NCBI GenBank assembly: GCA_002067095.1 | Contig: MVQD01000035.1 | Coordinates: forward strand, 1-64,000 | DNA from: Methanoregulaceae archaeon PtaB.Bin056 | Lineage (GTDB): Archaea > Halobacteriota > Methanomicrobia > Methanomicrobiales > Methanospirillaceae | Direction of reading: 5' to 3' | DNA length: 64,000 nucleotides | Shown: piece after piece, positions 1 through 64,000 of the stretch | How positions within the stretch are numbered: position 1 is the first letter of the stretch | How the letters are laid out: every line of letters starts with the position of its first letter | Made by a program: the position numbers and the translations under genes | The notes under the pieces: generated by a model | The model's database searches: none | What the model saw: the letters and a program-made list of their open reading frames with translations, nothing else | What the model was told of the DNA's origin: nothing

Positions 1-242
1 ATGGTGATCGGTCGTTCCTGGACGAGTGGGTCCTTCCAGGTCCAGTAGACCGGACCATAGTCCCTGGTTGCCATCGGCCCCTCGTCGCTCACCAAAAAAG
101 AGGGAGCGTCCCACCTGACGAAGTGCCCGTCTGAGGCAGTCCGGCGGAACGCGTACGCGCACTCGGAGGCATTGACCGCCCCAAGGTCAGGGAGGAGGGG
201 AAGGCCCGGCACAGACGAAAGGCTATGGGAATACCGGGGCAT
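1..242 (-). CDS. Partial unknown protein running off the window edge
   Basis: The frame is open from an ATG at 242 down to base 1 and continues beyond the window, so only the first ~80 residues are visible. From about position 180 downward the codons look like real coding sequence, with G/C at most third positions and aromatic-rich segments such as FVRWDAPSFLVSD and YGPVYWTWKD. The start is uncertain: no ribosome-binding site precedes the ATG, and a GTG at 212 is an alternative. I do not recognise the family. It lies downstream of the flavoprotein gene on the same strand, with about 180 bases between them. Confidence 0.4.
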   Translation of the reverse strand, partial: MPRYSHSLSSVPGLPLLPDLGAVNASECAYAFRRTASDGHFVRWDAPSFLVSDEGPMATRDYGPVYWTWKDPLVQERPIT

Positions 243-422
243 CTCCGCGATAATTGAGGCCTCGACTATCGAAGGGCGGTGCAGGCAAAGGCCGCCGGTG
301 AGGAGGCAACGGGGAACAGGACGAGAGCGCCCCTGGAGCCGGGTCGTTCACCCACCTCGCGTGCGAGAACGCGGGGCGTACCCTTTCCCCGGGGGATGGG
401 ATGGACGGGCCTGCAACCGCCC

Positions 423-1001
423 TTACCCTGACGCAATCTTCTTCAGGATCCATGCCATGTTCTCCCCGAGAGCCTGCATGGTCCTGATGCCCTCCCCGTC
501 GTTCTCCACGTCACCGGGGTTCATGCCGAGGCCGATGTTCCAGTAGATCGACCCCACCGTGTACATCCCGCTGATGCCGAAGAAATGGTTGATGGTGTCA
601 AATGCATGGATGCCTCCCGCCCTCCGTGCCGCAACTACCGCCGCTCCCACTTTCCGGGCGAAGAGGCCGCCGTTTGCCATCGCGACGAAGCCCGCACGGT
701 CGATGAGGGCCTTTGTCTCTGTGGAGACATCGGCAAAGTACGTCGGCGATCCGATCAGGATGCCGTCGGCAGCAACCATCTTTTTGATGCACTCGTTGAT
801 GATGTCGTCATCAAAGACGCACCGCTGGTCCTGGTTCGTAAAGCACTTCCCGCACGCCGTGCACCCGTGCACCTTCTCGCCCCCGACATGGACCAGTTCA
901 GTCCTCATCCCCTCGTCTCTCAGGACCCCGAGCACCTTATTCAGCAGCACTTCGGTGTTCCCTCCCCTCCTTGGGCTTCCGCAGAATGCGACTACACGCA
1001 T
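423..1001 (-). CDS. Iron-sulfur flavoprotein / NADPH-dependent FMN reductase family
   Basis: This is a flavodoxin-fold electron carrier of about 192 residues. The N-terminus has the FMN phosphate-binding loop GSPRRGGNTE. It is followed by the compact cysteine cluster CTACGKC plus a fourth Cys six residues later (CX2CX2CX6C), which is the 4Fe-4S ligand pattern of archaeal Isf-type flavoproteins. The motif GSPTYFADVS matches the second FMN-contacting loop of the family. I chose the ATG at 1001 because AGGTGA lies just upstream; a GTG two codons earlier is also possible. Role inferred from the family: cytoplasmic redox protein passing electrons between ferredoxin-type donors and FMN-dependent acceptors. 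The physiological partner is not visible here. Confidence 0.85.
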   Translation of the reverse strand: MRVVAFCGSPRRGGNTEVLLNKVLGVLRDEGMRTELVHVGGEKVHGCTACGKCFTNQDQRCVFDDDIINECIKKMVAADGILIGSPTYFADVSTETKALIDRAGFVAMANGGLFARKVGAAVVAARRAGGIHAFDTINHFFGISGMYTVGSIYWNIGLGMNPGDVENDGEGIRTMQALGENMAWILKKIASG

Positions 1002-1238
1002 GATCACCTGATGGAGGCGGGATCATATCAAGGTCACGGCGGGTATCGTGGTCTCCGGGAAAAACCATGGAACACCCCGGTCCGGACATCCAGATTCCGA
1101 ATGAGACTGGTAGGAACAGTTGCCGGGGGTTTTTCCGCCTGGAGCCTCCACCGGCAGGTATTAGGCCAGACCCGGTCAATAATAACACGTTTATTCTAAA
1201 AATTGCGACCGCCGGGCATCCGGCCCCCCGCAACCCGG

Positions 1239-2690
1239 GTGATATTCATCCAGAAGAGCAACTCCTCCCACACGGCCTCCAAAGACATCGACACTCCTGA
1301 TCCCACGAGAGGAGAAGAACACCGGCGTGAGGTCACCAGGGGCGTCTCCCTTCTCACCGGAGACCCGGGGGTCGCAATCAGGAAACTCTCGGGCCCGATG
1401 ATCCTCGCGATGCTCCTCATGTCCCTCTACAACCTTGCGGACGCAGTCTGGGTGGCGGGCCTTGGCCCCGGCTCCCTTGCGGCGGTAGGGTTCATCACCC
1501 CTCTTTTCATGGTCTTCATCGGGCTCGGAAACGGCCTCGGCGCAGGGGTTTCATCCGCAGTAGCACGGTATATCGGGGCCGGAAACCGGAAAGAAGCAGA
1601 GAACGCCGCGGTGCACGGGATCCTCATTGGTCTTGGAATCGCGGCGGTCCTGACGCTGCCGCTCGTCGTCTTCGCAGAACCGGTCGCCGCGCTTCTCGGA
1701 GCAGGCGAGGTGACGTCCATTGCCGCCGAGTACGGGCAGATCGTCTTTGCCGGGGCCGCATTCATCCTCTTCAACACCATCGCCTATGCCATCCTCAGGG
1801 GCGAAGGCGACACGAAGAGGACGATGTATGCAATGGCCGCATCGTCCATCCTCAACGTCATCCTCGACCCCATCCTCATCTACGGGGCCGGGTGGGGGAT
1901 CGCGGGGGCGGCGATCGCAACCGTCATCTCCATGGCGCTCGTCTCCGTTGTAATCCTCTACTGGTTTGTGGTCAAGAAAGACACCTACCTCTCCATATCC
2001 CCGCGGATATTTGTCCCAGAGCATGAGATGACCGGTGATATCCTCCGTGTAGGACTCCCTGCAAGCGTTGAATTTCTCCTGATGTCGATCCTGGGAGTGA
2101 TGATCAACGCGGTCCTCGTCATGGTCGCCTCCACCGATGCGGTAGCCGTCTATACCTCGGGATGGCGCCTCGTGATGTTTGCGGTCATCCCGGTCATTGC
2201 CATCAGCACGACGCTCATATCGGTGATCGGCGCCGCGTACGGGGCCAGGAACTTCGATCACCTGAAGACCGCCCACGCGTATGCCATACGCCTCGGGACT
2301 GCCATTTCGGCCGTCATGGCTGTCGGCATCTTCATCTTCGCCCCGCAGATCGCGTTCCTCTTTGCCTATACCGACAGCATGGCCTCCCTTGCCCCGCGGA
2401 TCGCCCTCTTCATGCAGGCGATCGCCGTCCTGCTCGTGTTCATGCCTGCCGGGATGATGTCCCTCTCTGTCTTCCAGGGGACCGGCCGCGGGATGATATC
2501 GCTTCTCATCAATATCATCCGAACGCTCGCATTCGTTGCAGTTTTTGTCTATATCCTCGGGATATTCCTGGGATACGGGGAGATTGGGGTCTGGGCAGGG
2601 ATCATCACCGGCAACATCATCGGGAGCGCAGTCGCATATCTCTGGGCCCGGGCATATGTCTCCCGGCTGGTGGCGGTCGTGCGGGAATAA
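1239..2690 (+). CDS. MATE family multidrug/cation efflux transporter
   Basis: This is an integral membrane antiporter of the MATE family (NorM/MJ0709-like), with twelve predicted hydrophobic segments. The N-terminal signature LLTGDPGVAIRKLSGPM and the following LYNLADAVWVAGLG are typical of archaeal MATE proteins. The family exports drugs or organic cations in exchange for Na+ or H+; the substrate here is unknown. The frame has no ATG before the first membrane helix. The start must be a GTG at 1239 or a TTG at 1203, and I prefer GTG because family members rarely carry longer N-termini. It stands alone and converges with the YqhA-like gene downstream. Confidence 0.88.
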   Translation: MIFIQKSNSSHTASKDIDTPDPTRGEEHRREVTRGVSLLTGDPGVAIRKLSGPMILAMLLMSLYNLADAVWVAGLGPGSLAAVGFITPLFMVFIGLGNGLGAGVSSAVARYIGAGNRKEAENAAVHGILIGLGIAAVLTLPLVVFAEPVAALLGAGEVTSIAAEYGQIVFAGAAFILFNTIAYAILRGEGDTKRTMYAMAASSILNVILDPILIYGAGWGIAGAAIATVISMALVSVVILYWFVVKKDTYLSISPRIFVPEHEMTGDILRVGLPASVEFLLMSILGVMINAVLVMVASTDAVAVYTSGWRLVMFAVIPVIAISTTLISVIGAAYGARNFDHLKTAHAYAIRLGTAISAVMAVGIFIFAPQIAFLFAYTDSMASLAPRIALFMQAIAVLLVFMPAGMMSLSVFQGTGRGMISLLINIIRTLAFVAVFVYILGIFLGYGEIGVWAGIITGNIIGSAVAYLWARAYVSRLVAVVRE

Positions 2691-2864
2691 ACCCGGACCC
2701 CTCATGCACCATGGCAGGTGGAATTGGGGTTCACTGACTCTCTTCAACGGCACCCGGATTGTGAACCTTTAAAGACTGGCCATCGGAAACCGGTGGTCCC
2801 GGCGATCTGCGTGAGGCCGGCAGATCGCCAAGGCATGCACTCCAGGAAAAATGGAGGAGACGGA

Positions 2865-3404
2865 TCAGTCCTTTATCCAGACGTACAGGGATATTGCGCC
2901 GATCACAGCTGCGTTGGCAAGGCCGTAGACGAGGAGGTCCCCCTGGCCATTGGGCCATATGAGGGACTCGCCCAGGAAGAGCACGGCAAGCGCGATCACC
3001 ACGAGTCCCAGGAGCTTCTCCTTCAGGTCATCGAGGTCGCATATCTTGAGCCAGCCAGGGAGGGGTGCTTTTGCGATGAAGAGCTCGTAAAACCCGAGGG
3101 CGATGATGTAGAAGACCGTTGCGACCAGGAAGAGGTCCACGAGCTCAACGGCTACTGCCATTGCCGCCTTCATTGCCTCGATCTCGAGCGAGAAATGACT
3201 GAATGCATAATAGAGGCTGGAGAGGGTAATGATAAAGCCGTATACAAAGAGGGAAAAGGCAAGTAAGGACGAGCCGAGGACTGCAAGGAGAAAGAGGAAC
3301 CTGCTGATGCGCCCGACCAAGAACACCCCTTTCCCGGGACTTTGCCCGCACAGGTCACTTCCTTCCTGAAGGGGAGGGGCTTTTCCTTCTGCATCAGGTC
3401 CCAT
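2865..3404 (-). CDS. YqhA family (UPF0114) integral membrane protein
   Basis: This is a membrane protein of ~179 residues with four hydrophobic helices. The family region runs from GRISRFLFLLAVLGS through LVDLFLVATVFYIIALG and GESLIWPNG to a final helix at the C-terminus. YqhA-family proteins occur in bacteria and archaea, and their biochemical role is not established. The start is set at 3404 because GGTAAGG precedes that ATG at good spacing; an upstream extension of 12 codons is possible but lacks a binding site. It is convergent with the MATE gene and lies downstream of the cysteine-cluster gene. Confidence 0.8.
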   Translation of the reverse strand: MGPDAEGKAPPLQEGSDLCGQSPGKGVFLVGRISRFLFLLAVLGSSLLAFSLFVYGFIITLSSLYYAFSHFSLEIEAMKAAMAVAVELVDLFLVATVFYIIALGFYELFIAKAPLPGWLKICDLDDLKEKLLGLVVIALAVLFLGESLIWPNGQGDLLVYGLANAAVIGAISLYVWIKD

Positions 3405-3566
3405 CTTGTTCCTTACCTCCTCTTTTCTTAAAGATCGCACCTTTTCCTACATAAAGCGGCAGGTGGCAGCCCGGGAAACGGGGGAAAGCTGGCAGGCAGC
3501 CTGGCGAAGCATGCCCCAGGCGGCCCTGGGAAAACAGTCTTTCTCTCCGAATCGTTTGGTTTCGGT

Positions 3567-4049
3567 TCACTGAAAAACAGAATATCCCCGCTCCCGGAAG
3601 AATCCGGACACGGCCTCGTCCCATTTCCGGTCGTCAGGGGTATCGAGGGACTGGCGGAACTCCTCCCACTTCCCGCGGAGGCCCTCGTCCTCAAGGCAGA
3701 GGTACCGCTTCTCCATGACCCGGGCAACCCGCCTCCCCTCCCTGTCAAGGACAAGGACCCTCCAGCACTGGTATTCCCGGCACACGTCAGGGCGGGTCTG
3801 GTGGACGGTGCAGAACGCCAGCCCCCGGGACCCGTCAATGCGGAGGAACGGGCACGGGTCCTGCCAGTGTCCGGGGATTGGAGACTCCAGAAAAAGCCGG
3901 CGAAGAGACGGAGCCACCTCCACTTCGCGCGTGTCCCCGGTGTACTCGTTTTGGAGAAGGTAGCGGAACTCGTCGAGTTGCCCGACGATGGAGAAGACCT
4001 GCCCCATCACGCTGCAGCATTCCCCGCACTGCTGGCAGAAGTAGGCCAT
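3567..4049 (-). CDS. YkgJ-type cysteine-cluster protein (zinc/iron-chelating domain)
   Basis: This is a small soluble protein of 160 residues from the YkgJ/UPF0153 group. Cysteines are placed as in the family: CQQCGECC at residues 5-12, a CPF motif near 65, FCTVHQTRP near 80, and a final CREYQC cluster near 90. These residues are thought to bind an iron-sulfur cluster or zinc; the reaction is not known. Start and length fit the family. It is divergent from the PspC gene, with an ~80-base shared promoter region. Confidence 0.8.
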   Translation of the reverse strand: MAYFCQQCGECCSVMGQVFSIVGQLDEFRYLLQNEYTGDTREVEVAPSLRRLFLESPIPGHWQDPCPFLRIDGSRGLAFCTVHQTRPDVCREYQCWRVLVLDREGRRVARVMEKRYLCLEDEGLRGKWEEFRQSLDTPDDRKWDEAVSGFFRERGYSVFQ

Positions 4050-4131
4050 GTACGGAGACTATCGACCCGGTGGAATATGCATCTTTGGGAGAAAAGGAAT
4101 ATTTTTCCGTGCCGGGGACGGTGTATTCTCC

Positions 4132-4344
4132 ATGAAACGGCTGATGCGGATGAAGGAAGGGAAACTGCTCGGGGGAGTGTGCGGGGGAATTGGTATCTAC
4201 TTCGAGGTTGACCCGGTTGTCATCCGGATCCTCTGGGTCGTCCTCACCCTGCTTTCGGTCGGGATCGGGGTGATCGTGTACATCGCGGCCTGGCTCCTGA
4301 TGCCTGAGGAGGGAGAGGCGGGGACCGCCACGCAGTCTCCCTGA
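4132..4344 (+). CDS. PspC domain-containing small membrane protein
   Basis: This protein of about 70 residues is essentially one PspC domain. A basic start leads into KLLGGVCGGIGIYFEVDP, which is the hallmark GGVCGGLA-type motif, followed by one strong transmembrane helix (IGVIVYIAAWLLMP). PspC domains act in membrane-stress responses in bacteria; in archaea they are common stand-alone proteins without a defined role. The frame is open further upstream, but the ATG at 4132 has GGGGACGG upstream and leaves the usual short N-terminus. Confidence 0.78.
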   Translation: MKRLMRMKEGKLLGGVCGGIGIYFEVDPVVIRILWVVLTLLSVGIGVIVYIAAWLLMPEEGEAGTATQSP

Positions 4345-4462
4345 ACGCCCTGGATTGCACGGGGACGAAGAGCCCGGGAGGGTGGATGGGCGTTCGCGGC
4401 TGAAAATGCCTTTTTTTCCATGCAGTGCGCCGAAAGGGACCGCCACGCGGATGCGACCTTTG

Positions 4463-4873
4463 TTAGTCCCCGCCGGGGACATCGATATCCCTTGCATACG
4501 GCTTGATATCGATGACAGGCGTCCCGTCGAGTGCATCCAGCCCCCGGACACGGAGGACACGCCCGTCCACCGCCAGGAGGTCGACGACAGAGAGGGAGAC
4601 GGGGTTTGGCCTGTCCGGCGAGCGGGTGGCAAACACCCCGTGCTCGACGGGGTTGTGCGGAGGCGTCACCCGGAGCGTCGAGCGATTCGCCCTGTCGAAC
4701 CAGCAGAGGACAAAGAGGTGGGTCTTCTCCGCGACCCGGAAGAGCCCCGGCTCGTATGCAGGATCGATCACGATCTCTGAAACTGCGTCAGAGAGCCTTC
4801 CCTGCCGGGGGGCGTCCCCCCTCTCCCTGTAGGGGGACCGGACGTACCCGATTGGGTGGAGCTCGATCTTCAT
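4463..4873 (-). CDS. TrmO/TsaA-like SAM-dependent methyltransferase
   Basis: This 136-residue protein is a member of the TrmO (TsaA/YaeB/VirR) family, whose studied member N6-methylates t6A37 in tRNA using SAM. Family features are visible: the opening IGYVRSPY, the central HLFVLCWFDRA, and the SAM-binding ATRSPDRPNPVSLSV with closing GTPVIDIKPYA. It overlaps the stop of the FmdE gene by ATGA at 4870-4873, so the two are translationally coupled. Its position at the end of a metal-importer operon argues that it may not act on tRNA; compare the second copy at 46829. Confidence 0.82.
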   Translation of the reverse strand: MKIELHPIGYVRSPYRERGDAPRQGRLSDAVSEIVIDPAYEPGLFRVAEKTHLFVLCWFDRANRSTLRVTPPHNPVEHGVFATRSPDRPNPVSLSVVDLLAVDGRVLRVRGLDALDGTPVIDIKPYARDIDVPGGD

Positions 4874-5520
4874 GGAAAACGGCGTTCCCCGCCATGCACG
4901 CGCGACTCGGCGCAGGGGATGCAGACCCTCGAGCCTTCAACGAGCCGGGTCTTTGCGTCGGCAACCGGCTCCCCGCAGCAGGCGCATACCACCGATGCGA
5001 AGATCCGAGCCTTTTGGGGGGGTTCCGGCGGGATCTCGCTGATGCGAAGCAGCGTCTCATCCGGGACCGAGAGGATGCTCATCGTCGCCGCCTTCATCAG
5101 CGACCGGAACTCTGCTTCCTCTTGCGGAGACGCTGCCCCTGAGAAGACCTTCTTCCGGAGGTCGTCCATTGCGGACCGCTCCGGCATGTCGGACTGTGCG
5201 ACAAGGACCCTGATCGCACGCCCGCTCTCGCGGGAGAAGAAGGAGAAGACGTGCTTTCCGTAGTCATGGATGACGAGGTTGCCCTTCCCTGCCGTGCAGC
5301 CGGTCACCACCTGGATGGCGTCGACCCCGCAGGCGTCGGTCTCAGCGATGCAGACGAGCTCCTCGTCGTAGGGCCTTGCGATCCCAAGCGTCCTCATCGC
5401 GGCGGTCGCGACCCGGTACCCGGTCGCAAGCCCCGGGCAGGCATGGCCGTGGAATGCGACGCATTCTTCAAACGAAGGGTAATGAGAGTGGAAATGGGTT
5501 CCTTCCTGGTTTTCACACAT
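4870..5520 (-). CDS. FmdE family protein with C-terminal zinc ribbon
   Basis: This is an FmdE-domain protein of ~216 residues. The metal-binding signature FHGHACPGLATGYR sits near the N-terminus, with the conserved Cys of VTGCTAGKGN further on. The C-terminal ~40 residues form a four-cysteine zinc ribbon (CACCGEP and CIPCAES). The family was named after a protein co-purifying with Mo formylmethanofuran dehydrogenase; the actual function is unproven, and a metal or cofactor chaperone role is often suspected. The ATG at 5520 has AGGTG upstream. An ATG at 5559 overlapping the importer ATPase stop by 8 bases is the alternative. It is coupled to TrmO downstream. Confidence 0.85.
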   Translation of the reverse strand: MCENQEGTHFHSHYPSFEECVAFHGHACPGLATGYRVATAAMRTLGIARPYDEELVCIAETDACGVDAIQVVTGCTAGKGNLVIHDYGKHVFSFFSRESGRAIRVLVAQSDMPERSAMDDLRKKVFSGAASPQEEAEFRSLMKAATMSILSVPDETLLRISEIPPEPPQKARIFASVVCACCGEPVADAKTRLVEGSRVCIPCAESRVHGGERRFP

Positions 5521-5551
5521 AGGTATGCACCTGTTTGTAAGGGAAAGTACA

Positions 5552-6331
5552 TCAATCATTCAGCAGCCCGCAGGCCTCCCCTGCAGGGACCACACACCGC
5601 ACGCCGCCAAGCTCGCCGATGACCACCGGGAGCCCGTACACCTCCTCGATCACTCCGGGGCTGATCACGTCGTGGCCCCCGTGCGAGAAGACCCTGCCGC
5701 CTTTCAGGAAGATGAAGCGGTCGGCGAACCGGAGCGCCTGGTTGAGGTCGTGCATCGTCATCACCGCGGCGATATGGTGCTCGCGCACGATCTGGGCGAT
5801 GATCGAAAGGATATTGACCTGGTTCTTCAGGTCGAGGTTGCTCGTAGGTTCGTCAAGGAGGAGGACTTTTGGCTCCTGGACGATGGCGCGGGCGATGGCA
5901 ATCTTCTGGAGCTCTCCCCCGCTCATCTCGTCGATGTAGGAGAGCCGGAGGTGGTCCATCTGGAGCCGCCTGAAGACCGCGTCCACGACTTTTAAGTCCT
6001 TCTCGGTCACGTCCCAGCCGATGTGAGGTCGCCGTCCGAGAAGAACCGCGTCAAACGCCGTGAGCCTCCCGGTCTCCACCCGCTGGGGGACGTAGCCCAC
6101 TTTCCGGGCGATCTCCATCATACCGAGCCGTGAGAGGTCGTCGCCTTCGAGGAGGATTGCTCCCCCCTCCGGGGTGAGGATCCTGTTGAGGCACTTGAGG
6201 AGCGTGGTCTTCCCGACGCCGTTTGGGCCGAGGATCGCCACGATCTCCCCCTCATTGATGGAGAACGCGATATCTGCGAGCACTTCATGGTTCCGGTAGA
6301 GGAACCGGAGCTCGTCAACAGAGAGGATCAT
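5552..6331 (-). CDS. FecE/BtuD-type ABC importer ATPase
   Basis: This is the cytoplasmic ATPase of a type II importer, 259 residues. It has Walker A GPNGVGKTT near residue 36, the signature MSGGELQK, Walker B VLLLDEPTSNLDL, and the H-loop histidine in MTMHDLNQ. The PHIGWDVTEKD segment is typical of iron-complex/cobalamin transporters. Its ATG overlaps the permease stop as ATGA. It works with the permease at 6328 and the binding lipoprotein at 7449 to import an iron chelate, cobamide or related tetrapyrrole; the substrate cannot be fixed from sequence. Confidence 0.92.
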   Translation of the reverse strand: MILSVDELRFLYRNHEVLADIAFSINEGEIVAILGPNGVGKTTLLKCLNRILTPEGGAILLEGDDLSRLGMMEIARKVGYVPQRVETGRLTAFDAVLLGRRPHIGWDVTEKDLKVVDAVFRRLQMDHLRLSYIDEMSGGELQKIAIARAIVQEPKVLLLDEPTSNLDLKNQVNILSIIAQIVREHHIAAVMTMHDLNQALRFADRFIFLKGGRVFSHGGHDVISPGVIEEVYGLPVVIGELGGVRCVVPAGEACGLLND

Positions 6332-7398
6332 CTGCGGTACCCCCTGAGCAACAGGTAGATGAAGACCGGCGCACCCATGAACGCGGTCAGGACCGCGACA
6401 GGCAGCACGTAGGGTGCGACGATAAGCCGTGCCACTGTATCCGAAGCAAGCAGGAGGATTCCGCCCATCACGCAGGAGCCTGCAATAAGGTATCGCTGGT
6501 CGTCGCCGATGATCCTTCGAGCCATGTGGGGGCACACGAGCCCCACGAACCCGATCACGCCGAGGAATGCGACGATCACCGCTGAGACAAGGGCGGCGAC
6601 GACCATGCCCACCAGGCGCACCCGTTCGACGTTCACCCCGAGGCCCTTCGCGGTCTCGTCGCCGGCATCGATCGCGTTGTAGTTCCACCGGTTCGCGACA
6701 AAATAGATCGTCGCTCCCGCGACAATGACTGCGATCAGCGCAAGCTCCGGCCAGTTCGCCCGTGAGACATCCCCAAACGTCCAGAAGACGACGGCTGCAA
6801 GCTGGGCGTCGTTTGAGAAGAACTGGAGGAACATGGTCCCGGCAGTAAAGAGCGAGGAGAGCGCGACTCCTGCAAGCACCATCACCTCCGGCGACGCCCC
6901 CCGGATCCGCGAGATGAGCAGGATCACAGCGGTCGCGAGCAGGCAGAAGAGGAATGCCATGATGGTGGTCAGGTAGGGGTTGTTGATGGTGACTGCATCC
7001 GCAACCCTCGACTGCATGGTGCCGGTCCCGAGCACGATGACCGAGACCGCAGCCCCGAATGCCCCCGCATTCGAGATGCCGAGGGTGAACGGCGAGCCCA
7101 GGGGGTTGCGGAGGATCGACTGCATCGCAACGCCCGCAACCGAGAGCCCCACGCCTGCCGCGATCGCCGTCAGTGCCTGAGGGAGCCGGATGTTCCAGAT
7201 GATGGCGTCCCACTTGTGGGAGACGTTCTGGCCAAGGAGTGTCGCAATGACGTCAGAAATGGGGATCTCGACTGCGCCGACCGAGATCGAGTACACAAGG
7301 AGGACGAGGAGGACAAGAAGTCCCCCGAGTATCCAGAACACCTTGTTCCTGACATAGCCGAGGTAATCGGCAGGGACCTCTCCGTCTGCAAAGTGCAC
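6328..7398 (-). CDS. FecCD/BtuC-type ABC importer permease
   Basis: This is a membrane permease of 356 residues with about ten helices. It carries family motifs RLPQALTAIAAGVGLSVAGVAMQ and the coupling-helix region GVIGFVGLVCPHMAR. The NPLGSPFTLGISNAGAFGA stretch is diagnostic for the iron-siderophore/vitamin B12 permease family. The start is a GTG preceded by GAGG. It sits 50 bases after the substrate-binding protein gene and overlaps the ATPase by four bases. As a homodimer it forms the channel of the importer encoded at 5552-8609. Confidence 0.92.
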   Translation of the reverse strand: MHFADGEVPADYLGYVRNKVFWILGGLLVLLVLLVYSISVGAVEIPISDVIATLLGQNVSHKWDAIIWNIRLPQALTAIAAGVGLSVAGVAMQSILRNPLGSPFTLGISNAGAFGAAVSVIVLGTGTMQSRVADAVTINNPYLTTIMAFLFCLLATAVILLISRIRGASPEVMVLAGVALSSLFTAGTMFLQFFSNDAQLAAVVFWTFGDVSRANWPELALIAVIVAGATIYFVANRWNYNAIDAGDETAKGLGVNVERVRLVGMVVAALVSAVIVAFLGVIGFVGLVCPHMARRIIGDDQRYLIAGSCVMGGILLLASDTVARLIVAPYVLPVAVLTAFMGAPVFIYLLLRGYRR

Positions 7399-7448
7399 CC
7401 TGCCTCACCCCTCTTCCTGTGCTGCGCCGGTCGTGGTCATGTCCGTAT

Positions 7449-8609
7449 CTACACCGGGATCTGCGAGAACGCGAACCCTCCATACTGGCTGTTCATCTGC
7501 GAGAAGACCGGCTTTCCTACAAAGAACGTGTAGATCTCGTCTGCCTTCTGTACCGGGTCAATGTCTGCAAACCGGTCGGGGTAGAGGACCTTGCCCACGA
7601 AGTAGGCATCTGCAAACACCGACTCGTAGTTCGTGTTGTAGAAGTTGTAGGGGAGCACCCCGTAGACCCTGCCTTCCTTTACCGCTGAGAGGCCCTTCAG
7701 CGCCGGGTCGTCCTTCAGTTCCCCGACCGCACCCTGGTTGTCCATCTGGAGTGTCCCGACATCGATGAAGAGGTATTCAGGATCCCAGTCGACGAGGGCC
7801 TCCCTGGCAATGTCGGCGTGTTCTGTACCCAAACCGGCAGCAACGTTCTTTGCATGCACCCAGAGGAACGGCGGGTACGCAGGCTCGGTGGAGATGATCC
7901 CGTGGGCACCTGAAAGCGATACCCCGCCGACGTACACTCTCTTCTGTTCGGCTTCGGGGATGTCGCCAGTCCGTTTCTCGAGGTCGGCGATCATCGCTTC
8001 GATGTAGGCGATCAGGTCCTCGGCGCGGTCCTGCTTCCCGATGGCCTGCCCCATCAGGCGGAGACCGCCGTACATCTCGGCCTTCTCGGCGTCATTGCGC
8101 AGGGAGCCGTACGGGAAGGCGACGACCGGGATACCTGTCTTCTCCTGGAGCTTGTCGGCTTCACCGGCGTTCGTTGCGGATGGCTGGCCTGTAGTTCCGG
8201 TCTTTAAGACGACCTGCGGGCCTATCCCGATGATCTTCTCGGGGTCGTCCTTGCCCCTGAACTCGCCGATGAGCGGCAGGGATTTGAACTGTGCACCCCA
8301 CGCGAGGGCATAGGGGCGACCTTCGATGGCCTGGTCCTTCTTCTCGATGCTATCCACGCCGACCACCAGGTCCTGCCCGCCAAGGTAGACCAGGTAGCGC
8401 AGGCAGCCTGAACCCGAGCAGACCACGCGCTCAAGGGGTACCGGGACCGTGACATCCCTTCCGAACCCGTCCTTCAGGTTGAGCGTGGCCGCTTTGCCTG
8501 ATGTTGAAGGTGCTTTTGTTTCAGGTGCGCTGTTGCTCATGCAGCCCGCAATCGCGAGCATCGCGCAGAGCAGGAGTGCCAATGAGAGAATAAGAGGAAA
8601 TTTCTTCAT
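7449..8609 (-). CDS. Iron-complex/cobamide-type ABC substrate-binding lipoprotein
   Basis: This is a secreted, lipid-anchored binding protein of the TroA/BtuF fold, ~386 residues. A hydrophobic signal ends in the lipobox LAIAGC. The mature domain opens with LKDGFGRDVTVPVPLERVVC and contains a cysteine pair, CSGSGC, just before LRYLVYL. The closing PDRFADIDPVQKADEIYTFFVG is shared with the two paralogues at 60946 and 62481. The start is set at the ATG at 8609; an in-frame TTG lies three codons upstream. It is first gene of the importer operon continuing through FmdE to TrmO. Confidence 0.9.
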   Translation of the reverse strand: MKKFPLILSLALLLCAMLAIAGCMSNSAPETKAPSTSGKAATLNLKDGFGRDVTVPVPLERVVCSGSGCLRYLVYLGGQDLVVGVDSIEKKDQAIEGRPYALAWGAQFKSLPLIGEFRGKDDPEKIIGIGPQVVLKTGTTGQPSATNAGEADKLQEKTGIPVVAFPYGSLRNDAEKAEMYGGLRLMGQAIGKQDRAEDLIAYIEAMIADLEKRTGDIPEAEQKRVYVGGVSLSGAHGIISTEPAYPPFLWVHAKNVAAGLGTEHADIAREALVDWDPEYLFIDVGTLQMDNQGAVGELKDDPALKGLSAVKEGRVYGVLPYNFYNTNYESVFADAYFVGKVLYPDRFADIDPVQKADEIYTFFVGKPVFSQMNSQYGGFAFSQIPV

Positions 8610-8760
8610 ACTTCTCAATGTTTTTTTACATATTATTTCAATATAATCAAATTATCATCATATTATAGATAAGAGAATACATTCATCTGTATGAAAGAAT
8701 TTGCAGGAATTTTCAACTTCATATATAATGCATATTTTTCCAGGCATCCATTTTGCTACT
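8610..8760 (-). promoter_or_regulatory. A/T-rich promoter region of the first importer operon
   Basis: The stretch is strongly A/T-rich compared with its surroundings. Read on the minus strand it has AATAATATG about 25 bases before the start and further TATA-like runs around 8641-8660, which fits an archaeal promoter with a short or absent leader. No clear operator could be assigned. Confidence 0.45.
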
Positions 8761-8835
8761 CCGCGGACGCCTTCCCTCCTCCCACACTCTCCCGGCGGGG
8801 GTTGGACTCGGACCCGAGAAATCCGTAGGTGGACA

Positions 8836-11800
8836 TTACTGCTTCGCAGCGTGCCGTTTCAGGTGCGAGACCTGTTCTTTCCAGGCCTTCATCTCTTCCG
8901 GGCTGAACACTTCGATCGCACCGCCCTGGCGGTCTCCGGAAGATACGCCCATCTCGTCCTCGAGGTCACCTTCGATCTGCAGGTAGACCGCCCTTAATTC
9001 CTCCAGGACCTCGTCGTCCGCCTGCCACATCCCGCGTGCCTGGGCTTCGAGGAGCCTCCTCCCCATCTCTTCCATCGCCCAGATGTTGTGCTCCCTGAAG
9101 AACTCGCGGTTTTTTTCGTCCAGGAGGAACGTCCGTGCAATATCGTCGAAGATCCTGTCATCGACCTCCCCTGTGGTGGCGTCCCACCCAAAGACCCTGC
9201 CGGCCCGCTTGGAGAGTTCCGCGGCTCCCGCGTACCCGTGCTCCTTCAAGGCATCGATGTACTGGGGGTTCAGGAGTTTTGTCCTGACCACCCGGCGGAG
9301 CTCATCTGCGAGGGTCCGCACATCGACCTGCGAGGTATTCCTCGTGTCTCCATAGTAGGCGGAGACCTCTTTGCCTGAGACCTCCCGTGCCGCGGCGGTC
9401 ATGCCGCCATGGGAGCCGAAGTAGCAGCAGCACCCGAGGAGGTCGTATTCGTCGGTCGCGGTCTTGTTGAAGGTCACGTCGACGGTCCGCAACTGGGAGA
9501 CGAGGTGTTCTGTCGACTTCTCCCCAAAGACCCCCCTGCCGTAGGAGTACCCGTTCCAGTAAATGAAGACATCCGCAAGGTCGCTCACATCATCCCAGGC
9601 CGAGGCGTAGACCGCGAGGTTGACCCCCATTCCATACGTCCCGCGTGGCGCGCCGAAGATCCTTGGGCCGATACCTCCTTCGGCCGAGTGCTTCCGGAGA
9701 TAGTTCCACTCAGGCGGCTCGTCGAGGGCGGCCACCGCCCGGATGGCATCGTCCAGGAATTCGACGCACCCAAAGAAGCAGTCCCGTAAGATACCGCTCA
9801 CCCTGACCGTGATATCGATCCTCGGTCTCCCGAGACGCTCGAGAGGGATGATGCGAACACCCTTCAGCCTCCCGTGCTCCCGGACGGGTTCGGCGCCGAT
9901 CAGGGCCAGGGCCTGCGCACACTGCTCCCCGTCGGCCCACATGATGTCCGAGGCCATCCAGAGGAGTGCCACGTTCTCGGGGTAGCTCCCATGCTCCTGC
10001 CGGTGGCGCTCAACCAGGATCCCGGCAAGCTTTGTCCCTACTTCCCAGGCCGCCTCCGTCGGGACCGACGATGGGTCGAGGGAATAGAAGTTCCTCCCGG
10101 TGGGGAGTATCCCGGTCTTTCCCCGGGAGAGGAGACCGGAAGGCCCCGGTTGGATATATCCACCCCTCGTCCCATTGATCAGGCTCCCGATCTCGTCCGA
10201 GCGGTCGAGTGCACGGGATATCTCCCGCACTTCCCTTTCCAGGGACGCGAGCCCCCCTTCGTCGATTCTGACCAGGCTGTCCCCGAGCACCCGCCCGGGC
10301 GCCTGCGGGAGCCCCTCTCCTTCCAGGATCCGGGAGACCAGGTCCTCCGAGAACCCGTCGAGCACCCGCACAAGCGCAGTCTCCGACGGGGATATCCTTT
10401 CATCGAGCCCCATCATGCCGGCAATGAGCCGGTGGAGGTGCCCGTCATGGTTCAGGATGGGCGCGATGAACCGGGCACGCGTGCGGCCGGCCGGAATTCG
10501 CCCGAAGACGTGCATCCCCTCCGGGATGCGGGTGCCGTAAATGCCCGAGATCAGCCGCCCGGCACCCTCAAGGAGGCGTTCGAACGCGGCAGGGTCGTGA
10601 AGGGATGTCAGGATACCCAGTTCTTTGTCGAGCCCCTCCTTTGTGACCAGGTCAATGATCTGGTGCTGGAGGGCATGGGCCCGTGCCCCATCCGACCCGG
10701 CGAACTTGTGGTACTCTGCGATCTTCTCCTCGAGATCCTTGAGGACCCCGTAAGGGCTTGTCGGGGCCATCACCGTCTGGAGGTGATCGATGATGGTCGC
10801 CCCGGCCCTGCGCTTGGCGATGGTGCCCTCTGACGGGTTGTCGGAGTTGTAGATATACAGGAGGGGAAGGTCTCCGAGGATCGCATCGGGCAGGCACTCA
10901 TTCGATGGCGCGACCGACTTTCCGGGCAAAAATTCGAGGGAGCCGTGTGTGCCCACGTGCACGATGAGGTCTGCCCCAAAGACACGCTCGAGGTAGCGGT
11001 AGACCGCGAGATAGTGGTGGGGAGGGGGGACTTGTGGGTCATGCAGGATGCGGCAGACCTGCCCGTCGCACCGGGAGCCGGCGCATCCCCGCTTCGGCTG
11101 GGTGCAGACGACGGCGTTTCCAAACGAGAGGCCGGGTATCACCATCTTCCCATCATAAAGCATCGCGGGCGGGACGCCGTCCTTCGCCTCTCCCGGGGGA
11201 TCTCCCCACGTCTCGGCGATGCGGGACCGCAACGGCGCGGGAAGCTCGGAGAACCACTCGTCGTAGGTTTCCTTTTCTACCATCCCGAGCGCCCCGCCGC
11301 GCTTCACGATGTCCTGGACCGTGGTCCACCGGAACTCATTTATGGCACGCCGGTCAAGGATTGCCTTTGCCAGGGCCTCGCCACTCTCGGGTGCCTCCAC
11401 GCAGAACCCCTCCTCTTTCATCCGGGAGAGGATATCGGCGACGCTCTGGAGCGTGTCCAGGTGCGCTGCGGCCCCCACGTTCGCCTCCACCGAGGCGCAG
11501 GCTGAGCTGTTCAGGACAAACGCGACCCTCTTCTCCGCGGGAGGCTTTTCCCGGAGCCTGATGAGGCTTCCGATCCTCCTGACAAGGGCCCGGATACGCT
11601 CCCTGACCGGCGAGTGCCAGGCATGTCCGGGACCAAGGGGCCCCTCGGCCATGGCACTTGCGACCGGGATCATGCCGGTCATCCCGTACATCTCGGGAAG
11701 CACGACGGACCAGCCCAGTTCGATGCTGCCCATGCCGTCAAGGCTCTCCTTCCACTCCTCCTCGGTCCGGTAATACAGCATCAGGGGGTGGACGACCGGG

Positions 11801-12558
11801 ACGCCGAGCGCCTCGAAGACCCTGACAGGCTCATCCGGGTCGTGGGAGAGGGCGGAAGACTGGAGGCAGACGAGCGCGTCCACATCCGGCAAAAACCTCT
11901 GGATCACTTCGGTGGCATCGAGAGCTCCCGCCGACGAATCCCCGGTCCCTACCGAGAAGACCGCGATCGCGTTGTATTCGCGCTCGCACTCCCTGATGAG
12001 CGCATCGATCGCCTGGAGGTCCCCGTTTGCCCAGTAGATCCGGTAGAAGAGGATGCCGATGGTATGCGGCTTTTCCCTGCCCCGCCACTGCCAGTACTCG
12101 TCCGCGGTGGAAAATACCCGGGGTGCGTCCGGGTGATACACTCCCTCCCAGAGGTAAAGCGAGGGTTCCTCCCACGTCACCGGCAGCGAGAGGACCCTCC
12201 CCTGGATGAACCGCACCAGGTTCCGCATGTTGTCGCTCCCGCCGTAGATGAAGTAGGCGTTCACCGTTGCGGTGACAGGAAGCGGGACAGTCGAGAGAGT
12301 CCAGAAGGACTGGTCGTGGCCGAACGATATGACAGGGACTCCCGGAGGGAGTGCGGGGATGAGCGTGTCCCAGTAGGCGTCATTGGTGGGGTGGAGGAGG
12401 ATGATGTCCGAGTCTCCCAGTTCGCGGATGCAGGAGTCAAGATACGCGGGGTCCCTCATGCGGTACGTCGGATGTGCCCGGAGGGACACCCCTGTCTCGG
12501 CTGCGGCGGTCACGAGCATCGGGATCTCGCTCCCCCAGACGATTGCAGTCAGGCGCAT
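8836..12558 (-). CDS. cobN: CobN/BchH-type large chelatase subunit
   Basis: This is a cytoplasmic protein of 1240 residues, the usual size for CobN. Family landmarks are VHVGTHGSLEFLPGKS near residue 535, IYNSDNPSEGTIAKRRAGA soon after, ADGEQCAQALALIG near 880, and FGAPRGTYGMGVN near 970. CobN is the substrate-binding subunit that inserts Co(II) into a corrin ring, working with AAA+ partners. Here it starts three bases after an importer ATPase and no CobS/CobT follows, so a role in processing an imported tetrapyrrole (as with CobN-like HmuS in haem loci) is a real alternative. The ChlI/ChlD-type protein at 44677 could be its motor. Confidence 0.88.
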   Translation of the reverse strand: MRLTAIVWGSEIPMLVTAAAETGVSLRAHPTYRMRDPAYLDSCIRELGDSDIILLHPTNDAYWDTLIPALPPGVPVISFGHDQSFWTLSTVPLPVTATVNAYFIYGGSDNMRNLVRFIQGRVLSLPVTWEEPSLYLWEGVYHPDAPRVFSTADEYWQWRGREKPHTIGILFYRIYWANGDLQAIDALIRECEREYNAIAVFSVGTGDSSAGALDATEVIQRFLPDVDALVCLQSSALSHDPDEPVRVFEALGVPVVHPLMLYYRTEEEWKESLDGMGSIELGWSVVLPEMYGMTGMIPVASAMAEGPLGPGHAWHSPVRERIRALVRRIGSLIRLREKPPAEKRVAFVLNSSACASVEANVGAAAHLDTLQSVADILSRMKEEGFCVEAPESGEALAKAILDRRAINEFRWTTVQDIVKRGGALGMVEKETYDEWFSELPAPLRSRIAETWGDPPGEAKDGVPPAMLYDGKMVIPGLSFGNAVVCTQPKRGCAGSRCDGQVCRILHDPQVPPPHHYLAVYRYLERVFGADLIVHVGTHGSLEFLPGKSVAPSNECLPDAILGDLPLLYIYNSDNPSEGTIAKRRAGATIIDHLQTVMAPTSPYGVLKDLEEKIAEYHKFAGSDGARAHALQHQIIDLVTKEGLDKELGILTSLHDPAAFERLLEGAGRLISGIYGTRIPEGMHVFGRIPAGRTRARFIAPILNHDGHLHRLIAGMMGLDERISPSETALVRVLDGFSEDLVSRILEGEGLPQAPGRVLGDSLVRIDEGGLASLEREVREISRALDRSDEIGSLINGTRGGYIQPGPSGLLSRGKTGILPTGRNFYSLDPSSVPTEAAWEVGTKLAGILVERHRQEHGSYPENVALLWMASDIMWADGEQCAQALALIGAEPVREHGRLKGVRIIPLERLGRPRIDITVRVSGILRDCFFGCVEFLDDAIRAVAALDEPPEWNYLRKHSAEGGIGPRIFGAPRGTYGMGVNLAVYASAWDDVSDLADVFIYWNGYSYGRGVFGEKSTEHLVSQLRTVDVTFNKTATDEYDLLGCCCYFGSHGGMTAAAREVSGKEVSAYYGDTRNTSQVDVRTLADELRRVVRTKLLNPQYIDALKEHGYAGAAELSKRAGRVFGWDATTGEVDDRIFDDIARTFLLDEKNREFFREHNIWAMEEMGRRLLEAQARGMWQADDEVLEELRAVYLQIEGDLEDEMGVSSGDRQGGAIEVFSPEEMKAWKEQVSHLKRHAAKQ

Positions 12559-12561
12559 GGG

Positions 12562-13335
12562 TTATATGTTCCCGACGGGTTCAAGAGGGACAATCAATGG
12601 ATACCCGTCTTCTCTTCCGACCCTCGCGGACACGCCGTACACGTCCCGTATCAGCTCCTCGGAAAGTATCGCGGAGGGCGTGCCCTGACCGGCAATCCTG
12701 CCGTGGTGGAGGACCAGCAGCCTGTCGCAGTACCGGGCAGCGAGGTTCAGGTCATGGATCGCCATCAGGCCCCCGATCCCCTTCTGGTCCACCACAGAAC
12801 GGATGATCTGCATGACCTCGAGCTGGTGGCGGAGGTCGAGTGCGCTCGTCGGCTCATCGAGGAGGAGGAGAGAGGGGTCCTGGACGAGGGCGCGGGCGAT
12901 CACCACCTTCTGGCGCTCACCGCCGCTTATCTGGGTCACCTTCCGAAACGCGAGGTGGGAGATCTTGAGGCGCTCGAGCGCTTCGCTGACCATCCCGATG
13001 TCTGATTCCCCCACCCCCCAACGGACGTGGGGCCTCCTCCCCATCAGGACCGACTCAAAGACCGTCATGGCCATCCCGACAGAGAGTGCCTGGGGGACAT
13101 ACGCAAACAGCCTGGCACGCTCCGAACTTCCCATGCGGGAGACGTCCTGCCCCCCGAAGTGCACGCTCCCCCTTGGGACCAGGACGCGGTTGATGCACTT
13201 GATCAGGGTGGTCTTCCCGCAGCCGTTTGGCCCGAGGACGCCCACGAGTTCGCCCTCATCCACTTCGAGGGTGATCCCCTCGAGGACGCGATGGTCCTGG
13301 TAGGAGAAGGAGAGGTCCGAGACTTCGAGCTTCAC
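12562..13335 (-). CDS. FecE/BtuD-type ABC importer ATPase (second system)
   Basis: This importer ATPase has 257 residues. It shows Walker A GPNGCGKTT, signature ISGGERQK, Walker B LLLLDEPTSALDL and H-loop MAIHDLN. The GTG start overlaps the permease stop as GTGA (13332-13335), so translation is coupled. It is about as divergent from the ATPase at 5552 as ordinary paralogues, so the two importers probably carry different ligands. CobN follows after three bases, which is a strong functional link between this transporter and the chelatase. Confidence 0.92.
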   Translation of the reverse strand: MKLEVSDLSFSYQDHRVLEGITLEVDEGELVGVLGPNGCGKTTLIKCINRVLVPRGSVHFGGQDVSRMGSSERARLFAYVPQALSVGMAMTVFESVLMGRRPHVRWGVGESDIGMVSEALERLKISHLAFRKVTQISGGERQKVVIARALVQDPSLLLLDEPTSALDLRHQLEVMQIIRSVVDQKGIGGLMAIHDLNLAARYCDRLLVLHHGRIAGQGTPSAILSEELIRDVYGVSARVGREDGYPLIVPLEPVGNI

Positions 13336-14393
13336 CAGTACTCCTCCTTCTGGCGCATGAAGAGGTAGAGGAAGAACGGGATCCCGATGAACGCCGTCAT
13401 GATCCCGACAGGGATGATCTGGGGTGCGAGGATGGTGCGGGCAAGGCTGTCTGCACCAAGCAAAATGAGGGCTCCGACAAAGCCCGATGCCACGATCAGG
13501 TAGCGGTGGTCCCCGCCGATGGCAAGCCTCGTGATGTGGGGGGAGACAAGCCCTATGAACCCGATGGTCCCGGTGAAGCAGATGATGGATGCAGTAATAA
13601 GCGATGCGATCAGCATGTGGACGGTCCGGGTCTGCTCGACTTTTACCCCCAGGCTCTGGGCCACCTGGTCGCCCATGCCGAGCGCGTTGAGGTCCCACGC
13701 CCGCCAGACGAGGAGGGGGGTGGAGACCGCGACCACCAGAGTGACCAGGGCAAGTTTCTCCCACGAAGTGTTCTGGAGGCTCCCGAACATCCAGAAGACC
13801 ACGGCCTGGAGCTGCTCCGTGGTGCCGGTGTACTGGAGAAACGAGGTCATTGCCCCGAAGAGGTACATGAGGATGATCCCCGCGAGCACCATGCTCTCGG
13901 CAGAGACCCCGCGGTACCGCGAGAGGCCGTAGATTGCGATTGCGGCAAGGGCGCTCATCGTGAATGCAGAGACCACGAGCGCGATCTCGCCCGAGAGCGC
14001 GGTGGGGACAAAGATGATGGCGATCGCCGCCCCGAACGTCGCCGCGGAGGCGATGCCGAGGGTAAACGGGCTCGCGAGGGGGTTCCGGAGCACCCCCTGC
14101 ATCACGGCGCCTGCGATCGCAAGCCCAAACCCCGCCACCACGGCGAAGAGGACCCGGTGGAGCCGGAGGTCCCAGACGATGGTGAACGCGAGAGGGTCTG
14201 CAGAGAACGAGCCCGGAAGAATCCCTGCAAGCACTGCGACACACACCTCCTCAACCGTGAGCCCCGCGGACCCGATGATGGTCGAGCCGACCGCAAGCAG
14301 GATGATTCCCACCGCGAGGACCGCCACAAAGAGGAGCCTCTTTGCCTGCATCTGCAGGTACCGGCCGGCGATCTTCTCTCTCTCGTCCTCCAT
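13332..14393 (-). CDS. FecCD/BtuC-type ABC importer permease (second system)
   Basis: This membrane permease has 353 residues and about ten helices. The FecCD signature regions GAVMQGVLRNPLASPFTLGI and GTIGFIGLVSPHITR are intact, the latter being the coupling region for the ATPase. It lies 14 bases after the binding protein gene and overlaps the ATPase gene. It forms the membrane channel of the CobN-linked importer. Confidence 0.92.
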   Translation of the reverse strand: MEDEREKIAGRYLQMQAKRLLFVAVLAVGIILLAVGSTIIGSAGLTVEEVCVAVLAGILPGSFSADPLAFTIVWDLRLHRVLFAVVAGFGLAIAGAVMQGVLRNPLASPFTLGIASAATFGAAIAIIFVPTALSGEIALVVSAFTMSALAAIAIYGLSRYRGVSAESMVLAGIILMYLFGAMTSFLQYTGTTEQLQAVVFWMFGSLQNTSWEKLALVTLVVAVSTPLLVWRAWDLNALGMGDQVAQSLGVKVEQTRTVHMLIASLITASIICFTGTIGFIGLVSPHITRLAIGGDHRYLIVASGFVGALILLGADSLARTILAPQIIPVGIMTAFIGIPFFLYLFMRQKEEYW

Positions 14394-14407
14394 TCCGCTA
14401 CCGCTCC

Positions 14408-15616
14408 TTATCTTGCCGGGTACACGAACCGGGTCGGGTCCGCAAGGCCGGGGTCAAGGCCCTGGAACTCCTGGAGGTATGTCCGGTGCAGCGATTCCGG
14501 GTCCAGTTCGCCCGCCCTGTCGGGATGGAACCACCTGGCCATGTAGGTCACGCCGATCAGGTACTGCGGGCCCCCGACGATCGCGTTATGGAGCACGTAC
14601 ACCCTCCCGTCCCGGACGGCAGGGATGCTACCCCACCCGGCCCGTCCTGCGAGCGTGTCCCTGACCTCGGCAAAGCGGGTGCTGTTCTCCCCTGAGTATC
14701 CGCCAAAGATGTACTTCCCTGAACCCGCAAGCTTGATCACGACGTCGGGCTTCCTGGCGATGATCGATTCTGGATCGATCTCGGGGTACTCGGCAGGGTT
14801 GTCGCGGAAGATGTTGGCACCCCCGGCCATCGTGACCTTGTCATGATAGCCTGAACCCCTGGCTACCGTCTTGTAATCGTTCCAGGTCTCGAAGTAGACC
14901 TCGGGGGGTGCGGCGGATGCGGCGACCGATCCAACCCTCGCAAGCGCTGCGGTATAGAACGAGGCGAGGCGGGCGCCTTCCTCCTCCTTTCCAAATACCT
15001 CCGCGACTCGGGCCGCATCCTCGAGATACGTCTCAGGCCGGTAGCAGTCGATCCGGAAGACCGGGAGATCGGGCCTTGATGCCGTGACCCGCCGCTCGAT
15101 CTCGTCGCACTCTGCCCTGCTCACCGATGCGTACAGGAAGAGTGCATCGGGGCGAAGCGAGAGCATCTTCTCGTAATCAGGGGCCCATATCGACCCTACC
15201 GAGGGGTACCCCGCGTACTCAGGGAAGAATTCCGGCTTCTGCGCGATGTACTTGTCCACGGCCACGATCCTCTCTTTTCCGACCCCAAGCGACCGCATCG
15301 TCTCAAGGGTCTCGCTGTTCATCACGATGATGCGGCGGAGCGGGCGCGTGAGGGTGAGGCTCTTTCCCGAAGAGTCGGTGATCGTCCGGGGAGTCCCGCC
15401 CCAGTGGACGTAGATCCATGCGGCATCCCGAAGGTCAGAGATTGAGGCAGCCGGAAGTGCAGTGCCCCCTGAGAGGTGCCCAAGGACAGAGGAGGCGAGC
15501 TCTTCCCTTGCGATGACGCCGTTGCCATCCAGGTCGCCGGGGAGTGCGGCATCGGCAAGCACCAGGGGGCAGAGGACCGCGATGACCGCGATGACTGCCA
15601 CCGCGAACCTGTTCAT
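14408..15616 (-). CDS. ABC substrate-binding protein with N-terminal EF-hand/dockerin-like segment
   Basis: This is a secreted binding protein of ~402 residues. A signal peptide ends near LADAALPG and is followed directly by a calcium-loop-like motif GDLDGNGVIAREELASSVLG, resembling half of a dockerin or an EF hand. The rest is a TroA/BtuF-type fold beginning at TPRTITDSSGKSLTLTRPLRRI. There is no lipobox Cys, unlike the other three binding proteins in the window. The ATG at 15616 has GGAAGGG upstream and overlaps the preceding gene as ATGA. The Ca2+-type segment could dock the receptor onto another surface protein, perhaps the one encoded immediately upstream. Confidence 0.87.
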   Translation of the reverse strand: MNRFAVAVIAVIAVLCPLVLADAALPGDLDGNGVIAREELASSVLGHLSGGTALPAASISDLRDAAWIYVHWGGTPRTITDSSGKSLTLTRPLRRIIVMNSETLETMRSLGVGKERIVAVDKYIAQKPEFFPEYAGYPSVGSIWAPDYEKMLSLRPDALFLYASVSRAECDEIERRVTASRPDLPVFRIDCYRPETYLEDAARVAEVFGKEEEGARLASFYTAALARVGSVAASAAPPEVYFETWNDYKTVARGSGYHDKVTMAGGANIFRDNPAEYPEIDPESIIARKPDVVIKLAGSGKYIFGGYSGENSTRFAEVRDTLAGRAGWGSIPAVRDGRVYVLHNAIVGGPQYLIGVTYMARWFHPDRAGELDPESLHRTYLQEFQGLDPGLADPTRFVYPAR

Positions 15617-16137
15617 TGCCCTTCCCTCCCGCGTAACCTGCACCGCGCCGCACCCACGAATGCAACCCCGGCCATGGCGAGGAGGAGGGGAAGAGGGGGT
15701 CCGGCTTTCGGGGTCACGGCCGTGAGCGGGACTGCCGGAGGTACTTCGGCGCCCTGCATGCCGTCACCGTGCACCCCCACTGTCCCTTCCTCCCCGGAGA
15801 GGTAATCCGTCCACGTCCCCCTGATCGCCCCCGCAGAGTCCGGGGGTCCATGCATGAGGTAAGAGACCTCACGTTCGCCAATTACCGCAAGAAAGAGCGT
15901 CGTCCCCTCGACCCTGTACTGGTCAGGGGGCAGTGAGACCTCGCTTACCTCGGTTCCCGGGGGGAGGACCTCGACTATCCCTGCAACCGTCTCTGCGGGC
16001 AGAGTCAGCACGACACGGGAAGTGGTCGGTTCTGCAGGCTCGATGGACCGCTCGACGATGCCGGCTGCTGCCCCCTGGACCAGCATGGCGCAGAGAAAAA
16101 AAGAGACGATCCCGGTGATGAGGTGCCCTCTCTTCAT
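15613..16137 (-). CDS. Small membrane-anchored surface protein heading the CobN importer operon
   Basis: This protein of ~174 residues has an N-terminal signal (GIVSFFLCAMLVQGAAAG), an extracellular beta-rich domain and a C-terminal hydrophobic helix (PLPLLLAMAGVAFVGAARC) followed by Arg-rich residues. This is the layout of an archaeal surface protein with a C-terminal anchor. The middle (AGIVEVLPPGTEVSEVSLPP, then YLMHGPPDSAGAIRGTW) recalls a beta-sandwich domain common in methanogen surface proteins next to dockerin segments; that resemblance is my inference. Translational overlap with the dockerin-like binding protein suggests the two cooperate at the cell surface. No enzyme motif is present. 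Confidence 0.7.
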   Translation of the reverse strand: MKRGHLITGIVSFFLCAMLVQGAAAGIVERSIEPAEPTTSRVVLTLPAETVAGIVEVLPPGTEVSEVSLPPDQYRVEGTTLFLAVIGEREVSYLMHGPPDSAGAIRGTWTDYLSGEEGTVGVHGDGMQGAEVPPAVPLTAVTPKAGPPLPLLLAMAGVAFVGAARCRLRGREGQ

Positions 16138-16200
16138 ATGGATAGTTCTTTGGCTGTGGTACAATAAATAATAATGGTTATAATTCGTCTGTACCAGAAT
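16138..16200 (-). promoter_or_regulatory. Promoter and candidate operator of the CobN importer operon
   Basis: A TATA-like run (TTATTTATT on the minus strand, ~16163-16171) lies about 27 bases before the ATG at 16137, which fits a leaderless archaeal transcript. An inverted repeat, TGGTACA at 16157-16163 and TGTACCA at 16190-16196, brackets this element with a 26-base spacer. That position suits a repressor. I saw no second intergenic copy in the window, so the regulatory meaning is inferred. Confidence 0.45.
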
Positions 16201-16386
16201 GGGGAAATAGCAGTTTGTCATAAAAAATGAAAAAAGATAGCACTGAGTAAGAAACAAAACCTCACTCATTCACTGCGCACCCCTCTTCCCAACCCCTGAA
16301 TGGACCGCCAGCGGGTGGGTCGGAAGTGCTATCAGCATTGGCATAAGAGAGTAATCTGATACTCCCCCCGGAATCCGAGAGATGAG

Positions 16387-17343
16387 ATGACCCCGATCGA
16401 GACCGTTGCCCTGACAAAATACTACGGATCACTCTGCGCAGTGGACCACCTTGACCTCTCCATCGGAAACGAGATCTTCGCCCTCCTCGGCCCAAACGGC
16501 TCCGGGAAGACGACGACAGTGCTGATGCTCACCACGCTGCTCCGGCCGACCGAGGGGTCTGCACGGATCTGCGGACACGACGTCGAGCGTGATGCAGGAG
16601 AGGTGCGAAGGCTCATCAGCTACGTGCCCCAGGACATGGCTGTCGACATCAAGCTGACCGGGAGGGAGAACGTGGCGCTCTTTGCAAAACTCTACGGGAT
16701 ACCGCGTCGTGACGAGACCATCGACCGCGTGCTCGAAATGATGGACCTCTCGGAACGGGCCGACGACCTGGTCCGGACCTACTCGGGGGGGATGCGCCGG
16801 AGGCTCGAACTTGCCCAGGCTCTCGTCCACGAGCCGAAGGTCCTCTTCCTTGACGAGCCCACGATCGGGCTCGACGTCGCGGCAAGAAAGAAGATCTGGG
16901 AGCACATCCGTACCCTCAAGTCCCGGGGGATGACCATCTTTGTCACCACCCACTACATGGACGAGGCCGACCACTTCTGTGACCGCGTCGCGATCCTCGA
17001 CCACGGAAGAGTGGCCGCAGTCGACACCCCCGCCCGCCTGAAGGGAAGGCTTGGAAAAGACCTCATCAGTGCGAGGGTGAGCGGGGGGTGGTCGGGGGAC
17101 CTCCCCGCAGGGATCGAGCGCCTCGGCGAAAAGGAGAACGGGGAGTATCTCTTCTCATCAGACCATGCGTCCGAGAAGGTCCCGGTGCTCTTCCGCTGGC
17201 TCGAGGAGCACGGGGCTGTCATCCACTCCCTCTCTGTCCGGGAACCGACCCTCGACGACGTCTTCCTCGCGCTTGTCGGGTCAAGGGACGATGTGACGGG
17301 GTTCGACGACCACAGGTTCAGGACGATGCTCCGGAGGAGATGA
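16387..17343 (+). CDS. DrrA-type ABC exporter ATPase
   Basis: This ABC-2 family ATPase has 318 residues. It shows Walker A GPNGSGKTT, signature YSGGMRRR, Walker B VLFLDEPTIGLD and the H-loop in TTHYMDEADHFC. The C-terminal ~80-residue extension ending in EPTLDDVFLAL is typical of the daunorubicin-resistance (DrrA) group. The stop overlaps the permease start, so the two form one exporter. The substrate is unknown; in archaea such pairs export lipids, drugs or unknown compounds. GAGATGAG directly upstream of the ATG serves as binding site. Confidence 0.92.
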   Translation: MTPIETVALTKYYGSLCAVDHLDLSIGNEIFALLGPNGSGKTTTVLMLTTLLRPTEGSARICGHDVERDAGEVRRLISYVPQDMAVDIKLTGRENVALFAKLYGIPRRDETIDRVLEMMDLSERADDLVRTYSGGMRRRLELAQALVHEPKVLFLDEPTIGLDVAARKKIWEHIRTLKSRGMTIFVTTHYMDEADHFCDRVAILDHGRVAAVDTPARLKGRLGKDLISARVSGGWSGDLPAGIERLGEKENGEYLFSSDHASEKVPVLFRWLEEHGAVIHSLSVREPTLDDVFLALVGSRDDVTGFDDHRFRTMLRRR

Positions 17344-18068
17344 TGAAGGACATCCTCTCTTACTTCGAGCGGGACATGCTCCGGTGGGTGAGGGGGCGCG
17401 TCTCGGTCATCTCCGCCCTTGTCGTGCCCGCCGCCTGGCTCATCTTTGTCGGCCTTGCGCTCCCCACCACGTTCACCGACCACTACATCGACTTCATCAC
17501 GCCCGGGATCCTGGTCCTGACGATGCTCGGGGCCTCGCTCCAGGGGGGCTCCCTCCTTATCTTCGACAAGATCCTCGGGTTCCTGAACAAGTTCCTCGCG
17601 CTCCCCTCATCGCGCGAGAGCATCCTTTACGGGAAGATCCTGTTCATCACGACCAGGGGGCTCATCCAGGCAACCGTGATCCTCCTCCTGGCGTTCGTCC
17701 TCGGGGCGACGTTCCTCTCGCCCTGGAGCCTCGTCATCACCTATGGCGTCCTTGCAGTGTTCGGCGTGCTCCTGTCATCATTCTCCACGACAGTCGCCCT
17801 CTACCTCTCCGACCACGACGCGTATGCCGCCTTCAATGCCATGGTGAGCATGCCGCTCTTCTTCACGAGCAGCGCCCTGATGCCGTATTCCGTCATGCCC
17901 ACGTGGCTTGCGCCCCTCGCGTACTGGAACCCGGTGAGCTATGCAATCGACGCGATACGTGCACTCCAGGAAGGTGCCCTTGCATGGGGGAGGATTGGTG
18001 CGCTGCTCCTCCTTGCCGTGATTGTGGTTGGGATCAGCGTCCGGCAGTTCCGGAAAGTGACACTGTAA
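17340..18068 (+). CDS. DrrB-type ABC-2 exporter permease
   Basis: This membrane protein of ~242 residues has six helices and the ABC-2 permease signature region MPYSVMPTWLAPLAYWNPVS followed by YAIDAIRAL. Two in-frame ATGs (17340 and 17343) overlap the stop of the ATPase gene and share its GGAGGAG binding site. It forms the membrane half of the exporter with the upstream ATPase. A paralogous pair lies at 52395-54148. Confidence 0.9.
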   Translation: MMKDILSYFERDMLRWVRGRVSVISALVVPAAWLIFVGLALPTTFTDHYIDFITPGILVLTMLGASLQGGSLLIFDKILGFLNKFLALPSSRESILYGKILFITTRGLIQATVILLLAFVLGATFLSPWSLVITYGVLAVFGVLLSSFSTTVALYLSDHDAYAAFNAMVSMPLFFTSSALMPYSVMPTWLAPLAYWNPVSYAIDAIRALQEGALAWGRIGALLLLAVIVVGISVRQFRKVTL

Positions 18069-18332
18069 TCAGTACAGTGATTCGGGGGGCAGACTGGAAA
18101 GGCCAGAATTCTTCAGGGCCCTTCACTTGCAGCGATACCGGTTTCTTATGCGAGGATAAAAATCGCACATATTGCTACAAATGTGCAAAAATTTATTACG
18201 TTAATCTGCATACTACTTCACTGGCAGAATCAGCCATGTGATTCTTTGCCGCAGGGATCACCAAGACTTCCTGTCTCGTCGAATTCCTGCCCACATCGCC
18301 TCATGGAAAACGCATACACAGGAGAGAATGTC

Positions 18333-18659
18333 ATGGAGATGACCGTGCACGAACAGAGTAATTCCACACTCGATACCGATCGGGACACCTGCCTGTTCCG
18401 GGCTCCAAGGGACCCGGACCGCATCGCGTATCTGCGGGGTAAAGATCTCTATGAGCACCAACGCAGGGGCCAGCCATCACTCTACTACATCCATCGCTGG
18501 TCTCTTGCACCCGGCGAGAGGGACACTCTCTCGCTCATCTCTCCGGTCATGGCAGGCCGGTTCCTTGAATCGAAAGGGATCTTCTGCCCCGGGACCGGAG
18601 ACTTTCGCGGAGCGGCAATATTGCGGTCCTGGGGATATGGGATCCTGGAAGAATTCTGA
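18333..18659 (+). CDS. Hypothetical small protein
   Basis: This putative 108-residue soluble protein is one I do not recognise. The segment FRAPRDPDRIAYLRGKDLY and the closing ILRSWGYGILEEF look like folded protein, and codon use matches neighbouring genes. The start at 18333 has GGAGAG eight bases upstream; an ATG at 18303 is the alternative. There are no membrane helices or cysteine motifs. It lies between the DrrAB exporter and the end of the surface-protein operon on the other strand. Confidence 0.5.
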   Translation: MEMTVHEQSNSTLDTDRDTCLFRAPRDPDRIAYLRGKDLYEHQRRGQPSLYYIHRWSLAPGERDTLSLISPVMAGRFLESKGIFCPGTGDFRGAAILRSWGYGILEEF

Positions 18660-18823
18660 AATACCGCCGCCTCACTGCGAGAGTGTATCCACACGCCGCC
18701 ATCACCGTCCCCTCAACGGGGAGCCGGGCCACCGGTCCCCCGGAAGGCGGCGTAAGGCGTGAATTCCCTCCTCCTTTCAGTCAATTTCAGAAGGAGGGAA
18801 GGATGATCCCAAAGAGAAGCGTA

Positions 18824-21800
18824 TCACTTCTTTTCAGGCGGCGAGAGATTGACAGTAAGGTTCTCACCTGGTAATATGACCACCTCGAAGTCCCGCTCGG
18901 AATCATCCCAGCGGACCCTTCCGCTGACTGTCCCAATCGCGAGGGAGTGAAATGTTGCCGGGGTTTTTCTCCCGGTGTCCTTGTTGAAGAAGGAGATCTT
19001 TGCACCGGGGGGATCGCTCTCTATGGTGAGTGATCCCGAATGATACACACTCAGGGGAATCGTGATGCGCATGTCGACTGGCTCATTCCGGTAGTCGACA
19101 AGGGTTACCACCTGCGAGGAGGGGTAATAACCAGGCAGGAAGAGGTCGACGCGGTGCTGCCCGGGGGAGAGGTTTCCGACGAGTGCAGGGGTCACTTTCC
19201 CGGTGTTGAAGCCATCGACGAGAACCTGGGCCCCGGGGGGTGTCGAGCTCACCTCGATCCCCGCAAGCCCCTCTGCAGTATCCTCCAAAAAGACCTCCGA
19301 GCCGTCCACGACCCGTGCGATGATGGTCTTCGAATGCCAGGCACCGTCCGAGAAGACTGTCACGAAGGGCGATATCCCCTCGACACTCACCTCTGCTGGG
19401 ATGCGAAGTACGGGGCCTTTGCCATTGACGGTGAACTGGGCGCCGGACCACCCGGTCGAGTTGATGGCAACGCGCCGTACCATGGTGGCACCGCTCGAGA
19501 ACTCGGCGGTCGCGATCTCGCCGGGCGTGACCCAGACCTGCCTCGTGTCAGGAGTGAAGGTGAATGACTCCATCTCGAGCTTTATGCTGTGCATCCCCCC
19601 TTTCAGCCAGTTGGCCACAAACGGCGTCTTTGCAGGCACTTTCCTCCCGTCGATGAAGATGTCGGCCCCCCGCGGGTAGGAATCGATGAAGATCCCACCG
19701 GTGACTGGCTTCTCCTGTGAGCCCTGTGGGGAGACCGGTGTCGTCTCTTCCTCTGCAGTGAGGAGGGTCACTTCAGTGTTCTCCTCCTCCATCCAGGGAG
19801 GATTCTCTGAACTGCCCTCTCCCCTCTCGATGGCCGGACCGGGCTCATAGAACGCGGGATTCCCCGCATCCGCCTCGTGAACCCCCCCTTCTCCTTCCCG
19901 AACCTCCCCCGTTACAGGTGCTCCCGTCGGCATTACCTCCTGGGGAGGAGTCCTGTGGATTCCAAAGATCTCAAATATCCTTGCAAACAGCCATTCCACG
20001 ATACTGCCGGGGAACCCGGCCTCCTTTGGCGGGGGGACGAACTGCCCGGAAGAGGGGGGGAGGGCCTTTCCCGGTTCAGGCGATGTTTCCTGCACTGTTT
20101 TTCCCGGGACGATTATCGCAGTCTGGGTGCTGTGCGGTGCAGAGGTGGCAGCAGGGAGCAAAGCAGCGGGATCTCCGGCCACTGTTGGTGTTCCCCCGGT
20201 CAGCACCAGCACTGCGTTCCGGTTCTCCATGTAGTCGCCTGCCCCCGATACCGGGAGGCTTACGACCTCAAGCCGGTTTTTGGACCGCTCGAGCCAGGGG
20301 AGGACATCGAGCGTTGCGACGCTGACGCCGGACGACCCGCCCGTGAGCTGGTTGTACCACTCGCCGTCGTTGAAGAACACCTGGTGCTGATCACCTCCCT
20401 CCCCGGACGCCGCAGTGCTGACAAGGTAGAGTGTCGCCCCGACTATTCCGCCCTTCTCCACGTCCCCGGTGAATTCTGCCGTGGTGCGGGCATCCTCGGC
20501 AGTCGTGCCAAAGCGGGGGTCTGCAAAGACGATGTCTGACCCCTCGCAGATCCAGTATGCAATCCCGGGCGCGGCGGGGTCTTTTACGAGGGCGATGAGC
20601 ATGACCCCGTACGCGGCAAATTCACGGCCACTCCCTCCGCTGTTCACGACGGTAACCTTCCCCTGGTCGCCGGGGGCAATCACTTCCTTCAGATCGTAGG
20701 CAAAGGTCTGGACAGGGTAATCGTAGACCCCGTCGCCCTTCCTGTCGGTGTAGGTGGCGTCCGCCTTCAGGAGTTTCCCGTTCCACGAGACCGCCGGCGA
20801 CGCGGGCACCCCTTCCCTCCTGGTGGTGTCATGGCTCCAGGTGGTATACAGGTAGAGCCGCGAGAGTGCAATCTCACCCTCTGCAGGTAATGGATCCGGG
20901 AGGGTGTACTCATGCTTCTGTCCGGATGGGATCATCCCCGTGTAATCACTTGCAACCGTCGAGAAGAGCGTCCCGTTCAGCGTCCCCTGCCGGTACAGTG
21001 CGAGGGCCGAACCGCGGTATCCTGACAACCCTGTCCCACTCTGCGTGGAACCATCACCTGACGATGAGCCTGCACGCCCCACAGGCAGCAGTTCCTCTTC
21101 GATCGACAGCGTATCCCCGTCGACGACCTCCACCGTCTCCTTCCAGTCCTGGTACCCCGTGAGCCTGATCGTCACCTCCCGGTACCCGGCGGGAACGTCC
21201 GGGATTGCGCAGGGGGTGACTGCAGTGTGCTTCACCCCGTCGACCAGGACCTCGGCTCCGGGCGGGTCGGATACGACCGAGAGGGTCCCCTTCCCCTGCT
21301 GGAGGGTGAAGTGGACGGTCGTCGTTACCCCGGTCTGCACGGTGACCTGCTGCGGGCCCGGGTCCCTGTACCCCTCCTTTTCCACCGTGACGATGTGGTA
21401 ACCCTGCGGGACTTCGGGGATCGTGGTGTTTGTCGCCGCATCCTGCTCCTCGCCGTCAATGAAGATTGTCGCTCCTGCGGGTGCCGAAGTGACCTTCAGG
21501 CTCCCGGCGTCGCTCCCGGGGTACCTGACGGCAAGGGTGGCCAGCATGATCTTGTAGAACCGGCCCGAATTGTCGTACGTGAGGTCCGAGTCCCTCCCCC
21601 TGCGGATACTGTCGGTCACGTCGTGCCTGTCGATGCCTGCATATGCGCCCTGCGGCTTTCCGGCTGCCAGGCTGTCGCGGTTGAACTCGTACTCGGCGTT
21701 CTCGCTTGCAAGGTGGACGACGGTAAGATCGGCCTGCTCCCACTCGTCATCAAGGGACGAGGTCGAAAACGAGGTCTCCCCCACGTAGCTCTCGCCGAGC

Positions 21801-22420
21801 ATCTCCTCGGTCCGCTCGCTGTCCTCGTCGTGGCCCTGGTTGACCCAGTAGAACACCCGGTCCTGGTCGCCGTCTTCATATGCCACGACCAGGACAATCG
21901 CCTTGACCCGGCCGTCGAAGGTGCCGGTATATCCCGCGGGACGCGTGGTCTTTGCCCTGGCCTGGACGTTCCGGTCCCCGATGAGGCTTTTCACGTCGTA
22001 CCACATGAGGTAGTCGCTCGTGACGCGCGTGGTATGGTCGTTCAGCCGCACCGGCCCGGTGCCTCCTTCGCCCGGGAACGTGTACGGGACGTTCAGGAGC
22101 TCGGTTGCAAGCGTGGAGGCTCCACGCCCCCCGTTGAAGGTTATTTCTGCCTGTGCCTGGTAGTTGTTCTGCATGTGCCCGCAATACACGACGACGTAGA
22201 GGCGGGCCCACTGGATCGCCGTATGGGAGGGAAGGGAGAACGATGCGCTCCCGTCAGTCGACATCGGGAACGACGCATCCACAAAGAGCCCTCCCGACAC
22301 CTGGCCATCCCTGACAGTCTCGAGGGGGATCCCCCCGAGGTAGGGGTCGGCTGCCGCCGGCACGATGCACGATGCTGCCAGGAGAAGGGCAAGCGTGATG
22401 AAGAGAATTGTGCGGTCCAT
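18824..22420 (-). CDS. Secreted DUF3344 and PEGA repeat surface protein
   Basis: This secreted protein has 1198 residues and a clear signal peptide ending near VPAAADP. A DUF3344 domain spans ~27-300 (opening YLGGIPLETVRDGQVSGGLF). Two PEGA repeats follow at ~305-440, recognisable by SAPAGATIFIDGEE and SDPPGAEVLVDGV. A second DUF3344-like region covers ~460-740, then a Pro/Ser/Glu-rich linker. Three more PEGA-like repeats occupy ~915-1198, each with a PPGA or PRGADIFIDG turn. There is no C-terminal anchor, so it is probably held by other surface proteins. It starts four bases after the exporter permease, with GGGAGGT upstream. Function unknown; PEGA repeats usually mediate binding at cell surfaces. 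Confidence 0.85.
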   Translation of the reverse strand: MDRTILFITLALLLAASCIVPAAADPYLGGIPLETVRDGQVSGGLFVDASFPMSTDGSASFSLPSHTAIQWARLYVVVYCGHMQNNYQAQAEITFNGGRGASTLATELLNVPYTFPGEGGTGPVRLNDHTTRVTSDYLMWYDVKSLIGDRNVQARAKTTRPAGYTGTFDGRVKAIVLVVAYEDGDQDRVFYWVNQGHDEDSERTEEMLGESYVGETSFSTSSLDDEWEQADLTVVHLASENAEYEFNRDSLAAGKPQGAYAGIDRHDVTDSIRRGRDSDLTYDNSGRFYKIMLATLAVRYPGSDAGSLKVTSAPAGATIFIDGEEQDAATNTTIPEVPQGYHIVTVEKEGYRDPGPQQVTVQTGVTTTVHFTLQQGKGTLSVVSDPPGAEVLVDGVKHTAVTPCAIPDVPAGYREVTIRLTGYQDWKETVEVVDGDTLSIEEELLPVGRAGSSSGDGSTQSGTGLSGYRGSALALYRQGTLNGTLFSTVASDYTGMIPSGQKHEYTLPDPLPAEGEIALSRLYLYTTWSHDTTRREGVPASPAVSWNGKLLKADATYTDRKGDGVYDYPVQTFAYDLKEVIAPGDQGKVTVVNSGGSGREFAAYGVMLIALVKDPAAPGIAYWICEGSDIVFADPRFGTTAEDARTTAEFTGDVEKGGIVGATLYLVSTAASGEGGDQHQVFFNDGEWYNQLTGGSSGVSVATLDVLPWLERSKNRLEVVSLPVSGAGDYMENRNAVLVLTGGTPTVAGDPAALLPAATSAPHSTQTAIIVPGKTVQETSPEPGKALPPSSGQFVPPPKEAGFPGSIVEWLFARIFEIFGIHRTPPQEVMPTGAPVTGEVREGEGGVHEADAGNPAFYEPGPAIERGEGSSENPPWMEEENTEVTLLTAEEETTPVSPQGSQEKPVTGGIFIDSYPRGADIFIDGRKVPAKTPFVANWLKGGMHSIKLEMESFTFTPDTRQVWVTPGEIATAEFSSGATMVRRVAINSTGWSGAQFTVNGKGPVLRIPAEVSVEGISPFVTVFSDGAWHSKTIIARVVDGSEVFLEDTAEGLAGIEVSSTPPGAQVLVDGFNTGKVTPALVGNLSPGQHRVDLFLPGYYPSSQVVTLVDYRNEPVDMRITIPLSVYHSGSLTIESDPPGAKISFFNKDTGRKTPATFHSLAIGTVSGRVRWDDSERDFEVVILPGENLTVNLSPPEKK

Positions 22421-22424
22421 AGTG

Positions 22425-23645
22425 CTACCTCCCCGACCTGATCGCCTCCACGGGGTTGAGATGCGATGCCTTCCAGGCAGGGTAGAGCCCGGCCAGGAGC
22501 GAGAGTCCCACGGCGAGCAGGAGGCCTGCGGCGAGCAGCGGCCAGGTCACGAGCGCGATCTCGGTGTCGAGGAGGCCCAAAAATGCGTCCCCGAATCGTG
22601 ATGCGAGGAACGGTCCGCCAAGGATGTTTAAGACCATGGCGAAGCACACCCCGAGCAGGTCGCCGCATGCGCCGCCGATGACTCCCAGCACCGCGCACTC
22701 TGCGAGGATCATCTCCATCACGTCCCCTTCCGAGGCCCCGACCGCCATGGCGATCCCGATCTCCCGGGTCCGCTCGTACACCGACGTGATCATGGTGCTC
22801 GCGATCATGAGGCCCCCGACAAGGAGCGAGAGGCCTGCGAAGATGCCCAGGAATATGACCACCATGTCCATCATGCGGTTCACGGCCTCGATCTGCTCGA
22901 AAGAGCCCCGCGGGGAGAGCCCGATACCCCGGACCCCTTCGGCGACGGAGAAGACCCGGTCCGGCCCCTCTGCCCTGATGAGGATGCCGCTGTACCCGCC
23001 GTCACCCTCGCCGAGCCGGACCGCGAGATCGAGGTCCATCAGGAGCACCTGGTCGTACGCGTCTCCCCGCTCCTCCATGACCCCGACGGGGAGGACCGTG
23101 GTCTCCTCGTCGATGGGCCTTCCCTGCGCATCGTAGGAGCGCCTGACGAGGACGAGGGGGTCACCGATGCGGACACCCTCGTACCGCTGGAGCTTCTCGC
23201 CAAGGGCGGCCCCGAGCACCACCTGGTCAGACCCTGGCGAGAAGCCGGACCCCCGGAGATACGTAGGGCGCAGCACGCCATCGAGCCCGTCGGCCGGGAC
23301 CCCCACCACCTGGACATACGTCTGGCCTTTCGTGGCAAACGTCCCCCTCACCACCGGCGCTGATGACGCCACCCCGGGCAGGCTGCCTGCGGCAGTCGCC
23401 CTCGTGGGAGTGACGAGCTGGAGGACGTTTCCCTCGACTCCCGGCAGCGCCTCGATCAGGGTGAGGTCCGACTGGGTGCGGATAGCCTCCACCGCCTGGG
23501 TGCGGATGCCCTCGCCAAGCGCGACAGTCCCCACGAGGGCTGCAACCCCGATCGCGATGCCGGCAACGGTGAGGATGACGCGAAACCTCCTCCGGGAGAG
23601 CTGGCGGACGGCGAGCTGGAAGAACTCGATGAGCCGGGAGTTCAT
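22425..23645 (-). CDS. MacB/LolC-type ABC exporter permease
   Basis: This permease of the FtsX/MacB/LolCE family has 406 residues. One helix lies near residues 20-45 (FRVILTVAGIAIGVAALVG), followed by a large ~220-residue extracellular domain, then three helices. The segment YERTREIGIAMAVGAS and the C-terminal GLYPAWKASHLNPVEAIR are diagnostic. The start overlaps the ATPase stop as ATGA. The family moves lipoproteins, peptides or other molecules out of the membrane or transmits force to outside proteins. Being embedded among DUF3344 genes suggests a role in releasing or arranging those surface proteins. Confidence 0.9.
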   Translation of the reverse strand: MNSRLIEFFQLAVRQLSRRRFRVILTVAGIAIGVAALVGTVALGEGIRTQAVEAIRTQSDLTLIEALPGVEGNVLQLVTPTRATAAGSLPGVASSAPVVRGTFATKGQTYVQVVGVPADGLDGVLRPTYLRGSGFSPGSDQVVLGAALGEKLQRYEGVRIGDPLVLVRRSYDAQGRPIDEETTVLPVGVMEERGDAYDQVLLMDLDLAVRLGEGDGGYSGILIRAEGPDRVFSVAEGVRGIGLSPRGSFEQIEAVNRMMDMVVIFLGIFAGLSLLVGGLMIASTMITSVYERTREIGIAMAVGASEGDVMEMILAECAVLGVIGGACGDLLGVCFAMVLNILGGPFLASRFGDAFLGLLDTEIALVTWPLLAAGLLLAVGLSLLAGLYPAWKASHLNPVEAIRSGR

Positions 23646-24310
23646 GCGACCACCCTCCCGTCGCGCATCTCGATGGTGCGGTCGGCGTAGGATGCGAGCT
23701 CCCGCTCGTGCGTGACGACAAGGAGCGTCACCCCGCGCTCGCGGTTGAGGCGCTGCAGAAGCGAGAAGATCCCCTCGCTCGTGGCAGAGTCGAGGTTTCC
23801 GGTCGGCTCGTCCGCGAGGATGAGGGGGGAGTCGGCCACGAGCGCCCGGGCGATTGCCACACGCTGCTGCTCGCCGCCGGAGAGCTGGCCCGGGTAGTGG
23901 GACGCCCGGTCCCCGAGCCCCACCATCGCGAGGAGCGCATTCGCCTTCTCCTGCCGCTCTGCCGGCGGGCGGTAGTTGAAGAGGAGGGGGTACTCGACAT
24001 TCTCCCTGGCGGTGAGCGAAGGGATGAGGTTGAACTGCTGGAAGACGAACCCGACCATCTCTCTCCTGAACGAGACAAGGGCTCTCCGGTTGGAGAAGTC
24101 GAGCAGGGTGCCGTTGACTGCGACCGATCCCTCGCTCGGAGCGTCAAGGCCCCCGACGATGTTGAGGAGGGTGCTCTTTCCGCTCCCGCTCCTCCCGATG
24201 ACTGCCACGAACTCCCCTCTCCCGAGCCGGAGGTCGACTCCTTCGAGCGCCCTGACACCTCCTGGATAGTGGCGGGAGAGTCCCCGGGCCTCGAGGATCG
24301 GGCTGCTCAT
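23642..24310 (-). CDS. LolD/MacB-type ABC exporter ATPase
   Basis: This ATPase has 222 residues. It shows Walker A GRSGSGKST, the Q-loop region FVFQQFNLIPSLTARENVEYP characteristic of the LolD/MacB/FtsE group, signature LSGGEQQR, Walker B LILADEPTGNLDS and the H-loop TH in LLVVTHERE. The start overlaps the preceding DUF3344 gene stop (ATGA) and the stop overlaps the permease start. The exporter and surface proteins are therefore made from one transcript. Confidence 0.92.
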   Translation of the reverse strand: MSSPILEARGLSRHYPGGVRALEGVDLRLGRGEFVAVIGRSGSGKSTLLNIVGGLDAPSEGSVAVNGTLLDFSNRRALVSFRREMVGFVFQQFNLIPSLTARENVEYPLLFNYRPPAERQEKANALLAMVGLGDRASHYPGQLSGGEQQRVAIARALVADSPLILADEPTGNLDSATSEGIFSLLQRLNRERGVTLLVVTHERELASYADRTIEMRDGRVVA

Positions 24311-25290
24311 GCCTCCTCCTGGTACTCGACCCTGAGTACCGCGTTGCAGAGCTGGAAGTAGTCGCCGTTGTCCCTGACCTCGATGAAGTTGTCGGAGTAG
24401 CGGAGGAACGGCCGGACCTCGCGGGAGGCGATCCCGATCTGGCGGGTCTCGTCCGCGGTGAAGACATCGGTCCAGGTCTTTCCCTGGTAATGGGGGAAGA
24501 GGACCCGCAGGACCGGCTCGACCAGGGGCGGGAGACTGCCGCTCCCGGGCGTGTTCAGGAGGAGCTGGTTCATCTCCGGGATCTCGTCCCTTGCAAAGCC
24601 TGCGGATGGTGCGACGAGGAGGAGGCGTGCCGACTTCACATGGGGCAGGTCGATCCTGCCCGGGAACTCCACGCGGGTGGTGGCAAGCTCGGGCGGGATG
24701 CCGTAACTCCGGTAGAGAAGGTCGCCCCCTTCGGCGATCCAGATGGCCGATTCCGGGGCAGCCGGGTCTTCGTACACGGTGAGAAGCGAGGTCCCCTGGA
24801 CGATGAACGTGCTCCCGTCGCCTGCGGTGTTGTTGATCAGCACGGTGACACGGTCGCCGGACTGACCGGGGAGGAGATAGCTGTCCATCCCGGAGAAGTA
24901 GTCGTTCTTGCTTGCAAACCCCTTGCTGTCGGAGTACCTGGCGGCACGCTCAAGGACGGGGCCACCGGGGCCGCCGAGCCTTGCCTCCATTGTCGGGTAG
25001 GACGCGGCCTGGTCGATCCTGCTCCATGTCCAGTAGACGTAGAGGCGTTCGAACCGGACTGTTGCCCCCTTCGGCAGTTCCCTTGCGAACGAGGTTACAT
25101 ACCCGGGGCCGGGGTTGAGAGTCCCGCTGTAGCCGCCGTCGCCTAGCGTGAACTGGAATGATCCAGTTATGGAGTCTGAAAAGACCAGCTGGAGGGGGCG
25201 GTCGCCCGCGTAACTCGCCGCGGCCGGGGCGGCGAAGACGATGAGGATGGCCGCGATCGCAAGCCAGGGATGCACGCTACGGGAAGTCAT
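24307..25290 (-). CDS. Secreted DUF3344 protein
   Basis: This secreted protein has 327 residues. Its signal peptide is around AIAAILIVFAAPAAASYAGD, followed by one DUF3344-type domain with RLYVYWTWSRIDQ near residue 80, YSDSKGFASKNDY, and IWIAEGGDLLY, which matches the conserved W/Y-x-x-E-G-x-D-x-x-Y motif of the family. There is no membrane anchor at the C-terminus. The start at 25290 overlaps the end of the previous gene by 14 bases, and the stop overlaps the ATPase start. Function unknown; it is the smallest DUF3344 protein in the window and may represent a single complete unit of the fold. Confidence 0.8.
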   Translation of the reverse strand: MTSRSVHPWLAIAAILIVFAAPAAASYAGDRPLQLVFSDSITGSFQFTLGDGGYSGTLNPGPGYVTSFARELPKGATVRFERLYVYWTWSRIDQAASYPTMEARLGGPGGPVLERAARYSDSKGFASKNDYFSGMDSYLLPGQSGDRVTVLINNTAGDGSTFIVQGTSLLTVYEDPAAPESAIWIAEGGDLLYRSYGIPPELATTRVEFPGRIDLPHVKSARLLLVAPSAGFARDEIPEMNQLLLNTPGSGSLPPLVEPVLRVLFPHYQGKTWTDVFTADETRQIGIASREVRPFLRYSDNFIEVRDNGDYFQLCNAVLRVEYQEEA

Positions 25291-27058
25291 ACCTCGCGTC
25301 TGCCCGGTTGTTCCCTTTCTCCCGCTCCGGGACCTCACCCTTCTCGTCGGCAACCACCGAGATGGTGTGCGGTCCCGGGATGGCGTGGAGGGTGACCTGC
25401 TCGCGGACGACACCCCCTGCGGGGAGGCCAGCCACCGAGAGCCTGGTGACCCGCTCCCCGTCAAGCGAGACCGTCACCTCGAATGCAGGGGCGTCGCTCC
25501 CGCCCAGGTTCCTGACCTCGACGGGGAGCGTGTAGGCGGTGACCTGGGCGCTCCCTGCCGCCTGGGCCACGGGGACCGCGAAGGCTAAAAGGATCATTCC
25601 TGCTGCCAGGAAGATGGCGATGTTCCGCGACCGCCCCGTGGAGAGCCACCACCCAAGCACCGGCGCCCCCGCGAGCGCAGCCAGCGGGAACGGGGTGGTC
25701 GCCTGGGGGGATGCCGCGTTGTCCTGCCGGGAAGGCTGGCCGACCGAGACGGCGAGATCGACGGGGGTCCCGACCTTCACGGTCTTTTCGGCCCGGCCCG
25801 GTGATGCCCCTGGCGCCGCCGCTTCCACCGCGATGGCATGGGTCCCTTCCGACGCGGTCCAGGGGATGGTCACCTCCACCCACCCGCTGGCAGGAAGCGT
25901 GACGTCCCGGCTTCCGGCCGAAACCCCGTCCACCACGAGAGTGACCAAGACCGGGCCTCCCGGTGCCGCCCCCGTGCTCCGTACGACCGCGGTGACTTCT
26001 GCCGGCTCGCCCGCGTACGCGTTTTTGACCTCGAGCGAGTCGACGGCAAGCGACGCGGAAGAGGCCGGTCCCGACCGGGTCACCGCCAGGATTGCGAGGC
26101 ACGGGTGGATATAGTCCTCGCCCTCAGGAGTCGCCCCGGTGGTGGTGATGTTCCCATCGCCGTCAAGGTCGCGGTCCCGCTCGAAGACGAGGAGGTTCTC
26201 GCCGCGGACGAGCCCGGTGACATCGAAGGACTCCATGTCCACGTACCGGGTCTCGACCCCCGCTCCCCCGGTCGCGTCGTGCGACTGCTCGTTCCCGATG
26301 TCCTTTGCCCCCGGAAGGTAGGTGCCCTTTGCCGGGGCGACCCCGAGGTCAGCGCCGTTGAAGAGGACGTAGTCAGGCTGGCCCCGGTTTGTCGCGACCA
26401 GGAGGACCGAGAGTTCCGCCTTCTTCACCCCGTCAGAAGGCATCCCACCGATTGGAACTTCGACCCGGTCCCTCCGCGTGGGGTTCGTCCCCGCCCACCC
26501 CTCGCCGTGGAGGTTCTCGTTTCCCTCCAGCACGATGTACCGGGTCGCATCCCCGCCGTCCTTCTCCACCGCCGCGACCACCATCACCGCGTAGACCCGG
26601 CCGTCGATCTTGCTCCCGGCCTCCCCCTTGCTGGTCGCGATACTGATGGTGTTCTCGCCTGGTCCAAGCAGGCCGGTGGCATCCTGGGCGATCCAGTACA
26701 CGCCATGGCCGCTGCAGTAGACGCCTTCATTTCTGTCGTCCTGGCCGTAGAGGGTGATCCGGTCAGTCGGCTTCCCGTTCACCGTGAACTGTGCCCATCC
26801 CGAATACTTCTCGGTCCCGCCCCAGACCCCGCAGTATATCCTCGCCCACTTTGGGGCCCGGTCAAGGGTGATCGTGCATTCCATCGGGGGGTTTGCCAGG
26901 CCGAACGTCCCGCCAGTGACCACCTCGCCAACCACCTCCCCCTGTGCTGCGGGGCGGAAGGCGAGTCCCTCGAAGTCGTAGAGCGCGGTGCAGGGTATCG
27001 CGATGAGAAGGAGGCTGAGAAGAATGCAGGTGAATGCTTCGGGGCGGGAGGCGTGCAT
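25277..27058 (-). CDS. DUF3344/CARDB surface protein with internal signal-peptide-like segment
   Basis: This protein has ~593 residues. A signal peptide (ILLSLLLIAIPCTALYDF) is followed by a DUF3344-like domain to ~360 with WARIYCGVWGG and YIVLEGNENLHG. A CARDB-type domain (~365-455) precedes a hydrophobic hairpin, PLAALAGAPVLGWW and RNIAIFLAAGMILLAFAVP. That second helix ends VAQAAGSA and looks exactly like a signal peptide. It is followed by another short CARDB-like domain (LPVEVRNLGG to EREKGNNRAD). This suggests two surface genes joined in frame. The start at 27058 gives a normal signal peptide; an ATG at 27106 is the alternative. It heads the exporter-containing operon. Confidence 0.78.
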   Translation of the reverse strand: MHASRPEAFTCILLSLLLIAIPCTALYDFEGLAFRPAAQGEVVGEVVTGGTFGLANPPMECTITLDRAPKWARIYCGVWGGTEKYSGWAQFTVNGKPTDRITLYGQDDRNEGVYCSGHGVYWIAQDATGLLGPGENTISIATSKGEAGSKIDGRVYAVMVVAAVEKDGGDATRYIVLEGNENLHGEGWAGTNPTRRDRVEVPIGGMPSDGVKKAELSVLLVATNRGQPDYVLFNGADLGVAPAKGTYLPGAKDIGNEQSHDATGGAGVETRYVDMESFDVTGLVRGENLLVFERDRDLDGDGNITTTGATPEGEDYIHPCLAILAVTRSGPASSASLAVDSLEVKNAYAGEPAEVTAVVRSTGAAPGGPVLVTLVVDGVSAGSRDVTLPASGWVEVTIPWTASEGTHAIAVEAAAPGASPGRAEKTVKVGTPVDLAVSVGQPSRQDNAASPQATTPFPLAALAGAPVLGWWLSTGRSRNIAIFLAAGMILLAFAVPVAQAAGSAQVTAYTLPVEVRNLGGSDAPAFEVTVSLDGERVTRLSVAGLPAGGVVREQVTLHAIPGPHTISVVADEKGEVPEREKGNNRADARYDFP

Positions 27059-27497
27059 GAGTAGTAGTAGGGGAGGAAGAGTATTAACATTGTGACTTAA
27101 TGTCATCCCCCTTCAAACCTGTGAGGATAATCTTCTTAGAGACATGGAAAAGAACTTCAAAAAGTCGAAAATTTTGTAAAAAAAATTTAAGAATTTGTAA
27201 AATATGATATGAAAACTATATGAATAATACAAATACAATTAATATTTAGTAAAAATTATATTTACACAGATAATTTTTTAAAAAATTCCTTGTTTTAAGC
27301 TATTATTTTGATTTGACAGCCGAATTGCACGATTTACCTTTAATCTTAAATACAATAAAATAGCATAATGTATTACAAAGAAAAAACAAAGTAACACTAT
27401 CTGTTAATAATCAGCGATAGATCATAACATTTATCAGTTTTTACAACTCATGCGCACTCATACCCGCGGAATGCCACCCGCGGATGGAGTACTGTCT
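27059..27497. promoter_or_regulatory. A/T-rich divergent promoter region between two surface operons
   Basis: This region of about 440 bases is far richer in A/T than the genes on both sides and contains no gene. Several TATA-like runs are present (for example around 27200-27265 and 27345-27370). A perfect 16-base palindrome of A and T runs lies at 27272-27287 (AATTTTTT/AAAAAATT). It must hold the promoters of the minus-strand exporter operon and the plus-strand WxL-like operon; exact sites cannot be assigned. Confidence 0.5.
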
Positions 27498-29714
27498 ATG
27501 AAGACTCTGATTATTCTGGGCATTCTTGCCCTGATGATGCTCCTGGTGATCCCGGGAGCGGTATCGGCTGCGGACCTGAGTGTGTCCGGCAGCGTTGTGG
27601 ATGAAGATCTTACCGTGACTGCTCTTGCAATCAACCCCGGCTCATCAAGCGGCCATGATGTGATTAGCGCGAACGAGCCGAACACGCTCCGCGCCACGGT
27701 TGCGAACACCGGCGGCCTCGCTGCAGGTGCCTTTGACGTAACGATGGTCATCGGCGCCTTCACCCAGACTGTCCGGGTAACGGGTGGCCTTGCCGCGGGT
27801 GCGACCACCACGGTGGACTTTACTGGGTACGCCCCCACGACCATCGGCGACGTGACTGTTGTGGTGACTGCCGATTCGAGCTCTGAGATTGCAGAATCGA
27901 ACGAGGCCAACAACGTGCTCTCGCAGGTAAAGACCGTGTACTACAACGGGTACAAGGGCAAGCGCTTCACCGCGGGCAACGATTTCACGACTGTTGACAC
28001 TTACAACGGCCGTGTCGGTATCGTGTACTCGACCGGGAACGCAGCGTATAAGGGAGCTCCTGCCGTGAATACCACGAGTAGTTACTCCGCCAGCTTCACT
28101 GCCGCTCCTACAGGGGCGAACCTGAACATCCCTTCCGGTGCCACGATCCTCTCGGCCCGGCTCTACCAGCCCACCAACTGGGACCAGACCTCTGGTGAAG
28201 ACGCAGCCGCCCTCTGGACGGCGATTTTCAATAGCGGTTCTCCATTGACCCCGACAACGACCTACACCGATAGGAAGGGATACGGTGGCTACAACTTCCC
28301 GTCAAAACTCTATATGTATGATGTCACCGGCGCATTCGATGCTGATGGAACTAACACCTGGAGCCTCACTTCCGGATCCAACCTGAACGTCGCCCTCTAC
28401 CCCACGTACATGGTCGTCGTCTTCCAGGACGCTGCAACCCAGACCGAGAAGACGATCTTCATCAATGATGAAACCGATCTGCTCTATTCCAAAGCGTCGT
28501 ACAATACCAATGATGCGGAAGCAACTGCTTACGCGACCTTCACTGGTGTTGACATAACTGGCATGGGAAGCGCAAAGGCCATCGCCTTCGTCGCCGCTGT
28601 GAACGAGGACGGGGACAGCAAGTTCTATTTCAACAATGTTGTCTACGATGACTTCTACATCGATAGCACTAAGAGCACCGCCAATACGGTATCTATCAAA
28701 GAGTTCACCCTTACCAACGTTGCCAGCGGAAACAACGAAGCGAAACTCCAGAGCGCTGCTGTTACCGCTGATGGTGACAATATGCAGGCCCAAAACGTGA
28801 TCCTCGTCATCGAGAAGAGCGAGGGCGCCGTTGACATCACCGACTTCACGGCAACACCGGCATCCGGAGACGCACCGCTCGATGTTACCTTCGCAGCCAC
28901 GACCACCGGCAATGTGATCGGCTATGCATGGGACTTCGACAACGACGGCGACACGGACAGCACGGACCAGAGCCCGACCTACACGTACAGCACGCCCGGC
29001 GTCTACTCGGTAAAGCTGACCATCACCGGTATCAGCAGCTCGGACACGATGACCAAGACCGACATGGTCACCGTCAAGACCCCGGCACCGAACGTTGACT
29101 TCACCTACTCCCCGGCCAGCGGCGTTGAACCGCTCCTCGTTGACTTCGACGCAACGAACACCGGCGGGGCCGTGACTTCCTGGAAGTGGGAGCGCAGCGA
29201 TGACGGAGGCACGACCTGGACACAGTTCGCGACCACAGAGGATGTTACCGCTGCTTCATTCAATGATGGTACCTGGTCCGTCCGTGTCACCGCAACCGGC
29301 CCCGATTACTCCGACACCGAGACCAAACTGAACATCATCGAGGTCGGTGCGTCCACCATGGTCATCACCGTGACCCCGGCATCCATCGACTTCGGCACCA
29401 TGCAGGCCGGCGTTGACGAGACCGGCAGCAGCACGGTGAGCGTGGACGTCACTGGCGGCACCGCATGGTCCGTAGAGGCATCCGCTTCCAACTTTGGGTA
29501 CATGACGACCGGCACGGTGAACCTTGCGAATCCGTTCCAGCTCTCGAACGACGGCACGAACTTCCAGGCAATGACCTCGGACTTCTCCGACTTCCTGACC
29601 GGCGCGGCGGGAGTTGACGGGAGCGATACCGCAGATGTCAAGCAGGCGATTGCCGCGGCCGATGCACCGGGCAGCTACACTATCACGCTGACCTTCACCG
29701 GCTCCATGGCCTGA
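27498..29714 (+). CDS. CARDB-DUF3344-PKD surface protein ending in a WxL-like domain
   Basis: This secreted protein has 738 residues. The signal peptide ends VIPGAVSAAD. A CARDB domain (~25-150) is followed by DUF3344 (~150-440, opening NGYKGKRFTAGND, with IFINDETDLLY), two PKD domains (~445-615, the first with YAWDFDNDGDTDS) and a C-terminal domain of ~120 residues. That domain begins VTPASIDFGTMQAG, contains WSVEAS, and ends YTITLTFTG. Its strand order, single Trp motif and terminal position resemble the Gram-positive WxL domain with Leu replaced by Val. The ATG at 27498 has ATGGAG upstream. The next gene encodes the likely membrane partner. Confidence 0.85.
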   Translation: MKTLIILGILALMMLLVIPGAVSAADLSVSGSVVDEDLTVTALAINPGSSSGHDVISANEPNTLRATVANTGGLAAGAFDVTMVIGAFTQTVRVTGGLAAGATTTVDFTGYAPTTIGDVTVVVTADSSSEIAESNEANNVLSQVKTVYYNGYKGKRFTAGNDFTTVDTYNGRVGIVYSTGNAAYKGAPAVNTTSSYSASFTAAPTGANLNIPSGATILSARLYQPTNWDQTSGEDAAALWTAIFNSGSPLTPTTTYTDRKGYGGYNFPSKLYMYDVTGAFDADGTNTWSLTSGSNLNVALYPTYMVVVFQDAATQTEKTIFINDETDLLYSKASYNTNDAEATAYATFTGVDITGMGSAKAIAFVAAVNEDGDSKFYFNNVVYDDFYIDSTKSTANTVSIKEFTLTNVASGNNEAKLQSAAVTADGDNMQAQNVILVIEKSEGAVDITDFTATPASGDAPLDVTFAATTTGNVIGYAWDFDNDGDTDSTDQSPTYTYSTPGVYSVKLTITGISSSDTMTKTDMVTVKTPAPNVDFTYSPASGVEPLLVDFDATNTGGAVTSWKWERSDDGGTTWTQFATTEDVTAASFNDGTWSVRVTATGPDYSDTETKLNIIEVGASTMVITVTPASIDFGTMQAGVDETGSSTVSVDVTGGTAWSVEASASNFGYMTTGTVNLANPFQLSNDGTNFQAMTSDFSDFLTGAAGVDGSDTADVKQAIAAADAPGSYTITLTFTGSMA

Positions 29715-29786
29715 AGGGACTGCTGAGGTGATCTTCCCCCCAACACTTTTTCCGGGTATTCCCCGGGAAAACTGCTACAGGATGCT

Positions 29787-30770
29787 ATGGACCGGAGCAA
29801 TGATTCCCCTATGAACCGGAACACCCCTACCTACATCTGCCTCGTCGCGCTCGCGCTCCTTATCGCTGGAGCCTTGCTCGTATCGCCAGCCATTGCGCTC
29901 AAGGTCGAAGGGGCCCGCATTGCCCTCGATGTCGAGCCCGGAAAGACCTACACGTCCCCCCTCGGGATCTCAATTACGGCAGAGGAATCGGGAGGGACAT
30001 TTGCCATCGATGTAATGGGGTTTGGCCAGGCTCCCACGGACGGAAGTTATACCGCGCTTGACGCGGCTGCGGACACGAGTCCCTACTCAGCACGACCGTT
30101 CATCACCATCGATAAACCGACCGTGACCCTGCAGCCCGGAGAAAGGGCGGCGGTGACGGCAACGATAAACATTCCTTCCGGAACACGCGACGGCGGCCGG
30201 TACGCTATCATCCTGGTCCACCCGGCGGCTTCTGCCTCCGGTGCACCGGCATCGTTTGCCACCGCGGTGGCAATTCCGGTGCTGCTCACCGTCAAGAGCG
30301 GGACCATCACGGAAACCGGTCAAATCTCCGCGGTGGAGCCACCGGTTACCGAGGTCGGAAAACCCTTTGAGGTGAAGACGACTTTCCAGAACTCCGGAAA
30401 CTACCACTACTACGGCGCGGTGCACAACGTGACCATCACCGACACGCAGGGAACATTGGTCGCCTCGGTGAAATCGGAACCGTTTGTCCGGGCCATCGTG
30501 CCGGGGCAGTCGGTCACGTTCACGGCGTCCGTCGCCAATGGTCTCCCGCAGGGATCCTACCAGGTAACGGCACGGGTGGAGAAGCAGGACGGCAAGGTCC
30601 TTGCCGAGAAAAAGGCGACCCTGCAGGCAGGAAGCCCGCCAACAACCCAGGCAACCACAGTCGCTCCGAGCAAGGGCTTACTTCCCGGGTTCGGGACCCT
30701 GCTGACGCTGATGGGACTGGCCGTGGCCTTCTTCGGGGTGCTCCGGGTCCGGAAGGGAGGAACAGGATGA
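29787..30770 (+). CDS. WxL-interacting-protein-like membrane-anchored surface protein (DUF916/DUF3324 layout)
   Basis: This protein of 327 residues has a signal peptide (~18-38), two beta-sandwich domains, and a C-terminal helix (LLTLMGLAVAFFGVL) with a basic tail. The first domain has SPYSARPFITIDKPTVTLQ followed by PGERAAVTATINIPSG and RDGGRYAIILV; this is the pattern of DUF916, the first domain of bacterial WxL-interacting proteins. The second domain (SGNYHYYGAVHNVTITDTQG through VPGQSVTFTAS to GSYQVTARV) follows the DUF3324 layout. Length and topology match bacterial WxLIPs. Archaea of this group lack peptidoglycan, so its ligand would differ. The start has AGGA upstream. It sits 72 bases after its proposed partner. 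Confidence 0.8.
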   Translation: MDRSNDSPMNRNTPTYICLVALALLIAGALLVSPAIALKVEGARIALDVEPGKTYTSPLGISITAEESGGTFAIDVMGFGQAPTDGSYTALDAAADTSPYSARPFITIDKPTVTLQPGERAAVTATINIPSGTRDGGRYAIILVHPAASASGAPASFATAVAIPVLLTVKSGTITETGQISAVEPPVTEVGKPFEVKTTFQNSGNYHYYGAVHNVTITDTQGTLVASVKSEPFVRAIVPGQSVTFTASVANGLPQGSYQVTARVEKQDGKVLAEKKATLQAGSPPTTQATTVAPSKGLLPGFGTLLTLMGLAVAFFGVLRVRKGGTG

Positions 30771-30927
30771 GAGGATGATGAAGAAAGCACATCGACACCG
30801 GAATCACCATCCTCCCTTCTTTTTCTCGCTGGGGCGGCAAGGCAAACAAGCCATCGCCAGAAATGGTAGGATGCTGTCCACCAAGGAAGATCACCTGCAT
30901 TGTCATGAAAAATTACGAGGATAACCT

Positions 30928-33900
30928 ATGCAACGAATAACGAAAAAACTGAAATGGGGTCCTGCAGTCGTCATCCTACTGTTCCTGCTCTGCCTCATCG
31001 GAACGGCTGCAGCCGACAACTACGTCGGAGGGCAACTGCTCACAACGGTGCAGTCCGGCACGGTCTCCGGGGGGTTGTACATGGACGATGACATTTCGGG
31101 TCCGTACGTCAATAACCTGACCAAGACCTTTTCACCCATCCCGAACGTGGACAGCATCCAGTGGGCCCGGCTCTACGTCTCCGCGTACAGCGGGCAGATG
31201 CAGGAGGCGAGGGTTCTCGAGGTCACCACAAAGTGGGATGGCAACAATGACGGGGACTGGGTCGATGCCGAGGACAGGACCTGGACCGAGGGCCCGTATA
31301 ATACCATCTTCACTTACAAGGTGAACGGCGGGAACGACAATACCGCCCAGGGCGGGGGCGCACACGACCCCTACCTGATCATAAACGACCACACGAACCG
31401 GGTGACGAGCGATTACCTGATGTGGTATGATGTCACCAACCTGATCACCAACTCCACCCCCACCGTTAACGTTGATGCCTCAGCCAGCTACGACGGCCGT
31501 ATCAAAGTGATCACCCTCATCGTGGCTTACAACGATGGTGATACGGATAACATCCGTTATTGGGTGAACCAGGGCCACGATGTGGACTCCTATTACTCTG
31601 AAGAGGACTACATCGGGTCGACCGCCTTCAGCCTCTCCGGGATTTCCGGCACCGTGAATGCCGCCACCCTCAAAGTGAACCACATGGCGAGCACGGACGG
31701 GACCTACAAATGGAGGGGGAATCCCATCTCCAATAGCACGCCGGAAGAATGGCAGGGGGGATATTCTGGGGGGAACACCTGGGACGTGACCTCCACGGTG
31801 CAGCCCGGGCAAAATAACGCCCTGACCTACAACCGGAGCGCTGATTTCTACAAGATCGCCCTTGCAACCCTCGAGGTAGACATTACAGAAGGCACGGTGG
31901 TAGCTCCGGTCGCGGCCTTCAGCTTCTCACCGGAAACCGGGGATGCCCCTCTCACGGTCCAGTTCACGGACGAGTCCACGAACTCCCCAACGGAGTGGTT
32001 CTGGGATTTCGGCGATGGTGAATTCAGCGCGGACCAGAACCCCAGCCACGAGTTCGTGAGGGCCGATACCTATACGGTGAGCCTGACCGCGACGAACTCC
32101 GCAGGTGAGGACACCGTGACGCACGACATCACCGTCACCTCGATGTGGAGGGCGAAGGCGGTGTGGAATGCACCCGACCCGGGATCGCTTACCGCCCCCT
32201 GCCTGGTCGACCTCGACAACGATGGAGACTACGACCTGCTGACCGGTGAGAATAGCGGGTTTTCCTATGCTTTTGAGAACACCGGGACCCTCACGAGCCC
32301 GGTCTGGACTGGAAAATCCGCATGGAACGTCCCGGATATCGGGGCGCGGGCAAAGCCGGCGGCTGCCGACCTTGACGGTGACGGGGACTTCGACCTCATA
32401 GTGGGTTCAACAGCGGGAACATCCTACGGGTATCAGAACACCGGTTCGGCAACGGGCCCCAGCTGGACCACCAACACCTCGTGGAACGCACCGGATATCG
32501 GGACCTATTCCGCACCGGCGCTCGCCGACCTGGACGGCGACGGGGACTACGACCTCCTGATCGGTTCGAGTACCGGCAACTGCATTGGCTACGAGAACAC
32601 CGGGTCGACATCTGCTCCGGTATGGAGCAGGAAAGCGGAGTGGGATACTCCTGATGTGGGATCGAATTCGGTACCGGCTTTCCTCGACATCGACGGCGAT
32701 GGAGACCTTGATCTGCTCATTGGTGACATCTCCGGCGTTTCCTTTGGCTTCGAGAACACCGGGACCGCAGCAAGCCCCGCGTGGACCGCAAAACCGGCAT
32801 GGGACGTGCCGGTTATCGGCACTGAGGCAGCCCCCGGCCCGGCCGACCTTGACAACGACGGTGACTTTGACCTCCTGGTCGGTTCCAACGCAGGGACACC
32901 CTATGGCTACGAGAACACCGCACCCCCGCTGACAGGCTGCGACCTGACCATTGCCGGCACCGTGAACGTTGCCCCCCCTGCCGTCCTCTTCGCCCGGGAG
33001 ACAAACAGCGTCCGGATCGCCTCCATCACGAACAACGGCCCGGGCACCTCCCCTGCAACCGAGGTTCTCCTCACGTCCAGTGACGGGTTCAGCGGACGGG
33101 TGGCCGTGCCATCGCTTGGCAAGAACGAGGCAACGACCGTCACCATCCTCGACACCACCATCCGGGACACCGCAGGAGGCTCGGTGACCTACACCGCCAC
33201 CGTTGACCCGGACAATGACATCCCTGAGACGAACGAAGGGAACAACGAAAAAGCCAGCGCAGCAAAGACCGTCACCTACAATGGCTACAAGGGCAAACGC
33301 TACTGGGAAGGCAAGAGCGACATCACCACCAAGAAGACCTTCGATCTCCACGGCGGTATTATTTACTCATCTGGTGATAGCGCGTATAAGTCAGGAGGTA
33401 CGGGTGGTGGTTCCTGGAACGATTATACAGTGACCTGGACAAGCAGCGACCTTGAGTTGCCATCCGGAGCAACGGTCCGGGAAGTCCGTCTCTACGTCCC
33501 GTACACGTGGGACAATACGGGCGAGGTCCCCGACCGGTTCAGCGCGACATTCAACACCCACCTTCTCCCTGAAGATACCCTGTACACCGACAAGAGCAAC
33601 TTCGGAGGGTATGTGAATCACGTCTACGGCCTCCTTGCCTACAACGTGACGGATTACTTCTCCACCAGCGGCAACAGCGTCGTCATCCACAAGGATGTGG
33701 CAGACAGCAACCTCGCCATGACCGGCCTTACTCTCGCAGTGATATACGAGAAGGCCGGTGAACCGCGCCGCCAGATCTTCCTGAACGAGGAGTGCGACAT
33801 CCTGGGCGCGGACGAGACCGGGTATGCGACAACCCCCGACGAAGCGACCGCTTACGTGCCCTTCGATGGGATGACCATTACCCCTGACGATGCCACTCAC

Positions 33901-34521
33901 GCCTACCTGACCACCTTCGTCGTCTTCGGGAATGGACCCGAGGGCAACCTGCTCTGGAACGATGAGACGATTGCCACAAATGTCTGGGACTTCGGGTCCA
34001 CCGAGGGGACGCAGGTTGCTATCGACACCCGGGACGTGAAGGAGTCCCTTCTCGCAACCGGGAACGAGGCCGGGATCCGGAGCACGCCGGGAGCCACGCC
34101 GTTGATGGCCGCGAGCCACTCCTTCCTCGTGGTGGAGTACGCCGCGGCTCCGGCCACCATCGAGGTCACCCTGGGTGAGACGAGCGTCTCACTGAGCCCC
34201 ATGATCGCCGGCCAGGACGCCACGAACTCGACCACGGTGACAGTCTCCGTAGAGAACAGCAACAATTGGGATGTCACGGCATCGGACGGGAAGACCACGA
34301 ACAAGGGCTTCATGGTCAACGGGACCACGCCGCTCGCGAACCCGTTCGAACTGGGAAAGGATGGTGCTGCGTTCAAGGCACTAACGTCCGACTATACGGC
34401 CTTCATGACCGGGACCACCTCGGGAGAGACGGCAACGGCCAGCCTGAAGCAGCCGGTCGTCTCCGGGGATGCGGTCGGTGACTATGGTATCACTGTGACC
34501 TTCATGGGGTCGATCTCATGA
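30928..34521 (+). CDS. DUF3344-PKD-FG-GAP-CARDB-DUF3344 surface protein with WxL-like C-terminus
   Basis: This secreted protein has 1197 residues. The signal peptide ends IGTAAAD. Domains in order: DUF3344 (~31-320, YVGGQLLTTVQSGTVSGGLY), PKD (~327-400), five ~50-residue FG-GAP/VCBS-like repeats (~405-660) each with a calcium-type loop such as DLDGDGDYDLLIG, CARDB (~669-780), DUF3344 (~785-1070, NGYKGKRYWEG) and a WxL-like domain (~1076-1197) with NNWDVTAS and a YGITVTFMG end. GAGGAT precedes the ATG. Its stop overlaps the next start as ATGA. Inferred role: large adhesin or ligand-binding surface protein held through its C-terminus. Confidence 0.85.
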   Translation: MQRITKKLKWGPAVVILLFLLCLIGTAAADNYVGGQLLTTVQSGTVSGGLYMDDDISGPYVNNLTKTFSPIPNVDSIQWARLYVSAYSGQMQEARVLEVTTKWDGNNDGDWVDAEDRTWTEGPYNTIFTYKVNGGNDNTAQGGGAHDPYLIINDHTNRVTSDYLMWYDVTNLITNSTPTVNVDASASYDGRIKVITLIVAYNDGDTDNIRYWVNQGHDVDSYYSEEDYIGSTAFSLSGISGTVNAATLKVNHMASTDGTYKWRGNPISNSTPEEWQGGYSGGNTWDVTSTVQPGQNNALTYNRSADFYKIALATLEVDITEGTVVAPVAAFSFSPETGDAPLTVQFTDESTNSPTEWFWDFGDGEFSADQNPSHEFVRADTYTVSLTATNSAGEDTVTHDITVTSMWRAKAVWNAPDPGSLTAPCLVDLDNDGDYDLLTGENSGFSYAFENTGTLTSPVWTGKSAWNVPDIGARAKPAAADLDGDGDFDLIVGSTAGTSYGYQNTGSATGPSWTTNTSWNAPDIGTYSAPALADLDGDGDYDLLIGSSTGNCIGYENTGSTSAPVWSRKAEWDTPDVGSNSVPAFLDIDGDGDLDLLIGDISGVSFGFENTGTAASPAWTAKPAWDVPVIGTEAAPGPADLDNDGDFDLLVGSNAGTPYGYENTAPPLTGCDLTIAGTVNVAPPAVLFARETNSVRIASITNNGPGTSPATEVLLTSSDGFSGRVAVPSLGKNEATTVTILDTTIRDTAGGSVTYTATVDPDNDIPETNEGNNEKASAAKTVTYNGYKGKRYWEGKSDITTKKTFDLHGGIIYSSGDSAYKSGGTGGGSWNDYTVTWTSSDLELPSGATVREVRLYVPYTWDNTGEVPDRFSATFNTHLLPEDTLYTDKSNFGGYVNHVYGLLAYNVTDYFSTSGNSVVIHKDVADSNLAMTGLTLAVIYEKAGEPRRQIFLNEECDILGADETGYATTPDEATAYVPFDGMTITPDDATHAYLTTFVVFGNGPEGNLLWNDETIATNVWDFGSTEGTQVAIDTRDVKESLLATGNEAGIRSTPGATPLMAASHSFLVVEYAAAPATIEVTLGETSVSLSPMIAGQDATNSTTVTVSVENSNNWDVTASDGKTTNKGFMVNGTTPLANPFELGKDGAAFKALTSDYTAFMTGTTSGETATASLKQPVVSGDAVGDYGITVTFMGSIS

Positions 34522-35693
34522 GGAGCCAGGACCGGGCAGGGAGCATCATCGCTCCCCTCGCCATCCTCATCGCCCTGGCCCTGCTTGCCACCCCTGCCCT
34601 CGCAGGGAACACCGTCACCTTCACCGGCGAGATCACAGCAGTTCCTGCACCGGTCGCCCAATTCACCGGCTCGCCTCTCTCCGGCACCGCTCCGCTCACT
34701 GTGGCCTTCACGGACCAGTCGACCGGCTCCATCACGGCATGGGCCTGGGACTTCGACAACAACGGCGTCGATGACAGCAACGCCCAGAACCCGAGCTACA
34801 CCTACACCACGGCCGGTGCCTACACCGTGAAGCTCACGGTCACCGGGCCGGGCGGGACCGATGACGAGGTGAAGGTGAATTACATCACGGTAACCGCGCC
34901 GGTTAAACCAGTCGCGGCATTCATCGCCACACCGACATCCGGTTACGCACCGCTCACTGTCCAGTTCACTGATCAGTCTACAAACAACCCGACCTCCTGG
35001 AAGTGGGAGTATAAGAAAGGTTCGGGCAGCTGGACGCAGTTCTCGACAGTGCAGAACCCGTCCTACACCTTCACCGCGACCGGGACTTACAGCATCCGCC
35101 TGACGGCAACCAATGCCGCAGGGAGCAACACCCTGACAAAGAGCAGTTACATCACGGTCAGCAAACCGATCAAGCCGGTAGCCGCGTTCACGGCAACCCC
35201 GACGAGCGGCCTACCCCCGCTTGTCGTGCAGTTCACCGACCAGTCAAGCAACTCCCCTACCTCGTGGAAGTGGGAATACCAGAAATCGGGCACCAGCAGC
35301 TGGGTCCAGTTCTCAACGGAACAGAACCCGTCCTATACCTTCACCACGGTCGGCAAGTACAGCATCAGGCTGACGGCCACTAACTCTGCGGGGAGTAACA
35401 CCCTGACCAGGAGTAACTACATCCGGGTCGGACAGTGCGGACTGGTGATAGCATCGTTCACCGCATCACCGACGAGTGGAACAAAACCATTGACCGTCCA
35501 GTTTACTGATAAGAGCTACGGCCCCGTCGATACATGGGAATGGGACTTCCAGAACGACGGGACATGGGACAGCACGCTCCAGAACCCATCCTTCACCTAC
35601 ACGAAGAAGGGGAAGTATTCCGTGAAGCTGAGGGTCACAAACGCCTGCAGTTCGAGCACGATGATTCGTTACAGCTACATCAATGTGCAGTAG
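34518..35693 (+). CDS. Secreted protein of four PKD domains
   Basis: This protein has 391 residues. A signal peptide ends LATPALAGN, followed by a short strand (NTVTFTGEI) and four PKD domains at ~44-126, ~127-220, ~222-310 and ~312-391. Each has the SGxxPLxVxFTDQS opening; the first and last have the classical WDFDN or WDFQNDG turn, the middle two a longer WKWEY turn. No anchor or enzyme domain is seen. Its start overlaps the end of the WxL-like protein gene, so they are co-translated. Likely a structural or spacer surface component; PKD domains usually mediate protein or carbohydrate contacts. Confidence 0.85.
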   Translation: MRSQDRAGSIIAPLAILIALALLATPALAGNTVTFTGEITAVPAPVAQFTGSPLSGTAPLTVAFTDQSTGSITAWAWDFDNNGVDDSNAQNPSYTYTTAGAYTVKLTVTGPGGTDDEVKVNYITVTAPVKPVAAFIATPTSGYAPLTVQFTDQSTNNPTSWKWEYKKGSGSWTQFSTVQNPSYTFTATGTYSIRLTATNAAGSNTLTKSSYITVSKPIKPVAAFTATPTSGLPPLVVQFTDQSSNSPTSWKWEYQKSGTSSWVQFSTEQNPSYTFTTVGKYSIRLTATNSAGSNTLTRSNYIRVGQCGLVIASFTASPTSGTKPLTVQFTDKSYGPVDTWEWDFQNDGTWDSTLQNPSFTYTKKGKYSVKLRVTNACSSSTMIRYSYINVQ

Positions 35694-35859
35694 CTTTAGG
35701 AACATCCGGCCATGGCCGTCACTGCGGAAATACGGGAGATGAGGAGGGAATTTCCTCCCTCTCACCTTCACCTGAGTACACCAATGAAGAGCCGGAAATA
35801 TGGAGCCATCCCTGCATGATATCCGCAAGAATTCCCATGGTAAGACCAGGTGTGGTACC

Positions 35860-36825
35860 ATGATCATGTCCCGAACCCCCCATTCAGCCCTGAGCGTCAT
35901 TCTGGTACTCCTTTCGGTCATCTGCACGGTTGTGGGAATAGCTGGTGGTCTGTCGGTCGAACCTGGCAGGATTGAGCAGGACATCGGGCCGGGAGGCACG
36001 TGGACCGGGACAATCGTCCTTTCCACGAGTCCCGATGAAACGGATGGATCATTCGCCATCGAAGTTTTAGGCCTCGGGCAGTCACCCCTGGACGGGTCCT
36101 ATCTTGTCCTCGGGGAACCGGAGGACACCAGTCCCTACAGTGCACGGCCGTTTTTAAGCGTCAATGCATCTCGCGTCAATCTCAACCCCGGCGACCATGC
36201 CGGGATCCTTGCAACCGTAAGAATACCCGATAGCGAGAGGGATGGTGGCAGGTTCGCGGCAATTGCCGTCCGGAATGTCACACCGGCCACGGGAGAGCCG
36301 GACGGCGACCTCATGGCACTTATCCCTGTCTTCCTCACCCTCCAGGGGGGAAATATCACAAAGACCGGGGAGATCACCGCACTTGAGTTCACAGAGTCCA
36401 CAGGGAGTGGAGGGGCCATGATTGCCACCTGGTTCATGAACACCGGTAACCACCAGATCGAAGGGGCGCTGAACAGGGTCACCATCAAGGACAGGAATGG
36501 TGTCGTTTTTACAAGCGTGGCGACCGACCCCTTGGACCAGGCACTCATCCCGGGCCAGGAGACGCGTTTCACGGTATCCGTCGATAAGAGTCTTCCTGGT
36601 ACAGAATACGTCCTCACGACCCGGATCGAGAAGAAGGACGATGTGCTGCTGGCAGAACAGGACGAAATACTGCCCGGGATCGGACGGGAAGCCGAGGTAC
36701 AGGACAGCCAGCCTTCCATGGAAGGTGTCCTCCCGACCATGAGAGTCCCCGGATTTTATGCGGGCGCGGCATTGCTTGCGGTTTTTCTGGGAATCGCTGG
36801 CCTGATAAGGAAAGCCACACCATGA
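35860..36825 (+). CDS. Second WxL-interacting-protein-like membrane-anchored protein
   Basis: This protein of ~321 residues is clearly homologous to the one at 29787. It has a signal peptide (ALSVILVLLSVICTVVGIAGG), a first domain with DTSPYSARPFLSVN, LNPGDHAGILATVRIP and RDGGRFAAIAV (DUF916-like), and a second domain with MNTGNHQIEGALNRVTIKDR and IPGQETRFTVSV (DUF3324-like). It closes with a C-terminal helix (YAGAALLAVFLGIAGLI) and basic end. AGGTG lies upstream of the ATG at 35860. It follows the second WxL-like protein and its PKD partner, repeating the arrangement of the first cassette. Membrane anchoring is predicted; the ligand is unknown. Confidence 0.78.
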   Translation: MIMSRTPHSALSVILVLLSVICTVVGIAGGLSVEPGRIEQDIGPGGTWTGTIVLSTSPDETDGSFAIEVLGLGQSPLDGSYLVLGEPEDTSPYSARPFLSVNASRVNLNPGDHAGILATVRIPDSERDGGRFAAIAVRNVTPATGEPDGDLMALIPVFLTLQGGNITKTGEITALEFTESTGSGGAMIATWFMNTGNHQIEGALNRVTIKDRNGVVFTSVATDPLDQALIPGQETRFTVSVDKSLPGTEYVLTTRIEKKDDVLLAEQDEILPGIGREAEVQDSQPSMEGVLPTMRVPGFYAGAALLAVFLGIAGLIRKATP

Positions 36826-36982
36826 GCCATCCCATGATCGGACAACCAACCATAACCAGAAGGAATCTGGTGCATACGCTTGGCTACTGTCCGAAAGAAT
36901 TATCAGTTTTGGTATGTATTATCATCACAAACGTGATATCAGGACAGCAGATATATCGCAATACCTGGGGAGCTGAGATTCG

Positions 36983-37633
36983 ATGAGAACGTGGATGGGA
37001 TTTCCTGCACTTGCCATCATCACGGTCCTCCTCCTCTCCCTGCCCGCACTCCCGGTTCTTGCGGGAAATACCCTCACCGTATCCGGTGAGATCGTCGGCA
37101 CGCCCGGCCCCCGGGCAGATTTCTCCGCAAGCCCTCTTGCAGGGAACCCTCCGCTCCTCGTGAAATTTTCCGACCGGTCGACCGGGACGGTCACCTCGTG
37201 GGCATGGGACTTCCAGAACGACGGGACAATCGACCGCCGGACCAGGAACCCATACTTCCTCTATACAAGGGCCGGGACGTACACCGTGAGCCTCACCGTT
37301 TCAGGTCCGGACGGCACCGACAGTGAAGTCAAGACGGGGTATATCACGGTTGGTTCGGGACCGACCGGGAAAAAACCCCTCGCCCTGTTCACGCAGGACA
37401 GATACTTCGGTATCACCCCCCTCACGGTGAAGTTCACCGACCGGTCGCGAGACAACCCGACGGAATATCTCTGGAACTTCGGGGACGGCGGCACATCGAC
37501 CGAGCAGAACCCTCAACACACCTACACCCTCGCAGGACTCCATACGGTCAGTCTCCGGGTCTCAAACGCGTACGGGAGCAGTACTGCGACGAGCATGGTG
37601 ATTGCGATTGACAACCTGTGGTGGAGACGGTAA
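36983..37633 (+). CDS. Secreted protein of two PKD domains
   Basis: This protein has 216 residues. The signal peptide ends LPVLAGN, then a short NTLTVSGEI strand shared with the four-PKD protein at 34518, and two PKD domains (~35-120 and ~128-205). The first has WAWDFQNDGTID; the second opens FTQDRYFGITPLTVKFTD and resembles the last PKD domain of the 1936-residue protein at 38171. No anchor. It is the last gene of the WxL-like cluster. Confidence 0.82.
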   Translation: MRTWMGFPALAIITVLLLSLPALPVLAGNTLTVSGEIVGTPGPRADFSASPLAGNPPLLVKFSDRSTGTVTSWAWDFQNDGTIDRRTRNPYFLYTRAGTYTVSLTVSGPDGTDSEVKTGYITVGSGPTGKKPLALFTQDRYFGITPLTVKFTDRSRDNPTEYLWNFGDGGTSTEQNPQHTYTLAGLHTVSLRVSNAYGSSTATSMVIAIDNLWWRR

Positions 37634-38170
37634 GCCAGGGAACCTGCCAGCCTCCATGGGATCACCCGCTGCCCGGGAGAGCACGCTTTCAACGGTGCCG
37701 CCAGAGTAGATACACCGTTTGCACTTTGAGGGCGCTCTTCTCTTCCCGGTCCCTCACGGAAGGGAGGGGTAAGGGAAGGAGCCGCCATAGGAATTGCCGC
37801 ATGGGTTCTGCCTTTTTGAGACCGAAAGGCGGCACTCCGGTGGGATAATATACACCTGACTCGGAGCCAACCGGGACCGGCCGTTATACATGAATTTAAT
37901 CTCACTTATTCATACGAGTAAAATTATCATTCACACTCGATGGAGCGTGAATGTCCCCTTTACCCCCCTCTCAATGCCTGTCCCTGCAGGAGATGAAAAA
38001 ATGATTAGCTCAACATTTTCTGAAGATGTCACGGAACAGGATCCGTGTCCTGACCCTCCTGGTTGCTTCAATTCGCTTTTCCAGTGTTCCCGATGGATAT
38101 CGCATCCGCTGATAATTATTAATAGTAGTGTATGAAATAATCAGATGTTCATTCGAAAGGTGGCAGCACG
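37634..38170 (+). promoter_or_regulatory. Gene-free stretch with the promoter of the 1936-residue surface protein
   Basis: No convincing gene is present in these 537 bases. The first ~240 are GC-rich; the rest are A/T-rich. A TATA-like run (ATAATTATTAATAG) lies at about 38110-38125, and AAAGGTGG at 38155-38162 is a good ribosome-binding site for the ATG at 38171. The short frames in it have poor coding character. Confidence 0.45.
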
Positions 38171-41100
38171 ATGAATGATAAGAGTACTCTATCTACCCAA
38201 TATGTGAGATCCCTCACCATCATACTCCTTCTCACCCTCTGCCTCGTTCCCTGCACTTCCGCAGACGGGTACGTAGGAGGGATCCCGCTCAGCACCGTCC
38301 AATCCGGCACCGTGTCCGGCGGGCTCTACGTCGATGCCGAAGTCCCCTCGTGGGGATCGACGGATGTCACAAAGACGTTTGCACCCATCCCATCTGTCGA
38401 TGACATCGAGTGGGCCCGGCTCTATGTCTCTGTCTATTGCGGGCACATGCAGAATAACTACCGCGGCACTGCGACCGTCTCGTTCGACGGTGTCGGTGAC
38501 GGCCTGTCGTGGATCGTGGTGGGCACCGAGGCCCTCGACACCCCTGGCGGCTACACATACCCGGGCGAGGGAGGCTCGGGGGCGGTAACGGTAAACGACC
38601 ACTGCAACAGGGTGACGAGCGACTACCTGATGTGGTACAATGTGACTCCCCTCATTGTCTCAAAGACCCCGAAGGCAAGGGTCGTGACCCAGAAGACCGA
38701 TGGAAGTTTCGACGGCCGGATCAAGATGATCACCCTCGTCGTCGCGTATAACGATGGCGACACTGACGAGGTATGCTACTGGGTGAACCAGGGGCATGAC
38801 GTGGATTCGTATTACGCGGACGACGCCGGCATGCCGTATACCGGCCAGACAATCTTCGACCTTTCTTCTGTCGCCGGCGATATCGATAACGCAACCCTTG
38901 TCGTCAACCACCTGGCAAGCAGCGACGGGACCTACGCCTGGAACGGCGACCCGATCCCGACCGACCCCTCCGGCGGGAACTCCCAGGGGGCATTCTTCGG
39001 GTACAACACCTGGGACCTGACTTCCGTGGTCATTCCCGGCGAGTCGAACGACCTCGCGTATAACCGGACCGGCCAGTTCTACAAGGTCCCACTCGCCGCC
39101 CTTTCGGTGGAGAAGTCATCCACGCCGCCCGGAGACCTCGAGGTCACGTTGGTGAACCCCGTGACCGGGAATGTCTTTGCAAAAGAGCCGAACACCGTCC
39201 GCATCACGGTGAAGAACAACGGTGCGGAGCAGTCCACTCCGACAGAGGTCCGTCTCACCGCATCGGACGGCTTTGACGGCCGCGGAAGCGTCCCCTCCAT
39301 CCCCTCCGGGCAGACGACGATCGTCTCCGTGACCGACACCACCGTGCGGAACCTCGCCGGCGGGACAGTGACGTACACCGCAGCAATCGACCCCGACAAC
39401 CTCGTCCCCGAGACAAACGAAGGGAACAACGTGAAGGACAGCACAGGAAAGACTGTCCGCTACAACGGCTACAAGGGAGCCCGCTACTGGGAAGGGAAAA
39501 GCGACCTGCTCACATCCCGGGCCTTCGATCTCCACGGCGGCCTCCTCTTCTCCCCGGGAGACAGCACGTACAGGGCCGGCGGCGTGGGAGGGTCGGGCTG
39601 GTCCTCCTACACGGTGACCTGGACCGGGACAGACCTCCCGCTCCCGCCCGGCGCAACGGTCCGGGAAGCGAGGCTGTATGCCCCCTATACCTGGGACGAT
39701 TCGCAGCAGGTCCCGGACCACTTCCACCTCACCTTCAACGGGAACGCAATGGCCCATGAGGCGCACTATACCGACCAGAGCAACTTCGGGGGCTATGCAA
39801 ACCACCTGTACGGCCTCCTTTCCTACAACGTGACCCAATGGTTTGACCCGGCAGGAAATACCGCACTGCTCACAAAGGACAACTCCAATACCAACTTCGC
39901 CATGTACGGGCTGACCCTTGCCGTCGTCTACGAGGACTCCTCTGCTTCCCGGAAACAGGTATTCCTTAACGAGGGCTTCGACATCCTTGGCGCGGACGAG
40001 ACCCAGTACGGCACCACGCCCGAGGAGGCCACCGCGTACCTCCCGTTCTCGGGGATGGCAATCTCCCCGGGGGACGCAGCCCACGCGTACCTGACCACCT
40101 TTGTCCCGTCCGGAAACGGTCCTGAAGGCGACCTCCTCTGGAACGACGTTACCATCGGGACAAACGTCTGGGACTACGGTCAGTCTTCGGGGACCCAGGT
40201 CGCGGTGGATACCCGGGACGTGAAGAGCTCCCTGCTCGCCTCCGGAAACGAGGCGGGAGTCCGGAGCACTGCAACAGGGGCGACCCCCCTGATGGCCGCC
40301 TCCCATGCATTCCTGGTCGTCGAGTATGCTGAAGCCGGCCCGATCGCGGACTTTTCCGCGAACACCACGTCTGGGACTGCACCCCTCACGGTCGAATTCA
40401 CGGACCAGTCTTCGGGAACGGTCACCGCGTATGCCTGGGACTTCCAGGACGACGGGGTCATTGACAGCACCGACCAGAACCCGACCTACACCTACACCGC
40501 TGCCGGCACCTTCACGGTGAACCTCACGGTCAGTGGACCGGGCGGGTCTGCAAGCGAAGTCAAGACCGACTTCATTACCGCGACCGGGCCTTCTTACCCG
40601 GACCTCGTCATCACCCAGATTACCACAAATGGAAACGAGCTCTTCGCGCATGAATACAATACCATCAACGCCACGGTGAGAAACAACGGAACGGCAGCGG
40701 CAGGACCGTTTACCGTCCGGATCGACGCAGAGGGGGCGGTGTATGACACCATCGTCCCGGGCCTTGACCCCGGGGCACAGCAGGAAGTGCAGGCGACCGA
40801 CACCACGCTCCGGACCGCAGGCGATCTTATCACCATCACCGCGACCGCGGATCCCGACCTTGCAGTCGTGGAATCCGACGAGACCAACAACGCACTCTCC
40901 CTCACGAAGACCGTGGTGAACAACGGGTACAAGGGGAAGCGCTGGACCGACGGGTCCGACCTTGAGACCGTCGCGACCTTTGCTGGTCGCTACGAGGTCG
41001 TGTACTCTGCCGGGGACTCTGCCTACCGGAGTGCAAAGTGGCTCTCTGCGACCGTCAACTGGACGGCCGCAGACCTGCCGGTCCCGGCCGGGGCGACCAT

Positions 41101-43981
41101 AATCGACGCCCGGCTCTACCAGGCATATTCCTACAACAAGATGGGCACAGACCCCGCGTTTGCCGCATCCTTCAACGGTAATACGGTGTCACCCGCGGCA
41201 ACCTACATGGACATCAAGGGATACGGCTCCTACAATTACCCCTATGGCCTCTACGTGTATGATGTGACCGACCTCTTCGACACTGAAGGAAACACTCTCG
41301 TCCTGACCCCTGAAGGGACCCCCGGGACAACGAACGACTACGCACTCTACGGCGCATACCTGGTGGTCACCTACGGCGACCGTGCCGCGACAGAGAAGCA
41401 GATCTGGATCAACGAAGAGTTCGACATGCTGTATTCCGGGTCCGCCCGATCGGTGACTTCTGACGAGGGGACCGCGTACGCGGTCTTTGCTGGCGTCGAC
41501 ACGGCCGGCATGGCCGGTGCAGAGGCGGTCGCGGTCCTCGCAAGCGCCGGGGACGCAGGCAAGAGCAGGTTCTTCTTCAATGAGGACGAGTACACCGGCT
41601 TCTGGGCAGACTACCTTGCAACCCCGCAGATAGGGTTCTCGGTCTACGACGTGACCGGCGCTATTTCGAGCGGCGGTAACACCGCCCGTCTCCAGAGCTA
41701 CGACTCAGGGAGCGGCGGCGACAACATGTACGCCATGACCACCATCCTGATCGTGGAAAAGACCGAGCCCGGCATCATTGCCGACTTCAACGCGACCCCG
41801 CGCTCCGGCGCAGCCCCGCTCGAGGTCGCATTCACTGACGAGTCCTCGGGAACGGTCACCGCGTATGCCTGGGACTTCCAGGACGACGGGGTCATTGACA
41901 GCACCGACCAGAACCCGACCTACACCTACACCGCTGCCGGCACCTTCACGGTGAACCTCACGGTCAGTGGGCCGGGCGGGTCTGCAAGCGAGGTGAAGAC
42001 CAATTACATCACCGCAACCGGGCCTTCCCACCCGGACCTCGTCATCACCCAGATTACCACCAATGGAAACGAGCTCTTCGCGCACGAGTCAAATACCATC
42101 AACGCGACGGTGAGAAACAACGGAACGGCAGCGGCTGGGCCATTCACCGTCCGGATCGACGCGGAGGGGGCGGTGTATCACACCATCGTCCCGGGCCTTG
42201 ACCCCGGGGCACAGCAGGAAGTCCAGGCGACCGACACCACGCTCCGGACCGCGGGCGATCTCGTCACCATCACCGCAACCGCGGATCCCGACCTTGAAGT
42301 CGTGGAATCCAACGAGACCAACAATGCTCTCTCCCTCACGAAGACCGTGATGAACAACGGGTACAAGGGGAAACGCTGGACCGATGGGTCTGACCTTGGG
42401 ACCGTCGCGACCTTCGAAGGGAGAGGAGGACTGGCATACTCGACCGGCGATGCCTCATACCGGGCGGCGGGATGGAGTACTGCGACCACGAACTGGACCG
42501 CATCAGACCTGCCCATCCCCGGGACTGCGACAATCCTCCATGCCCGGCTCTACCAGGGATACACCTACGACCAGACCCCGGGGGGAAGCCCCGTATGGAC
42601 ACTGCAGTTCAACGGCCAGGAAGTGACCCCTGTTGCCACCTACACTGACCGGAAAGGATACGGCAGCTACAACAACCCCTCCGGTCTCCTTGTCTACAAC
42701 GTGACCGATCTCTTCGATAAGGCAGGAAACACGCTCACGGTCACCCCGGGGGCCGGGAACAACAACGGTCTCTACGGCAGCATCCTCGTCGTTGTCTACC
42801 AGGATAGCAGTGAACCGGTCAGGAAGATCACCATCAACGAGGAGTGCGACATGCTCTACGCGGGTGCGGCCCGGTTCGCATCCGACGAGGAGGCGACTGC
42901 CTATGCGCCGTTTGGAGGCGCGGCGATATCCGACCTGGAAGAAGCGAGCGTCCTTTCCATCCTCTTCTCTGCAAACGAGGCAGGAAAGAGCGCGTTCATC
43001 TTCAACGGCCAGGACTACGGCGACTTCTCGTCAGGGTACCTGGCAGGGCCGCAGGTGACGCTCAAGGAGTTCGACGTGACCGACGAGGTCGCCGCTGGAG
43101 AGAACACTGCGCTGTTCCGCAGTGTTGCGGTGGGTGCGAGTGGTGACAACATGGTCGCCGCAGGCGCCATATTCGTGACAGAATACACCGAGGCCCCACC
43201 GGTTGCCGCGTTCTCTGCCAGCCCCACCTCAGGTACTGCCCCTCTCCAGGTGCAGTTCACTGACCAGTCGACAGGGACCGTCACCGAATGGGTGTGGGAG
43301 TCCCGCCCCGAGAGGGGGGTATGGGCACAGTTCTCGACAGCACCCAATCCTTCGTATACGTTCACCAGTACCGGGACCTACGACATCCGGCTCACCGTCC
43401 GCGGGCCGGGCGGGGAATCAACCGAGGAGAAAGCAGGGTATATTTCGGTGCTCTCTCCGGGCGGCCTGCGTGCGGACTTCTCCGCGACCCCTACCTCAGG
43501 GGGTGCTCCGCTCTCTGTCAGGTTCACTGACCAGTCGACGGGAACCGTCACCCTTCGGACCTGGGACTTCAATAACGATGGAAAGTGGGACAGCATATCC
43601 AAAAACCCCACCTACAGGTACTGGAACCCCGGCGTCTACACGGTGCGGCTCGGCGTGAGCGGCCCCGATGGATCCGACGAGACGACCAGGCAGGATTACA
43701 TCACCGTGACCGCGCCTCCAAAGCCGCCGGTGGCACGGTTCACGCAGGACACGAAGTTTGGGAATGCACCGCTCACGGTCCGGTTCACTGACCTCTCGAC
43801 AGGGTCTCCCGAGTCCTACCTCTGGACGTTTGGTGACGGGGGGTCCTCGACAGACAAAAACCCCGTCCACACCTACCAGGCGCCCGGGCTGTACCGGCTC
43901 ACCCTGCGGGTCGAGAACGAGGGCGGAAGCTCCACCGCGAGCGGGTTTGTCTACGTGATACGGGCCATCAGGCCATACTAA
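38171..43981 (+). CDS. Giant modular DUF3344/CARDB/PKD surface protein
   Basis: This secreted protein has 1936 residues; the signal peptide ends PCTSADGY. Domains in order: DUF3344 (~33-310, YVGGIPLSTVQSGTVSGGLY), CARDB (~322-425), DUF3344 (~430-720), PKD (~725-805), CARDB (~810-915), DUF3344 (~917-1195), PKD (~1201-1280), CARDB (~1288-1390), DUF3344 (~1395-1665) and three PKD domains (~1676-1930). The PKD-CARDB-DUF3344 unit occurs twice in tandem with nearly identical PKD-CARDB DNA. Unlike the proteins at 27498 and 30928 it ends in PKD, not a WxL-like domain, and has no membrane anchor. Function unknown; probably a surface adhesin or sheath component. Confidence 0.85.
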   Translation: MNDKSTLSTQYVRSLTIILLLTLCLVPCTSADGYVGGIPLSTVQSGTVSGGLYVDAEVPSWGSTDVTKTFAPIPSVDDIEWARLYVSVYCGHMQNNYRGTATVSFDGVGDGLSWIVVGTEALDTPGGYTYPGEGGSGAVTVNDHCNRVTSDYLMWYNVTPLIVSKTPKARVVTQKTDGSFDGRIKMITLVVAYNDGDTDEVCYWVNQGHDVDSYYADDAGMPYTGQTIFDLSSVAGDIDNATLVVNHLASSDGTYAWNGDPIPTDPSGGNSQGAFFGYNTWDLTSVVIPGESNDLAYNRTGQFYKVPLAALSVEKSSTPPGDLEVTLVNPVTGNVFAKEPNTVRITVKNNGAEQSTPTEVRLTASDGFDGRGSVPSIPSGQTTIVSVTDTTVRNLAGGTVTYTAAIDPDNLVPETNEGNNVKDSTGKTVRYNGYKGARYWEGKSDLLTSRAFDLHGGLLFSPGDSTYRAGGVGGSGWSSYTVTWTGTDLPLPPGATVREARLYAPYTWDDSQQVPDHFHLTFNGNAMAHEAHYTDQSNFGGYANHLYGLLSYNVTQWFDPAGNTALLTKDNSNTNFAMYGLTLAVVYEDSSASRKQVFLNEGFDILGADETQYGTTPEEATAYLPFSGMAISPGDAAHAYLTTFVPSGNGPEGDLLWNDVTIGTNVWDYGQSSGTQVAVDTRDVKSSLLASGNEAGVRSTATGATPLMAASHAFLVVEYAEAGPIADFSANTTSGTAPLTVEFTDQSSGTVTAYAWDFQDDGVIDSTDQNPTYTYTAAGTFTVNLTVSGPGGSASEVKTDFITATGPSYPDLVITQITTNGNELFAHEYNTINATVRNNGTAAAGPFTVRIDAEGAVYDTIVPGLDPGAQQEVQATDTTLRTAGDLITITATADPDLAVVESDETNNALSLTKTVVNNGYKGKRWTDGSDLETVATFAGRYEVVYSAGDSAYRSAKWLSATVNWTAADLPVPAGATIIDARLYQAYSYNKMGTDPAFAASFNGNTVSPAATYMDIKGYGSYNYPYGLYVYDVTDLFDTEGNTLVLTPEGTPGTTNDYALYGAYLVVTYGDRAATEKQIWINEEFDMLYSGSARSVTSDEGTAYAVFAGVDTAGMAGAEAVAVLASAGDAGKSRFFFNEDEYTGFWADYLATPQIGFSVYDVTGAISSGGNTARLQSYDSGSGGDNMYAMTTILIVEKTEPGIIADFNATPRSGAAPLEVAFTDESSGTVTAYAWDFQDDGVIDSTDQNPTYTYTAAGTFTVNLTVSGPGGSASEVKTNYITATGPSHPDLVITQITTNGNELFAHESNTINATVRNNGTAAAGPFTVRIDAEGAVYHTIVPGLDPGAQQEVQATDTTLRTAGDLVTITATADPDLEVVESNETNNALSLTKTVMNNGYKGKRWTDGSDLGTVATFEGRGGLAYSTGDASYRAAGWSTATTNWTASDLPIPGTATILHARLYQGYTYDQTPGGSPVWTLQFNGQEVTPVATYTDRKGYGSYNNPSGLLVYNVTDLFDKAGNTLTVTPGAGNNNGLYGSILVVVYQDSSEPVRKITINEECDMLYAGAARFASDEEATAYAPFGGAAISDLEEASVLSILFSANEAGKSAFIFNGQDYGDFSSGYLAGPQVTLKEFDVTDEVAAGENTALFRSVAVGASGDNMVAAGAIFVTEYTEAPPVAAFSASPTSGTAPLQVQFTDQSTGTVTEWVWESRPERGVWAQFSTAPNPSYTFTSTGTYDIRLTVRGPGGESTEEKAGYISVLSPGGLRADFSATPTSGGAPLSVRFTDQSTGTVTLRTWDFNNDGKWDSISKNPTYRYWNPGVYTVRLGVSGPDGSDETTRQDYITVTAPPKPPVARFTQDTKFGNAPLTVRFTDLSTGSPESYLWTFGDGGSSTDKNPVHTYQAPGLYRLTLRVENEGGSSTASGFVYVIRAIRPY
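40412..40980 (+). repeat. Intragenic repeat, copy 1 (PKD-CARDB part)
   Basis: This ~569-base segment matches 41846-42414 with an offset of 1434 bases (478 codons, in frame), differing at only a few dozen positions by eye. It covers the end of a PKD domain, the CARDB domain and the start of DUF3344. The rest of the DUF3344 modules that follow has diverged much more. Confidence 0.85.
41846..42414 (+). repeat. Intragenic repeat, copy 2 (PKD-CARDB part)
   Basis: Second copy of the segment at 40412-40980. The strong DNA identity, including synonymous positions, points to recent duplication or ongoing gene conversion. Confidence 0.85.
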
Positions 43982-44496
43982 ATCCTTTTTTCGCCGCATT
44001 CACACCGCACGGTGTACAGTCCGCCTCTCCTGCCCGCTTCACCCCTCTCATCACCCACCCTGAGGTTCCAGTTACAAATAATTAGGAATAAATGCTACCA
44101 AAATAAAAATTTTTAATACCAATGGGAAAGAGTAATGATCTGGCAGAGATCCCTCGTTGGGTCTGCTGTCACCGGTACTGCAACACCGGTTGCGTGGGTC
44201 CACGCATACAAGGCCCACGGTATCATCATACTATCAGGAGAGACATGGTCACCTGGGGCAGCACACTTCCGACTTTCCCTCGAATCTATCAGGGGGCGGG
44301 CAGCATACGGCATACCACTGAGGAGGATGGCATGCCAGGGGGGTCTGCCCGGTCACCACTTCCCCATTTTATTCCAAAATGCGATGCCGGGAGAGGGCAT
44401 CCACCCTATGAAGGACTTTATACTTCCGCACACCGCGGAAGAATGCAAAAAGCCGGGTCCCTGCTGCCCCGTGACCATGGAACCTGGGTGACCTGA
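43982..44496. other. Intergenic stretch without a supported gene
   Basis: It follows the stop of the giant surface protein. A T-run at 43985-43991 could end that transcript, and an A/T-rich patch at 44075-44120 looks like a promoter. Open frames here on both strands overlap each other and none has convincing coding features. Confidence 0.4.
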
Positions 44497-44646
44497 ATGC
44501 CGCTCGTTATCCCGGTATTCAGGGTCTCTCACCGGACCAGGTTCAGGATACGGCAGATCGAGTGCTGCGACTGGGGGGATTTCGGCACAGTCGATCTCTC
44601 CCGCCAGGAAGAGAGGCTGCTTGGTTCCATTCCGAGATACCAGTAA
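44497..44646 (+). CDS. Possible 49-residue small protein
   Basis: A short frame from ATG at 44497 to TAA at 44644-44646. GGTGA lies five bases before the ATG. The product is Arg-rich at the start (RTRFRIRQIECCDW) with a vicinal Cys pair and ends RLLGSIPRYQ. It resembles real protein more than the overlapping frames do, but I recognise no family. It converges with the chelatase motor gene, whose stop lies 30 bases away. Confidence 0.3.
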   Translation: MPLVIPVFRVSHRTRFRIRQIECCDWGDFGTVDLSRQEERLLGSIPRYQ

Positions 44647-44676
44647 AACGGTTCTTAATCGTCCTGACATCCACGG

Positions 44677-46719
44677 TCAGGAAAAGACCCTGGCGAATTC
44701 GTTCCGGGCGATGTCACCGACGACCCCTGCTTTCAGGTCGCTGACGGCGTAATACCTGCCACAGGACTCTTCTGCGATGTCCCTGCAGTAGCCAAGCTGC
44801 ATCTTTAAAAACCCAGACCCTGTCTCCTCTGTGTCGATCACCACCGTGTGGATGCCACGGGAGCGGAGTGCCTGGGCAGCGCTGCGGATCTCGGCCCGGA
44901 TATCCCCGCCCCGGGAGACATTGGCACGGCCGTCGGAGATCAGCACCAGCACCGGGACCGCTTCACCGTTCTTCCGCTGTTCGCGGTCAAGCACTTCGAT
45001 TGCTTTCCATATGCCTTCTGCGAGCGGGGTCTTTCCCCCGGTTGGGAGGTCAGCAAGGCTCTTTTTTGCAAGGTCGACACTGTGGGAGAGCGGCAGCAGC
45101 ACATCTGCACGGTCCGCACGGAATGCCACCATCCCGATCCGGTCGCGGTGCTGGTACGAGTCAAGGAGAAGCGAGAGGATTGCACCCTTTGCCGCCTCCA
45201 TCCTCTTCATCGCACCCATGGAGCCGCTCGCGTCCACCAGGAAGACGCAGGACGCCGAGACCTTCCCCACCCTGACACGCTCACGGATATCATCTTCACT
45301 GATGGAGACCGCGAGCGCCCCCCTGGACCTGACCGCCTGGTAGGGGGCGGCAGCCCTGATCGTGGCATCCAGGGCAAGGTCATTTGTCCCGCATGGCATC
45401 CGCGAGGTGATGGGTGAGCCCATCTTTCCCGAGGAGTATGTCTCGATCCGCCTCCCGTTCAACCGCTTCCTCTGTTCCCGGTCCCGGTCACCCGCGAGGA
45501 AGACCCTGCGGGTGTCTATCGGGTCGCCAATGCCTAAGACCCTCTCCTGGGCGGGGCTCTCCTTCTTCTGGGGTGAATTCCTCTGCTCTTCCCCTCCTGT
45601 AACAGGAGGTGCAGGATGAGGGTCCTCTTCCCTCTCCATCTCGGACTGTTCAGGGGGCTCCTTCTGTTCCTGCCGCTGTTCCGCGTTCTTCATCGCGGAG
45701 TCGAGCCGGTCGGGGTCGAGCCTCGGCTCCTCGAAGGGCTTTCGCCGCATCCGGTGAGGGAGTGCAAGCTCCATCGCCTCCCTCACGTCATCGAGTGTGA
45801 CTTCGCATCTCCCGTCGAGGGCTGCGAGAGTCCTTGCCGTCCTCGCGACAGCGATCTCTGCCCTGTGCGTCTTCACCCCGAGTTCCACGCAGGCGTTCAC
45901 GAGCGCCCGGAGGATATCCTCAGGGACTGTGACAGTGGGCAGGATTTCCCTCGCCTGTATGATAGTGTTCCGGAGTGCCTCCTGCCGGTTATCGAACCCC
46001 TGGGAGAACCCTGCAGGGTCGATATCGAATGCCTCTGCATTCCGGACGATCTCCATCCGCATCTCCGGGTCCTCCAGTGCCTCGACCGAGACCTGGAGCC
46101 CAAACCGGTCCAGGAGCTGGGGCCGGATCTCCCCTTCCTCGGGGTTCATCGTCCCGATGAGGATGAAACGGGCCGGGTGGGAGAACGAGATCCCTTCCCT
46201 CTCGACAACGTTCACACCGAGGGCCGCCGAGTCAAGGAGGACATCGGCTATATGGTCGTCGAGCAGGTTCACCTCGTCGATATAGAGAATTCCCCTGTTC
46301 ACTGCCGCAAGGATCCCTGGCTCAATGGCCTTTTTCCCTTCCTTGATCGCTTGCTCGATATCAATGGTCCCCACCAGGCGGTCCTCGGTGACCCCAAGGG
46401 GGAGGTCGACCACCTTGACCCTCCTCGTGATATGTTCCAGGGGAATGCCATTAACAACCTTCTCTGCGCAGTGCTCGCACATCTCCCTTTCGTCACGGGG
46501 ATTGCACTGGAACGGGCACCCCTTCACGACCTCTATTTCCGGGAGGAGTTCTACGAGTGCCCGGACGGCGGTGGACTTCGCGGTCCCCTTCTCGCCGCGG
46601 ACCAGCACGCCGCCGATGCGGGGGTTGACCGCGTTCAGGAGGAGGGCCTTCTTCATCTTCTCCTGGCCGACGATGGCGGTGAACGGGAGGATGGTGCGGC
46701 GGGGGGAAAAAGTAGTCAT
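44677..46719 (-). CDS. ChlI/ChlD-type AAA+ and VWA metal-chelatase motor protein
   Basis: This cytoplasmic protein has 680 residues. An N-terminal AAA+ domain (~1-340) has Walker [10 protein letters not shown], Walker [13 protein letters not shown], the LLDRFGLQV sensor region and a cysteine pair set, GCPFQCNP and CEHCAEK. A charged Glu/Pro/Gln linker (~350-420) leads to a VWA domain (~490-680) with intact MIDAS DASGSMG. It thus combines the I and D subunits of magnesium chelatase in one chain, as in many archaea. It would power a large CobN/BchH-type subunit, for which CobN at 8836 is the only candidate in the window. No other chelatase gene adjoins it. Confidence 0.88.
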
Positions 46720-46828
46720 AATTTTCTTTTAATATGTTACCCAAGCTACAAAAAGATATTTTCGTTTTAAAATATTTGCCGTATCTGGAGAAAGGTATAA
46801 TTATATTGAGAATAAATAGTCCAGATTA

Positions 46829-47401
46829 TTAGTAAAAATTCCCGCCTGCCCTTCCGATCTCGTCCTGGATCTGCTGCATCCACGCAGGAATACTGACTCC
46901 TTCCCGCGGGTAAAACTCACTCACGTAAGGCTTGATATCAATAACCGGGCTTCCATTGATGGCGTCAAGGCCGGTCACTTCGAGCATGTTCTTTTTCCTC
47001 CCGACCAGCCGGACGACCGTGGTGAGCACCGGGTTTGGCCTCGCCGGACTGCAGGTGGAGAAGATTCCCACTTCCGGCAGGTCCTTTCTCCCCATCGGGT
47101 GCACCCGTGTCAGGGAACGCCGTTCGTCGGGAACTGCGTGTGCCCAGTAAAGGACAACGAGATGGGAATACTCTTCGATCCCTTCGAGGATACCTTCCAG
47201 GTCCTCACGGATAACGATTCTTGAGACTTCGGTATCGGTTTTCCGGACGCGTTCCACCATGGTGGCATGGCCTGCCTGCATGATGAGACCGTCCTTTCCG
47301 GCGACCAGGGAGGGTTCCGTGATGGTGTTGTGGATGATGCCCACGGGGTGCAGAATTATCCCGTTGATAGAATGGTAACCGGATTTATTCAGCCTGTTCA
47401 T
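46829..47401 (-). CDS. TrmO/TsaA-like SAM-dependent methyltransferase (second copy)
   Basis: This TrmO-family protein has about 190 residues and is longer than the one at 4463. The family core is visible: ILHPVGIIHN at the start, HLVVLYWAHAVPD in the middle, the SAM-binding SPARPNPVLTTVVRL and NGSPVIDIKPYV near the end. The ATG at 47401 begins just before the conserved core; the frame is open further upstream. It lies 176 bases downstream of a ZnuABC-type importer that also includes an FmdE gene, repeating the importer-FmdE-TrmO association seen at 4463-8609. The natural substrate is uncertain. Confidence 0.78.
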   Translation of the reverse strand: MNRLNKSGYHSINGIILHPVGIIHNTITEPSLVAGKDGLIMQAGHATMVERVRKTDTEVSRIVIREDLEGILEGIEEYSHLVVLYWAHAVPDERRSLTRVHPMGRKDLPEVGIFSTCSPARPNPVLTTVVRLVGRKKNMLEVTGLDAINGSPVIDIKPYVSEFYPREGVSIPAWMQQIQDEIGRAGGNFY

Positions 47402-47577
47402 GCCTATGCTTGATAAAATGTGAATACATTCATTGTTCTTGACGATACTTTGAGAAAGGGGTGTGAATTTGCTCCTTCCTGGGGTTTCCTCCATACCTGC
47501 ATATACCACGTTGTTCTTCCTGAAACGGGTTCACAGGAATTTGCCACTCCTCGCTGAACACATATGGGGGGAAAAAA

Positions 47578-48552
47578 TTAAAGGCGTGCCCGCCCATACA
47601 GCAAGATACCCGCTCCCAATGCCAGGGGAAGCATAAGAATATCCAGGGATGACTGTGTTGGTGCAGCAGTCGCGTGACCTGGCGTGGGCTCTTTTGGAGT
47701 GACAAGCGCCTTGTTATAACGGATGACGTCGGGAAGAGTATCAACGCCTGGAATCGACTTCGGAAAATTGGTGAAGATTACCCGTTTTACAGGGATTCCC
47801 TTGTTCCGAAGCGCCTCTTCGAGACCCTTGGCAAGTTCTCCTGACTGCATGTTCTCAATGACATACTGAACGTTCCGGTACTTCGCGGTGTTGTTATTGA
47901 TGTCATCAACAACTTTCACGGGGGTGAATTTACCTCCCTGGTAGAAATCCGGGGCATATATGCTTACCACGTTCAGCCCGAGCCATTTCTCGGCCGCGTC
48001 CTGCTGCCAGACCATCACCACCGTGTCCTGCCCGGCAATCAGGTTCTTCTCTTCGGCTGATACGTCTGCCGCATCGATTTGTCCGAGGTACTCGGCCAGC
48101 CTGGACTCGTAGTAGGTCTTGTTTGCAGGATCAGCCGCAATGAGCCAGCCGGCAATCTCTGTCGAGAGCGCCTTTGCCCCTTCGGGCGTGTTCCAGGTCA
48201 TGGAGGGGTTCTTCAGGGTGACCCACTTCACTGTCCCGTAGTTGTTGGCGGCCATGAAATCGTCGACATATGGCATCACGTACGAGACGTCAACCGATCC
48301 GTTGTGCGCGATGAAGAGGTCAGCGGTGCGGATGAAGTCCTTCTCCATCTGGATGCGGTTTGGAATGATGTCAGCCTGCAAGTGCGGGCAGATGGTGGGA
48401 TCTGCAATGTAAATCGCCTGGACCTTCTCCCCACCGATGTACTGGGCAGGGTCCCAGAGGACCGCGGTCGTCGAGACAACGTTCAGTGCACTCACTCCTG
48501 ATATGAAGAACAACAGGAGAATTAACATGGAAAGAATACATTTAGAATGCAT
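47578..48552 (-). CDS. ZnuA-type metal ABC substrate-binding protein with C-terminal anchor
   Basis: This secreted binding protein of the TroA/ZnuA group has 324 residues. The signal peptide (LSMLILLLFFISGVSAL) leads into NVVSTTAVLWDPAQYIGG. Candidate ligand positions are the His of DPTICPHLQAD, HNGSVDVSY, and the acidic residues of the C-terminal lobe. The usual His-rich loop of ZnuA is absent, so the metal may not be zinc. The C-terminus carries a hydrophobic helix (ILMLPLALGAGILLYG) plus Arg-rich tail, so the protein is tethered rather than lipid-anchored. It follows the permease gene by 25 bases. Confidence 0.85.
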   Translation of the reverse strand: MHSKCILSMLILLLFFISGVSALNVVSTTAVLWDPAQYIGGEKVQAIYIADPTICPHLQADIIPNRIQMEKDFIRTADLFIAHNGSVDVSYVMPYVDDFMAANNYGTVKWVTLKNPSMTWNTPEGAKALSTEIAGWLIAADPANKTYYESRLAEYLGQIDAADVSAEEKNLIAGQDTVVMVWQQDAAEKWLGLNVVSIYAPDFYQGGKFTPVKVVDDINNNTAKYRNVQYVIENMQSGELAKGLEEALRNKGIPVKRVIFTNFPKSIPGVDTLPDVIRYNKALVTPKEPTPGHATAAPTQSSLDILMLPLALGAGILLYGRARL

Positions 48553-48577
48553 ACTTTCACTTTTTGCGAGAAGAAGA

Positions 48578-49408
48578 TTAAGATTTTCGAAATGTCACGC
48601 GCCTTTTCGGGGAGAGCAGCACCGCGACGATAAACACCACCGAGAACAGGACCGCGGTAAGCGGAGCGACCGGTAACGAATACTCGAGGCCGGCAAGTGC
48701 CCCCGAGATGCTGATGGCGGCTGCCACCAGTGGGGCGACGACGAACATCGCAGACAGGCGGTAGCAGAACTGCAGCGCTATGGCCGCAGGGGTCACGAGC
48801 CATACATAGAGAAGGAGTCCGCCGATAATGGGCAGGCAGAGGGCGACCGTCAGCGCAATCACGAACAGCATGGCGTAGTAGACCGGCTTCACCCGTATCC
48901 CAACCGACTCTGCGATCTTCTTGTTGAAGATGATCCCGGTGATCTCCTTGTAGAGCAGTACCACGAACACGACAGCCACCACGCTGATGATGGCTAAAAG
49001 GTAGATCTCTTCCCGGTAGAGTGAAATGACATCACCGAAGAGGAGCCCCATTGCAGAGAAACCCCGCCCCAGCGTCTGCATGTAGGCGATGAAGAAGATT
49101 GCCACCGCCATGCTGATCCCAAAGAGCAGTCCGAGCGCCGTATCAGGGGATACCCTGGCCTTATCCGAGAGCGGCCCGATGAGAAATGCCACGCACACGC
49201 CTGCGATGATCGCGGTCACCATGGCGTTGATCGAGAGGAACATCCCCACCGCAGCGCCGGCAAATGCGGCATGGGCCATCGTGAACCCGATGGAAGAGAT
49301 CTGGATCTGCGTGATGATCACTCCAAGGATGGCGCAGGCAATCGACGCAAAGAGCATCGCCTCTACGGCGTGGCAGACGATGTTGTTCTGGATGAGAAGT
49401 TCAAGCAT
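48578..49408 (-). CDS. ZnuB-type metal ABC importer permease
   Basis: This membrane protein has 276 residues, about eight helices and the ABC-3 permease motifs HAAFAGAAVGMFLS and LPIIGGLLLYVWLVTPAAIA, the latter being the family coupling region. The start at 49408 overlaps the end of the ATPase gene by eight bases. Together with the adjacent ATPase and binding protein it forms an importer for a divalent metal such as zinc or manganese; which metal cannot be decided from the sequence. Confidence 0.9.
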   Translation of the reverse strand: MLELLIQNNIVCHAVEAMLFASIACAILGVIITQIQISSIGFTMAHAAFAGAAVGMFLSINAMVTAIIAGVCVAFLIGPLSDKARVSPDTALGLLFGISMAVAIFFIAYMQTLGRGFSAMGLLFGDVISLYREEIYLLAIISVVAVVFVVLLYKEITGIIFNKKIAESVGIRVKPVYYAMLFVIALTVALCLPIIGGLLLYVWLVTPAAIALQFCYRLSAMFVVAPLVAAAISISGALAGLEYSLPVAPLTAVLFSVVFIVAVLLSPKRRVTFRKS

Positions 49409-50156
49409 TCGCCGTACTGCCCCCGCAACCCCTGATGACCTGCTCGACGAGGCCGGGCGCACACTCGCGGTCGAGCACGATCCTCCCCTCCTGCATCACG
49501 ACCACGCGCACCGTGCGGTCCGGGAGGTCGTCGAATGCATGGGAGACGATGACCACCGTGACCCCCTGTGCAACGAGGCGGGTGAGGAGCGCGTTGATGG
49601 ACTCCCTTGCAAACATGTCGAGGTTGGAGAACGGCTCGTCGAGGAGAAGGATATCCGGGTCCCGGGCCAGGTTCTGGGCAAGCAGCACCTTCTGCTGCTG
49701 CCCGCCGGAGAGCTGCCCGATTGGGCGGTCTGCGAGGTCACCTATTCCAAGGAGCGAGAGCGCACGGGCCACGGCCTCATGGTCCTCCTGCCCGGGTTTT
49801 CGGAACAGCCCGATCTTCCCGAACCGGCCCATCATCACGACCTCGCCTACCGTAAAGGGAGTGAGCGGATCAAAGGAGAAGTTCTGGAGGAGATAGCCCA
49901 CACGGCACCGGACCTGGATTCCGTCCCCCCGGACATGGTGGCCGCAGACCACGGCATCTCCGTGGGTGATGGGAAGCATCCCGTTGATGGTCTCAAGGAG
50001 CGTCGTCTTCCCGGCCCCGTTGGGACCGCCGATGACCACGTACTCGCCCCGCCGGATGGTAAGCGAGACGTCCTGGAGCGTGGGGCGGTCTGCTCCCTCG
50101 TAGGCAGTGTAGACTCCCCTGATCTCGATGATCGGCCCTTCTTCCCCCATGGTCAT
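49401..50156 (-). CDS. ZnuC-type metal ABC importer ATPase
   Basis: This ATPase has 251 residues. It shows Walker A GPNGAGKTT, signature LSGGQQQK, Walker B ILLLDEPFSNLD and the H-loop in VIVSHAFDDLPD. Start and preceding FmdE stop share bases (TGATG at 50158-50154), so the ATPase is translated together with FmdE. The order FmdE-ATPase-permease-binding protein makes FmdE an integral part of this importer operon. Confidence 0.9.
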   Translation of the reverse strand: MTMGEEGPIIEIRGVYTAYEGADRPTLQDVSLTIRRGEYVVIGGPNGAGKTTLLETINGMLPITHGDAVVCGHHVRGDGIQVRCRVGYLLQNFSFDPLTPFTVGEVVMMGRFGKIGLFRKPGQEDHEAVARALSLLGIGDLADRPIGQLSGGQQQKVLLAQNLARDPDILLLDEPFSNLDMFARESINALLTRLVAQGVTVVIVSHAFDDLPDRTVRVVVMQEGRIVLDRECAPGLVEQVIRGCGGSTANA

Positions 50157-50599
50157 CAGGAGAACGAGACATCGAAGAGATCGCGGTCCGGGCGGGAGTA
50201 CATCTCCTCTGCGACCGCCTCGATGGCGGCTTCGTAGTCCATGTCCTTCTTCGGGAGGGGGAACGGCCGTGGGGTGATGGAGACACGAGTATTACCGGCG
50301 ATGAAGTCGCACCGGACAGTATCCGAGACCACGATCTCGATATTCCGCTTCCCAAGCGTGCACCCGCTCCCGAGCTGGACACCGTCCGCAAGGCAGGACT
50401 GCGGGGGAGTCCCCGCGCAATACACCTCGGCCTTCATCCGGAAGGGGTCGTCGCAGAAATGCTCACGGACGTACTTGCCGATCCGGTAGCCAAGCACGAT
50501 ATAGGGGCCGAGATGCCCATGAAAGGCTGCGAGATCTGACATGGTGAACTCAGGGTCCAGGTTGTAGAATCTGCAGTGCGAATGGGTATGAGCATCCAT
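50156..50599 (-). CDS. FmdE family protein heading the ZnuABC-type operon
   Basis: This FmdE-domain protein has 147 residues and no zinc ribbon. The start is His-rich (MDAHTHSHC), a plausible metal site. The family motif appears as FHGHLGPYIVLGYRIG, where the Cys found in the copy at 4870 (HGHACPG) is replaced. The second conserved motif LGSGCTLGKRN keeps its Cys. The role is inferred only from context: it is the first gene of a metal importer operon and overlaps the ATPase start, so handling or sensing of the imported metal is likely. Confidence 0.85.
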   Translation of the reverse strand: MDAHTHSHCRFYNLDPEFTMSDLAAFHGHLGPYIVLGYRIGKYVREHFCDDPFRMKAEVYCAGTPPQSCLADGVQLGSGCTLGKRNIEIVVSDTVRCDFIAGNTRVSITPRPFPLPKKDMDYEAAIEAVAEEMYSRPDRDLFDVSFS

Positions 50600-50739
50600 G
50601 GATAAGTGTCTCCAGATTGATATTTATAAATTGGGAATTAGGACTTGATATGAAATAAATACCATAATTTCCCACAGAATTTTATGAAAATAAATACGAT
50701 AAATATGAACTGCGATAGATTTTGGCCCGGGGTCGGTCC
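50600..50739. promoter_or_regulatory. Divergent promoter region, FmdE-importer and methyltransferase
   Basis: A/T-rich stretch of 140 bases between two divergent starts. TATA-like runs occur around 50615-50630 and 50645-50700. No dyad was clear enough to call an operator. Confidence 0.4.
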
Positions 50740-51405
50740 ATGACCGCGAAGGTGCACGGTGTCATGGATGCCGCCGGGTATGACCAGCTCATCAGGGCAA
50801 TCGTCCCAGCCCAGCCCCTTCTCCTCTCGACTATCATCGACAGCCTGCCTGAGGACTGCGGGAGTATCCTTGAGCTCGGCTGCGGGACCGGTATCCTGAC
50901 CGGGATGATCAGGGAGGCGCGTCCCAGGGCAGAGATCACCGGAATCGACCTCTCGCCCGAGATGCTGAAGGTTGCATCCGGAAAGTTGGGCCTCGAAAGC
51001 GTCACGTTCCTTGCCAGGGACCTTCGCGATCCCTGGCCGGAGAAAACGTTCGACGCCATCGTCACTTCTCTCTGCCTGCACCACGTATCACCCAATGACC
51101 GGTATTCGGTCGCACGGAGAGCGGCCCGCGTACTCAATCCCGGGGGCCGTTTCATCTGCGGGGATATCTTCAGGGCAGCAACAGACTGGGAAGAGCGGTT
51201 GCTGACAGAGTCCTGGGTGAGGGCGATGAAACGCGGGGGAGCGCCGGGCGAAGTGATCGACGGGATGATCAGGCAGCGGGCGGAAAGGCGGCCTTTCCTC
51301 TCGACAATCGAAGGGTTCCGGAGGTCCCTTGTGGATGCAGGGTTCTCACGGTGCTGGGTCCCCTTCACGTCAGGGTTCGTCAGCCTCGTGGCAGGCGAGG
51401 CATAG
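50740..51405 (+). CDS. Class I SAM-dependent methyltransferase
   Basis: This is a soluble methyltransferase of 221 residues. The SAM-binding loop ILELGCGTGILTGM (motif I) is followed by ITGIDLSPEML (motif II), the acidic DLRDPWP and FDAIVTSLCLHHV. It belongs to the broad UbiE/Methyltransf_25 group; the substrate cannot be predicted. The ATG at 50740 leaves a normal N-terminus; a TTG six codons upstream is possible. It is divergent from the metal importer operon and followed by a long gap, so no operon partner is visible. Confidence 0.82.
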   Translation: MTAKVHGVMDAAGYDQLIRAIVPAQPLLLSTIIDSLPEDCGSILELGCGTGILTGMIREARPRAEITGIDLSPEMLKVASGKLGLESVTFLARDLRDPWPEKTFDAIVTSLCLHHVSPNDRYSVARRAARVLNPGGRFICGDIFRAATDWEERLLTESWVRAMKRGGAPGEVIDGMIRQRAERRPFLSTIEGFRRSLVDAGFSRCWVPFTSGFVSLVAGEA

Positions 51406-51815
51406 AACTCACGCTCCTCTGGAGGCGAGGGCGAGGCCCCCGCCCACCCGGTTGTCCGTGATGGCTCACTAATCTGCAGGTCATGATGCACACTGCATGG
51501 ATGGAACATCCATACAACTCATCTTTCACCTTATCCCCCAGATGGACTCGTCGAGTGCGGTTCCGTGTCAGATACCTCTTTTTCGGGAAGGTGGAATGGC
51601 AACAACAAGGAGAGAATGAAAAGGCATTTCTCCTTACATTATTATGAAAAAGTTGTGGAATCATCATAATGTTTAATATCTAAAACATTATTCATATGAT
51701 CAAGGTGAGCAGATCCTTCCCCGAAGGCCAGTTCACCTCTTCCGCATGCGAGGGAGACCAGATTCCCCCGGCATTGACGAGATGATGCAACTCATCCGGT
51801 AAAGGAGCTTGATTG
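51406..51815. other. Gene-free stretch of about 410 bases
   Basis: No supported gene. A possible hairpin, AAGGAGA at 51607-51613 and TCTCCTT at 51629-51635, lies near its middle, followed by an A/T-rich promoter-like patch (51640-51690). AAAGGAG at 51801-51807 is the ribosome-binding site of the next gene. Confidence 0.4.
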
Positions 51816-52118
51816 ATGGAGAAGAAGACACCTGCGAAGGAAACAAAAAAGACCGCTGATACAGGCAAGAAGAAAGCCAGTGTACCAGAGAAAACCACCA
51901 CTCCAAACCTGAACCCTGCACGCACACCAGTTGTCAAGAAGACCCCGGCACCTGCTGCAAAGGCGGCAACAGCAGCAGAAGCACCGGCCAAAGCGACTGC
52001 AAAACCCTCACCCGCGAAAGAAGAAAAGTCTTCCGCCGGGAAAGCGGCCGGAACGGCGATAAAACCGCCTGCAAAAACCGCTGCCAGTACTTCGAAGAAG
52101 ACTGTGGCAAAGAAATAA
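51816..52118 (+). CDS. Histone-H1-like Lys/Ala/Pro-rich small protein
   Basis: This 100-residue protein is made almost entirely of Lys, Ala, Pro, Thr and Glu, with repeated units such as KKTPAPAAKAA, PAKATAKPSPAK and TSKKTVAKK. It has no hydrophobic core and is probably disordered and strongly basic at the C-terminus. The composition resembles the tail of eukaryotic histone H1 and bacterial H1-like proteins, which bind nucleic acid; that role is an inference from composition. A strong AAAGGAG site precedes the ATG at good spacing, so translation is likely. It is monocistronic. Confidence 0.72.
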   Translation: MEKKTPAKETKKTADTGKKKASVPEKTTTPNLNPARTPVVKKTPAPAAKAATAAEAPAKATAKPSPAKEEKSSAGKAAGTAIKPPAKTAASTSKKTVAKK

Positions 52119-52270
52119 TGTCACACATTTTTTTCGATTTGGCAACATTTTTCAATTGCTAAAAATCCCCTGCTAAAAGGCGTTTATACGTCATGAAACC
52201 CGGGAATAATGCGTTTCGCAGCATGCCGGAAGCATTCCCCTGGGAGATGGCGTAAAACCCAGGTTTCTCT

Positions 52271-52354
52271 TAACCCATATGCCCTTTGGGAAGCATTTCA
52301 GGGATACATCATGATGATCGCGAATACGGTTTTCGCAGGAAAAGGACTTCGTTC
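52271..52354 (+). repeat. Dispersed intergenic repeat, copy A
   Basis: This segment aligns with 62323-62410. The core 52293-52343 matches 62347-62397 at 42 of 51 positions without gaps, counted by eye. It lies just downstream of the DrrB-type permease stop, in a gene-free gap. Confidence 0.6.
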
Positions 52355-52394
52355 ACCCAGATCTCTACGATATCCGGAATAATGCAGTATCTCC

Positions 52395-53159
52395 TTAAAG
52401 GGCCTCTCCTTTCTGGAAAAAGTAGCCGCTGATTGCCACCATCGCCGATGAGATGATGATCAATATTCCAATGTCGATAAGGAGGGAAAATTCAGAAAAG
52501 TCAATCATTATCCCGCGAAGCGCATCCACTCCATACGTCAGAGGGTCGAGGTAGGAGAATACCCGGATTGCCGCCGGCAGATTCGCGACCGGAAAGAGTG
52601 CCCCGGATAGCAGGAAGAGGGGAAAAACGATGAAATTGATGATCAGGTTGAACCCGTGAAAGTCCTTCAGGACCGATGAAAGAGTAAGCCCGATATTGAT
52701 GAATATGACACAAATCAGGAGCATGATGAATACGGCAGCGAGAATAGCCGGCAGACCCGGCAGCCGGAAGCCGAGGAGCACGGACAGGAACATCATCATC
52801 GTCGCCTGGACAAGAGAAGTTGTCGCACCTCCCGCAATCATGCCGAGCACAATCGAAGTCCGGCTTGCCGGAGTCACCATGACCTCCTTTAAAAAACCGT
52901 ATTGCCGGTCCATGATAACCCCCATGCCGGTATATGCCGAGGAGAAGAGGAGCGTCATCCCAAGTATGCCGGGGACGAGGTACTGGATGTATCCGATAGA
53001 CCCCGGGATTCCCGGGATATCGACCCGGCGGAACCCAAGCCCGAGGAACACCAGCATGAAGACCGGCATCGCGATCGCTCCCACCAGCCTGGACTTCGCA
53101 CGGGCATACTTGATCATTTCGCGCATCCAGAGGACATAGATGGCGTTGACCTGTATCAT
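52395..53159 (-). CDS. DrrB-type ABC-2 exporter permease (second system)
   Basis: This membrane protein has 254 residues, six helices and the ABC-2 pattern: an N-terminal amphipathic segment, MDRQYGFLKEVMVTPASRTS in the cytoplasmic loop, and a closing LPAAIRVFSYLDPLTYGVDALRG. The start overlaps the stop of the ATPase gene as ATGA. It forms one exporter with the ATPase at 53156. The substrate is unknown. The CooC-like ATPase gene lies upstream of the pair. Confidence 0.9.
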   Translation of the reverse strand: MIQVNAIYVLWMREMIKYARAKSRLVGAIAMPVFMLVFLGLGFRRVDIPGIPGSIGYIQYLVPGILGMTLLFSSAYTGMGVIMDRQYGFLKEVMVTPASRTSIVLGMIAGGATTSLVQATMMMFLSVLLGFRLPGLPAILAAVFIMLLICVIFINIGLTLSSVLKDFHGFNLIINFIVFPLFLLSGALFPVANLPAAIRVFSYLDPLTYGVDALRGIMIDFSEFSLLIDIGILIIISSAMVAISGYFFQKGEAL

Positions 53160-54148
53160 CTCATCATCCTCCTTCTCATCCTGTCCCTTATCGCAGAGCG
53201 CCGGCTCCCGTCCTGTTCCCGGATGGATGCGCCTGTCAGGTGAATGAACACGTCTTCGAGGGTCGGGGTATGGAGGCTGACCGCGCTGACGGAGACGCCG
53301 AGCGAATGAAGGAGATGAAAAAGTTCCGGCAGGTTCTCCTCCCCCTTGCTGACCGAAAGGACGAGGTTCCCGTTTTCAGAGAGGATATCCTGCACCCATG
53401 CCCTCTTTTCGAGCTCGGTGACAAGGGATTCCGGTATGTCCGGAACGGCGAGAGTAATCCTGTCCCTCTTATACTGGACCTTCAGGTTCGCAGGGGTATC
53501 AAGCGCAATGATTTTCCCTCTGTCGATAATCGCGATACGGTCGCAGAGATAGTCAGCCTCTTCCATGTAATGGGTCGTCAGGATGATGGATGTCCCATAC
53601 TCCTTATTGAGGTTCTTTATGTAATCCCAGATGCTCCTCCGGGTCTGCGCATCAAGGCCGAGTGTTGGTTCATCCAGGAACAACACGCGGGGATAGTGGA
53701 TGAGTCCGCGTGCGATTTCCAGCCTCCGTTTCATCCCGCCGGAATAATATTCTACCAGGGTGTCGGCTTTTTCGGAAAGGTTCACGACCTTAAGGACTTC
53801 GGCAATGCGCTTTTTTCGTTCACTTCTCTCGATGTTATACATCATCGCATGGAACTCGAGGTTCTCCCTGCCTGTCAGTCCAATATCGAGGGAGGGGTCC
53901 TGGAATATGATGCCGATATTGCTGCGGACGCCGTCCGGATCCTTTTTGATGTCGGAACCTGCAATCAAGGCACTCCCGGCGGTGGGAACGAGAAGGGTCG
54001 TCAGCATATTGAGAATCGTCGTTTTTCCGGCACCGTTCGGTCCGAGGAGGCCGAAGAGTTCGCCGGATTTGACTGAGAAGGACACGTTGTCGACCGCAAC
54101 AAGATCGTCGAATCTCTTCGTCAGGTTATCGATGACGATTGCCGTCAT
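53156..54148 (-). CDS. DrrA-type ABC exporter ATPase (second system)
   Basis: This ATPase has 330 residues. It shows Walker A GPNGAGKTT, signature YSGGMKRR, Walker B VLFLDEPTLGLD and H-loop TTHYMEEADYLC. The C-terminal domain ends TPTLEDVFIHLTG, as in the DrrA group, followed by a strongly Arg-rich tail. It is paralogous to the ATPase at 16387 but uses more A/T-ending codons, like other genes in this part of the window. Confidence 0.92.
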   Translation of the reverse strand: MTAIVIDNLTKRFDDLVAVDNVSFSVKSGELFGLLGPNGAGKTTILNMLTTLLVPTAGSALIAGSDIKKDPDGVRSNIGIIFQDPSLDIGLTGRENLEFHAMMYNIERSERKKRIAEVLKVVNLSEKADTLVEYYSGGMKRRLEIARGLIHYPRVLFLDEPTLGLDAQTRRSIWDYIKNLNKEYGTSIILTTHYMEEADYLCDRIAIIDRGKIIALDTPANLKVQYKRDRITLAVPDIPESLVTELEKRAWVQDILSENGNLVLSVSKGEENLPELFHLLHSLGVSVSAVSLHTPTLEDVFIHLTGASIREQDGSRRSAIRDRMRRRMMR

Positions 54149-54335
54149 GGCTCCGGGGTCCGTACACGAGCTGCATCGCTCATCCGACCCGGATCAGCGG
54201 ACCCATTTGGATGGAGAACAGCACTACCGCTCAAACGAAAATCCCGCCTTATGCCAATGTCTGGCTTATATGTGCCCGGATCGAAGCGGCTCTTGCATCC
54301 CCATGCACCGGCAGGAAAGATAAGGCTGAAATCAT

Positions 54336-55103
54336 TCAGGACGACCCGGATTTCGTTCCCAGTACTTCTGCAACGCTTTCAATTTCAGGGTAGAGTGAAG
54401 AGAGCTCCTGTCCCGAAAGGCCCGCGACAAGTATGGACTGGTCCTGGTTTATCTCTCCGATAATCCTCTTGTTGTCGTGAATCCTGTCCCGCAAAGCCCT
54501 TGCGGTCATCGTGTCCGTTTTGTTCAGGATGTAATAGTGGGGGACATCGATCTGTTCTGCCATGGAGGCGACCCGCTCTGCGAGGTGAATGGATTCGTAG
54601 GACGGGTCTATGACCATGAGGATACTGTTGCACACCTTGTCGATGCCCCGCCCAAAATGTTCTATCCCTGCTTCGGTGTCGATGATGACAATATCATTCT
54701 CGGAGAGGATCAGTCCGGACAAGAACTGTTTTGCAAGAACGCCCATCGGGCATGCACACCCTTCTCCCGCCTGGTGTATCTTGCCGATGGCAACCAATTG
54801 GATGCCGTCCTTCTTTGAGATAAATTCTTCAGGGATGTTGTCAATCGCCCATGCACAATCCAGGGGTTTGGGGACATCATTCTCCCTTGCCTCCCTGAAC
54901 GCCTCCATCATACCTTTCTTTCCCCCAAAAAAACCGAGAAGATCCTTCGGGACCCCGATTCCCAGCAGGCGATGAAGACTGGCATTCGATTCATCAGTAT
55001 CGACGACAAGAACCCTGCGACCGGTCCGGGCATACTGCTTTGCAAGCAGCGCGGCAATCGTGCTCTTTCCTGATCCGCCTTTTCCACACACAACCAGTTT
55101 CAT
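54336..55103 (-). CDS. CooC/MinD-like nickel-insertion-type ATPase
   Basis: This ATPase of the SIMIBI class has 255 residues. It has the deviant Walker A GKGGSGKST, VVDTDESN as the switch region, the metal-site motif CACPMG near residue 118 (the CxC metal-binding pair of CooC dimers) and VIIDTEAGIEHFGRG. CooC proteins insert nickel into carbon monoxide dehydrogenase; relatives mature other Ni or Fe-S enzymes. No CODH gene lies in the window, so the client protein is unknown. The final residues (LAGLSGQELSS) fit the family length. Confidence 0.85.
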   Translation of the reverse strand: MKLVVCGKGGSGKSTIAALLAKQYARTGRRVLVVDTDESNASLHRLLGIGVPKDLLGFFGGKKGMMEAFREARENDVPKPLDCAWAIDNIPEEFISKKDGIQLVAIGKIHQAGEGCACPMGVLAKQFLSGLILSENDIVIIDTEAGIEHFGRGIDKVCNSILMVIDPSYESIHLAERVASMAEQIDVPHYYILNKTDTMTARALRDRIHDNKRIIGEINQDQSILVAGLSGQELSSLYPEIESVAEVLGTKSGSS

Positions 55104-55833
55104 TTGTGATGCACTCCAGATTATAAATAATAATTAGAATTTCTCTACTAAATATAATCTATTTTTTTAATTTTCATACTTAATAGGTAATTTAAGGTAT
55201 TTTATTTTTAAATGAGAACAGTAATCAGGCCCGTTCCATGTTAACCTGGCTTCCGTGTGATATTGGCATATAATCCGAGCGGATCCAGATACTTTCTGTT
55301 GTTTGAAATTCTTGTCGTGTTCGTCTCTCCGGTCATCTTCTCAACCCTCGCTCAGTTCATATTCTTGCGACTGCGGCAAAGGTTCCTGCACTGCCCGGGA
55401 GAATGGAGGGGCGCCTGTCCGGCCAGTTCTTTCGGAGGGGATGGTTCAATAAGTGATTAGTGCTTCTGCGGACGGTGTATGGATTCGTGCCCGGGGGGAT
55501 ATATCCCTTGTCTATTAAAGAGAGAGCACCCGAGTTATCCCTGCGGGTACGGGTCATCCGCCGGCGATCAGGAAGAGATCTCGCCATCCAGCTTCGGGAA
55601 TAGCGATAGGAAAACAGGCGGGGAACGATCTCCTGGTCATTGTATGATGTCCGGCATTTCGGCATAGAAATGCTGCTGATAAATAGAGGGATTTTTTCCG
55701 GACCCTATGCGCAGGAAATACCCATCCCATCCCTTATTCATTGGCATCGAAATTCAAATGATAATGTTATATTAAGATCCTCAAACAATGGTAGTTACTG
55801 ATATCTCGAGGTTCAAAATTTAAGATGATCTAA
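55104..55833. other. Long A/T-rich intergenic stretch between CooC-like and MarR genes
   Basis: About 730 bases with no gene I can support. The first 150 bases are very A/T-rich and must contain the CooC-like promoter. Short open frames exist on both strands (plus 55257-55460, minus 55357-55665) but they overlap and show no family features. TATA-like runs near 55760-55780 could drive the MarR/P-type ATPase pair. Confidence 0.4.
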
Positions 55834-56250
55834 ATGGATTTGATTGAAGAACTGAATGAAAACCTTGTCGAGTTCTTCGACCGGTTCACATCGTGGGAAA
55901 ACTCCGTAATCCAGCAGAGTTCGATGACGGTTTCGGGAGCCCATGCGATAGAGAAGCTGGGCCATAACGGCAGCATGAGCATGAAAGATCTCTCGAAGTC
56001 GCTGGGGGTGACGACCGGGACCGTCACGGTGACCGTCGATCGACTCGAAAAGGGAGGGTATGCCGTACGTGACCGTTCCGAGAGCGACAGGAGGTCTTAT
56101 ATCATCCGCCTAACCGAAAAGGGAGAACAGGCATTCTCGGATCATCACAGTCATCACATGAACCTATCGGATGAGATCGCCTCTAACCTTTCGGAGGATG
56201 AAGTAAGGAGCCTCGTCCGGATACTCGAAAAGATCAACAGAACGATTTAA
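55834..56250 (+). CDS. MarR family transcriptional regulator
   Basis: This is a winged-helix DNA-binding protein of 138 residues. The recognition region MSMKDLSKSLGVTTGTVTVTVDRLEKGG is followed by the wing YAVRDRSESDRRSYIIRLT, where DRRSYIIRLT is the signature of the MarR family. Flanking helices form the dimer interface. It precedes the P-type metal ATPase gene by ten bases, so it probably regulates that operon, including itself, in response to metal or oxidative stress. Confidence 0.88.
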   Translation: MDLIEELNENLVEFFDRFTSWENSVIQQSSMTVSGAHAIEKLGHNGSMSMKDLSKSLGVTTGTVTVTVDRLEKGGYAVRDRSESDRRSYIIRLTEKGEQAFSDHHSHHMNLSDEIASNLSEDEVRSLVRILEKINRTI

Positions 56251-56260
56251 AGGGAAAAAC

Positions 56261-58219
56261 ATGGGCAAAACAGAGGATTATGTGAAAAATAGCGGAAGCT
56301 GTGGAGAAAATCATTGTGCCGGCCCTGCCTGCGGGTACGGGCAGAACTCCCATCACGAAGAAAGTGATGTCAGGAAATATGTCATACTTGCCGCAGCGGG
56401 TGTTTTGCTCGCAGGAGCAATATCCGGCGAATACATTGGTCTTCCCGAAATTGCGGTAAATATCCTCGCAATCCTCTCGGCACTCTGCACCGGAATCCCG
56501 ATTCTTGTCAGTTCCATACAAGGGTTAATCGGGGGGAGGCAGAATGTCTGTGAGTTCGCAGGGATTGCAATAATCGCAGCGATAATAATCGGCGAATATC
56601 TCATTGCAGCAGAGGTCGGGCTGATTCTTTCCATCGGTGAAATCGCCGAAGAGTATGCCTACCAGAGATCAAGGAGAGAGATAGAGAAGATCGCGGCGCT
56701 CCATCCAGACCATGGCCTGGTGGAGAGGGACGGCGGATTCATCGAGGTTCCGGTCGATGATATCGAAATCGGCGATGTTGTCCTTGTAAGGCCCGGGGAT
56801 GTGATCCCTTCGGACGGCGTTGTTCTCAGCGGTTCGACATCGGTGGATGAATCATGCCTGACTGGAGAGAGCGTACCGAACGAGAAACAGGCGGGGTATA
56901 CGGTGTATTCCGGTTCGATCAACATCAACGGTGCAGTCCGCATCGAGGTCTCAAAGAAGAATAGTGACTCGACATATTCGAGAATTGTCGGGTTCGTTCG
57001 GGAAGCGGAAAGCAGGCGGCCGCCGACGTATCCGTTCATCGATACATTATCATCGGTCTATACCCCGCTGACACTTGCGGTAACCGCGCTTGTATGGATA
57101 TTTACCGGGAGCATCGAGCGGTCGATAACAATAATAATCGTCGCGTGCCCATGCGCCCTTCTTCTCTCAACTCCTTCGGCAGTAATCTCCGCAATCGGTG
57201 CGGGTGCAAGACGCGGGATTCTCATCAAGAGCGGATTATATCTGGAGGAGGCCGGAAAGATCGACAATGTTCTGTTCGATAAGACCGGGACGCTGACATC
57301 CGGGAGGATGAGAGTAAAATCTATCAGGACATTCGGGAATTTCGACGCTGAATCGGTAACGGCCCTTGCCTCTGCAGCAGAGAACGGTTCGGAGCATCCG
57401 GTTGCACGTGCAATAAAGAGGTATGCGGAAGAGAAGGGAGTCAACGCTGCCGGGTACGTAAAGACGAACAGCAGGGCCGGTCTCGGGATACGGGGGGAGT
57501 CTGATTCAGGCACTGTTCTTGTGGGAAATGCCAATTTTTTGAGAGGGATGGGTGTCGTGATCCCCTCCAAGGTACAGTCGGAGGCAGAATTCCTCTCCAT
57601 GGGAGGTGCAAGTCTGGTATTTGTCTCACTGAATGACGAGGTGATAGGGTTTTACTGTCTGGAGGATTCTGTCCGGGATGAGTCGGCGAATGTTATCGAA
57701 GACCTGAAAAAGTCTGGTATAGACTGCATCTCCATTGTCTCGGGCGACAGGAGAGAGGTTGCAGAAAGTGTGGCGGACGCATGCGGAATCGATCGAAAGA
57801 ATGTCTATGCGGGTGTTGCTCCGGGAGAGAAAAAGGCGGTCGTCGAAGGTTTCCAATCAACTGGCGACACGATCTGCTTTGTCGGTGACGGTGTAAATGA
57901 CGCTCCCGCACTCGCGCAGGCAAATATCGGCGTAGCGATGGGTTCACGGGAGAATACAGTTGCGATTGAGACCTCTCATGTTGTCCTGCTTAGGGACGAC
58001 CTCCGGTTATTGTTAGGCTTCATGCGGCTTGGCAGAATAACGGCCTGGACGATAAGAGGAAACGTCGTCTTTGCATTATCGTTCACTTTCCTGCTCATGG
58101 CGCTGGCCTTTTTCGGGATTGTCCATCCGGCGGGAGGCGCGGTTGGCCACCAAATCGCTGTCCTCGCGGTACTCGCGAATTCCGCGCTGATTCCGGTTTG
58201 GATGGAGAGGAACGGCTGA
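56261..58219 (+). CDS. P1B-type heavy-metal transporting ATPase
   Basis: This membrane ATPase has 652 residues. Instead of an HMA domain, the N-terminus has a short Cys/His-rich tail (CGENHCAGPACGYGQNSHHEE). Conserved motifs are TGES near 201, the membrane metal site CPCALLLSTPS near 296, phosphorylation site DKTGTLTSG near 340, SEHP near 377 and GDGVNDAPALA near 541. The CPC plus LSTPSAV pattern suits the Zn/Cd/Pb type more than the copper type. It would export toxic divalent metal and is probably controlled by the adjacent MarR protein. Confidence 0.9.
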   Translation: MGKTEDYVKNSGSCGENHCAGPACGYGQNSHHEESDVRKYVILAAAGVLLAGAISGEYIGLPEIAVNILAILSALCTGIPILVSSIQGLIGGRQNVCEFAGIAIIAAIIIGEYLIAAEVGLILSIGEIAEEYAYQRSRREIEKIAALHPDHGLVERDGGFIEVPVDDIEIGDVVLVRPGDVIPSDGVVLSGSTSVDESCLTGESVPNEKQAGYTVYSGSININGAVRIEVSKKNSDSTYSRIVGFVREAESRRPPTYPFIDTLSSVYTPLTLAVTALVWIFTGSIERSITIIIVACPCALLLSTPSAVISAIGAGARRGILIKSGLYLEEAGKIDNVLFDKTGTLTSGRMRVKSIRTFGNFDAESVTALASAAENGSEHPVARAIKRYAEEKGVNAAGYVKTNSRAGLGIRGESDSGTVLVGNANFLRGMGVVIPSKVQSEAEFLSMGGASLVFVSLNDEVIGFYCLEDSVRDESANVIEDLKKSGIDCISIVSGDRREVAESVADACGIDRKNVYAGVAPGEKKAVVEGFQSTGDTICFVGDGVNDAPALAQANIGVAMGSRENTVAIETSHVVLLRDDLRLLLGFMRLGRITAWTIRGNVVFALSFTFLLMALAFFGIVHPAGGAVGHQIAVLAVLANSALIPVWMERNG

Positions 58220-58425
58220 TTTGTGAATACTCCATCAGGCAACTATATTTTGTCGGGCAGGGGAACGGGGGGGTTCAACGAAAACTAAAAAGTGAAGTGT
58301 TACGAAATATAGGATAAAACCGATACTAATTATTACTTATACAATAAATTTTCATATACCGATTTTTCAGTCATGGTCCCGGCCATCCTGGAATTCACGG
58401 TGGATTTTCCCGCGAGGTATCTAAT

Positions 58426-58827
58426 ATGGAAAAGAAAGGATTACTGCTTGTCGGGCATGGGAGTTCCCTTCCCTATAATAAAGAACTTGCAGAGACTGTT
58501 GCTGCGATGATCCGGGAGGCATGTCCGGAGTACATCGTGAAATGCGGCTTTATGAGGATCAACCAACCGACGATACCGGAATCGCTCGAGGCATTCCGTC
58601 ATGAACCAATCGATCTGCTCGTGGTAGTGCCGCTCTTCCTGGCGGACGGGATCCATGTCGCGAAAGATATTCCGTCGCGGATCGGGCTTCCGGAAGGAGA
58701 GAAAAGGTTATCGTTTGAGATAAATGGGAGGTCTATTCCTCTGGTCTATGCGGATCCTATCGGTGCGGAACCATTGCTGGCCGATTTGATGGTCAGGAAT
58801 GCACGCAAAGTGCTTGCACAAAATTAA
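58426..58827 (+). CDS. CbiX-type short sirohydrochlorin chelatase
   Basis: This cytoplasmic chelatase has 133 residues, the size of archaeal single-domain CbiX proteins. The N-terminal metal ligand appears in LLLVGHGSSLPYN and the second in PLFLADGIHVAKDIPSRI, matching the two-histidine site. The family inserts Co into sirohydrochlorin for cobamides or Ni for coenzyme F430 (CfbA). Length and motifs do not separate the two activities. GAGGT precedes the ATG. It stands alone between the metal ATPase and an MsbA-type transporter; it may be an extra paralogue. Confidence 0.85.
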   Translation: MEKKGLLLVGHGSSLPYNKELAETVAAMIREACPEYIVKCGFMRINQPTIPESLEAFRHEPIDLLVVVPLFLADGIHVAKDIPSRIGLPEGEKRLSFEINGRSIPLVYADPIGAEPLLADLMVRNARKVLAQN

Positions 58828-58952
58828 TCGTTTTTATCTCTTTTCTTCGATACCATTTTCAACAGGTTTTGCGGATCCCTTCCCCCACTTCGATGCAGGT
58901 TGGGATATGCCCGGAACGGTCTGGATATCGGCTCGATCTCCGGCATATGATC

Positions 58953-60809
58953 TCAATCTTCCGATTCGTACAACTCGTAATAAATCCCCTTTCTCTTCAT
59001 CAGTTCTTCGTGGTTGCCAAACTCTGCGATCTTCCCGTGGCTCATCACGTAGATTGTATCCGCCTTCTTGATCGTCGAGAGGCGGTGGGCGATGATGAAT
59101 GTGGTGATGTTTTCCGATATCCTGTTGATCGAGTCCTGCACGATTGCCTCCGATTCATTGTCGAGATTGCTCGTCGCCTCGTCGAGCACGAGGAACTCGG
59201 GATTCCGCACGAGTGCGCGTGCGATTGCGACTCTCTGCTTCTCTCCCCCCGACAGCTTGATACCCTGGTCTCCCACGATGCTGTCATACCCTTCGGGAAG
59301 ACCGGCCACGAACGAGTGGATATTGGCTTTTTTTGCCGATTCGATGATCTCTTCCTCTGAATACTCCCCGCCGAAGGTGATGTTTTCACGGATGCTCGCA
59401 TTGTAGATGAAGGTGTCCTGGCTCACGTACCCGACCTTTCTCAAAAAGGTATCCCTGTCATAATCCCGCAAATCGCATCCGTTTATCAGGATCCTGCCGC
59501 CTCCTACATCATAATAGCGAAGGAGGAGCGAGATCAATGTGGATTTCCCGGAACCTGAATGGCCGACCAGCGCGGTCACTTTGTTCCGTTTTATGGTCAG
59601 GTTAACCCCTTTGACGAGTTTCCGGTTTGCAAAATAGGAGAATACCACGTGTTCAAAGACAATATCTGACGAGAGTGCGGTAAAAACCCTCGTGCCGTTT
59701 TTTATCTTATGGTACCGTGAATCAGTTAAAAACTGGTAAATCGCCTCGAGGTTGGGCCATCCGTCCATGATTCCCATGTACTGGTGGCTCAGGCCGGATA
59801 GCCGGGGAATGACTTTCATCGCCGAAAAGACAAATGTTCCCATCAGCGGGATGATATAGAGGAATCTTTCCTGGTAGAGGTAATAGAGGGATATTACCAA
59901 TAATGCGATTCCAATGAAGAAAGAGAACTGGAGTGCCGCACCTGGCAGGTGCCGGAAGAAACTGAGCCTGATATATTTTTCCCAGTATTCATCGAGTGCG
60001 GTGTTGTATTTATTCTTCCAGTACGCATCCCCGCATACAGACCGGATCTGCCGCAGCCCCGCCACGTATCCGCTGAGTACCTCGTTCTCGGACCGCATGG
60101 ACCGCATCTGGAGCCTGCCCAGCCGAAATGAGAATTTTTTCCCTATAATCCTGACGATAAAAACAAATAAAAGGCCTCCAGCAACGATCACTGCGACTGC
60201 GGTCGTCGACACCATCAACATGGTGACAAGTATGGTGAGGATCACAATGCTGTCGGAGAACATCGAGGTTGCGATCTCAAGGAAATGCCTGACCTGGGAG
60301 GGGGCAGTAACGACGTTGTAAAGTATGTCCCCCCGCTTGTTCTCCACGTAATACTGGTAATCGTTGCTGACAAGTTTGTCGAAAATGGTCCGTTTCGTCT
60401 TTGTTATCACTTTTTTTGTGAGATGCAACGAGAGATACCTGTATACCAGGGAGAGAAGGAATGTCAGTACGACAAGAACGATAAAAAGGAGAGAGAAGAG
60501 GATGATATCCGGCAGGGTAAACGAGCTTCTTACGAGTTGATAGAATGGTTCAAATACCGCAATCTGCGGACCCTCGAAATCAATGGTGGCGTTCATGATG
60601 GGATACAGGAGGACGATCTGGAATGTCTCCATGAGACCCAGCAGCACGCTCATGACAAGGAGTGCAACGAGATAGCCCTTGTACCCCTGGCTGTAAAACT
60701 GCAATAAATGGAGCAGCCGCCGGAAACCGTCGAGTTTGCCGGCCAGGAAACCGGCCGTCTGGCTTTTTACCTGGACGGCCTGGTCCTGGGCAAAGGTTTT
60801 AAATGTCAT
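58953..60809 (-). CDS. MsbA-type ABC exporter, fused membrane and ATPase domains
   Basis: This protein has 618 residues. Six helices (~50-340) are followed by an ATPase domain with Walker A GHSGSGKST, signature LSGGEKQR, Walker B FLVLDEATSNLDN and H-loop IIAHRLST. It works as a homodimer exporting lipids, peptides or drugs. No peptide or lantibiotic genes adjoin it, so the cargo is unknown. The gene lies 136 bases downstream of a substrate-binding lipoprotein gene that belongs to an importer class and is probably not its partner. Confidence 0.9.
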   Translation of the reverse strand: MTFKTFAQDQAVQVKSQTAGFLAGKLDGFRRLLHLLQFYSQGYKGYLVALLVMSVLLGLMETFQIVLLYPIMNATIDFEGPQIAVFEPFYQLVRSSFTLPDIILFSLLFIVLVVLTFLLSLVYRYLSLHLTKKVITKTKRTIFDKLVSNDYQYYVENKRGDILYNVVTAPSQVRHFLEIATSMFSDSIVILTILVTMLMVSTTAVAVIVAGGLLFVFIVRIIGKKFSFRLGRLQMRSMRSENEVLSGYVAGLRQIRSVCGDAYWKNKYNTALDEYWEKYIRLSFFRHLPGAALQFSFFIGIALLVISLYYLYQERFLYIIPLMGTFVFSAMKVIPRLSGLSHQYMGIMDGWPNLEAIYQFLTDSRYHKIKNGTRVFTALSSDIVFEHVVFSYFANRKLVKGVNLTIKRNKVTALVGHSGSGKSTLISLLLRYYDVGGGRILINGCDLRDYDRDTFLRKVGYVSQDTFIYNASIRENITFGGEYSEEEIIESAKKANIHSFVAGLPEGYDSIVGDQGIKLSGGEKQRVAIARALVRNPEFLVLDEATSNLDNESEAIVQDSINRISENITTFIIAHRLSTIKKADTIYVMSHGKIAEFGNHEELMKRKGIYYELYESED

Positions 60810-60945
60810 TGGGTTACCCGGACCCCATGCAATCAGCCATTCTCCCGACCCGGAAAAGGCAACAGGCCCGCGCTATCTTCCCTGCAGATCCCTGGTGACT
60901 GTGCTTCATTCATAGCTACCGGATACCCTTCTCCGCGCATTCCGC

Positions 60946-62118
60946 TCATCCCCCGGAAAGGATTATCTTCCCGAATCCGAGGTTGTCGCAGTTGGCATTG
61001 ATTTTTTCAAAGACCGGTTCTCCGACAAACATCGTGTAGATCTCATCCGCCTTCACCTTGGGATCGATATCTGCGAACCGGTCCGGATAGACGACCTTGC
61101 CCACGAAGTACGCATCTGCTAGTATCGTATCCAGGTTCGAACTGCGGTAATTATAGGGCAGGGTTGCATATATGTTCCCGCTCCTGACTGCCTGCATATC
61201 CGCAAACACCGGGCTCCTGATAGCATCCAGCCCCCCGATCTCGTCGGTCACACCAAGAGTGCCGGCATCGATGAAGATGAATTCCGGGTCGGCGTATATC
61301 AGGGATTCCCTGGAGAACTCCGTGGTCTGGATAATTGATCCATTTGCGATGTTCTTTACATGAACCCACAAAAACGGAGGGTATTCGGATTGCGTGGACA
61401 TGAGGCCATGTGACCCCCCATACGAGAGTCCCCCGATATACGCGGTCTTCTGCTGCGATTCGGGAATGTCTCTTGTCCTTCTGTCGAGGTCCGCAATTGT
61501 TGCCTCGATAAAGGCAATCAATTCTTCCGCACGCGACTCTTTGCCGAGAATCTTCCCTATGAGCCGGTAGGAGGAATATAACTGCGCCCGTCCCTCTTCT
61601 GTCGTATATGCCCCTGATGGCAACGCCACAACGGGGATCCCGGTCTTGTCCTGCATCGTGTCGGCGGGGGAGACGGTCTCACCGGTCTGGTTGGTCGCAG
61701 ACCCCATCATGAAGATCAGCTGCGGCTGGATAACCATGATCGACTCGAGATTGGCTCCTCCTGATGACGAACCGATGACGGGAAGCGCGGCAAAACCGGG
61801 ATTGGCAAGAGTATATGATCGGGTGTCCCGGGTAGTCGACGAGGTGGAATTCGGCTGGTCGCCGCTGTCAACACCGGCAATCATGTCGGCGGCATCCATG
61901 TACACCAGGTACCTGACACACGGCCCCCCGGAAGAACAGACGACCTTCCCAACACCGGAAGGGACCGCAACGGTCCGACTGTATCCGTCTTTTATCGTAA
62001 TTGTTGTGGATGAACCCGGGTTGGAAACAGGATTGCTCGTAGCGATACAGCCGCCGAGCGCCAGGAGAACTGCCAAAATACCGAATACTATAATTAACCG
62101 ATTGATGCCTATCATCAT
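60946..62118 (-). CDS. Orphan ABC substrate-binding lipoprotein (paralogue)
   Basis: This lipid-anchored binding protein of the BtuF/FecB type has 390 residues. The signal ends in the lipobox LALGGC. It carries CSSGGPCVRYLVYMDAAD near the N-terminus with a Cys pair, the central YIGGLSYGGSHGLMSTQSE and the C-terminal PDRFADIDPKVKADEIYTMF. It is closely related to the next gene at 62481 and more distantly to 7449. No permease or ATPase of its class is nearby, so it may feed one of the importers elsewhere or bind a related ligand. GTGGAAG lies upstream of the start. Confidence 0.88.
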   Translation of the reverse strand: MMIGINRLIIVFGILAVLLALGGCIATSNPVSNPGSSTTITIKDGYSRTVAVPSGVGKVVCSSGGPCVRYLVYMDAADMIAGVDSGDQPNSTSSTTRDTRSYTLANPGFAALPVIGSSSGGANLESIMVIQPQLIFMMGSATNQTGETVSPADTMQDKTGIPVVALPSGAYTTEEGRAQLYSSYRLIGKILGKESRAEELIAFIEATIADLDRRTRDIPESQQKTAYIGGLSYGGSHGLMSTQSEYPPFLWVHVKNIANGSIIQTTEFSRESLIYADPEFIFIDAGTLGVTDEIGGLDAIRSPVFADMQAVRSGNIYATLPYNYRSSNLDTILADAYFVGKVVYPDRFADIDPKVKADEIYTMFVGEPVFEKINANCDNLGFGKIILSGG

Positions 62119-62480
62119 ACTTCCACGAGAATTATTCGCAATTACTCGTAAAAAATATGATCATATGTATTCGCATGATTTATTGAGAGAATTCATAAAA
62201 ATCTCCTGTATCCACAAGCACCTGCCTGTATTCATTGAACCGAAGGGCGATTGAATAATCAACATGATTCCCTGATCGAGACGCAGCGATACCACACAAA
62301 ATAGGCGGGGCTATTCCCATAGTAAACCCTATATACGCTTTGGTTCGCATTTCAGGCATAAATCATAAAGATCACGAATGCGATTTTCACCGGAAAAAAG
62401 AATTCATTTAGATTGCAGAAGCCCTGGATCCCGGCCTTCTCAACAGGGAGAATCCGGTTTCCAGGCCTCCGATCCACCGT
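62119..62480. promoter_or_regulatory. Intergenic region with promoter, palindrome and dispersed repeat
   Basis: On the minus strand this carries the promoter of the binding protein ending at 60946. A perfect 12-base palindrome, ATATGATCATAT, lies at 62155-62166. The bases nearest the start (62129-62163) resemble the equivalent region before the paralogue at 62481. The dispersed repeat copy B occupies 62323-62410. Confidence 0.45.
62323..62410 (+). repeat. Dispersed intergenic repeat, copy B
   Basis: Matches copy A at 52271-52354; the best-conserved part is 62347-62397. It lies between the two paralogous binding-protein genes, downstream of the one ending at 62481. Confidence 0.6.
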
Positions 62481-63659
62481 TCAACCCCGGTTCAGGGGAA
62501 CTTTTTCAAATGCGAGGTTATCGCAGTTGGCATTGAGTCTGTCAAAGACCGGCTCCCCGACAAACATCAGGTAGATCTCATCTGCTTTCACCTTCGGGTC
62601 GATGTCAGCAAAACGGTCCGGGTAGACGATCTTTCCCACGTAATAGGCATCAACAAGCTGGGTCTCCAGGTTTGTCGAACGTGAGGTGTAAGGCAGGGTT
62701 GCGTATACGTTCCCGTTCCTCACCGCGCTGAGATCTGCGAATACCGGGCTCTTTATGTCCTCAAACCCACCGATCTCGTCCGTTACGCCGAGCGTCCCGG
62801 CATCGATGAAGATGAACTCCGGATCGGTATAAATCAGGCTTTCCTTTGAAAAATCGGCATTCTGAACGCCTGATCCAGCAGCCACGTTCTTCACGTGGTT
62901 CCAGATAAACGGCATATACTCCGACTGCGTGGACATGAAACCATGGGCCCCTCCATGGGAGAGACCCCCGATAAATGCTGTCTTCTGTTCCGATTCAGGA
63001 ATGTCGTTCGTCCTTCTATCAAGGTCGGCAAGTATTGCCTCAGTATATGCAATCAGTTTCTCTGCACGCTCCTCTTTACCAAGAATATCCCCCAGGAGCC
63101 GGAACGACGCATAGAGCTGGGCTTTGCTGTCGTCATCCTGGAACGACCCTGATCCTATCATCACCACAGGTATGCCGGTCTTGGCCTGCATTGCGTCGGC
63201 GGATGAGAAGGCTTCGCTGGACTGGTTGGTTGTTGATCCCATCGCGAATATCATCTGCGGGGCTATGACCATGATCTGTTCGAGATTGACTTCAACACCC
63301 CGCGAGGAACCGGTTGCGGGGAGTTCCGCAAACTGTGGATTGGCAATGACATAGGCCCGGTTATCCCCTGCTGTCGCGTTGTACTGCTCGCCGCTCTCGA
63401 CTGCGGCAACCTTGTCGGCTGCGTCCATGTATACCAGATACCGGACACAGGTACCCCCGGAAGAGCAGACGACCCTGCTGACTTCTGAAGGAATGATGAC
63501 CGTTCTCCCTGAGCTGTCTGTGATGGTCCTATCCGCCGATGACCCAGCAGGTCCAACAAGCCGGGTAGGGTCGGTACATCCGGAGGTGAATATCAGCGCG
63601 AGAAATGCGATAAATACGAGATAATGGATCAATTTCTTACTCATTGGATAATTATTCAT
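62481..63659 (-). CDS. Orphan ABC substrate-binding lipoprotein (paralogue)
   Basis: This binding protein has ~392 residues with a lipobox (LIFTSGC). It carries CSSGGTCVRYLVYMDAAD, FIGGLSHGGAHGFMSTQSE and PDRFADIDPKVKADEIYLMF, so it is clearly a duplicate of the neighbour ending at 60946, arranged in tandem with it. Two starts are possible: ATG at 63659 or at 63644, the latter aligning better with the paralogue. No transporter genes lie between or directly downstream; upstream genes are outside the window. Confidence 0.88.
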   Translation of the reverse strand: MNNYPMSKKLIHYLVFIAFLALIFTSGCTDPTRLVGPAGSSADRTITDSSGRTVIIPSEVSRVVCSSGGTCVRYLVYMDAADKVAAVESGEQYNATAGDNRAYVIANPQFAELPATGSSRGVEVNLEQIMVIAPQMIFAMGSTTNQSSEAFSSADAMQAKTGIPVVMIGSGSFQDDDSKAQLYASFRLLGDILGKEERAEKLIAYTEAILADLDRRTNDIPESEQKTAFIGGLSHGGAHGFMSTQSEYMPFIWNHVKNVAAGSGVQNADFSKESLIYTDPEFIFIDAGTLGVTDEIGGFEDIKSPVFADLSAVRNGNVYATLPYTSRSTNLETQLVDAYYVGKIVYPDRFADIDPKVKADEIYLMFVGEPVFDRLNANCDNLAFEKVPLNRG

Positions 63660-64000
63660 AATTTATCTTAAAAAAATAGATCATTCATCATTCATGGTTT
63701 TAATGATCTTTTCCAGAGGCAATCTACTCTTTTATCTCCCATTTATCAGACATCTTCCGCCCCTCCCGAGGATTAGCCGAGTATGGGAAATGGCGAACCC
63801 GGAGGTTGCAGGATCAGGAGCGCAGATGCCCGGTTCATCGCATGTCCCTGTTCGCCGCTCTTCCACCACAGCACAGCAGTCTCCCGGGTCGGGATATGCC
63901 AGCCACCAGATACATGCAGGATATTGGAGATGTTGCTCTTACTTTTTGAAACCCGCTGTTTTCTGAGGAATCCTTGAAAGAGGAATGATATATGGTATAT
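63660..64000. other. Window end without a supported gene
   Basis: The first ~60 bases are A/T-rich and form the promoter of the binding protein ending at 62481. The rest contains overlapping short frames on the plus strand with no recognisable features, so I call no gene here. Confidence 0.4.

Follow-up and report, generated by a model that had tools for sequence, protein, structure and literature searches.

A six-cysteine branch of CobN-type chelatases associated with tetrapyrrole-type import genes in a Methanoregulaceae archaeon

Organisation of the locus

The window (i.e. the whole 64-kb stretch of contig MVQD01000035.1 that was analysed, 64,000 nucleotides) carries on its minus strand, between positions 8836 and 16137, five genes separated by tiny gaps or overlaps, and thus bears out the single compact operon proposed by a sequence-only reading of this DNA. 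The features on which the analysis rests are the following:

15613..16137, minus strand: SURF, a small surface protein (ATG at 16137; N-terminal signal or transmembrane helix, beta-sandwich of about 95 residues, C-terminal transmembrane anchor)
14408..15643, minus strand: substrate-binding protein, SBP (PF01497)
15500..15535, minus strand: EF-hand/dockerin-type calcium-binding loop of the SBP, DLDGNGVIAREE (coordinates computed from the translation)
13332..14393, minus strand: FecCD/BtuC-type permease (PF01032, 290.8 bits)
12562..13341, minus strand: ABC importer ATPase (PF00005)
8836..12558, minus strand: CobN-type class I chelatase large subunit of the six-cysteine branch, 1240 amino acids (PF02514, 1153.6 bits; cut-off 24.5)
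11053..11085, minus strand: loop I of CobN, codons 492-502 with C492, C497 and C502, RGCAGSRCDGQVCRILHDP
9424..9432, minus strand: C-C-C of the CobN cleft, codons 1043-1045, at HmuS positions L1207/D1208/H1209
4870..8618, minus strand: second FecCD importer just downstream of CobN (FmdE 4870-5559, ATPase 5552-6331, permease 6328-7398, binding protein 7449-8618)
16387..17343, plus strand: divergent DrrA-type exporter ATPase, repeatedly found next to CobN genes of this branch
17360..18068, plus strand: divergent ABC-2 exporter permease
44677..46719, minus strand: ChlID, fused AAA+ (ChlI) and VWA (ChlD) motor subunit (TIGR02442, 787.6 bits, cut-off 779.45; Pfam AAA_lid_2, VWA and Mg_chelatase)
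58426-58827: further copy of a CfbA-type small chelatase

Within the operon, a candidate ATG of the SBP gene (at 15616) overlaps the SURF stop codon as ATGA, the SBP and permease genes are separated by 14 bases, the permease and ATPase genes overlap by 10 bases, and 3 bases lie between the ATPase and CobN genes. The joint presence of PF01497, PF01032 and PF00005 in one operon marks the transport genes as a BtuFCD/FecBCD-type importer, whose best NCBIfam matches (BtuC for the permease, a corrinoid ABC transporter ATPase for the ATPase, 51.9 bits for the SBP) all fall below the respective cut-offs, so that the SBP ligand is not assignable by family. Neither RNA elements at gathering score nor tRNAs were found in the 64-kb window.

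The description of the receptor as dockerin-like held in part: one canonical EF-hand/dockerin-type loop lies near the start of the SBP (31 of the 102 binding proteins from related loci have it too), whereas no dockerin Pfam model matched at E 0.1, and the single loop differs from the two-repeat layout of dockerins. A simple pattern scan of the SBP found no lipobox. SURF, which has no Pfam or NCBIfam match, is predicted by AlphaFold (mean pLDDT 82.1) to form a beta-sandwich between two helices, and this sandwich most closely resembles CBM2-type modules among solved structures (Z 11.8), with cohesin-like modules scoring lower (Z 8.6-8.9); cohesins and CBMs have kindred folds. SURF homologues occur in 21 related loci, 7 of which also have the EF-hand loop, and it may fairly be inferred that the SBP docks on the SURF anchor in a calcium-dependent manner.

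Phylogenetic placement and active-site residues

The window CobN matches PF02514 over its full length and thereby belongs to the class I chelatase superfamily, without reaching the curated CobN equivalog cut-offs (best NF004646.0, 1399.5 vs 1468 bits; scores for the remaining CobN models are below cut-off as well). Its AlphaFold model (residues 85-1210, pLDDT 88.6) shows the six-domain CobN/ChlH/HmuS fold and is closest to CobN of Mycobacterium tuberculosis (Z 42.1), followed by ChlH (Z 40.5) and HmuS (Z 36.3). In an unrooted tree of 79 sequences (the window CobN, 60 from relatives and 18 from plasmid records; support given as SH-aLRT only), one branch united bacterial and haloarchaeal CobN with archaeal clade III, another HmuS, HmuS-like proteins and BchH with archaeal clades IV and V, and a third (SH-aLRT 100) clade I, containing the window CobN, with clade II. 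A second tree, to which loci of a wider scan were added, agreed with the first. The window CobN consequently did not group with biosynthetic CobN, one of the two outcomes by which the sequence-only reading would jointly have been overturned, but fell in a branch of its own, outside the CobN of cob/cbi loci. CobN matches were found in 2 of 50,697 phage records.

This third branch is distinguished by six cysteines, three in loop I and three in the cleft (consensus of clades I and II: RGC-x4-C-x4-C-x3-H for loop I and GCCCYF, or nearly so, for the cleft). All six are present in 42 of 42 in-branch sequences (window included), whereas none of the 37 other chelatases has any of them; in the wider scan, the patterns of which exclude the six cysteine sites, 73 of 79 loci have all six, five have one changed and one is a fragment, with some of these loci coming from the same genomes as the order relatives (e.g. 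L123 and G011), so that the sets of 42 and 79 are not independent. According to the 2025 HmuS structure paper (PMC12583661), loop I of HmuS gates the cavity, and Phe502 and His506 are predicted to lie near His538 and His1209. In our alignment, C502 of the window CobN stands at HmuS Phe502 and C1044/C1045 at Asp1208/His1209, while H506, H538 and E577 are retained (the last two also in all ten other sequences compared); the cleft pair is thus His-Asp in HmuS, Asp-Asp in solved and ordinary CobN, and Cys-Cys in the six-cysteine branch. Judged from the alignment, the simple reading is that the cysteines would form a metal-holding thiolate site, and an Fe-S cluster is possible; in the AlphaFold model, residues 495-504 lie in a block of low confidence (mean pLDDT 55). 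A literature search, conducted mostly outside subscription journals, found no description of the six-cysteine signature or of the import-coupled system.

Compared with known systems, the window CobN shares with the CobN of CobNST (M. tuberculosis 7c6o and the Brucella-type 9uk9) the fold (987 residues aligned at the above Z of 42.1), the equivalents of H538/E577, an AAA+/VWA partner and the absence of membrane anchors, but differs in having Cys-Cys instead of Asp-Asp in the cleft, a three-cysteine insert in loop I, ChlID in place of CobS/CobT, and an importer in the same operon. Haloarchaeal CobN-ChlID (of the HVO_B0051/B0050 type) likewise pairs an archaeal CobN with a partner of the ChlID type, in hosts that have the cobalt-early route, yet it groups with bacterial CobN, has 0 of the 6 cysteines and adjoins cbi genes rather than an importer; a salvage role for the haloarchaeal protein has already been suggested (PMC8305020). 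The ChlH/BchH magnesium chelatases, which resemble the window CobN in fold and operate with ChlI/ChlD, belong to another branch of the tree and have other cleft residues.

On the analogy of bacterial haem uptake, the window CobN had been likened to HmuS, i.e. to a haem de-chelatase yielding iron. Both proteins belong to the same superfamily, HmuS is linked to uptake genes much as an importer here adjoins the CobN homologue, the cleft residues H538 and E577 are conserved (though equally so in the other sequences compared), and a CobN-like 'BtuS' of Methanosarcina barkeri changes with the iron and sulfur source (PMC10846266). Against this, the window CobN lies on a separate branch and has P57, S234, C1044 and C1045 at the sites of the HmuS haem ligands Met79 and His254 and of the cleft residues Asp1208 and His1209. 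It also lacks terminal membrane segments of the HmuS type (best 19-residue Kyte-Doolittle means of 1.16 and -0.02, vs 2.21 and 2.97 in HmuS), and is therefore expected to be cytoplasmic like CobN; it has a ChlID partner, and neither ExbB-like nor DUF2149 genes lie beside it, DUF2149 being absent from the whole genome (G000). DUF2149 marks a different CobN clade of the same order, the HmuS-like clade V (7 loci, 1490-1635 residues), which shares with HmuS (9d26) a membrane-anchored protein (both segments were present in the two clade V proteins checked) and a His-Asp or Asp-Asp cleft. The neighbours of clade V are DUF2162 (PF09930) and, in most loci, also ExbB-like and DUF2149 genes. Of the 121 genomes of the order, 8 encode DUF2149, namely the seven with a clade V CobN and G004, each time with a CobN beside it on the contig, and genomes with a clade V CobN alone have no ChlID. 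On the grounds of tree, residues, anchors and neighbourhood we rejected the haem reading for the window CobN, and regard it as highly improbable.

Motor subunit and corrinoid gene content

The observation that the operon encodes no CobS or CobT is correct for the operon itself, but an equivalent motor, the intact ChlID, is present in the window, which rules out a chelatase devoid of a motor subunit. This protein (TIGR02442 above cut-off) supplies the AAA+/VWA partner that accompanies biosynthetic CobN, and is the likely partner of the window CobN; its position outside the operon, 32 kb from CobN, counts against the reading that we favour below. Across 121 genomes of the host's order (strong ChlID match: 300 bits or more; G116 left out of the CobN counts for having a 30-residue match only), CobN and ChlID were found together in 38, CobN only in 7, ChlID only in 1 and neither in 75, and ChlID was present in 36 of the 37 genomes with a six-cysteine CobN. 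Four of the seven CobN-only genomes (G019, G076, G086 and G101) have an HmuS-like CobN alone, one (G004) a cut CobN beside DUF2149 and one (G118) a CobN fragment, whereas the last (G007, 99% complete) combines a CobN of the six-cysteine branch with no strong ChlID match and is a true exception, which likewise speaks against the favoured reading.

The count of paralogues that had been called for returned a single CobN (one match to PF02514, and one to the protein itself) in a 95.65% complete, corrinoid-capable genome. This is the second of the two outcomes named for overturning the sequence-only reading. CbiD and CbiF match above cut-off, the neighbours of CbiD read as CbiL, CbiF, CbiG, CbiH and CbiC, a CbiA-type protein lies on the same contig as the window, and the F430 genes CfbB, CfbD and CfbE adjoin a CbiX; by its gene content, the genome has a cobalt-early route with CbiX/CfbA. 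A search of the genome for MCR alpha and beta gave no match, so that the F430 genes and near relatives (Methanolinea) are the basis for the label 'methane-producing-type'. Within the order, CbiD is present in 64 of 76 CobN-less genomes, which indicates that CobN is not needed for the cobalt-early route, and weakens the case for CobN as the required cobalt inserter of this genome. Conversely, all 45 CobN-bearing genomes have CbiD, which argues for some tie of CobN to corrinoids.

Conservation of the cassette

Clade I loci of different families repeat the arrangement SURF-SBP-FecCD-ATPase-CobN, to which ChlID and a divergent DrrAB-type exporter are often added; outside the order, it is found in Methanocellales, Methanomethylovorans and Methanolobus. 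The shorter SBP-FecCD-ATPase-CobN series, often with ChlID, extends across the order, Methanocellales, Methanosarcinales, ANME archaea and anaerobic bacteria; we consider that chance does not explain this gene order, as homologous CobN genes of other families and of bacteria stand in the same series. TonB receptors, which transport large complexes (B12 and haem, for example), are encoded at or just after the start of two bacterial operons: nikR - TonB receptor - SBP - FecCD - ATPase - Gate protein - CobN - ChlID - ExbB - ExbD (L197) and TonB receptor - SBP - FecCD - ATPase - Gate - CobN - ChlID - TonB (L188), in which NikR and the TonB receptor family were assigned by family matches and ExbB, ExbD and TonB named by reading the sequences. 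By clustering of open reading frames, FecCD or SBP lay within 6 kb of CobN in 18 of 28 clade I, 13 of 13 clade II and 47 of 78 scan loci, counts that are low because many contigs are short. Within the same distance, FecCD and ChlID were each found in 30 of 78 scan loci, and the fact that the importer is unseen in many of them weighs against the favoured reading. So does the linkage of six-cysteine CobN to cbi genes in one genus only (g20), in four genomes of which a clade I CobN lies in or beside the cbi cluster (cbiD-cbiE-cobN-cbiA in L052 and L056).

Which metal and which role

Taken together, these observations lead us to propose, with a probability of about one half, that the operon encodes an import-coupled, ATP-driven tetrapyrrole metal chelatase, most likely for cobalt, with a role in salvage or under metal scarcity. 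The SBP would be held at the cell surface, probably by docking of its dockerin-type loop on the membrane-anchored, cohesin/CBM-like SURF, and would deliver a corrinoid, or a ring akin to it, to the FecCD-ATPase importer. Once in the cytoplasm, the ring would be acted on by CobN, with ChlID as its motor, for the insertion or exchange of a metal, most likely cobalt, which the three cysteines of the lid loop and the three of the cleft would hold on its way in or out. Such a system may operate in salvage or in the handling of metal scarcity, alongside the normal CbiX/CfbA early-insertion route. The earlier suggestion that CobN acts on an imported tetrapyrrole is accordingly supported by context as regards its coupling to import and its dispensability for de novo cobalt insertion, but not as regards the HmuS/haem precedent. 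A shared fold and conserved cysteines are no proof of a reaction. Cobalt and a corrinoid are our first guess for the metal and ring of the window operon, since the genome is a cobalt-early corrinoid one and in four relatives this CobN lies within a cbi cluster; the chief competitor is nickel, which is favoured in the sister clade.

In the nickel version, a nickel ring (F430-derived or another Ni-tetrapyrrole) would be taken up, or F430 made under nickel scarcity, with CobN-ChlID moving nickel. NikR begins the bacterial operon L197 and follows CobN-ChlID in L132, and CooC-like P-loop proteins (so named by reading) adjoin L044, L062, L164 and L200. In clade II, 15 NikR genes share a contig with CobN, and 9 of them are no more than 15 kb away from it (5 of 7 genomes; random mean 0.66). 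All Fisher and permutation values of this analysis count related species as independent observations. In Methanothermobacter marburgensis, a CobN (CobN1) and NikR1 reach high levels only when nickel is limiting (PMC12350162). NikR-type half-sites number 12 in 107 upstream regions vs a shuffle mean of 1.8, an enrichment that is a lead only, as it ranks among other enriched words, some of them from coding sequence or close relatives. On the other hand, 13 clade I genomes have NikR and CobN on one contig, but in none of them are the two within 15 kb of each other; neither a NikR operator nor a half-site was found upstream of the window operon, and the system is also carried by bacterial loci. Moreover, in the nine genomes examined, all ten copies of a second, high-scoring CbiZ class lie 12-30 kb from a clade II or III CobN, which points to corrinoid-like rings there. 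We thus consider nickel unlikely for the window operon.

That CobN instead performs ordinary late cobalt insertion in de novo B12 synthesis, next to an importer that is incidental, would fit its being the only CobN in a corrinoid-capable genome, the confinement of CobN to CbiD genomes, the in-branch CobN within the g20 cbi clusters, and the best solved match to M. tuberculosis CobN. We nevertheless judge it unlikely, given the cobalt-early set with CbiX/CfbA in the genome, the absence of CobN from 64 of 109 CbiD-bearing genomes of the order, the conservation of the importer linkage as far as bacteria, and active-site residues unlike those of biosynthetic CobN. More of a long shot is an anaerobic 'tetrapyrrole metallophore' cycle with a hitherto unrecognised thiolate-site chelatase, in which the ring would be exported by the DrrAB-type exporter and reimported metal-loaded (in bacteria through a TonB receptor, otherwise through the dockerin-tethered SBP and the importer), and six-cysteine CobN and ChlID would strip or swap its nickel or cobalt in the cytoplasm.

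Significance

The use that archaea make of CobN/HmuS/ChlH homologues is called unclear in the HmuS structure paper, as they have no complete hmu operons and no aerobic chlorophyll or cobalamin pathways (PMC12583661). Our analysis splits this puzzle into separable branches, of which one is HmuS-like and another combines six cysteines, ChlID and an importer. The latter branch differs in its active-site residues from the solved chelatases included in the comparison, and its members span methanogens, methane oxidisers and anaerobic bacteria. Should the proposed reading hold, it would give methane-cycling microbes a route for taking up scarce cobalt or nickel and using it in metallation, and it suggests a little-known way in which anaerobes may process metal-containing rings taken from outside.

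Genes accompanying the CobN operon in the window

The six-cysteine CobN operon is separated from the AAA+/VWA motor subunit ChlID by a long run of DUF3344/PKD/CARDB/PEGA surface proteins (18824-43981), and three FmdE-family genes (two in the window, one in locus L119) lie beside metal-type ABC importers on a single contig. The genes in question are:

window 4870-5559, FmdE-family protein adjoining a metal-type ABC importer (Pfam)
window 50156-50599, FmdE-family protein adjoining a metal-type ABC importer (Pfam)
L119:13271-13936, FmdE-family protein adjoining a metal-type ABC importer (identified by eye)
window 58426-58827, additional CfbA-type small chelatase (NF033198, 144.1 bits; cut-off 120), close to a P-type ATPase

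Besides this extra CfbA-type copy, the genome encodes another CbiX within its F430 cluster (contig C106), whereas most relatives have a single CbiX match. In spite of its F430 synthesis genes, a search of the whole genome found neither MCR alpha nor MCR beta, which may reflect either a gap in the assembly or a true loss.

CobN relatives in other genomes

The CobN islands of the sister clade II (among them L043, L044, L045, L046 and L047; genomes G022, G037, G044 and G069) contain a DrrAB exporter, have extra NikR copies nearby, and are often accompanied by a divergent ChlID-FecCD-ATPase set. In two CobN-less genomes, a high-scoring CbiZ paralogue is found ~1 kb from NikR:

G050:C1:1758371-1760010, CbiZ paralogue near NikR
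G055:C26:33836-35474, CbiZ paralogue near NikR

At L195 and L201 (Methanothrix and a Methanosarcinales archaeon), the six-cysteine CobN is surrounded by tandem arrays of binding proteins, many of which carry a dockerin-type loop. Two phage-labelled records (OQ572414.1 and MT837301.1) each hold a CobN-like gene of nearly full length. On a Runella slithyformis plasmid (L106), an HmuS-like CobN is accompanied by TonB receptor, ExbB-family and DUF2149 genes; since this set is enclosed by a hydrogenase-maturation cluster (hypF...hypCDE), its setting hints at nickel at that locus.

Five CobN loci of clade III (L057, L049, L060, L059 and L063) encode a fused NifH-NifD-like protein together with a second nitrogenase-like protein, in the vicinity of split ChlI/ChlD, an importer and CbiZ; these loci possibly represent an unknown tetrapyrrole reductase pathway.

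Follow-up and report, generated by a model that had tools for sequence, protein, structure and literature searches.

How are very large secreted proteins that lack a membrane anchor of their own held at the surface of a methanogen? The question arises at a locus of Methanoregulaceae archaeon PtaB.Bin056, for which a preliminary description had proposed an archaeal version of the Gram-positive surface system formed by WxL domains and WxL-interacting proteins (WxLIPs). WxLIP, the partner of WxL, is described as a peptidoglycan-binding protein; peptidoglycan is not known from methanogens of this order. WxL domains themselves have been described as exclusively bacterial (PMC9772566).

The features of the locus are collected in Table 1, with coordinates as positions on the forward strand of the window, the whole 64,000-nt stretch of contig MVQD01000035.1 that was analysed. 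The open reading frames proposed earlier were confirmed, with one refinement: the first WxLIP-like frame, listed as 29787-30770, has a better start at 29811 (319 aa). The two large secreted proteins (27498 and 30928) do end in related domains (CTD1 and CTD2; 42-44% identity over ~122 residues), each with the expected single central Trp (WSV, WDV) and closing T-F strand. Both domains end in Y-x-I-x-[LV]-T-F, ~11 residues ahead of the stop. The two WxLIP-like proteins share 38-41% identity. The suggestion that an anchored gene follows each CTD protein is exact for the first pair only, because one PKD gene (34518-35693) intervenes in the second.

Table 1. Features of the locus and its immediate neighbour (window coordinates)
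Feature	Position	Strand	Content or basis
Secreted protein 1 (738 aa)	27498..29714	+	signal peptide, CARDB, DUF3344, PKD, PKD-like, C-terminal pilin-like domain CTD1
Strand-like motif ADLSVSGSV of protein 1	27570..27596	+	directly after predicted signal-peptide cleavage site; possible donor strand, putative function
CTD1, C-terminal all-beta domain of protein 1	29340..29711	+	AlphaFold pLDDT 95.6, profile family
WxLIP-like protein 1 (319 aa)	29811..30770	+	signal peptide, two Ig-like domains, PGF motif, C-terminal helix, basic tail
Two-domain region of WxLIP-like protein 1	29901..30635 (boundaries approximate)	+	hhalign to bacterial PGBD + HBD; Foldseek
PGF-type tail of WxLIP-like protein 1	30684..30767	+	PGF, hydrophobic helix, RVRKGGTG
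Secreted protein 2 (1197 aa)	30928..34521	+	DUF3344, PKD, FG-GAP repeats, CARDB, DUF3344, pilin-like CTD2
CTD2, paralogue of CTD1	34141..34518	+	sequence comparison
Secreted four-PKD protein without CTD	34518..35693	+	start overlaps protein 2 stop; mature N-terminus GNTVTFTGEI
Strand-like motif GNTVTFTGEI of four-PKD protein	34605..34634	+	N-terminal; putative function
WxLIP-like protein 2 (321 aa)	35860..36825	+	layout as WxLIP-like protein 1; VPGF motif before final helix
Secreted two-PKD protein without CTD	36983..37633	+	mature N-terminus GNTLTVSGEI; last residues NLWWRR
Giant DUF3344/CARDB/PKD protein without CTD	38171..43981	+	neighbour; possible member of anchored set

We compared the anchored protein with known structures and families. 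Using a model containing the WxLIP-like protein, Foldseek placed Enterococcus faecium WxLIP at ranks 1-3 of 350,542 PDB chains (9i25_C, 9i1y_B and 9i1y_A; E 3.9e-11 to 1.5e-10), one of these chains being described as bound to a long WxL; the pilus chaperones CfaA, Caf1M, CsuC and FimC stood lower in the same list. The archaeal profile aligned by hhalign with seven bacterial DUF916/DUF3324 proteins at 95.6% (E 1.1e-8), with 213 columns colinear over both domains. Controls gave 2.9% for reversed profiles, at most 0.4% for shuffled ones, 17.5% for PKD and 0.3% for CARDB/DUF3344, and a comparison with five E. coli K-12 PapD-type chaperones (0.6%) gave no sequence relationship. The only two PDB sequence matches of the archaeal profile were both EfmWxLIP1 (E 0.21). 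Pfam PF06030 and PF11797 gave sub-threshold matches in 9/24 and 4/24 members, respectively (best E 1.9e-4 and 0.0077), and neither window protein reached the cut-off for either family; other weak Pfam matches were to fn3_5, NPCBM_assoc and CARDB. The WxLIP motif NQIDKxxxYFDLK is not kept, and inspection of the alignment shows LDVEPG, a V-x-PG strand, in its place.

The fold search, the controlled profile comparison, the sub-threshold Pfam matches and the cluster layout support the DUF916-then-DUF3324 architecture originally read from the letters. Judged by sequence profiles and predicted structure, the anchored protein is a WxLIP relative. The profiles suggest that its family may represent one archaeal branch within a wide superfamily rather than a strict WxLIP, because broader archaeal NEW3-like surface proteins match it too (97-98% by hhalign, above the WxLIP match). 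As a possible true parent family, COG1361/NEW3-like proteins were weighed and set aside: they are related, but the best solved matches are still WxLIP structures. A match to the bindosome protein BasC (NCBIfam, E 0.0071) was treated as chance.

Outside the signal peptide, the 19-residue segment of highest hydropathy scores 2.02 and 2.11 in the two WxLIP-like proteins and at most 1.43 in the other five, which bears out the earlier statement that these two products alone are membrane-anchored. The C-terminal helix is present in both and in 36 of the 40 loci surveyed (see below); anchoring is not universal, since four loci of one other family (L122-L125) lack the helix. In both window proteins a PGF motif lies ahead of the final helix and basic tail. 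The genome encodes archaeosortase A (TIGR04125, 278 bits), and the PGF-CTERM model TIGR04126 matches 1/24 WxLIP-like members. The anchoring target is probably the cytoplasmic membrane, reached through the C-terminal helix and its PGF-type sorting motif.

Iterative profile searches of neighbouring loci, begun from the two window domains, gave rise to a family of 30 and then 57 CTDs, all at the extreme C-terminus of host proteins ranging from about 140 to about 1500 aa. Q102 is invariant (57/57) and Y113 is present in 56/57; convergence of the search on 57 extreme-C-terminal domains with these near-invariant residues takes the likeness beyond chance. The small CTD proteins consist of a signal peptide, a short N-terminal strand and the CTD. 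Searches of the family against Pfam and PDB sequences gave no match, and no relatives turned up on the plasmids or viral contigs searched.

Pairing of the two families in other archaeal genomes, named beforehand as a test of the proposal, was found strongly. Among 40 WxLIP-like loci from Methanomicrobiales and related archaea, spanning several family-level groups, about 32 have a CTD gene immediately upstream of the WxLIP-like one, and often the locus encodes two CTD proteins, one small and the other large. A strong CTD is accompanied by a strong WxLIP-like gene in 14/14 genomes; WxLIP-like genes without a CTD neighbour occur in Methanoregula-group loci (L052, L056, L059 and L060). The CTD and WxLIP-like pair is a conserved gene module.

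The CTD gave a confident AlphaFold model (pLDDT 95.6). Its best PDB structural matches by Foldseek are the chaperone-usher pilins CsuA/B, CfaB, FimG and PapE; pilins occupy ranks 1-13 (probability 1.00, TM 0.44-0.64, best E 4e-3), and TasA appears at rank 33. Comparison with E. coli K-12 pilins by hhalign detected no sequence relationship.

We consider it reasonably probable that the locus encodes an archaeal equivalent of the WxL/WxLIP surface system of Gram-positive bacteria, with the CTD held by strand complementation at the membrane. The WxLIP-like protein would be exported and stay outside the cytoplasmic membrane through its C-terminal helix; in the window clade, helix and motif probably form a PGF-type signal that archaeosortase A would swap for a lipid. 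The protein's two Ig-like domains, arranged as in WxLIP, would bind the extreme C-terminal, pilin-like domain of its secreted neighbours, most likely donating a beta strand to complete the CTD sandwich. For WxL itself, published AlphaFold models predict that the sandwich is completed by a strand from WxLIP (PMC10599100). The large DUF3344/PKD/FG-GAP proteins, without an anchor of their own, would thereby be folded and held at the cell surface, the WxLIP-like protein acting as a tether or as an assembly chaperone. A fusion model of CTD1 and the WxLIP-like protein, read in frame through two stop codons and built to look for docking, has a pTM of 0.62; it carries no interface score and so does not establish docking. 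From the export layout, the anchor helix, the fold and profile relationship to WxLIP, the pilin-like partner fold and the strict genomic pairing, all observed here, we infer the binding itself, the strand complementation, the lipid modification and a role as tether rather than only as assembly chaperone.

A closer kinship, in which the CTD would be a homologous but strongly diverged WxL domain and the whole cluster would share one origin with the bacterial csc clusters, appears somewhat unlikely; it is compatible with the tether mechanism and differs in claiming common descent. It is consistent with the C-terminal position, the WxLIP-related partner, the small and large partner genes and a Y-x-x-x-[LVI]-T-[FW] ending at similar spacing. 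The first-motif position holds W in 47/57 CTDs and, two residues on, V in 38, I in 10 and L in 8, with a literal WxL in 8/57; when the first half of the CTD is compared by profile, it matches best at the first WxL motif (P 0.007). Apart from this weak match at the W motif, however, hhalign comparisons of CTD with WxL, trimmed or untrimmed, whole or in halves, were not significant, and the full-length comparison was on par with a PKD control. Pfam WxL (PF13731) matched in 0/295 genomes, and none of 30 CTD domains gave a WxL match at E<=1. No second W-x-L motif was found (Trp within the last 16 residues in 2/57), nor was the pair of Asp at W-8 and Arg at W-6, the corresponding CTD columns holding V/L/I and V/T/A. 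The solved WxL chain 9i25_A is absent among the 50 best Foldseek matches listed for the CTD. With pilins as the closest folds, the WxL-like layout read in the preliminary description is unsupported as a statement of membership. We do not claim homology, because the hhalign comparisons were not significant apart from the first-half match; in function and position the CTD remains a counterpart of WxL, without being demonstrably a WxL domain.

The pilin-like fold, C-terminal as in FimH, invites another reading, which we regard as unlikely: an usher-less chaperone-pilin system whose WxLIP-like chaperone would cap the CTD until the N-terminal strand of another subunit replaced it, yielding a putative donor-strand-exchange fibre or complex. 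Small CTD proteins would be pilins, large ones FimH-like adhesins and strand-only PKD proteins end pieces. The build of the small CTD proteins fits this scheme, as does a soluble, anchor-less WxLIP-like protein flanked by CTD genes in four loci, and donor-strand assembly is already known in archaeal threads (PMC9715654). An N-terminal strand motif is also enriched, occurring in 16/46 CTD proteins (shuffle expectation 1.8) and in 16/73 neighbouring secreted proteins versus 4/92 distant ones; by inspection, none of the four distant carriers has it at the cleavage site. The motif is nevertheless missing in many members, most WxLIP-like proteins are permanently anchored, the genome encodes neither usher (PF00577) nor PapD (PF00345), and no relationship in sequence to PapD chaperones or to the pilins of E. 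coli is detectable. It is rather unlikely that usher-less donor-strand exchange operates with WxLIP-type membrane-bound chaperones for the pilin-like CTDs, the conserved N-terminal strand of the neighbours plugging into the CTDs; if it does, Gram-positive WxL/WxLIP, archaic chaperone-usher pili and the archaeal system would be branches of one strand-complementation principle. That the genes form only a generic surface cluster is very unlikely. The anchored protein would then be an ordinary S-layer-associated Ig protein of the NEW3/COG1361-like kind, and the CTD an unrelated beta-sandwich, adjacent through common regulation and with no direct binding. The stronger NEW3-like profile match and the weak fn3_5, NPCBM_assoc and CARDB matches point that way; the immediate adjacency across several family-level groups, the lack of any strong CTD without a WxLIP-like gene, the three best structural matches to WxLIP and the fixed C-terminal register of the CTD argue against it.

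With a WxLIP-like anchor and secreted proteins that have pilin-like ends, methanogenic archaea appear to possess a relative of a mode of surface building so far regarded as bacterial. A WxLIP relative without peptidoglycan and with a pilin-like partner suggests that the old, general function is to hold a C-terminal beta domain, peptidoglycan binding being a later or secondary role. The module offers a possible route by which methanogens display large anchor-less DUF3344/PKD proteins, and it makes usher-less donor-strand assembly in archaea testable with one defined protein pair.

Compared with WxLIP (DUF916 or PGBD, PF06030; DUF3324 or HBD, PF11797; TM helix), the archaeal protein has the same signal peptide, order of two Ig-like domains, C-terminal helix and basic tail; WxLIP supplies its best structural matches and a colinear profile alignment, and its gene is likewise placed beside small and large secreted partners; the bacterial order small WxL, WxLIP, large WxL resembles the archaeal CTD, WxLIP-like, CTD. 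It differs in falling below the Pfam cut-offs, in lacking NQIDKxxxYFDLK and in the PGF-type tail of the window clade; some archaeal members have no helix, others have an extra domain before it, and peptidoglycan is not expected. The CTD resembles WxL (PF13731) in being the very last domain of secreted proteins both small and large, in its WxLIP-type partner, a Trp motif near the middle and an aromatic C-terminal strand motif, whose Tyr lies 11 residues from the end in 46/57 CTDs versus 12-14 in bacterial large WxL. Unlike WxL, it is shorter (about 122-160 aa), usually has W-x-V as its first motif, and has neither a second WxL, the Asp(-8)/Arg(-6) pair nor a significant profile match.

Chaperone-usher pili (archaic Csu, CFA/I, type 1) share pilin-like and chaperone-like structures with the CTD and its partner, and a FimH-like adhesin layout with a C-terminal pilin domain, whereas the archaeal system has no usher or outer membrane, a membrane-anchored partner and no sequence relationship to PapD or E. 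coli K-12 pilins. Archaeal threads (Saci_0406) and TasA/TapA fibres, in which TapA is reported to serve as a chaperone for TasA (PMC10151520), likewise use extracellular donor-strand complementation outside the chaperone-usher pathway, but belong to other sequence families and gene neighbourhoods. With PGF-CTERM/archaeosortase A sorting, the WxLIP-like proteins of the window share the PGF motif, helix and basic tail, and the genome encodes the enzyme; their tail gives a weak score, plain TM tails are found in many relatives, and the sorted protein is here proposed to hold other secreted proteins.

The genes of 27498-37633, in a Methanomicrobiales methanogen, all lie on one strand. Their order is CTD protein 1 (CTD, the ~122-residue C-terminal domain of the secreted proteins), WxLIP-like protein 1, CTD protein 2, a four-PKD protein, WxLIP-like protein 2 and a two-PKD protein, with intergenic gaps of 96, 157, -4, 166 and 157 bases. 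The ORFs, domain boundaries and anchors claimed in the preliminary description are present as it stated. Upstream, on the opposite (-) strand (18824-27106), three more secreted proteins resemble DUF3344 relatives and an ABC transporter pair (22425-24310) resembles MacB/FtsX, both annotations coming from reading only; by inspection, these secreted proteins lack the CTD. The two-PKD protein and its orthologues at loci L042 and L043 have Trp-rich tails (NLWWRR, NAPWWFQ and NRWWWWWH).

The preliminary description had read the CTD as WxL-like and the anchored two-domain protein as laid out like its Gram-positive interaction partner (WxLIP; DUF916 plus DUF3324). The latter reading is supported, and the anchored protein is related to WxLIP. 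E. faecium WxLIP (PDB structures released in January 2026) occupies Foldseek ranks 1-3 for the AlphaFold model, with pilus chaperones further down. Profile-profile alignment with seven bacterial DUF916/DUF3324 proteins (encoded on named plasmids from enterococci and lactic acid bacteria, and confirmed through their cluster context) covered both domains at 95.6% probability, against control values of 2.9% (reversed), ≤0.4% (shuffled), 0.6% (E. coli K-12 PapD-type chaperones), 17.5% (PKD tandems) and 0.3% (CARDB/DUF3344). Searched against all PDB sequences, the family profile returned two matches, both EfmWxLIP1 (E 0.21), and Pfam WxLIP_PGBD and WxLIP_HBD matched 9 and 4 of 24 family members, respectively, all below the curated cut-off. 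Since other archaeal NEW3-like surface proteins match the profile at 97-98% probability, the protein is best read as a member of one wider superfamily, whose closest representative with a solved structure is WxLIP.

In both WxLIP-like proteins of the window, as in their closest relatives, PGF precedes a hydrophobic helix and a basic tail, and an archaeosortase A model matches the genome at 278 bits. Because PGF-CTERM models give the tail low scores and other relatives end in ordinary transmembrane tails, lipid attachment stays a proposal. At four loci of one other family (L122-L125) the WxLIP-like proteins (266-273 aa) end right after the second domain, without a C-terminal helix; their genes are flanked by several small CTD genes, near a 1095-1351-aa repeat protein. 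A soluble chaperone would be expected to have this layout.

The WxL half of the earlier interpretation gave way to a pilin-like counterpart. In sequence comparison the CTD has no match to WxL or to E. coli pilins, and the best PDB matches of its model (pLDDT 95.6, pTM 0.86, built from 57 sequences) are the chaperone-usher pilins CsuA/B, CfaB, FimG and PapE (probability 1.00, TM 0.44-0.64, none at E < 1e-3). The CTD is pilin-like in its predicted fold and not demonstrably WxL. Conserved residues are a Trp (47/57), a Gln present in every domain and a Tyr (56/57). In 46/57 the Tyr sits 11 residues before the C-terminus; in bacterial large WxL domains, Y-x-T-x-L-x-W sits 12 to 14 residues before it. 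This constant spacing to the C-terminus suggests a partner that would read the last strand, as happens in pilins.

The pairing of CTD and WxLIP-like protein is real and conserved. Of 150 genomes searched within the order, 23 contain relatives of WxLIP-like protein 1, and all 8 genomes matched by a single-sequence search with the CTD of CTD protein 1 have a WxLIP-like gene. In profile searches of 393 genomes of the phylum, 20 contain a strong WxLIP-like gene (E < 1e-40), among them 14/14 genomes with a strong CTD; local search located the CTD in 3 further genomes. Methanolinea, Methanoregula, Methanoculleus and Methanocella are among the relatives that bear a name. A script placed a same-strand CTD gene directly upstream (≤300 bases) at 30 of 40 non-identical WxLIP-like loci, or 32 once an over-extended ORF (L058) and a CTD truncated where its contig stops (L044) are included. 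Two others are second copies in CTD-containing clusters (the window's and that of L121); at L048 the CTD genes adjoin in convergent orientation, at L147 the CTD lies further downstream, and four loci (L052, L056, L059 and L060) have no CTD.

These four, in Methanoregula-group genomes, share one conserved setting, with a 401-aa membrane protein (TraB-like, by our reading) and a 504-aa transporter-like protein just upstream. Locus L121, in Methanocella sp. PtaU1.Bin125, repeats the full gene layout of the window (a CTD protein, a WxLIP-like protein, another CTD protein, PKD proteins and a second WxLIP-like protein); recurrence of the block outside the window's order, with WxLIP-like protein 1 61% identical, suggests horizontal transfer. 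In other families of the phylum (L126, L127, L129), a NEW3/WxLIP-like protein adjoins secreted proteins that carry another kind of beta domain at the extreme C-terminus, with VP.GT..GdY.G.i.l close to the end. Its alignment with the CTD is colinear and weak (probability 16%, P 0.0016, 112 columns), and the arrangement is possibly a second type of the pairing.

Coordinates of features in the window and at three other archaeal loci (each in its own numbering)
Feature	Location	Coordinates	Strand	Detail
N-terminal strand-like motif	window	27570-27596	+	CTD protein 1
N-terminal strand-like motif	window	34605-34634	+	four-PKD protein
N-terminal strand-like motif	window	37064-37093	+	two-PKD protein
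Trp-rich tail of short PKD protein	window	37600-37633	+	NLWWRR
NEW3/WxLIP-like protein with neighbours	L126	4661-5917	-	
NEW3/WxLIP-like protein with neighbours	L127	2876-4159	+	
NEW3/WxLIP-like protein with neighbours	L129	5203-6438	+	

A fusion model of CTD and WxLIP-like protein, read through two stop codons taken as Gly, gave good domains and an overall pTM of 0.62, without an interface score. Contact between the two is a reasonable reading because a WxLIP strand is predicted to complete the WxL sandwich in the bacterial pair (PMC10599100) and a bacterial complex has been solved (PDB 9i25). In their mature form many CTD proteins, and also neighbouring PKD proteins that lack the CTD, begin with a short, conserved alternating strand at the signal-peptide cleavage site (such as GNTVTFTGEI, ADVTVSGSI or AESDTITVTGSI). 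It occurs in 16 of 46 CTD proteins, where shuffled sequences would give 1.8, and in 16 of 73 secreted neighbours versus 4 of 92 more distant secreted proteins, in all four of which inspection placed it away from the cleavage site. The motif resembles the N-terminal extensions of pilins (GGTVHFKGEV in E. coli FimA) and, though no proof of it, points to the possibility that cluster products exchange donor strands.

We found no description of the archaeal system in the open-access literature searched, within which it appears undescribed; according to a published survey, WxL is exclusive to bacteria (PMC9772566). Many of the archaeal loci pair a small CTD protein (150-240 aa) with a large one, the same set of partners by which the WxL cluster of bacteria is defined (PMC10599100).
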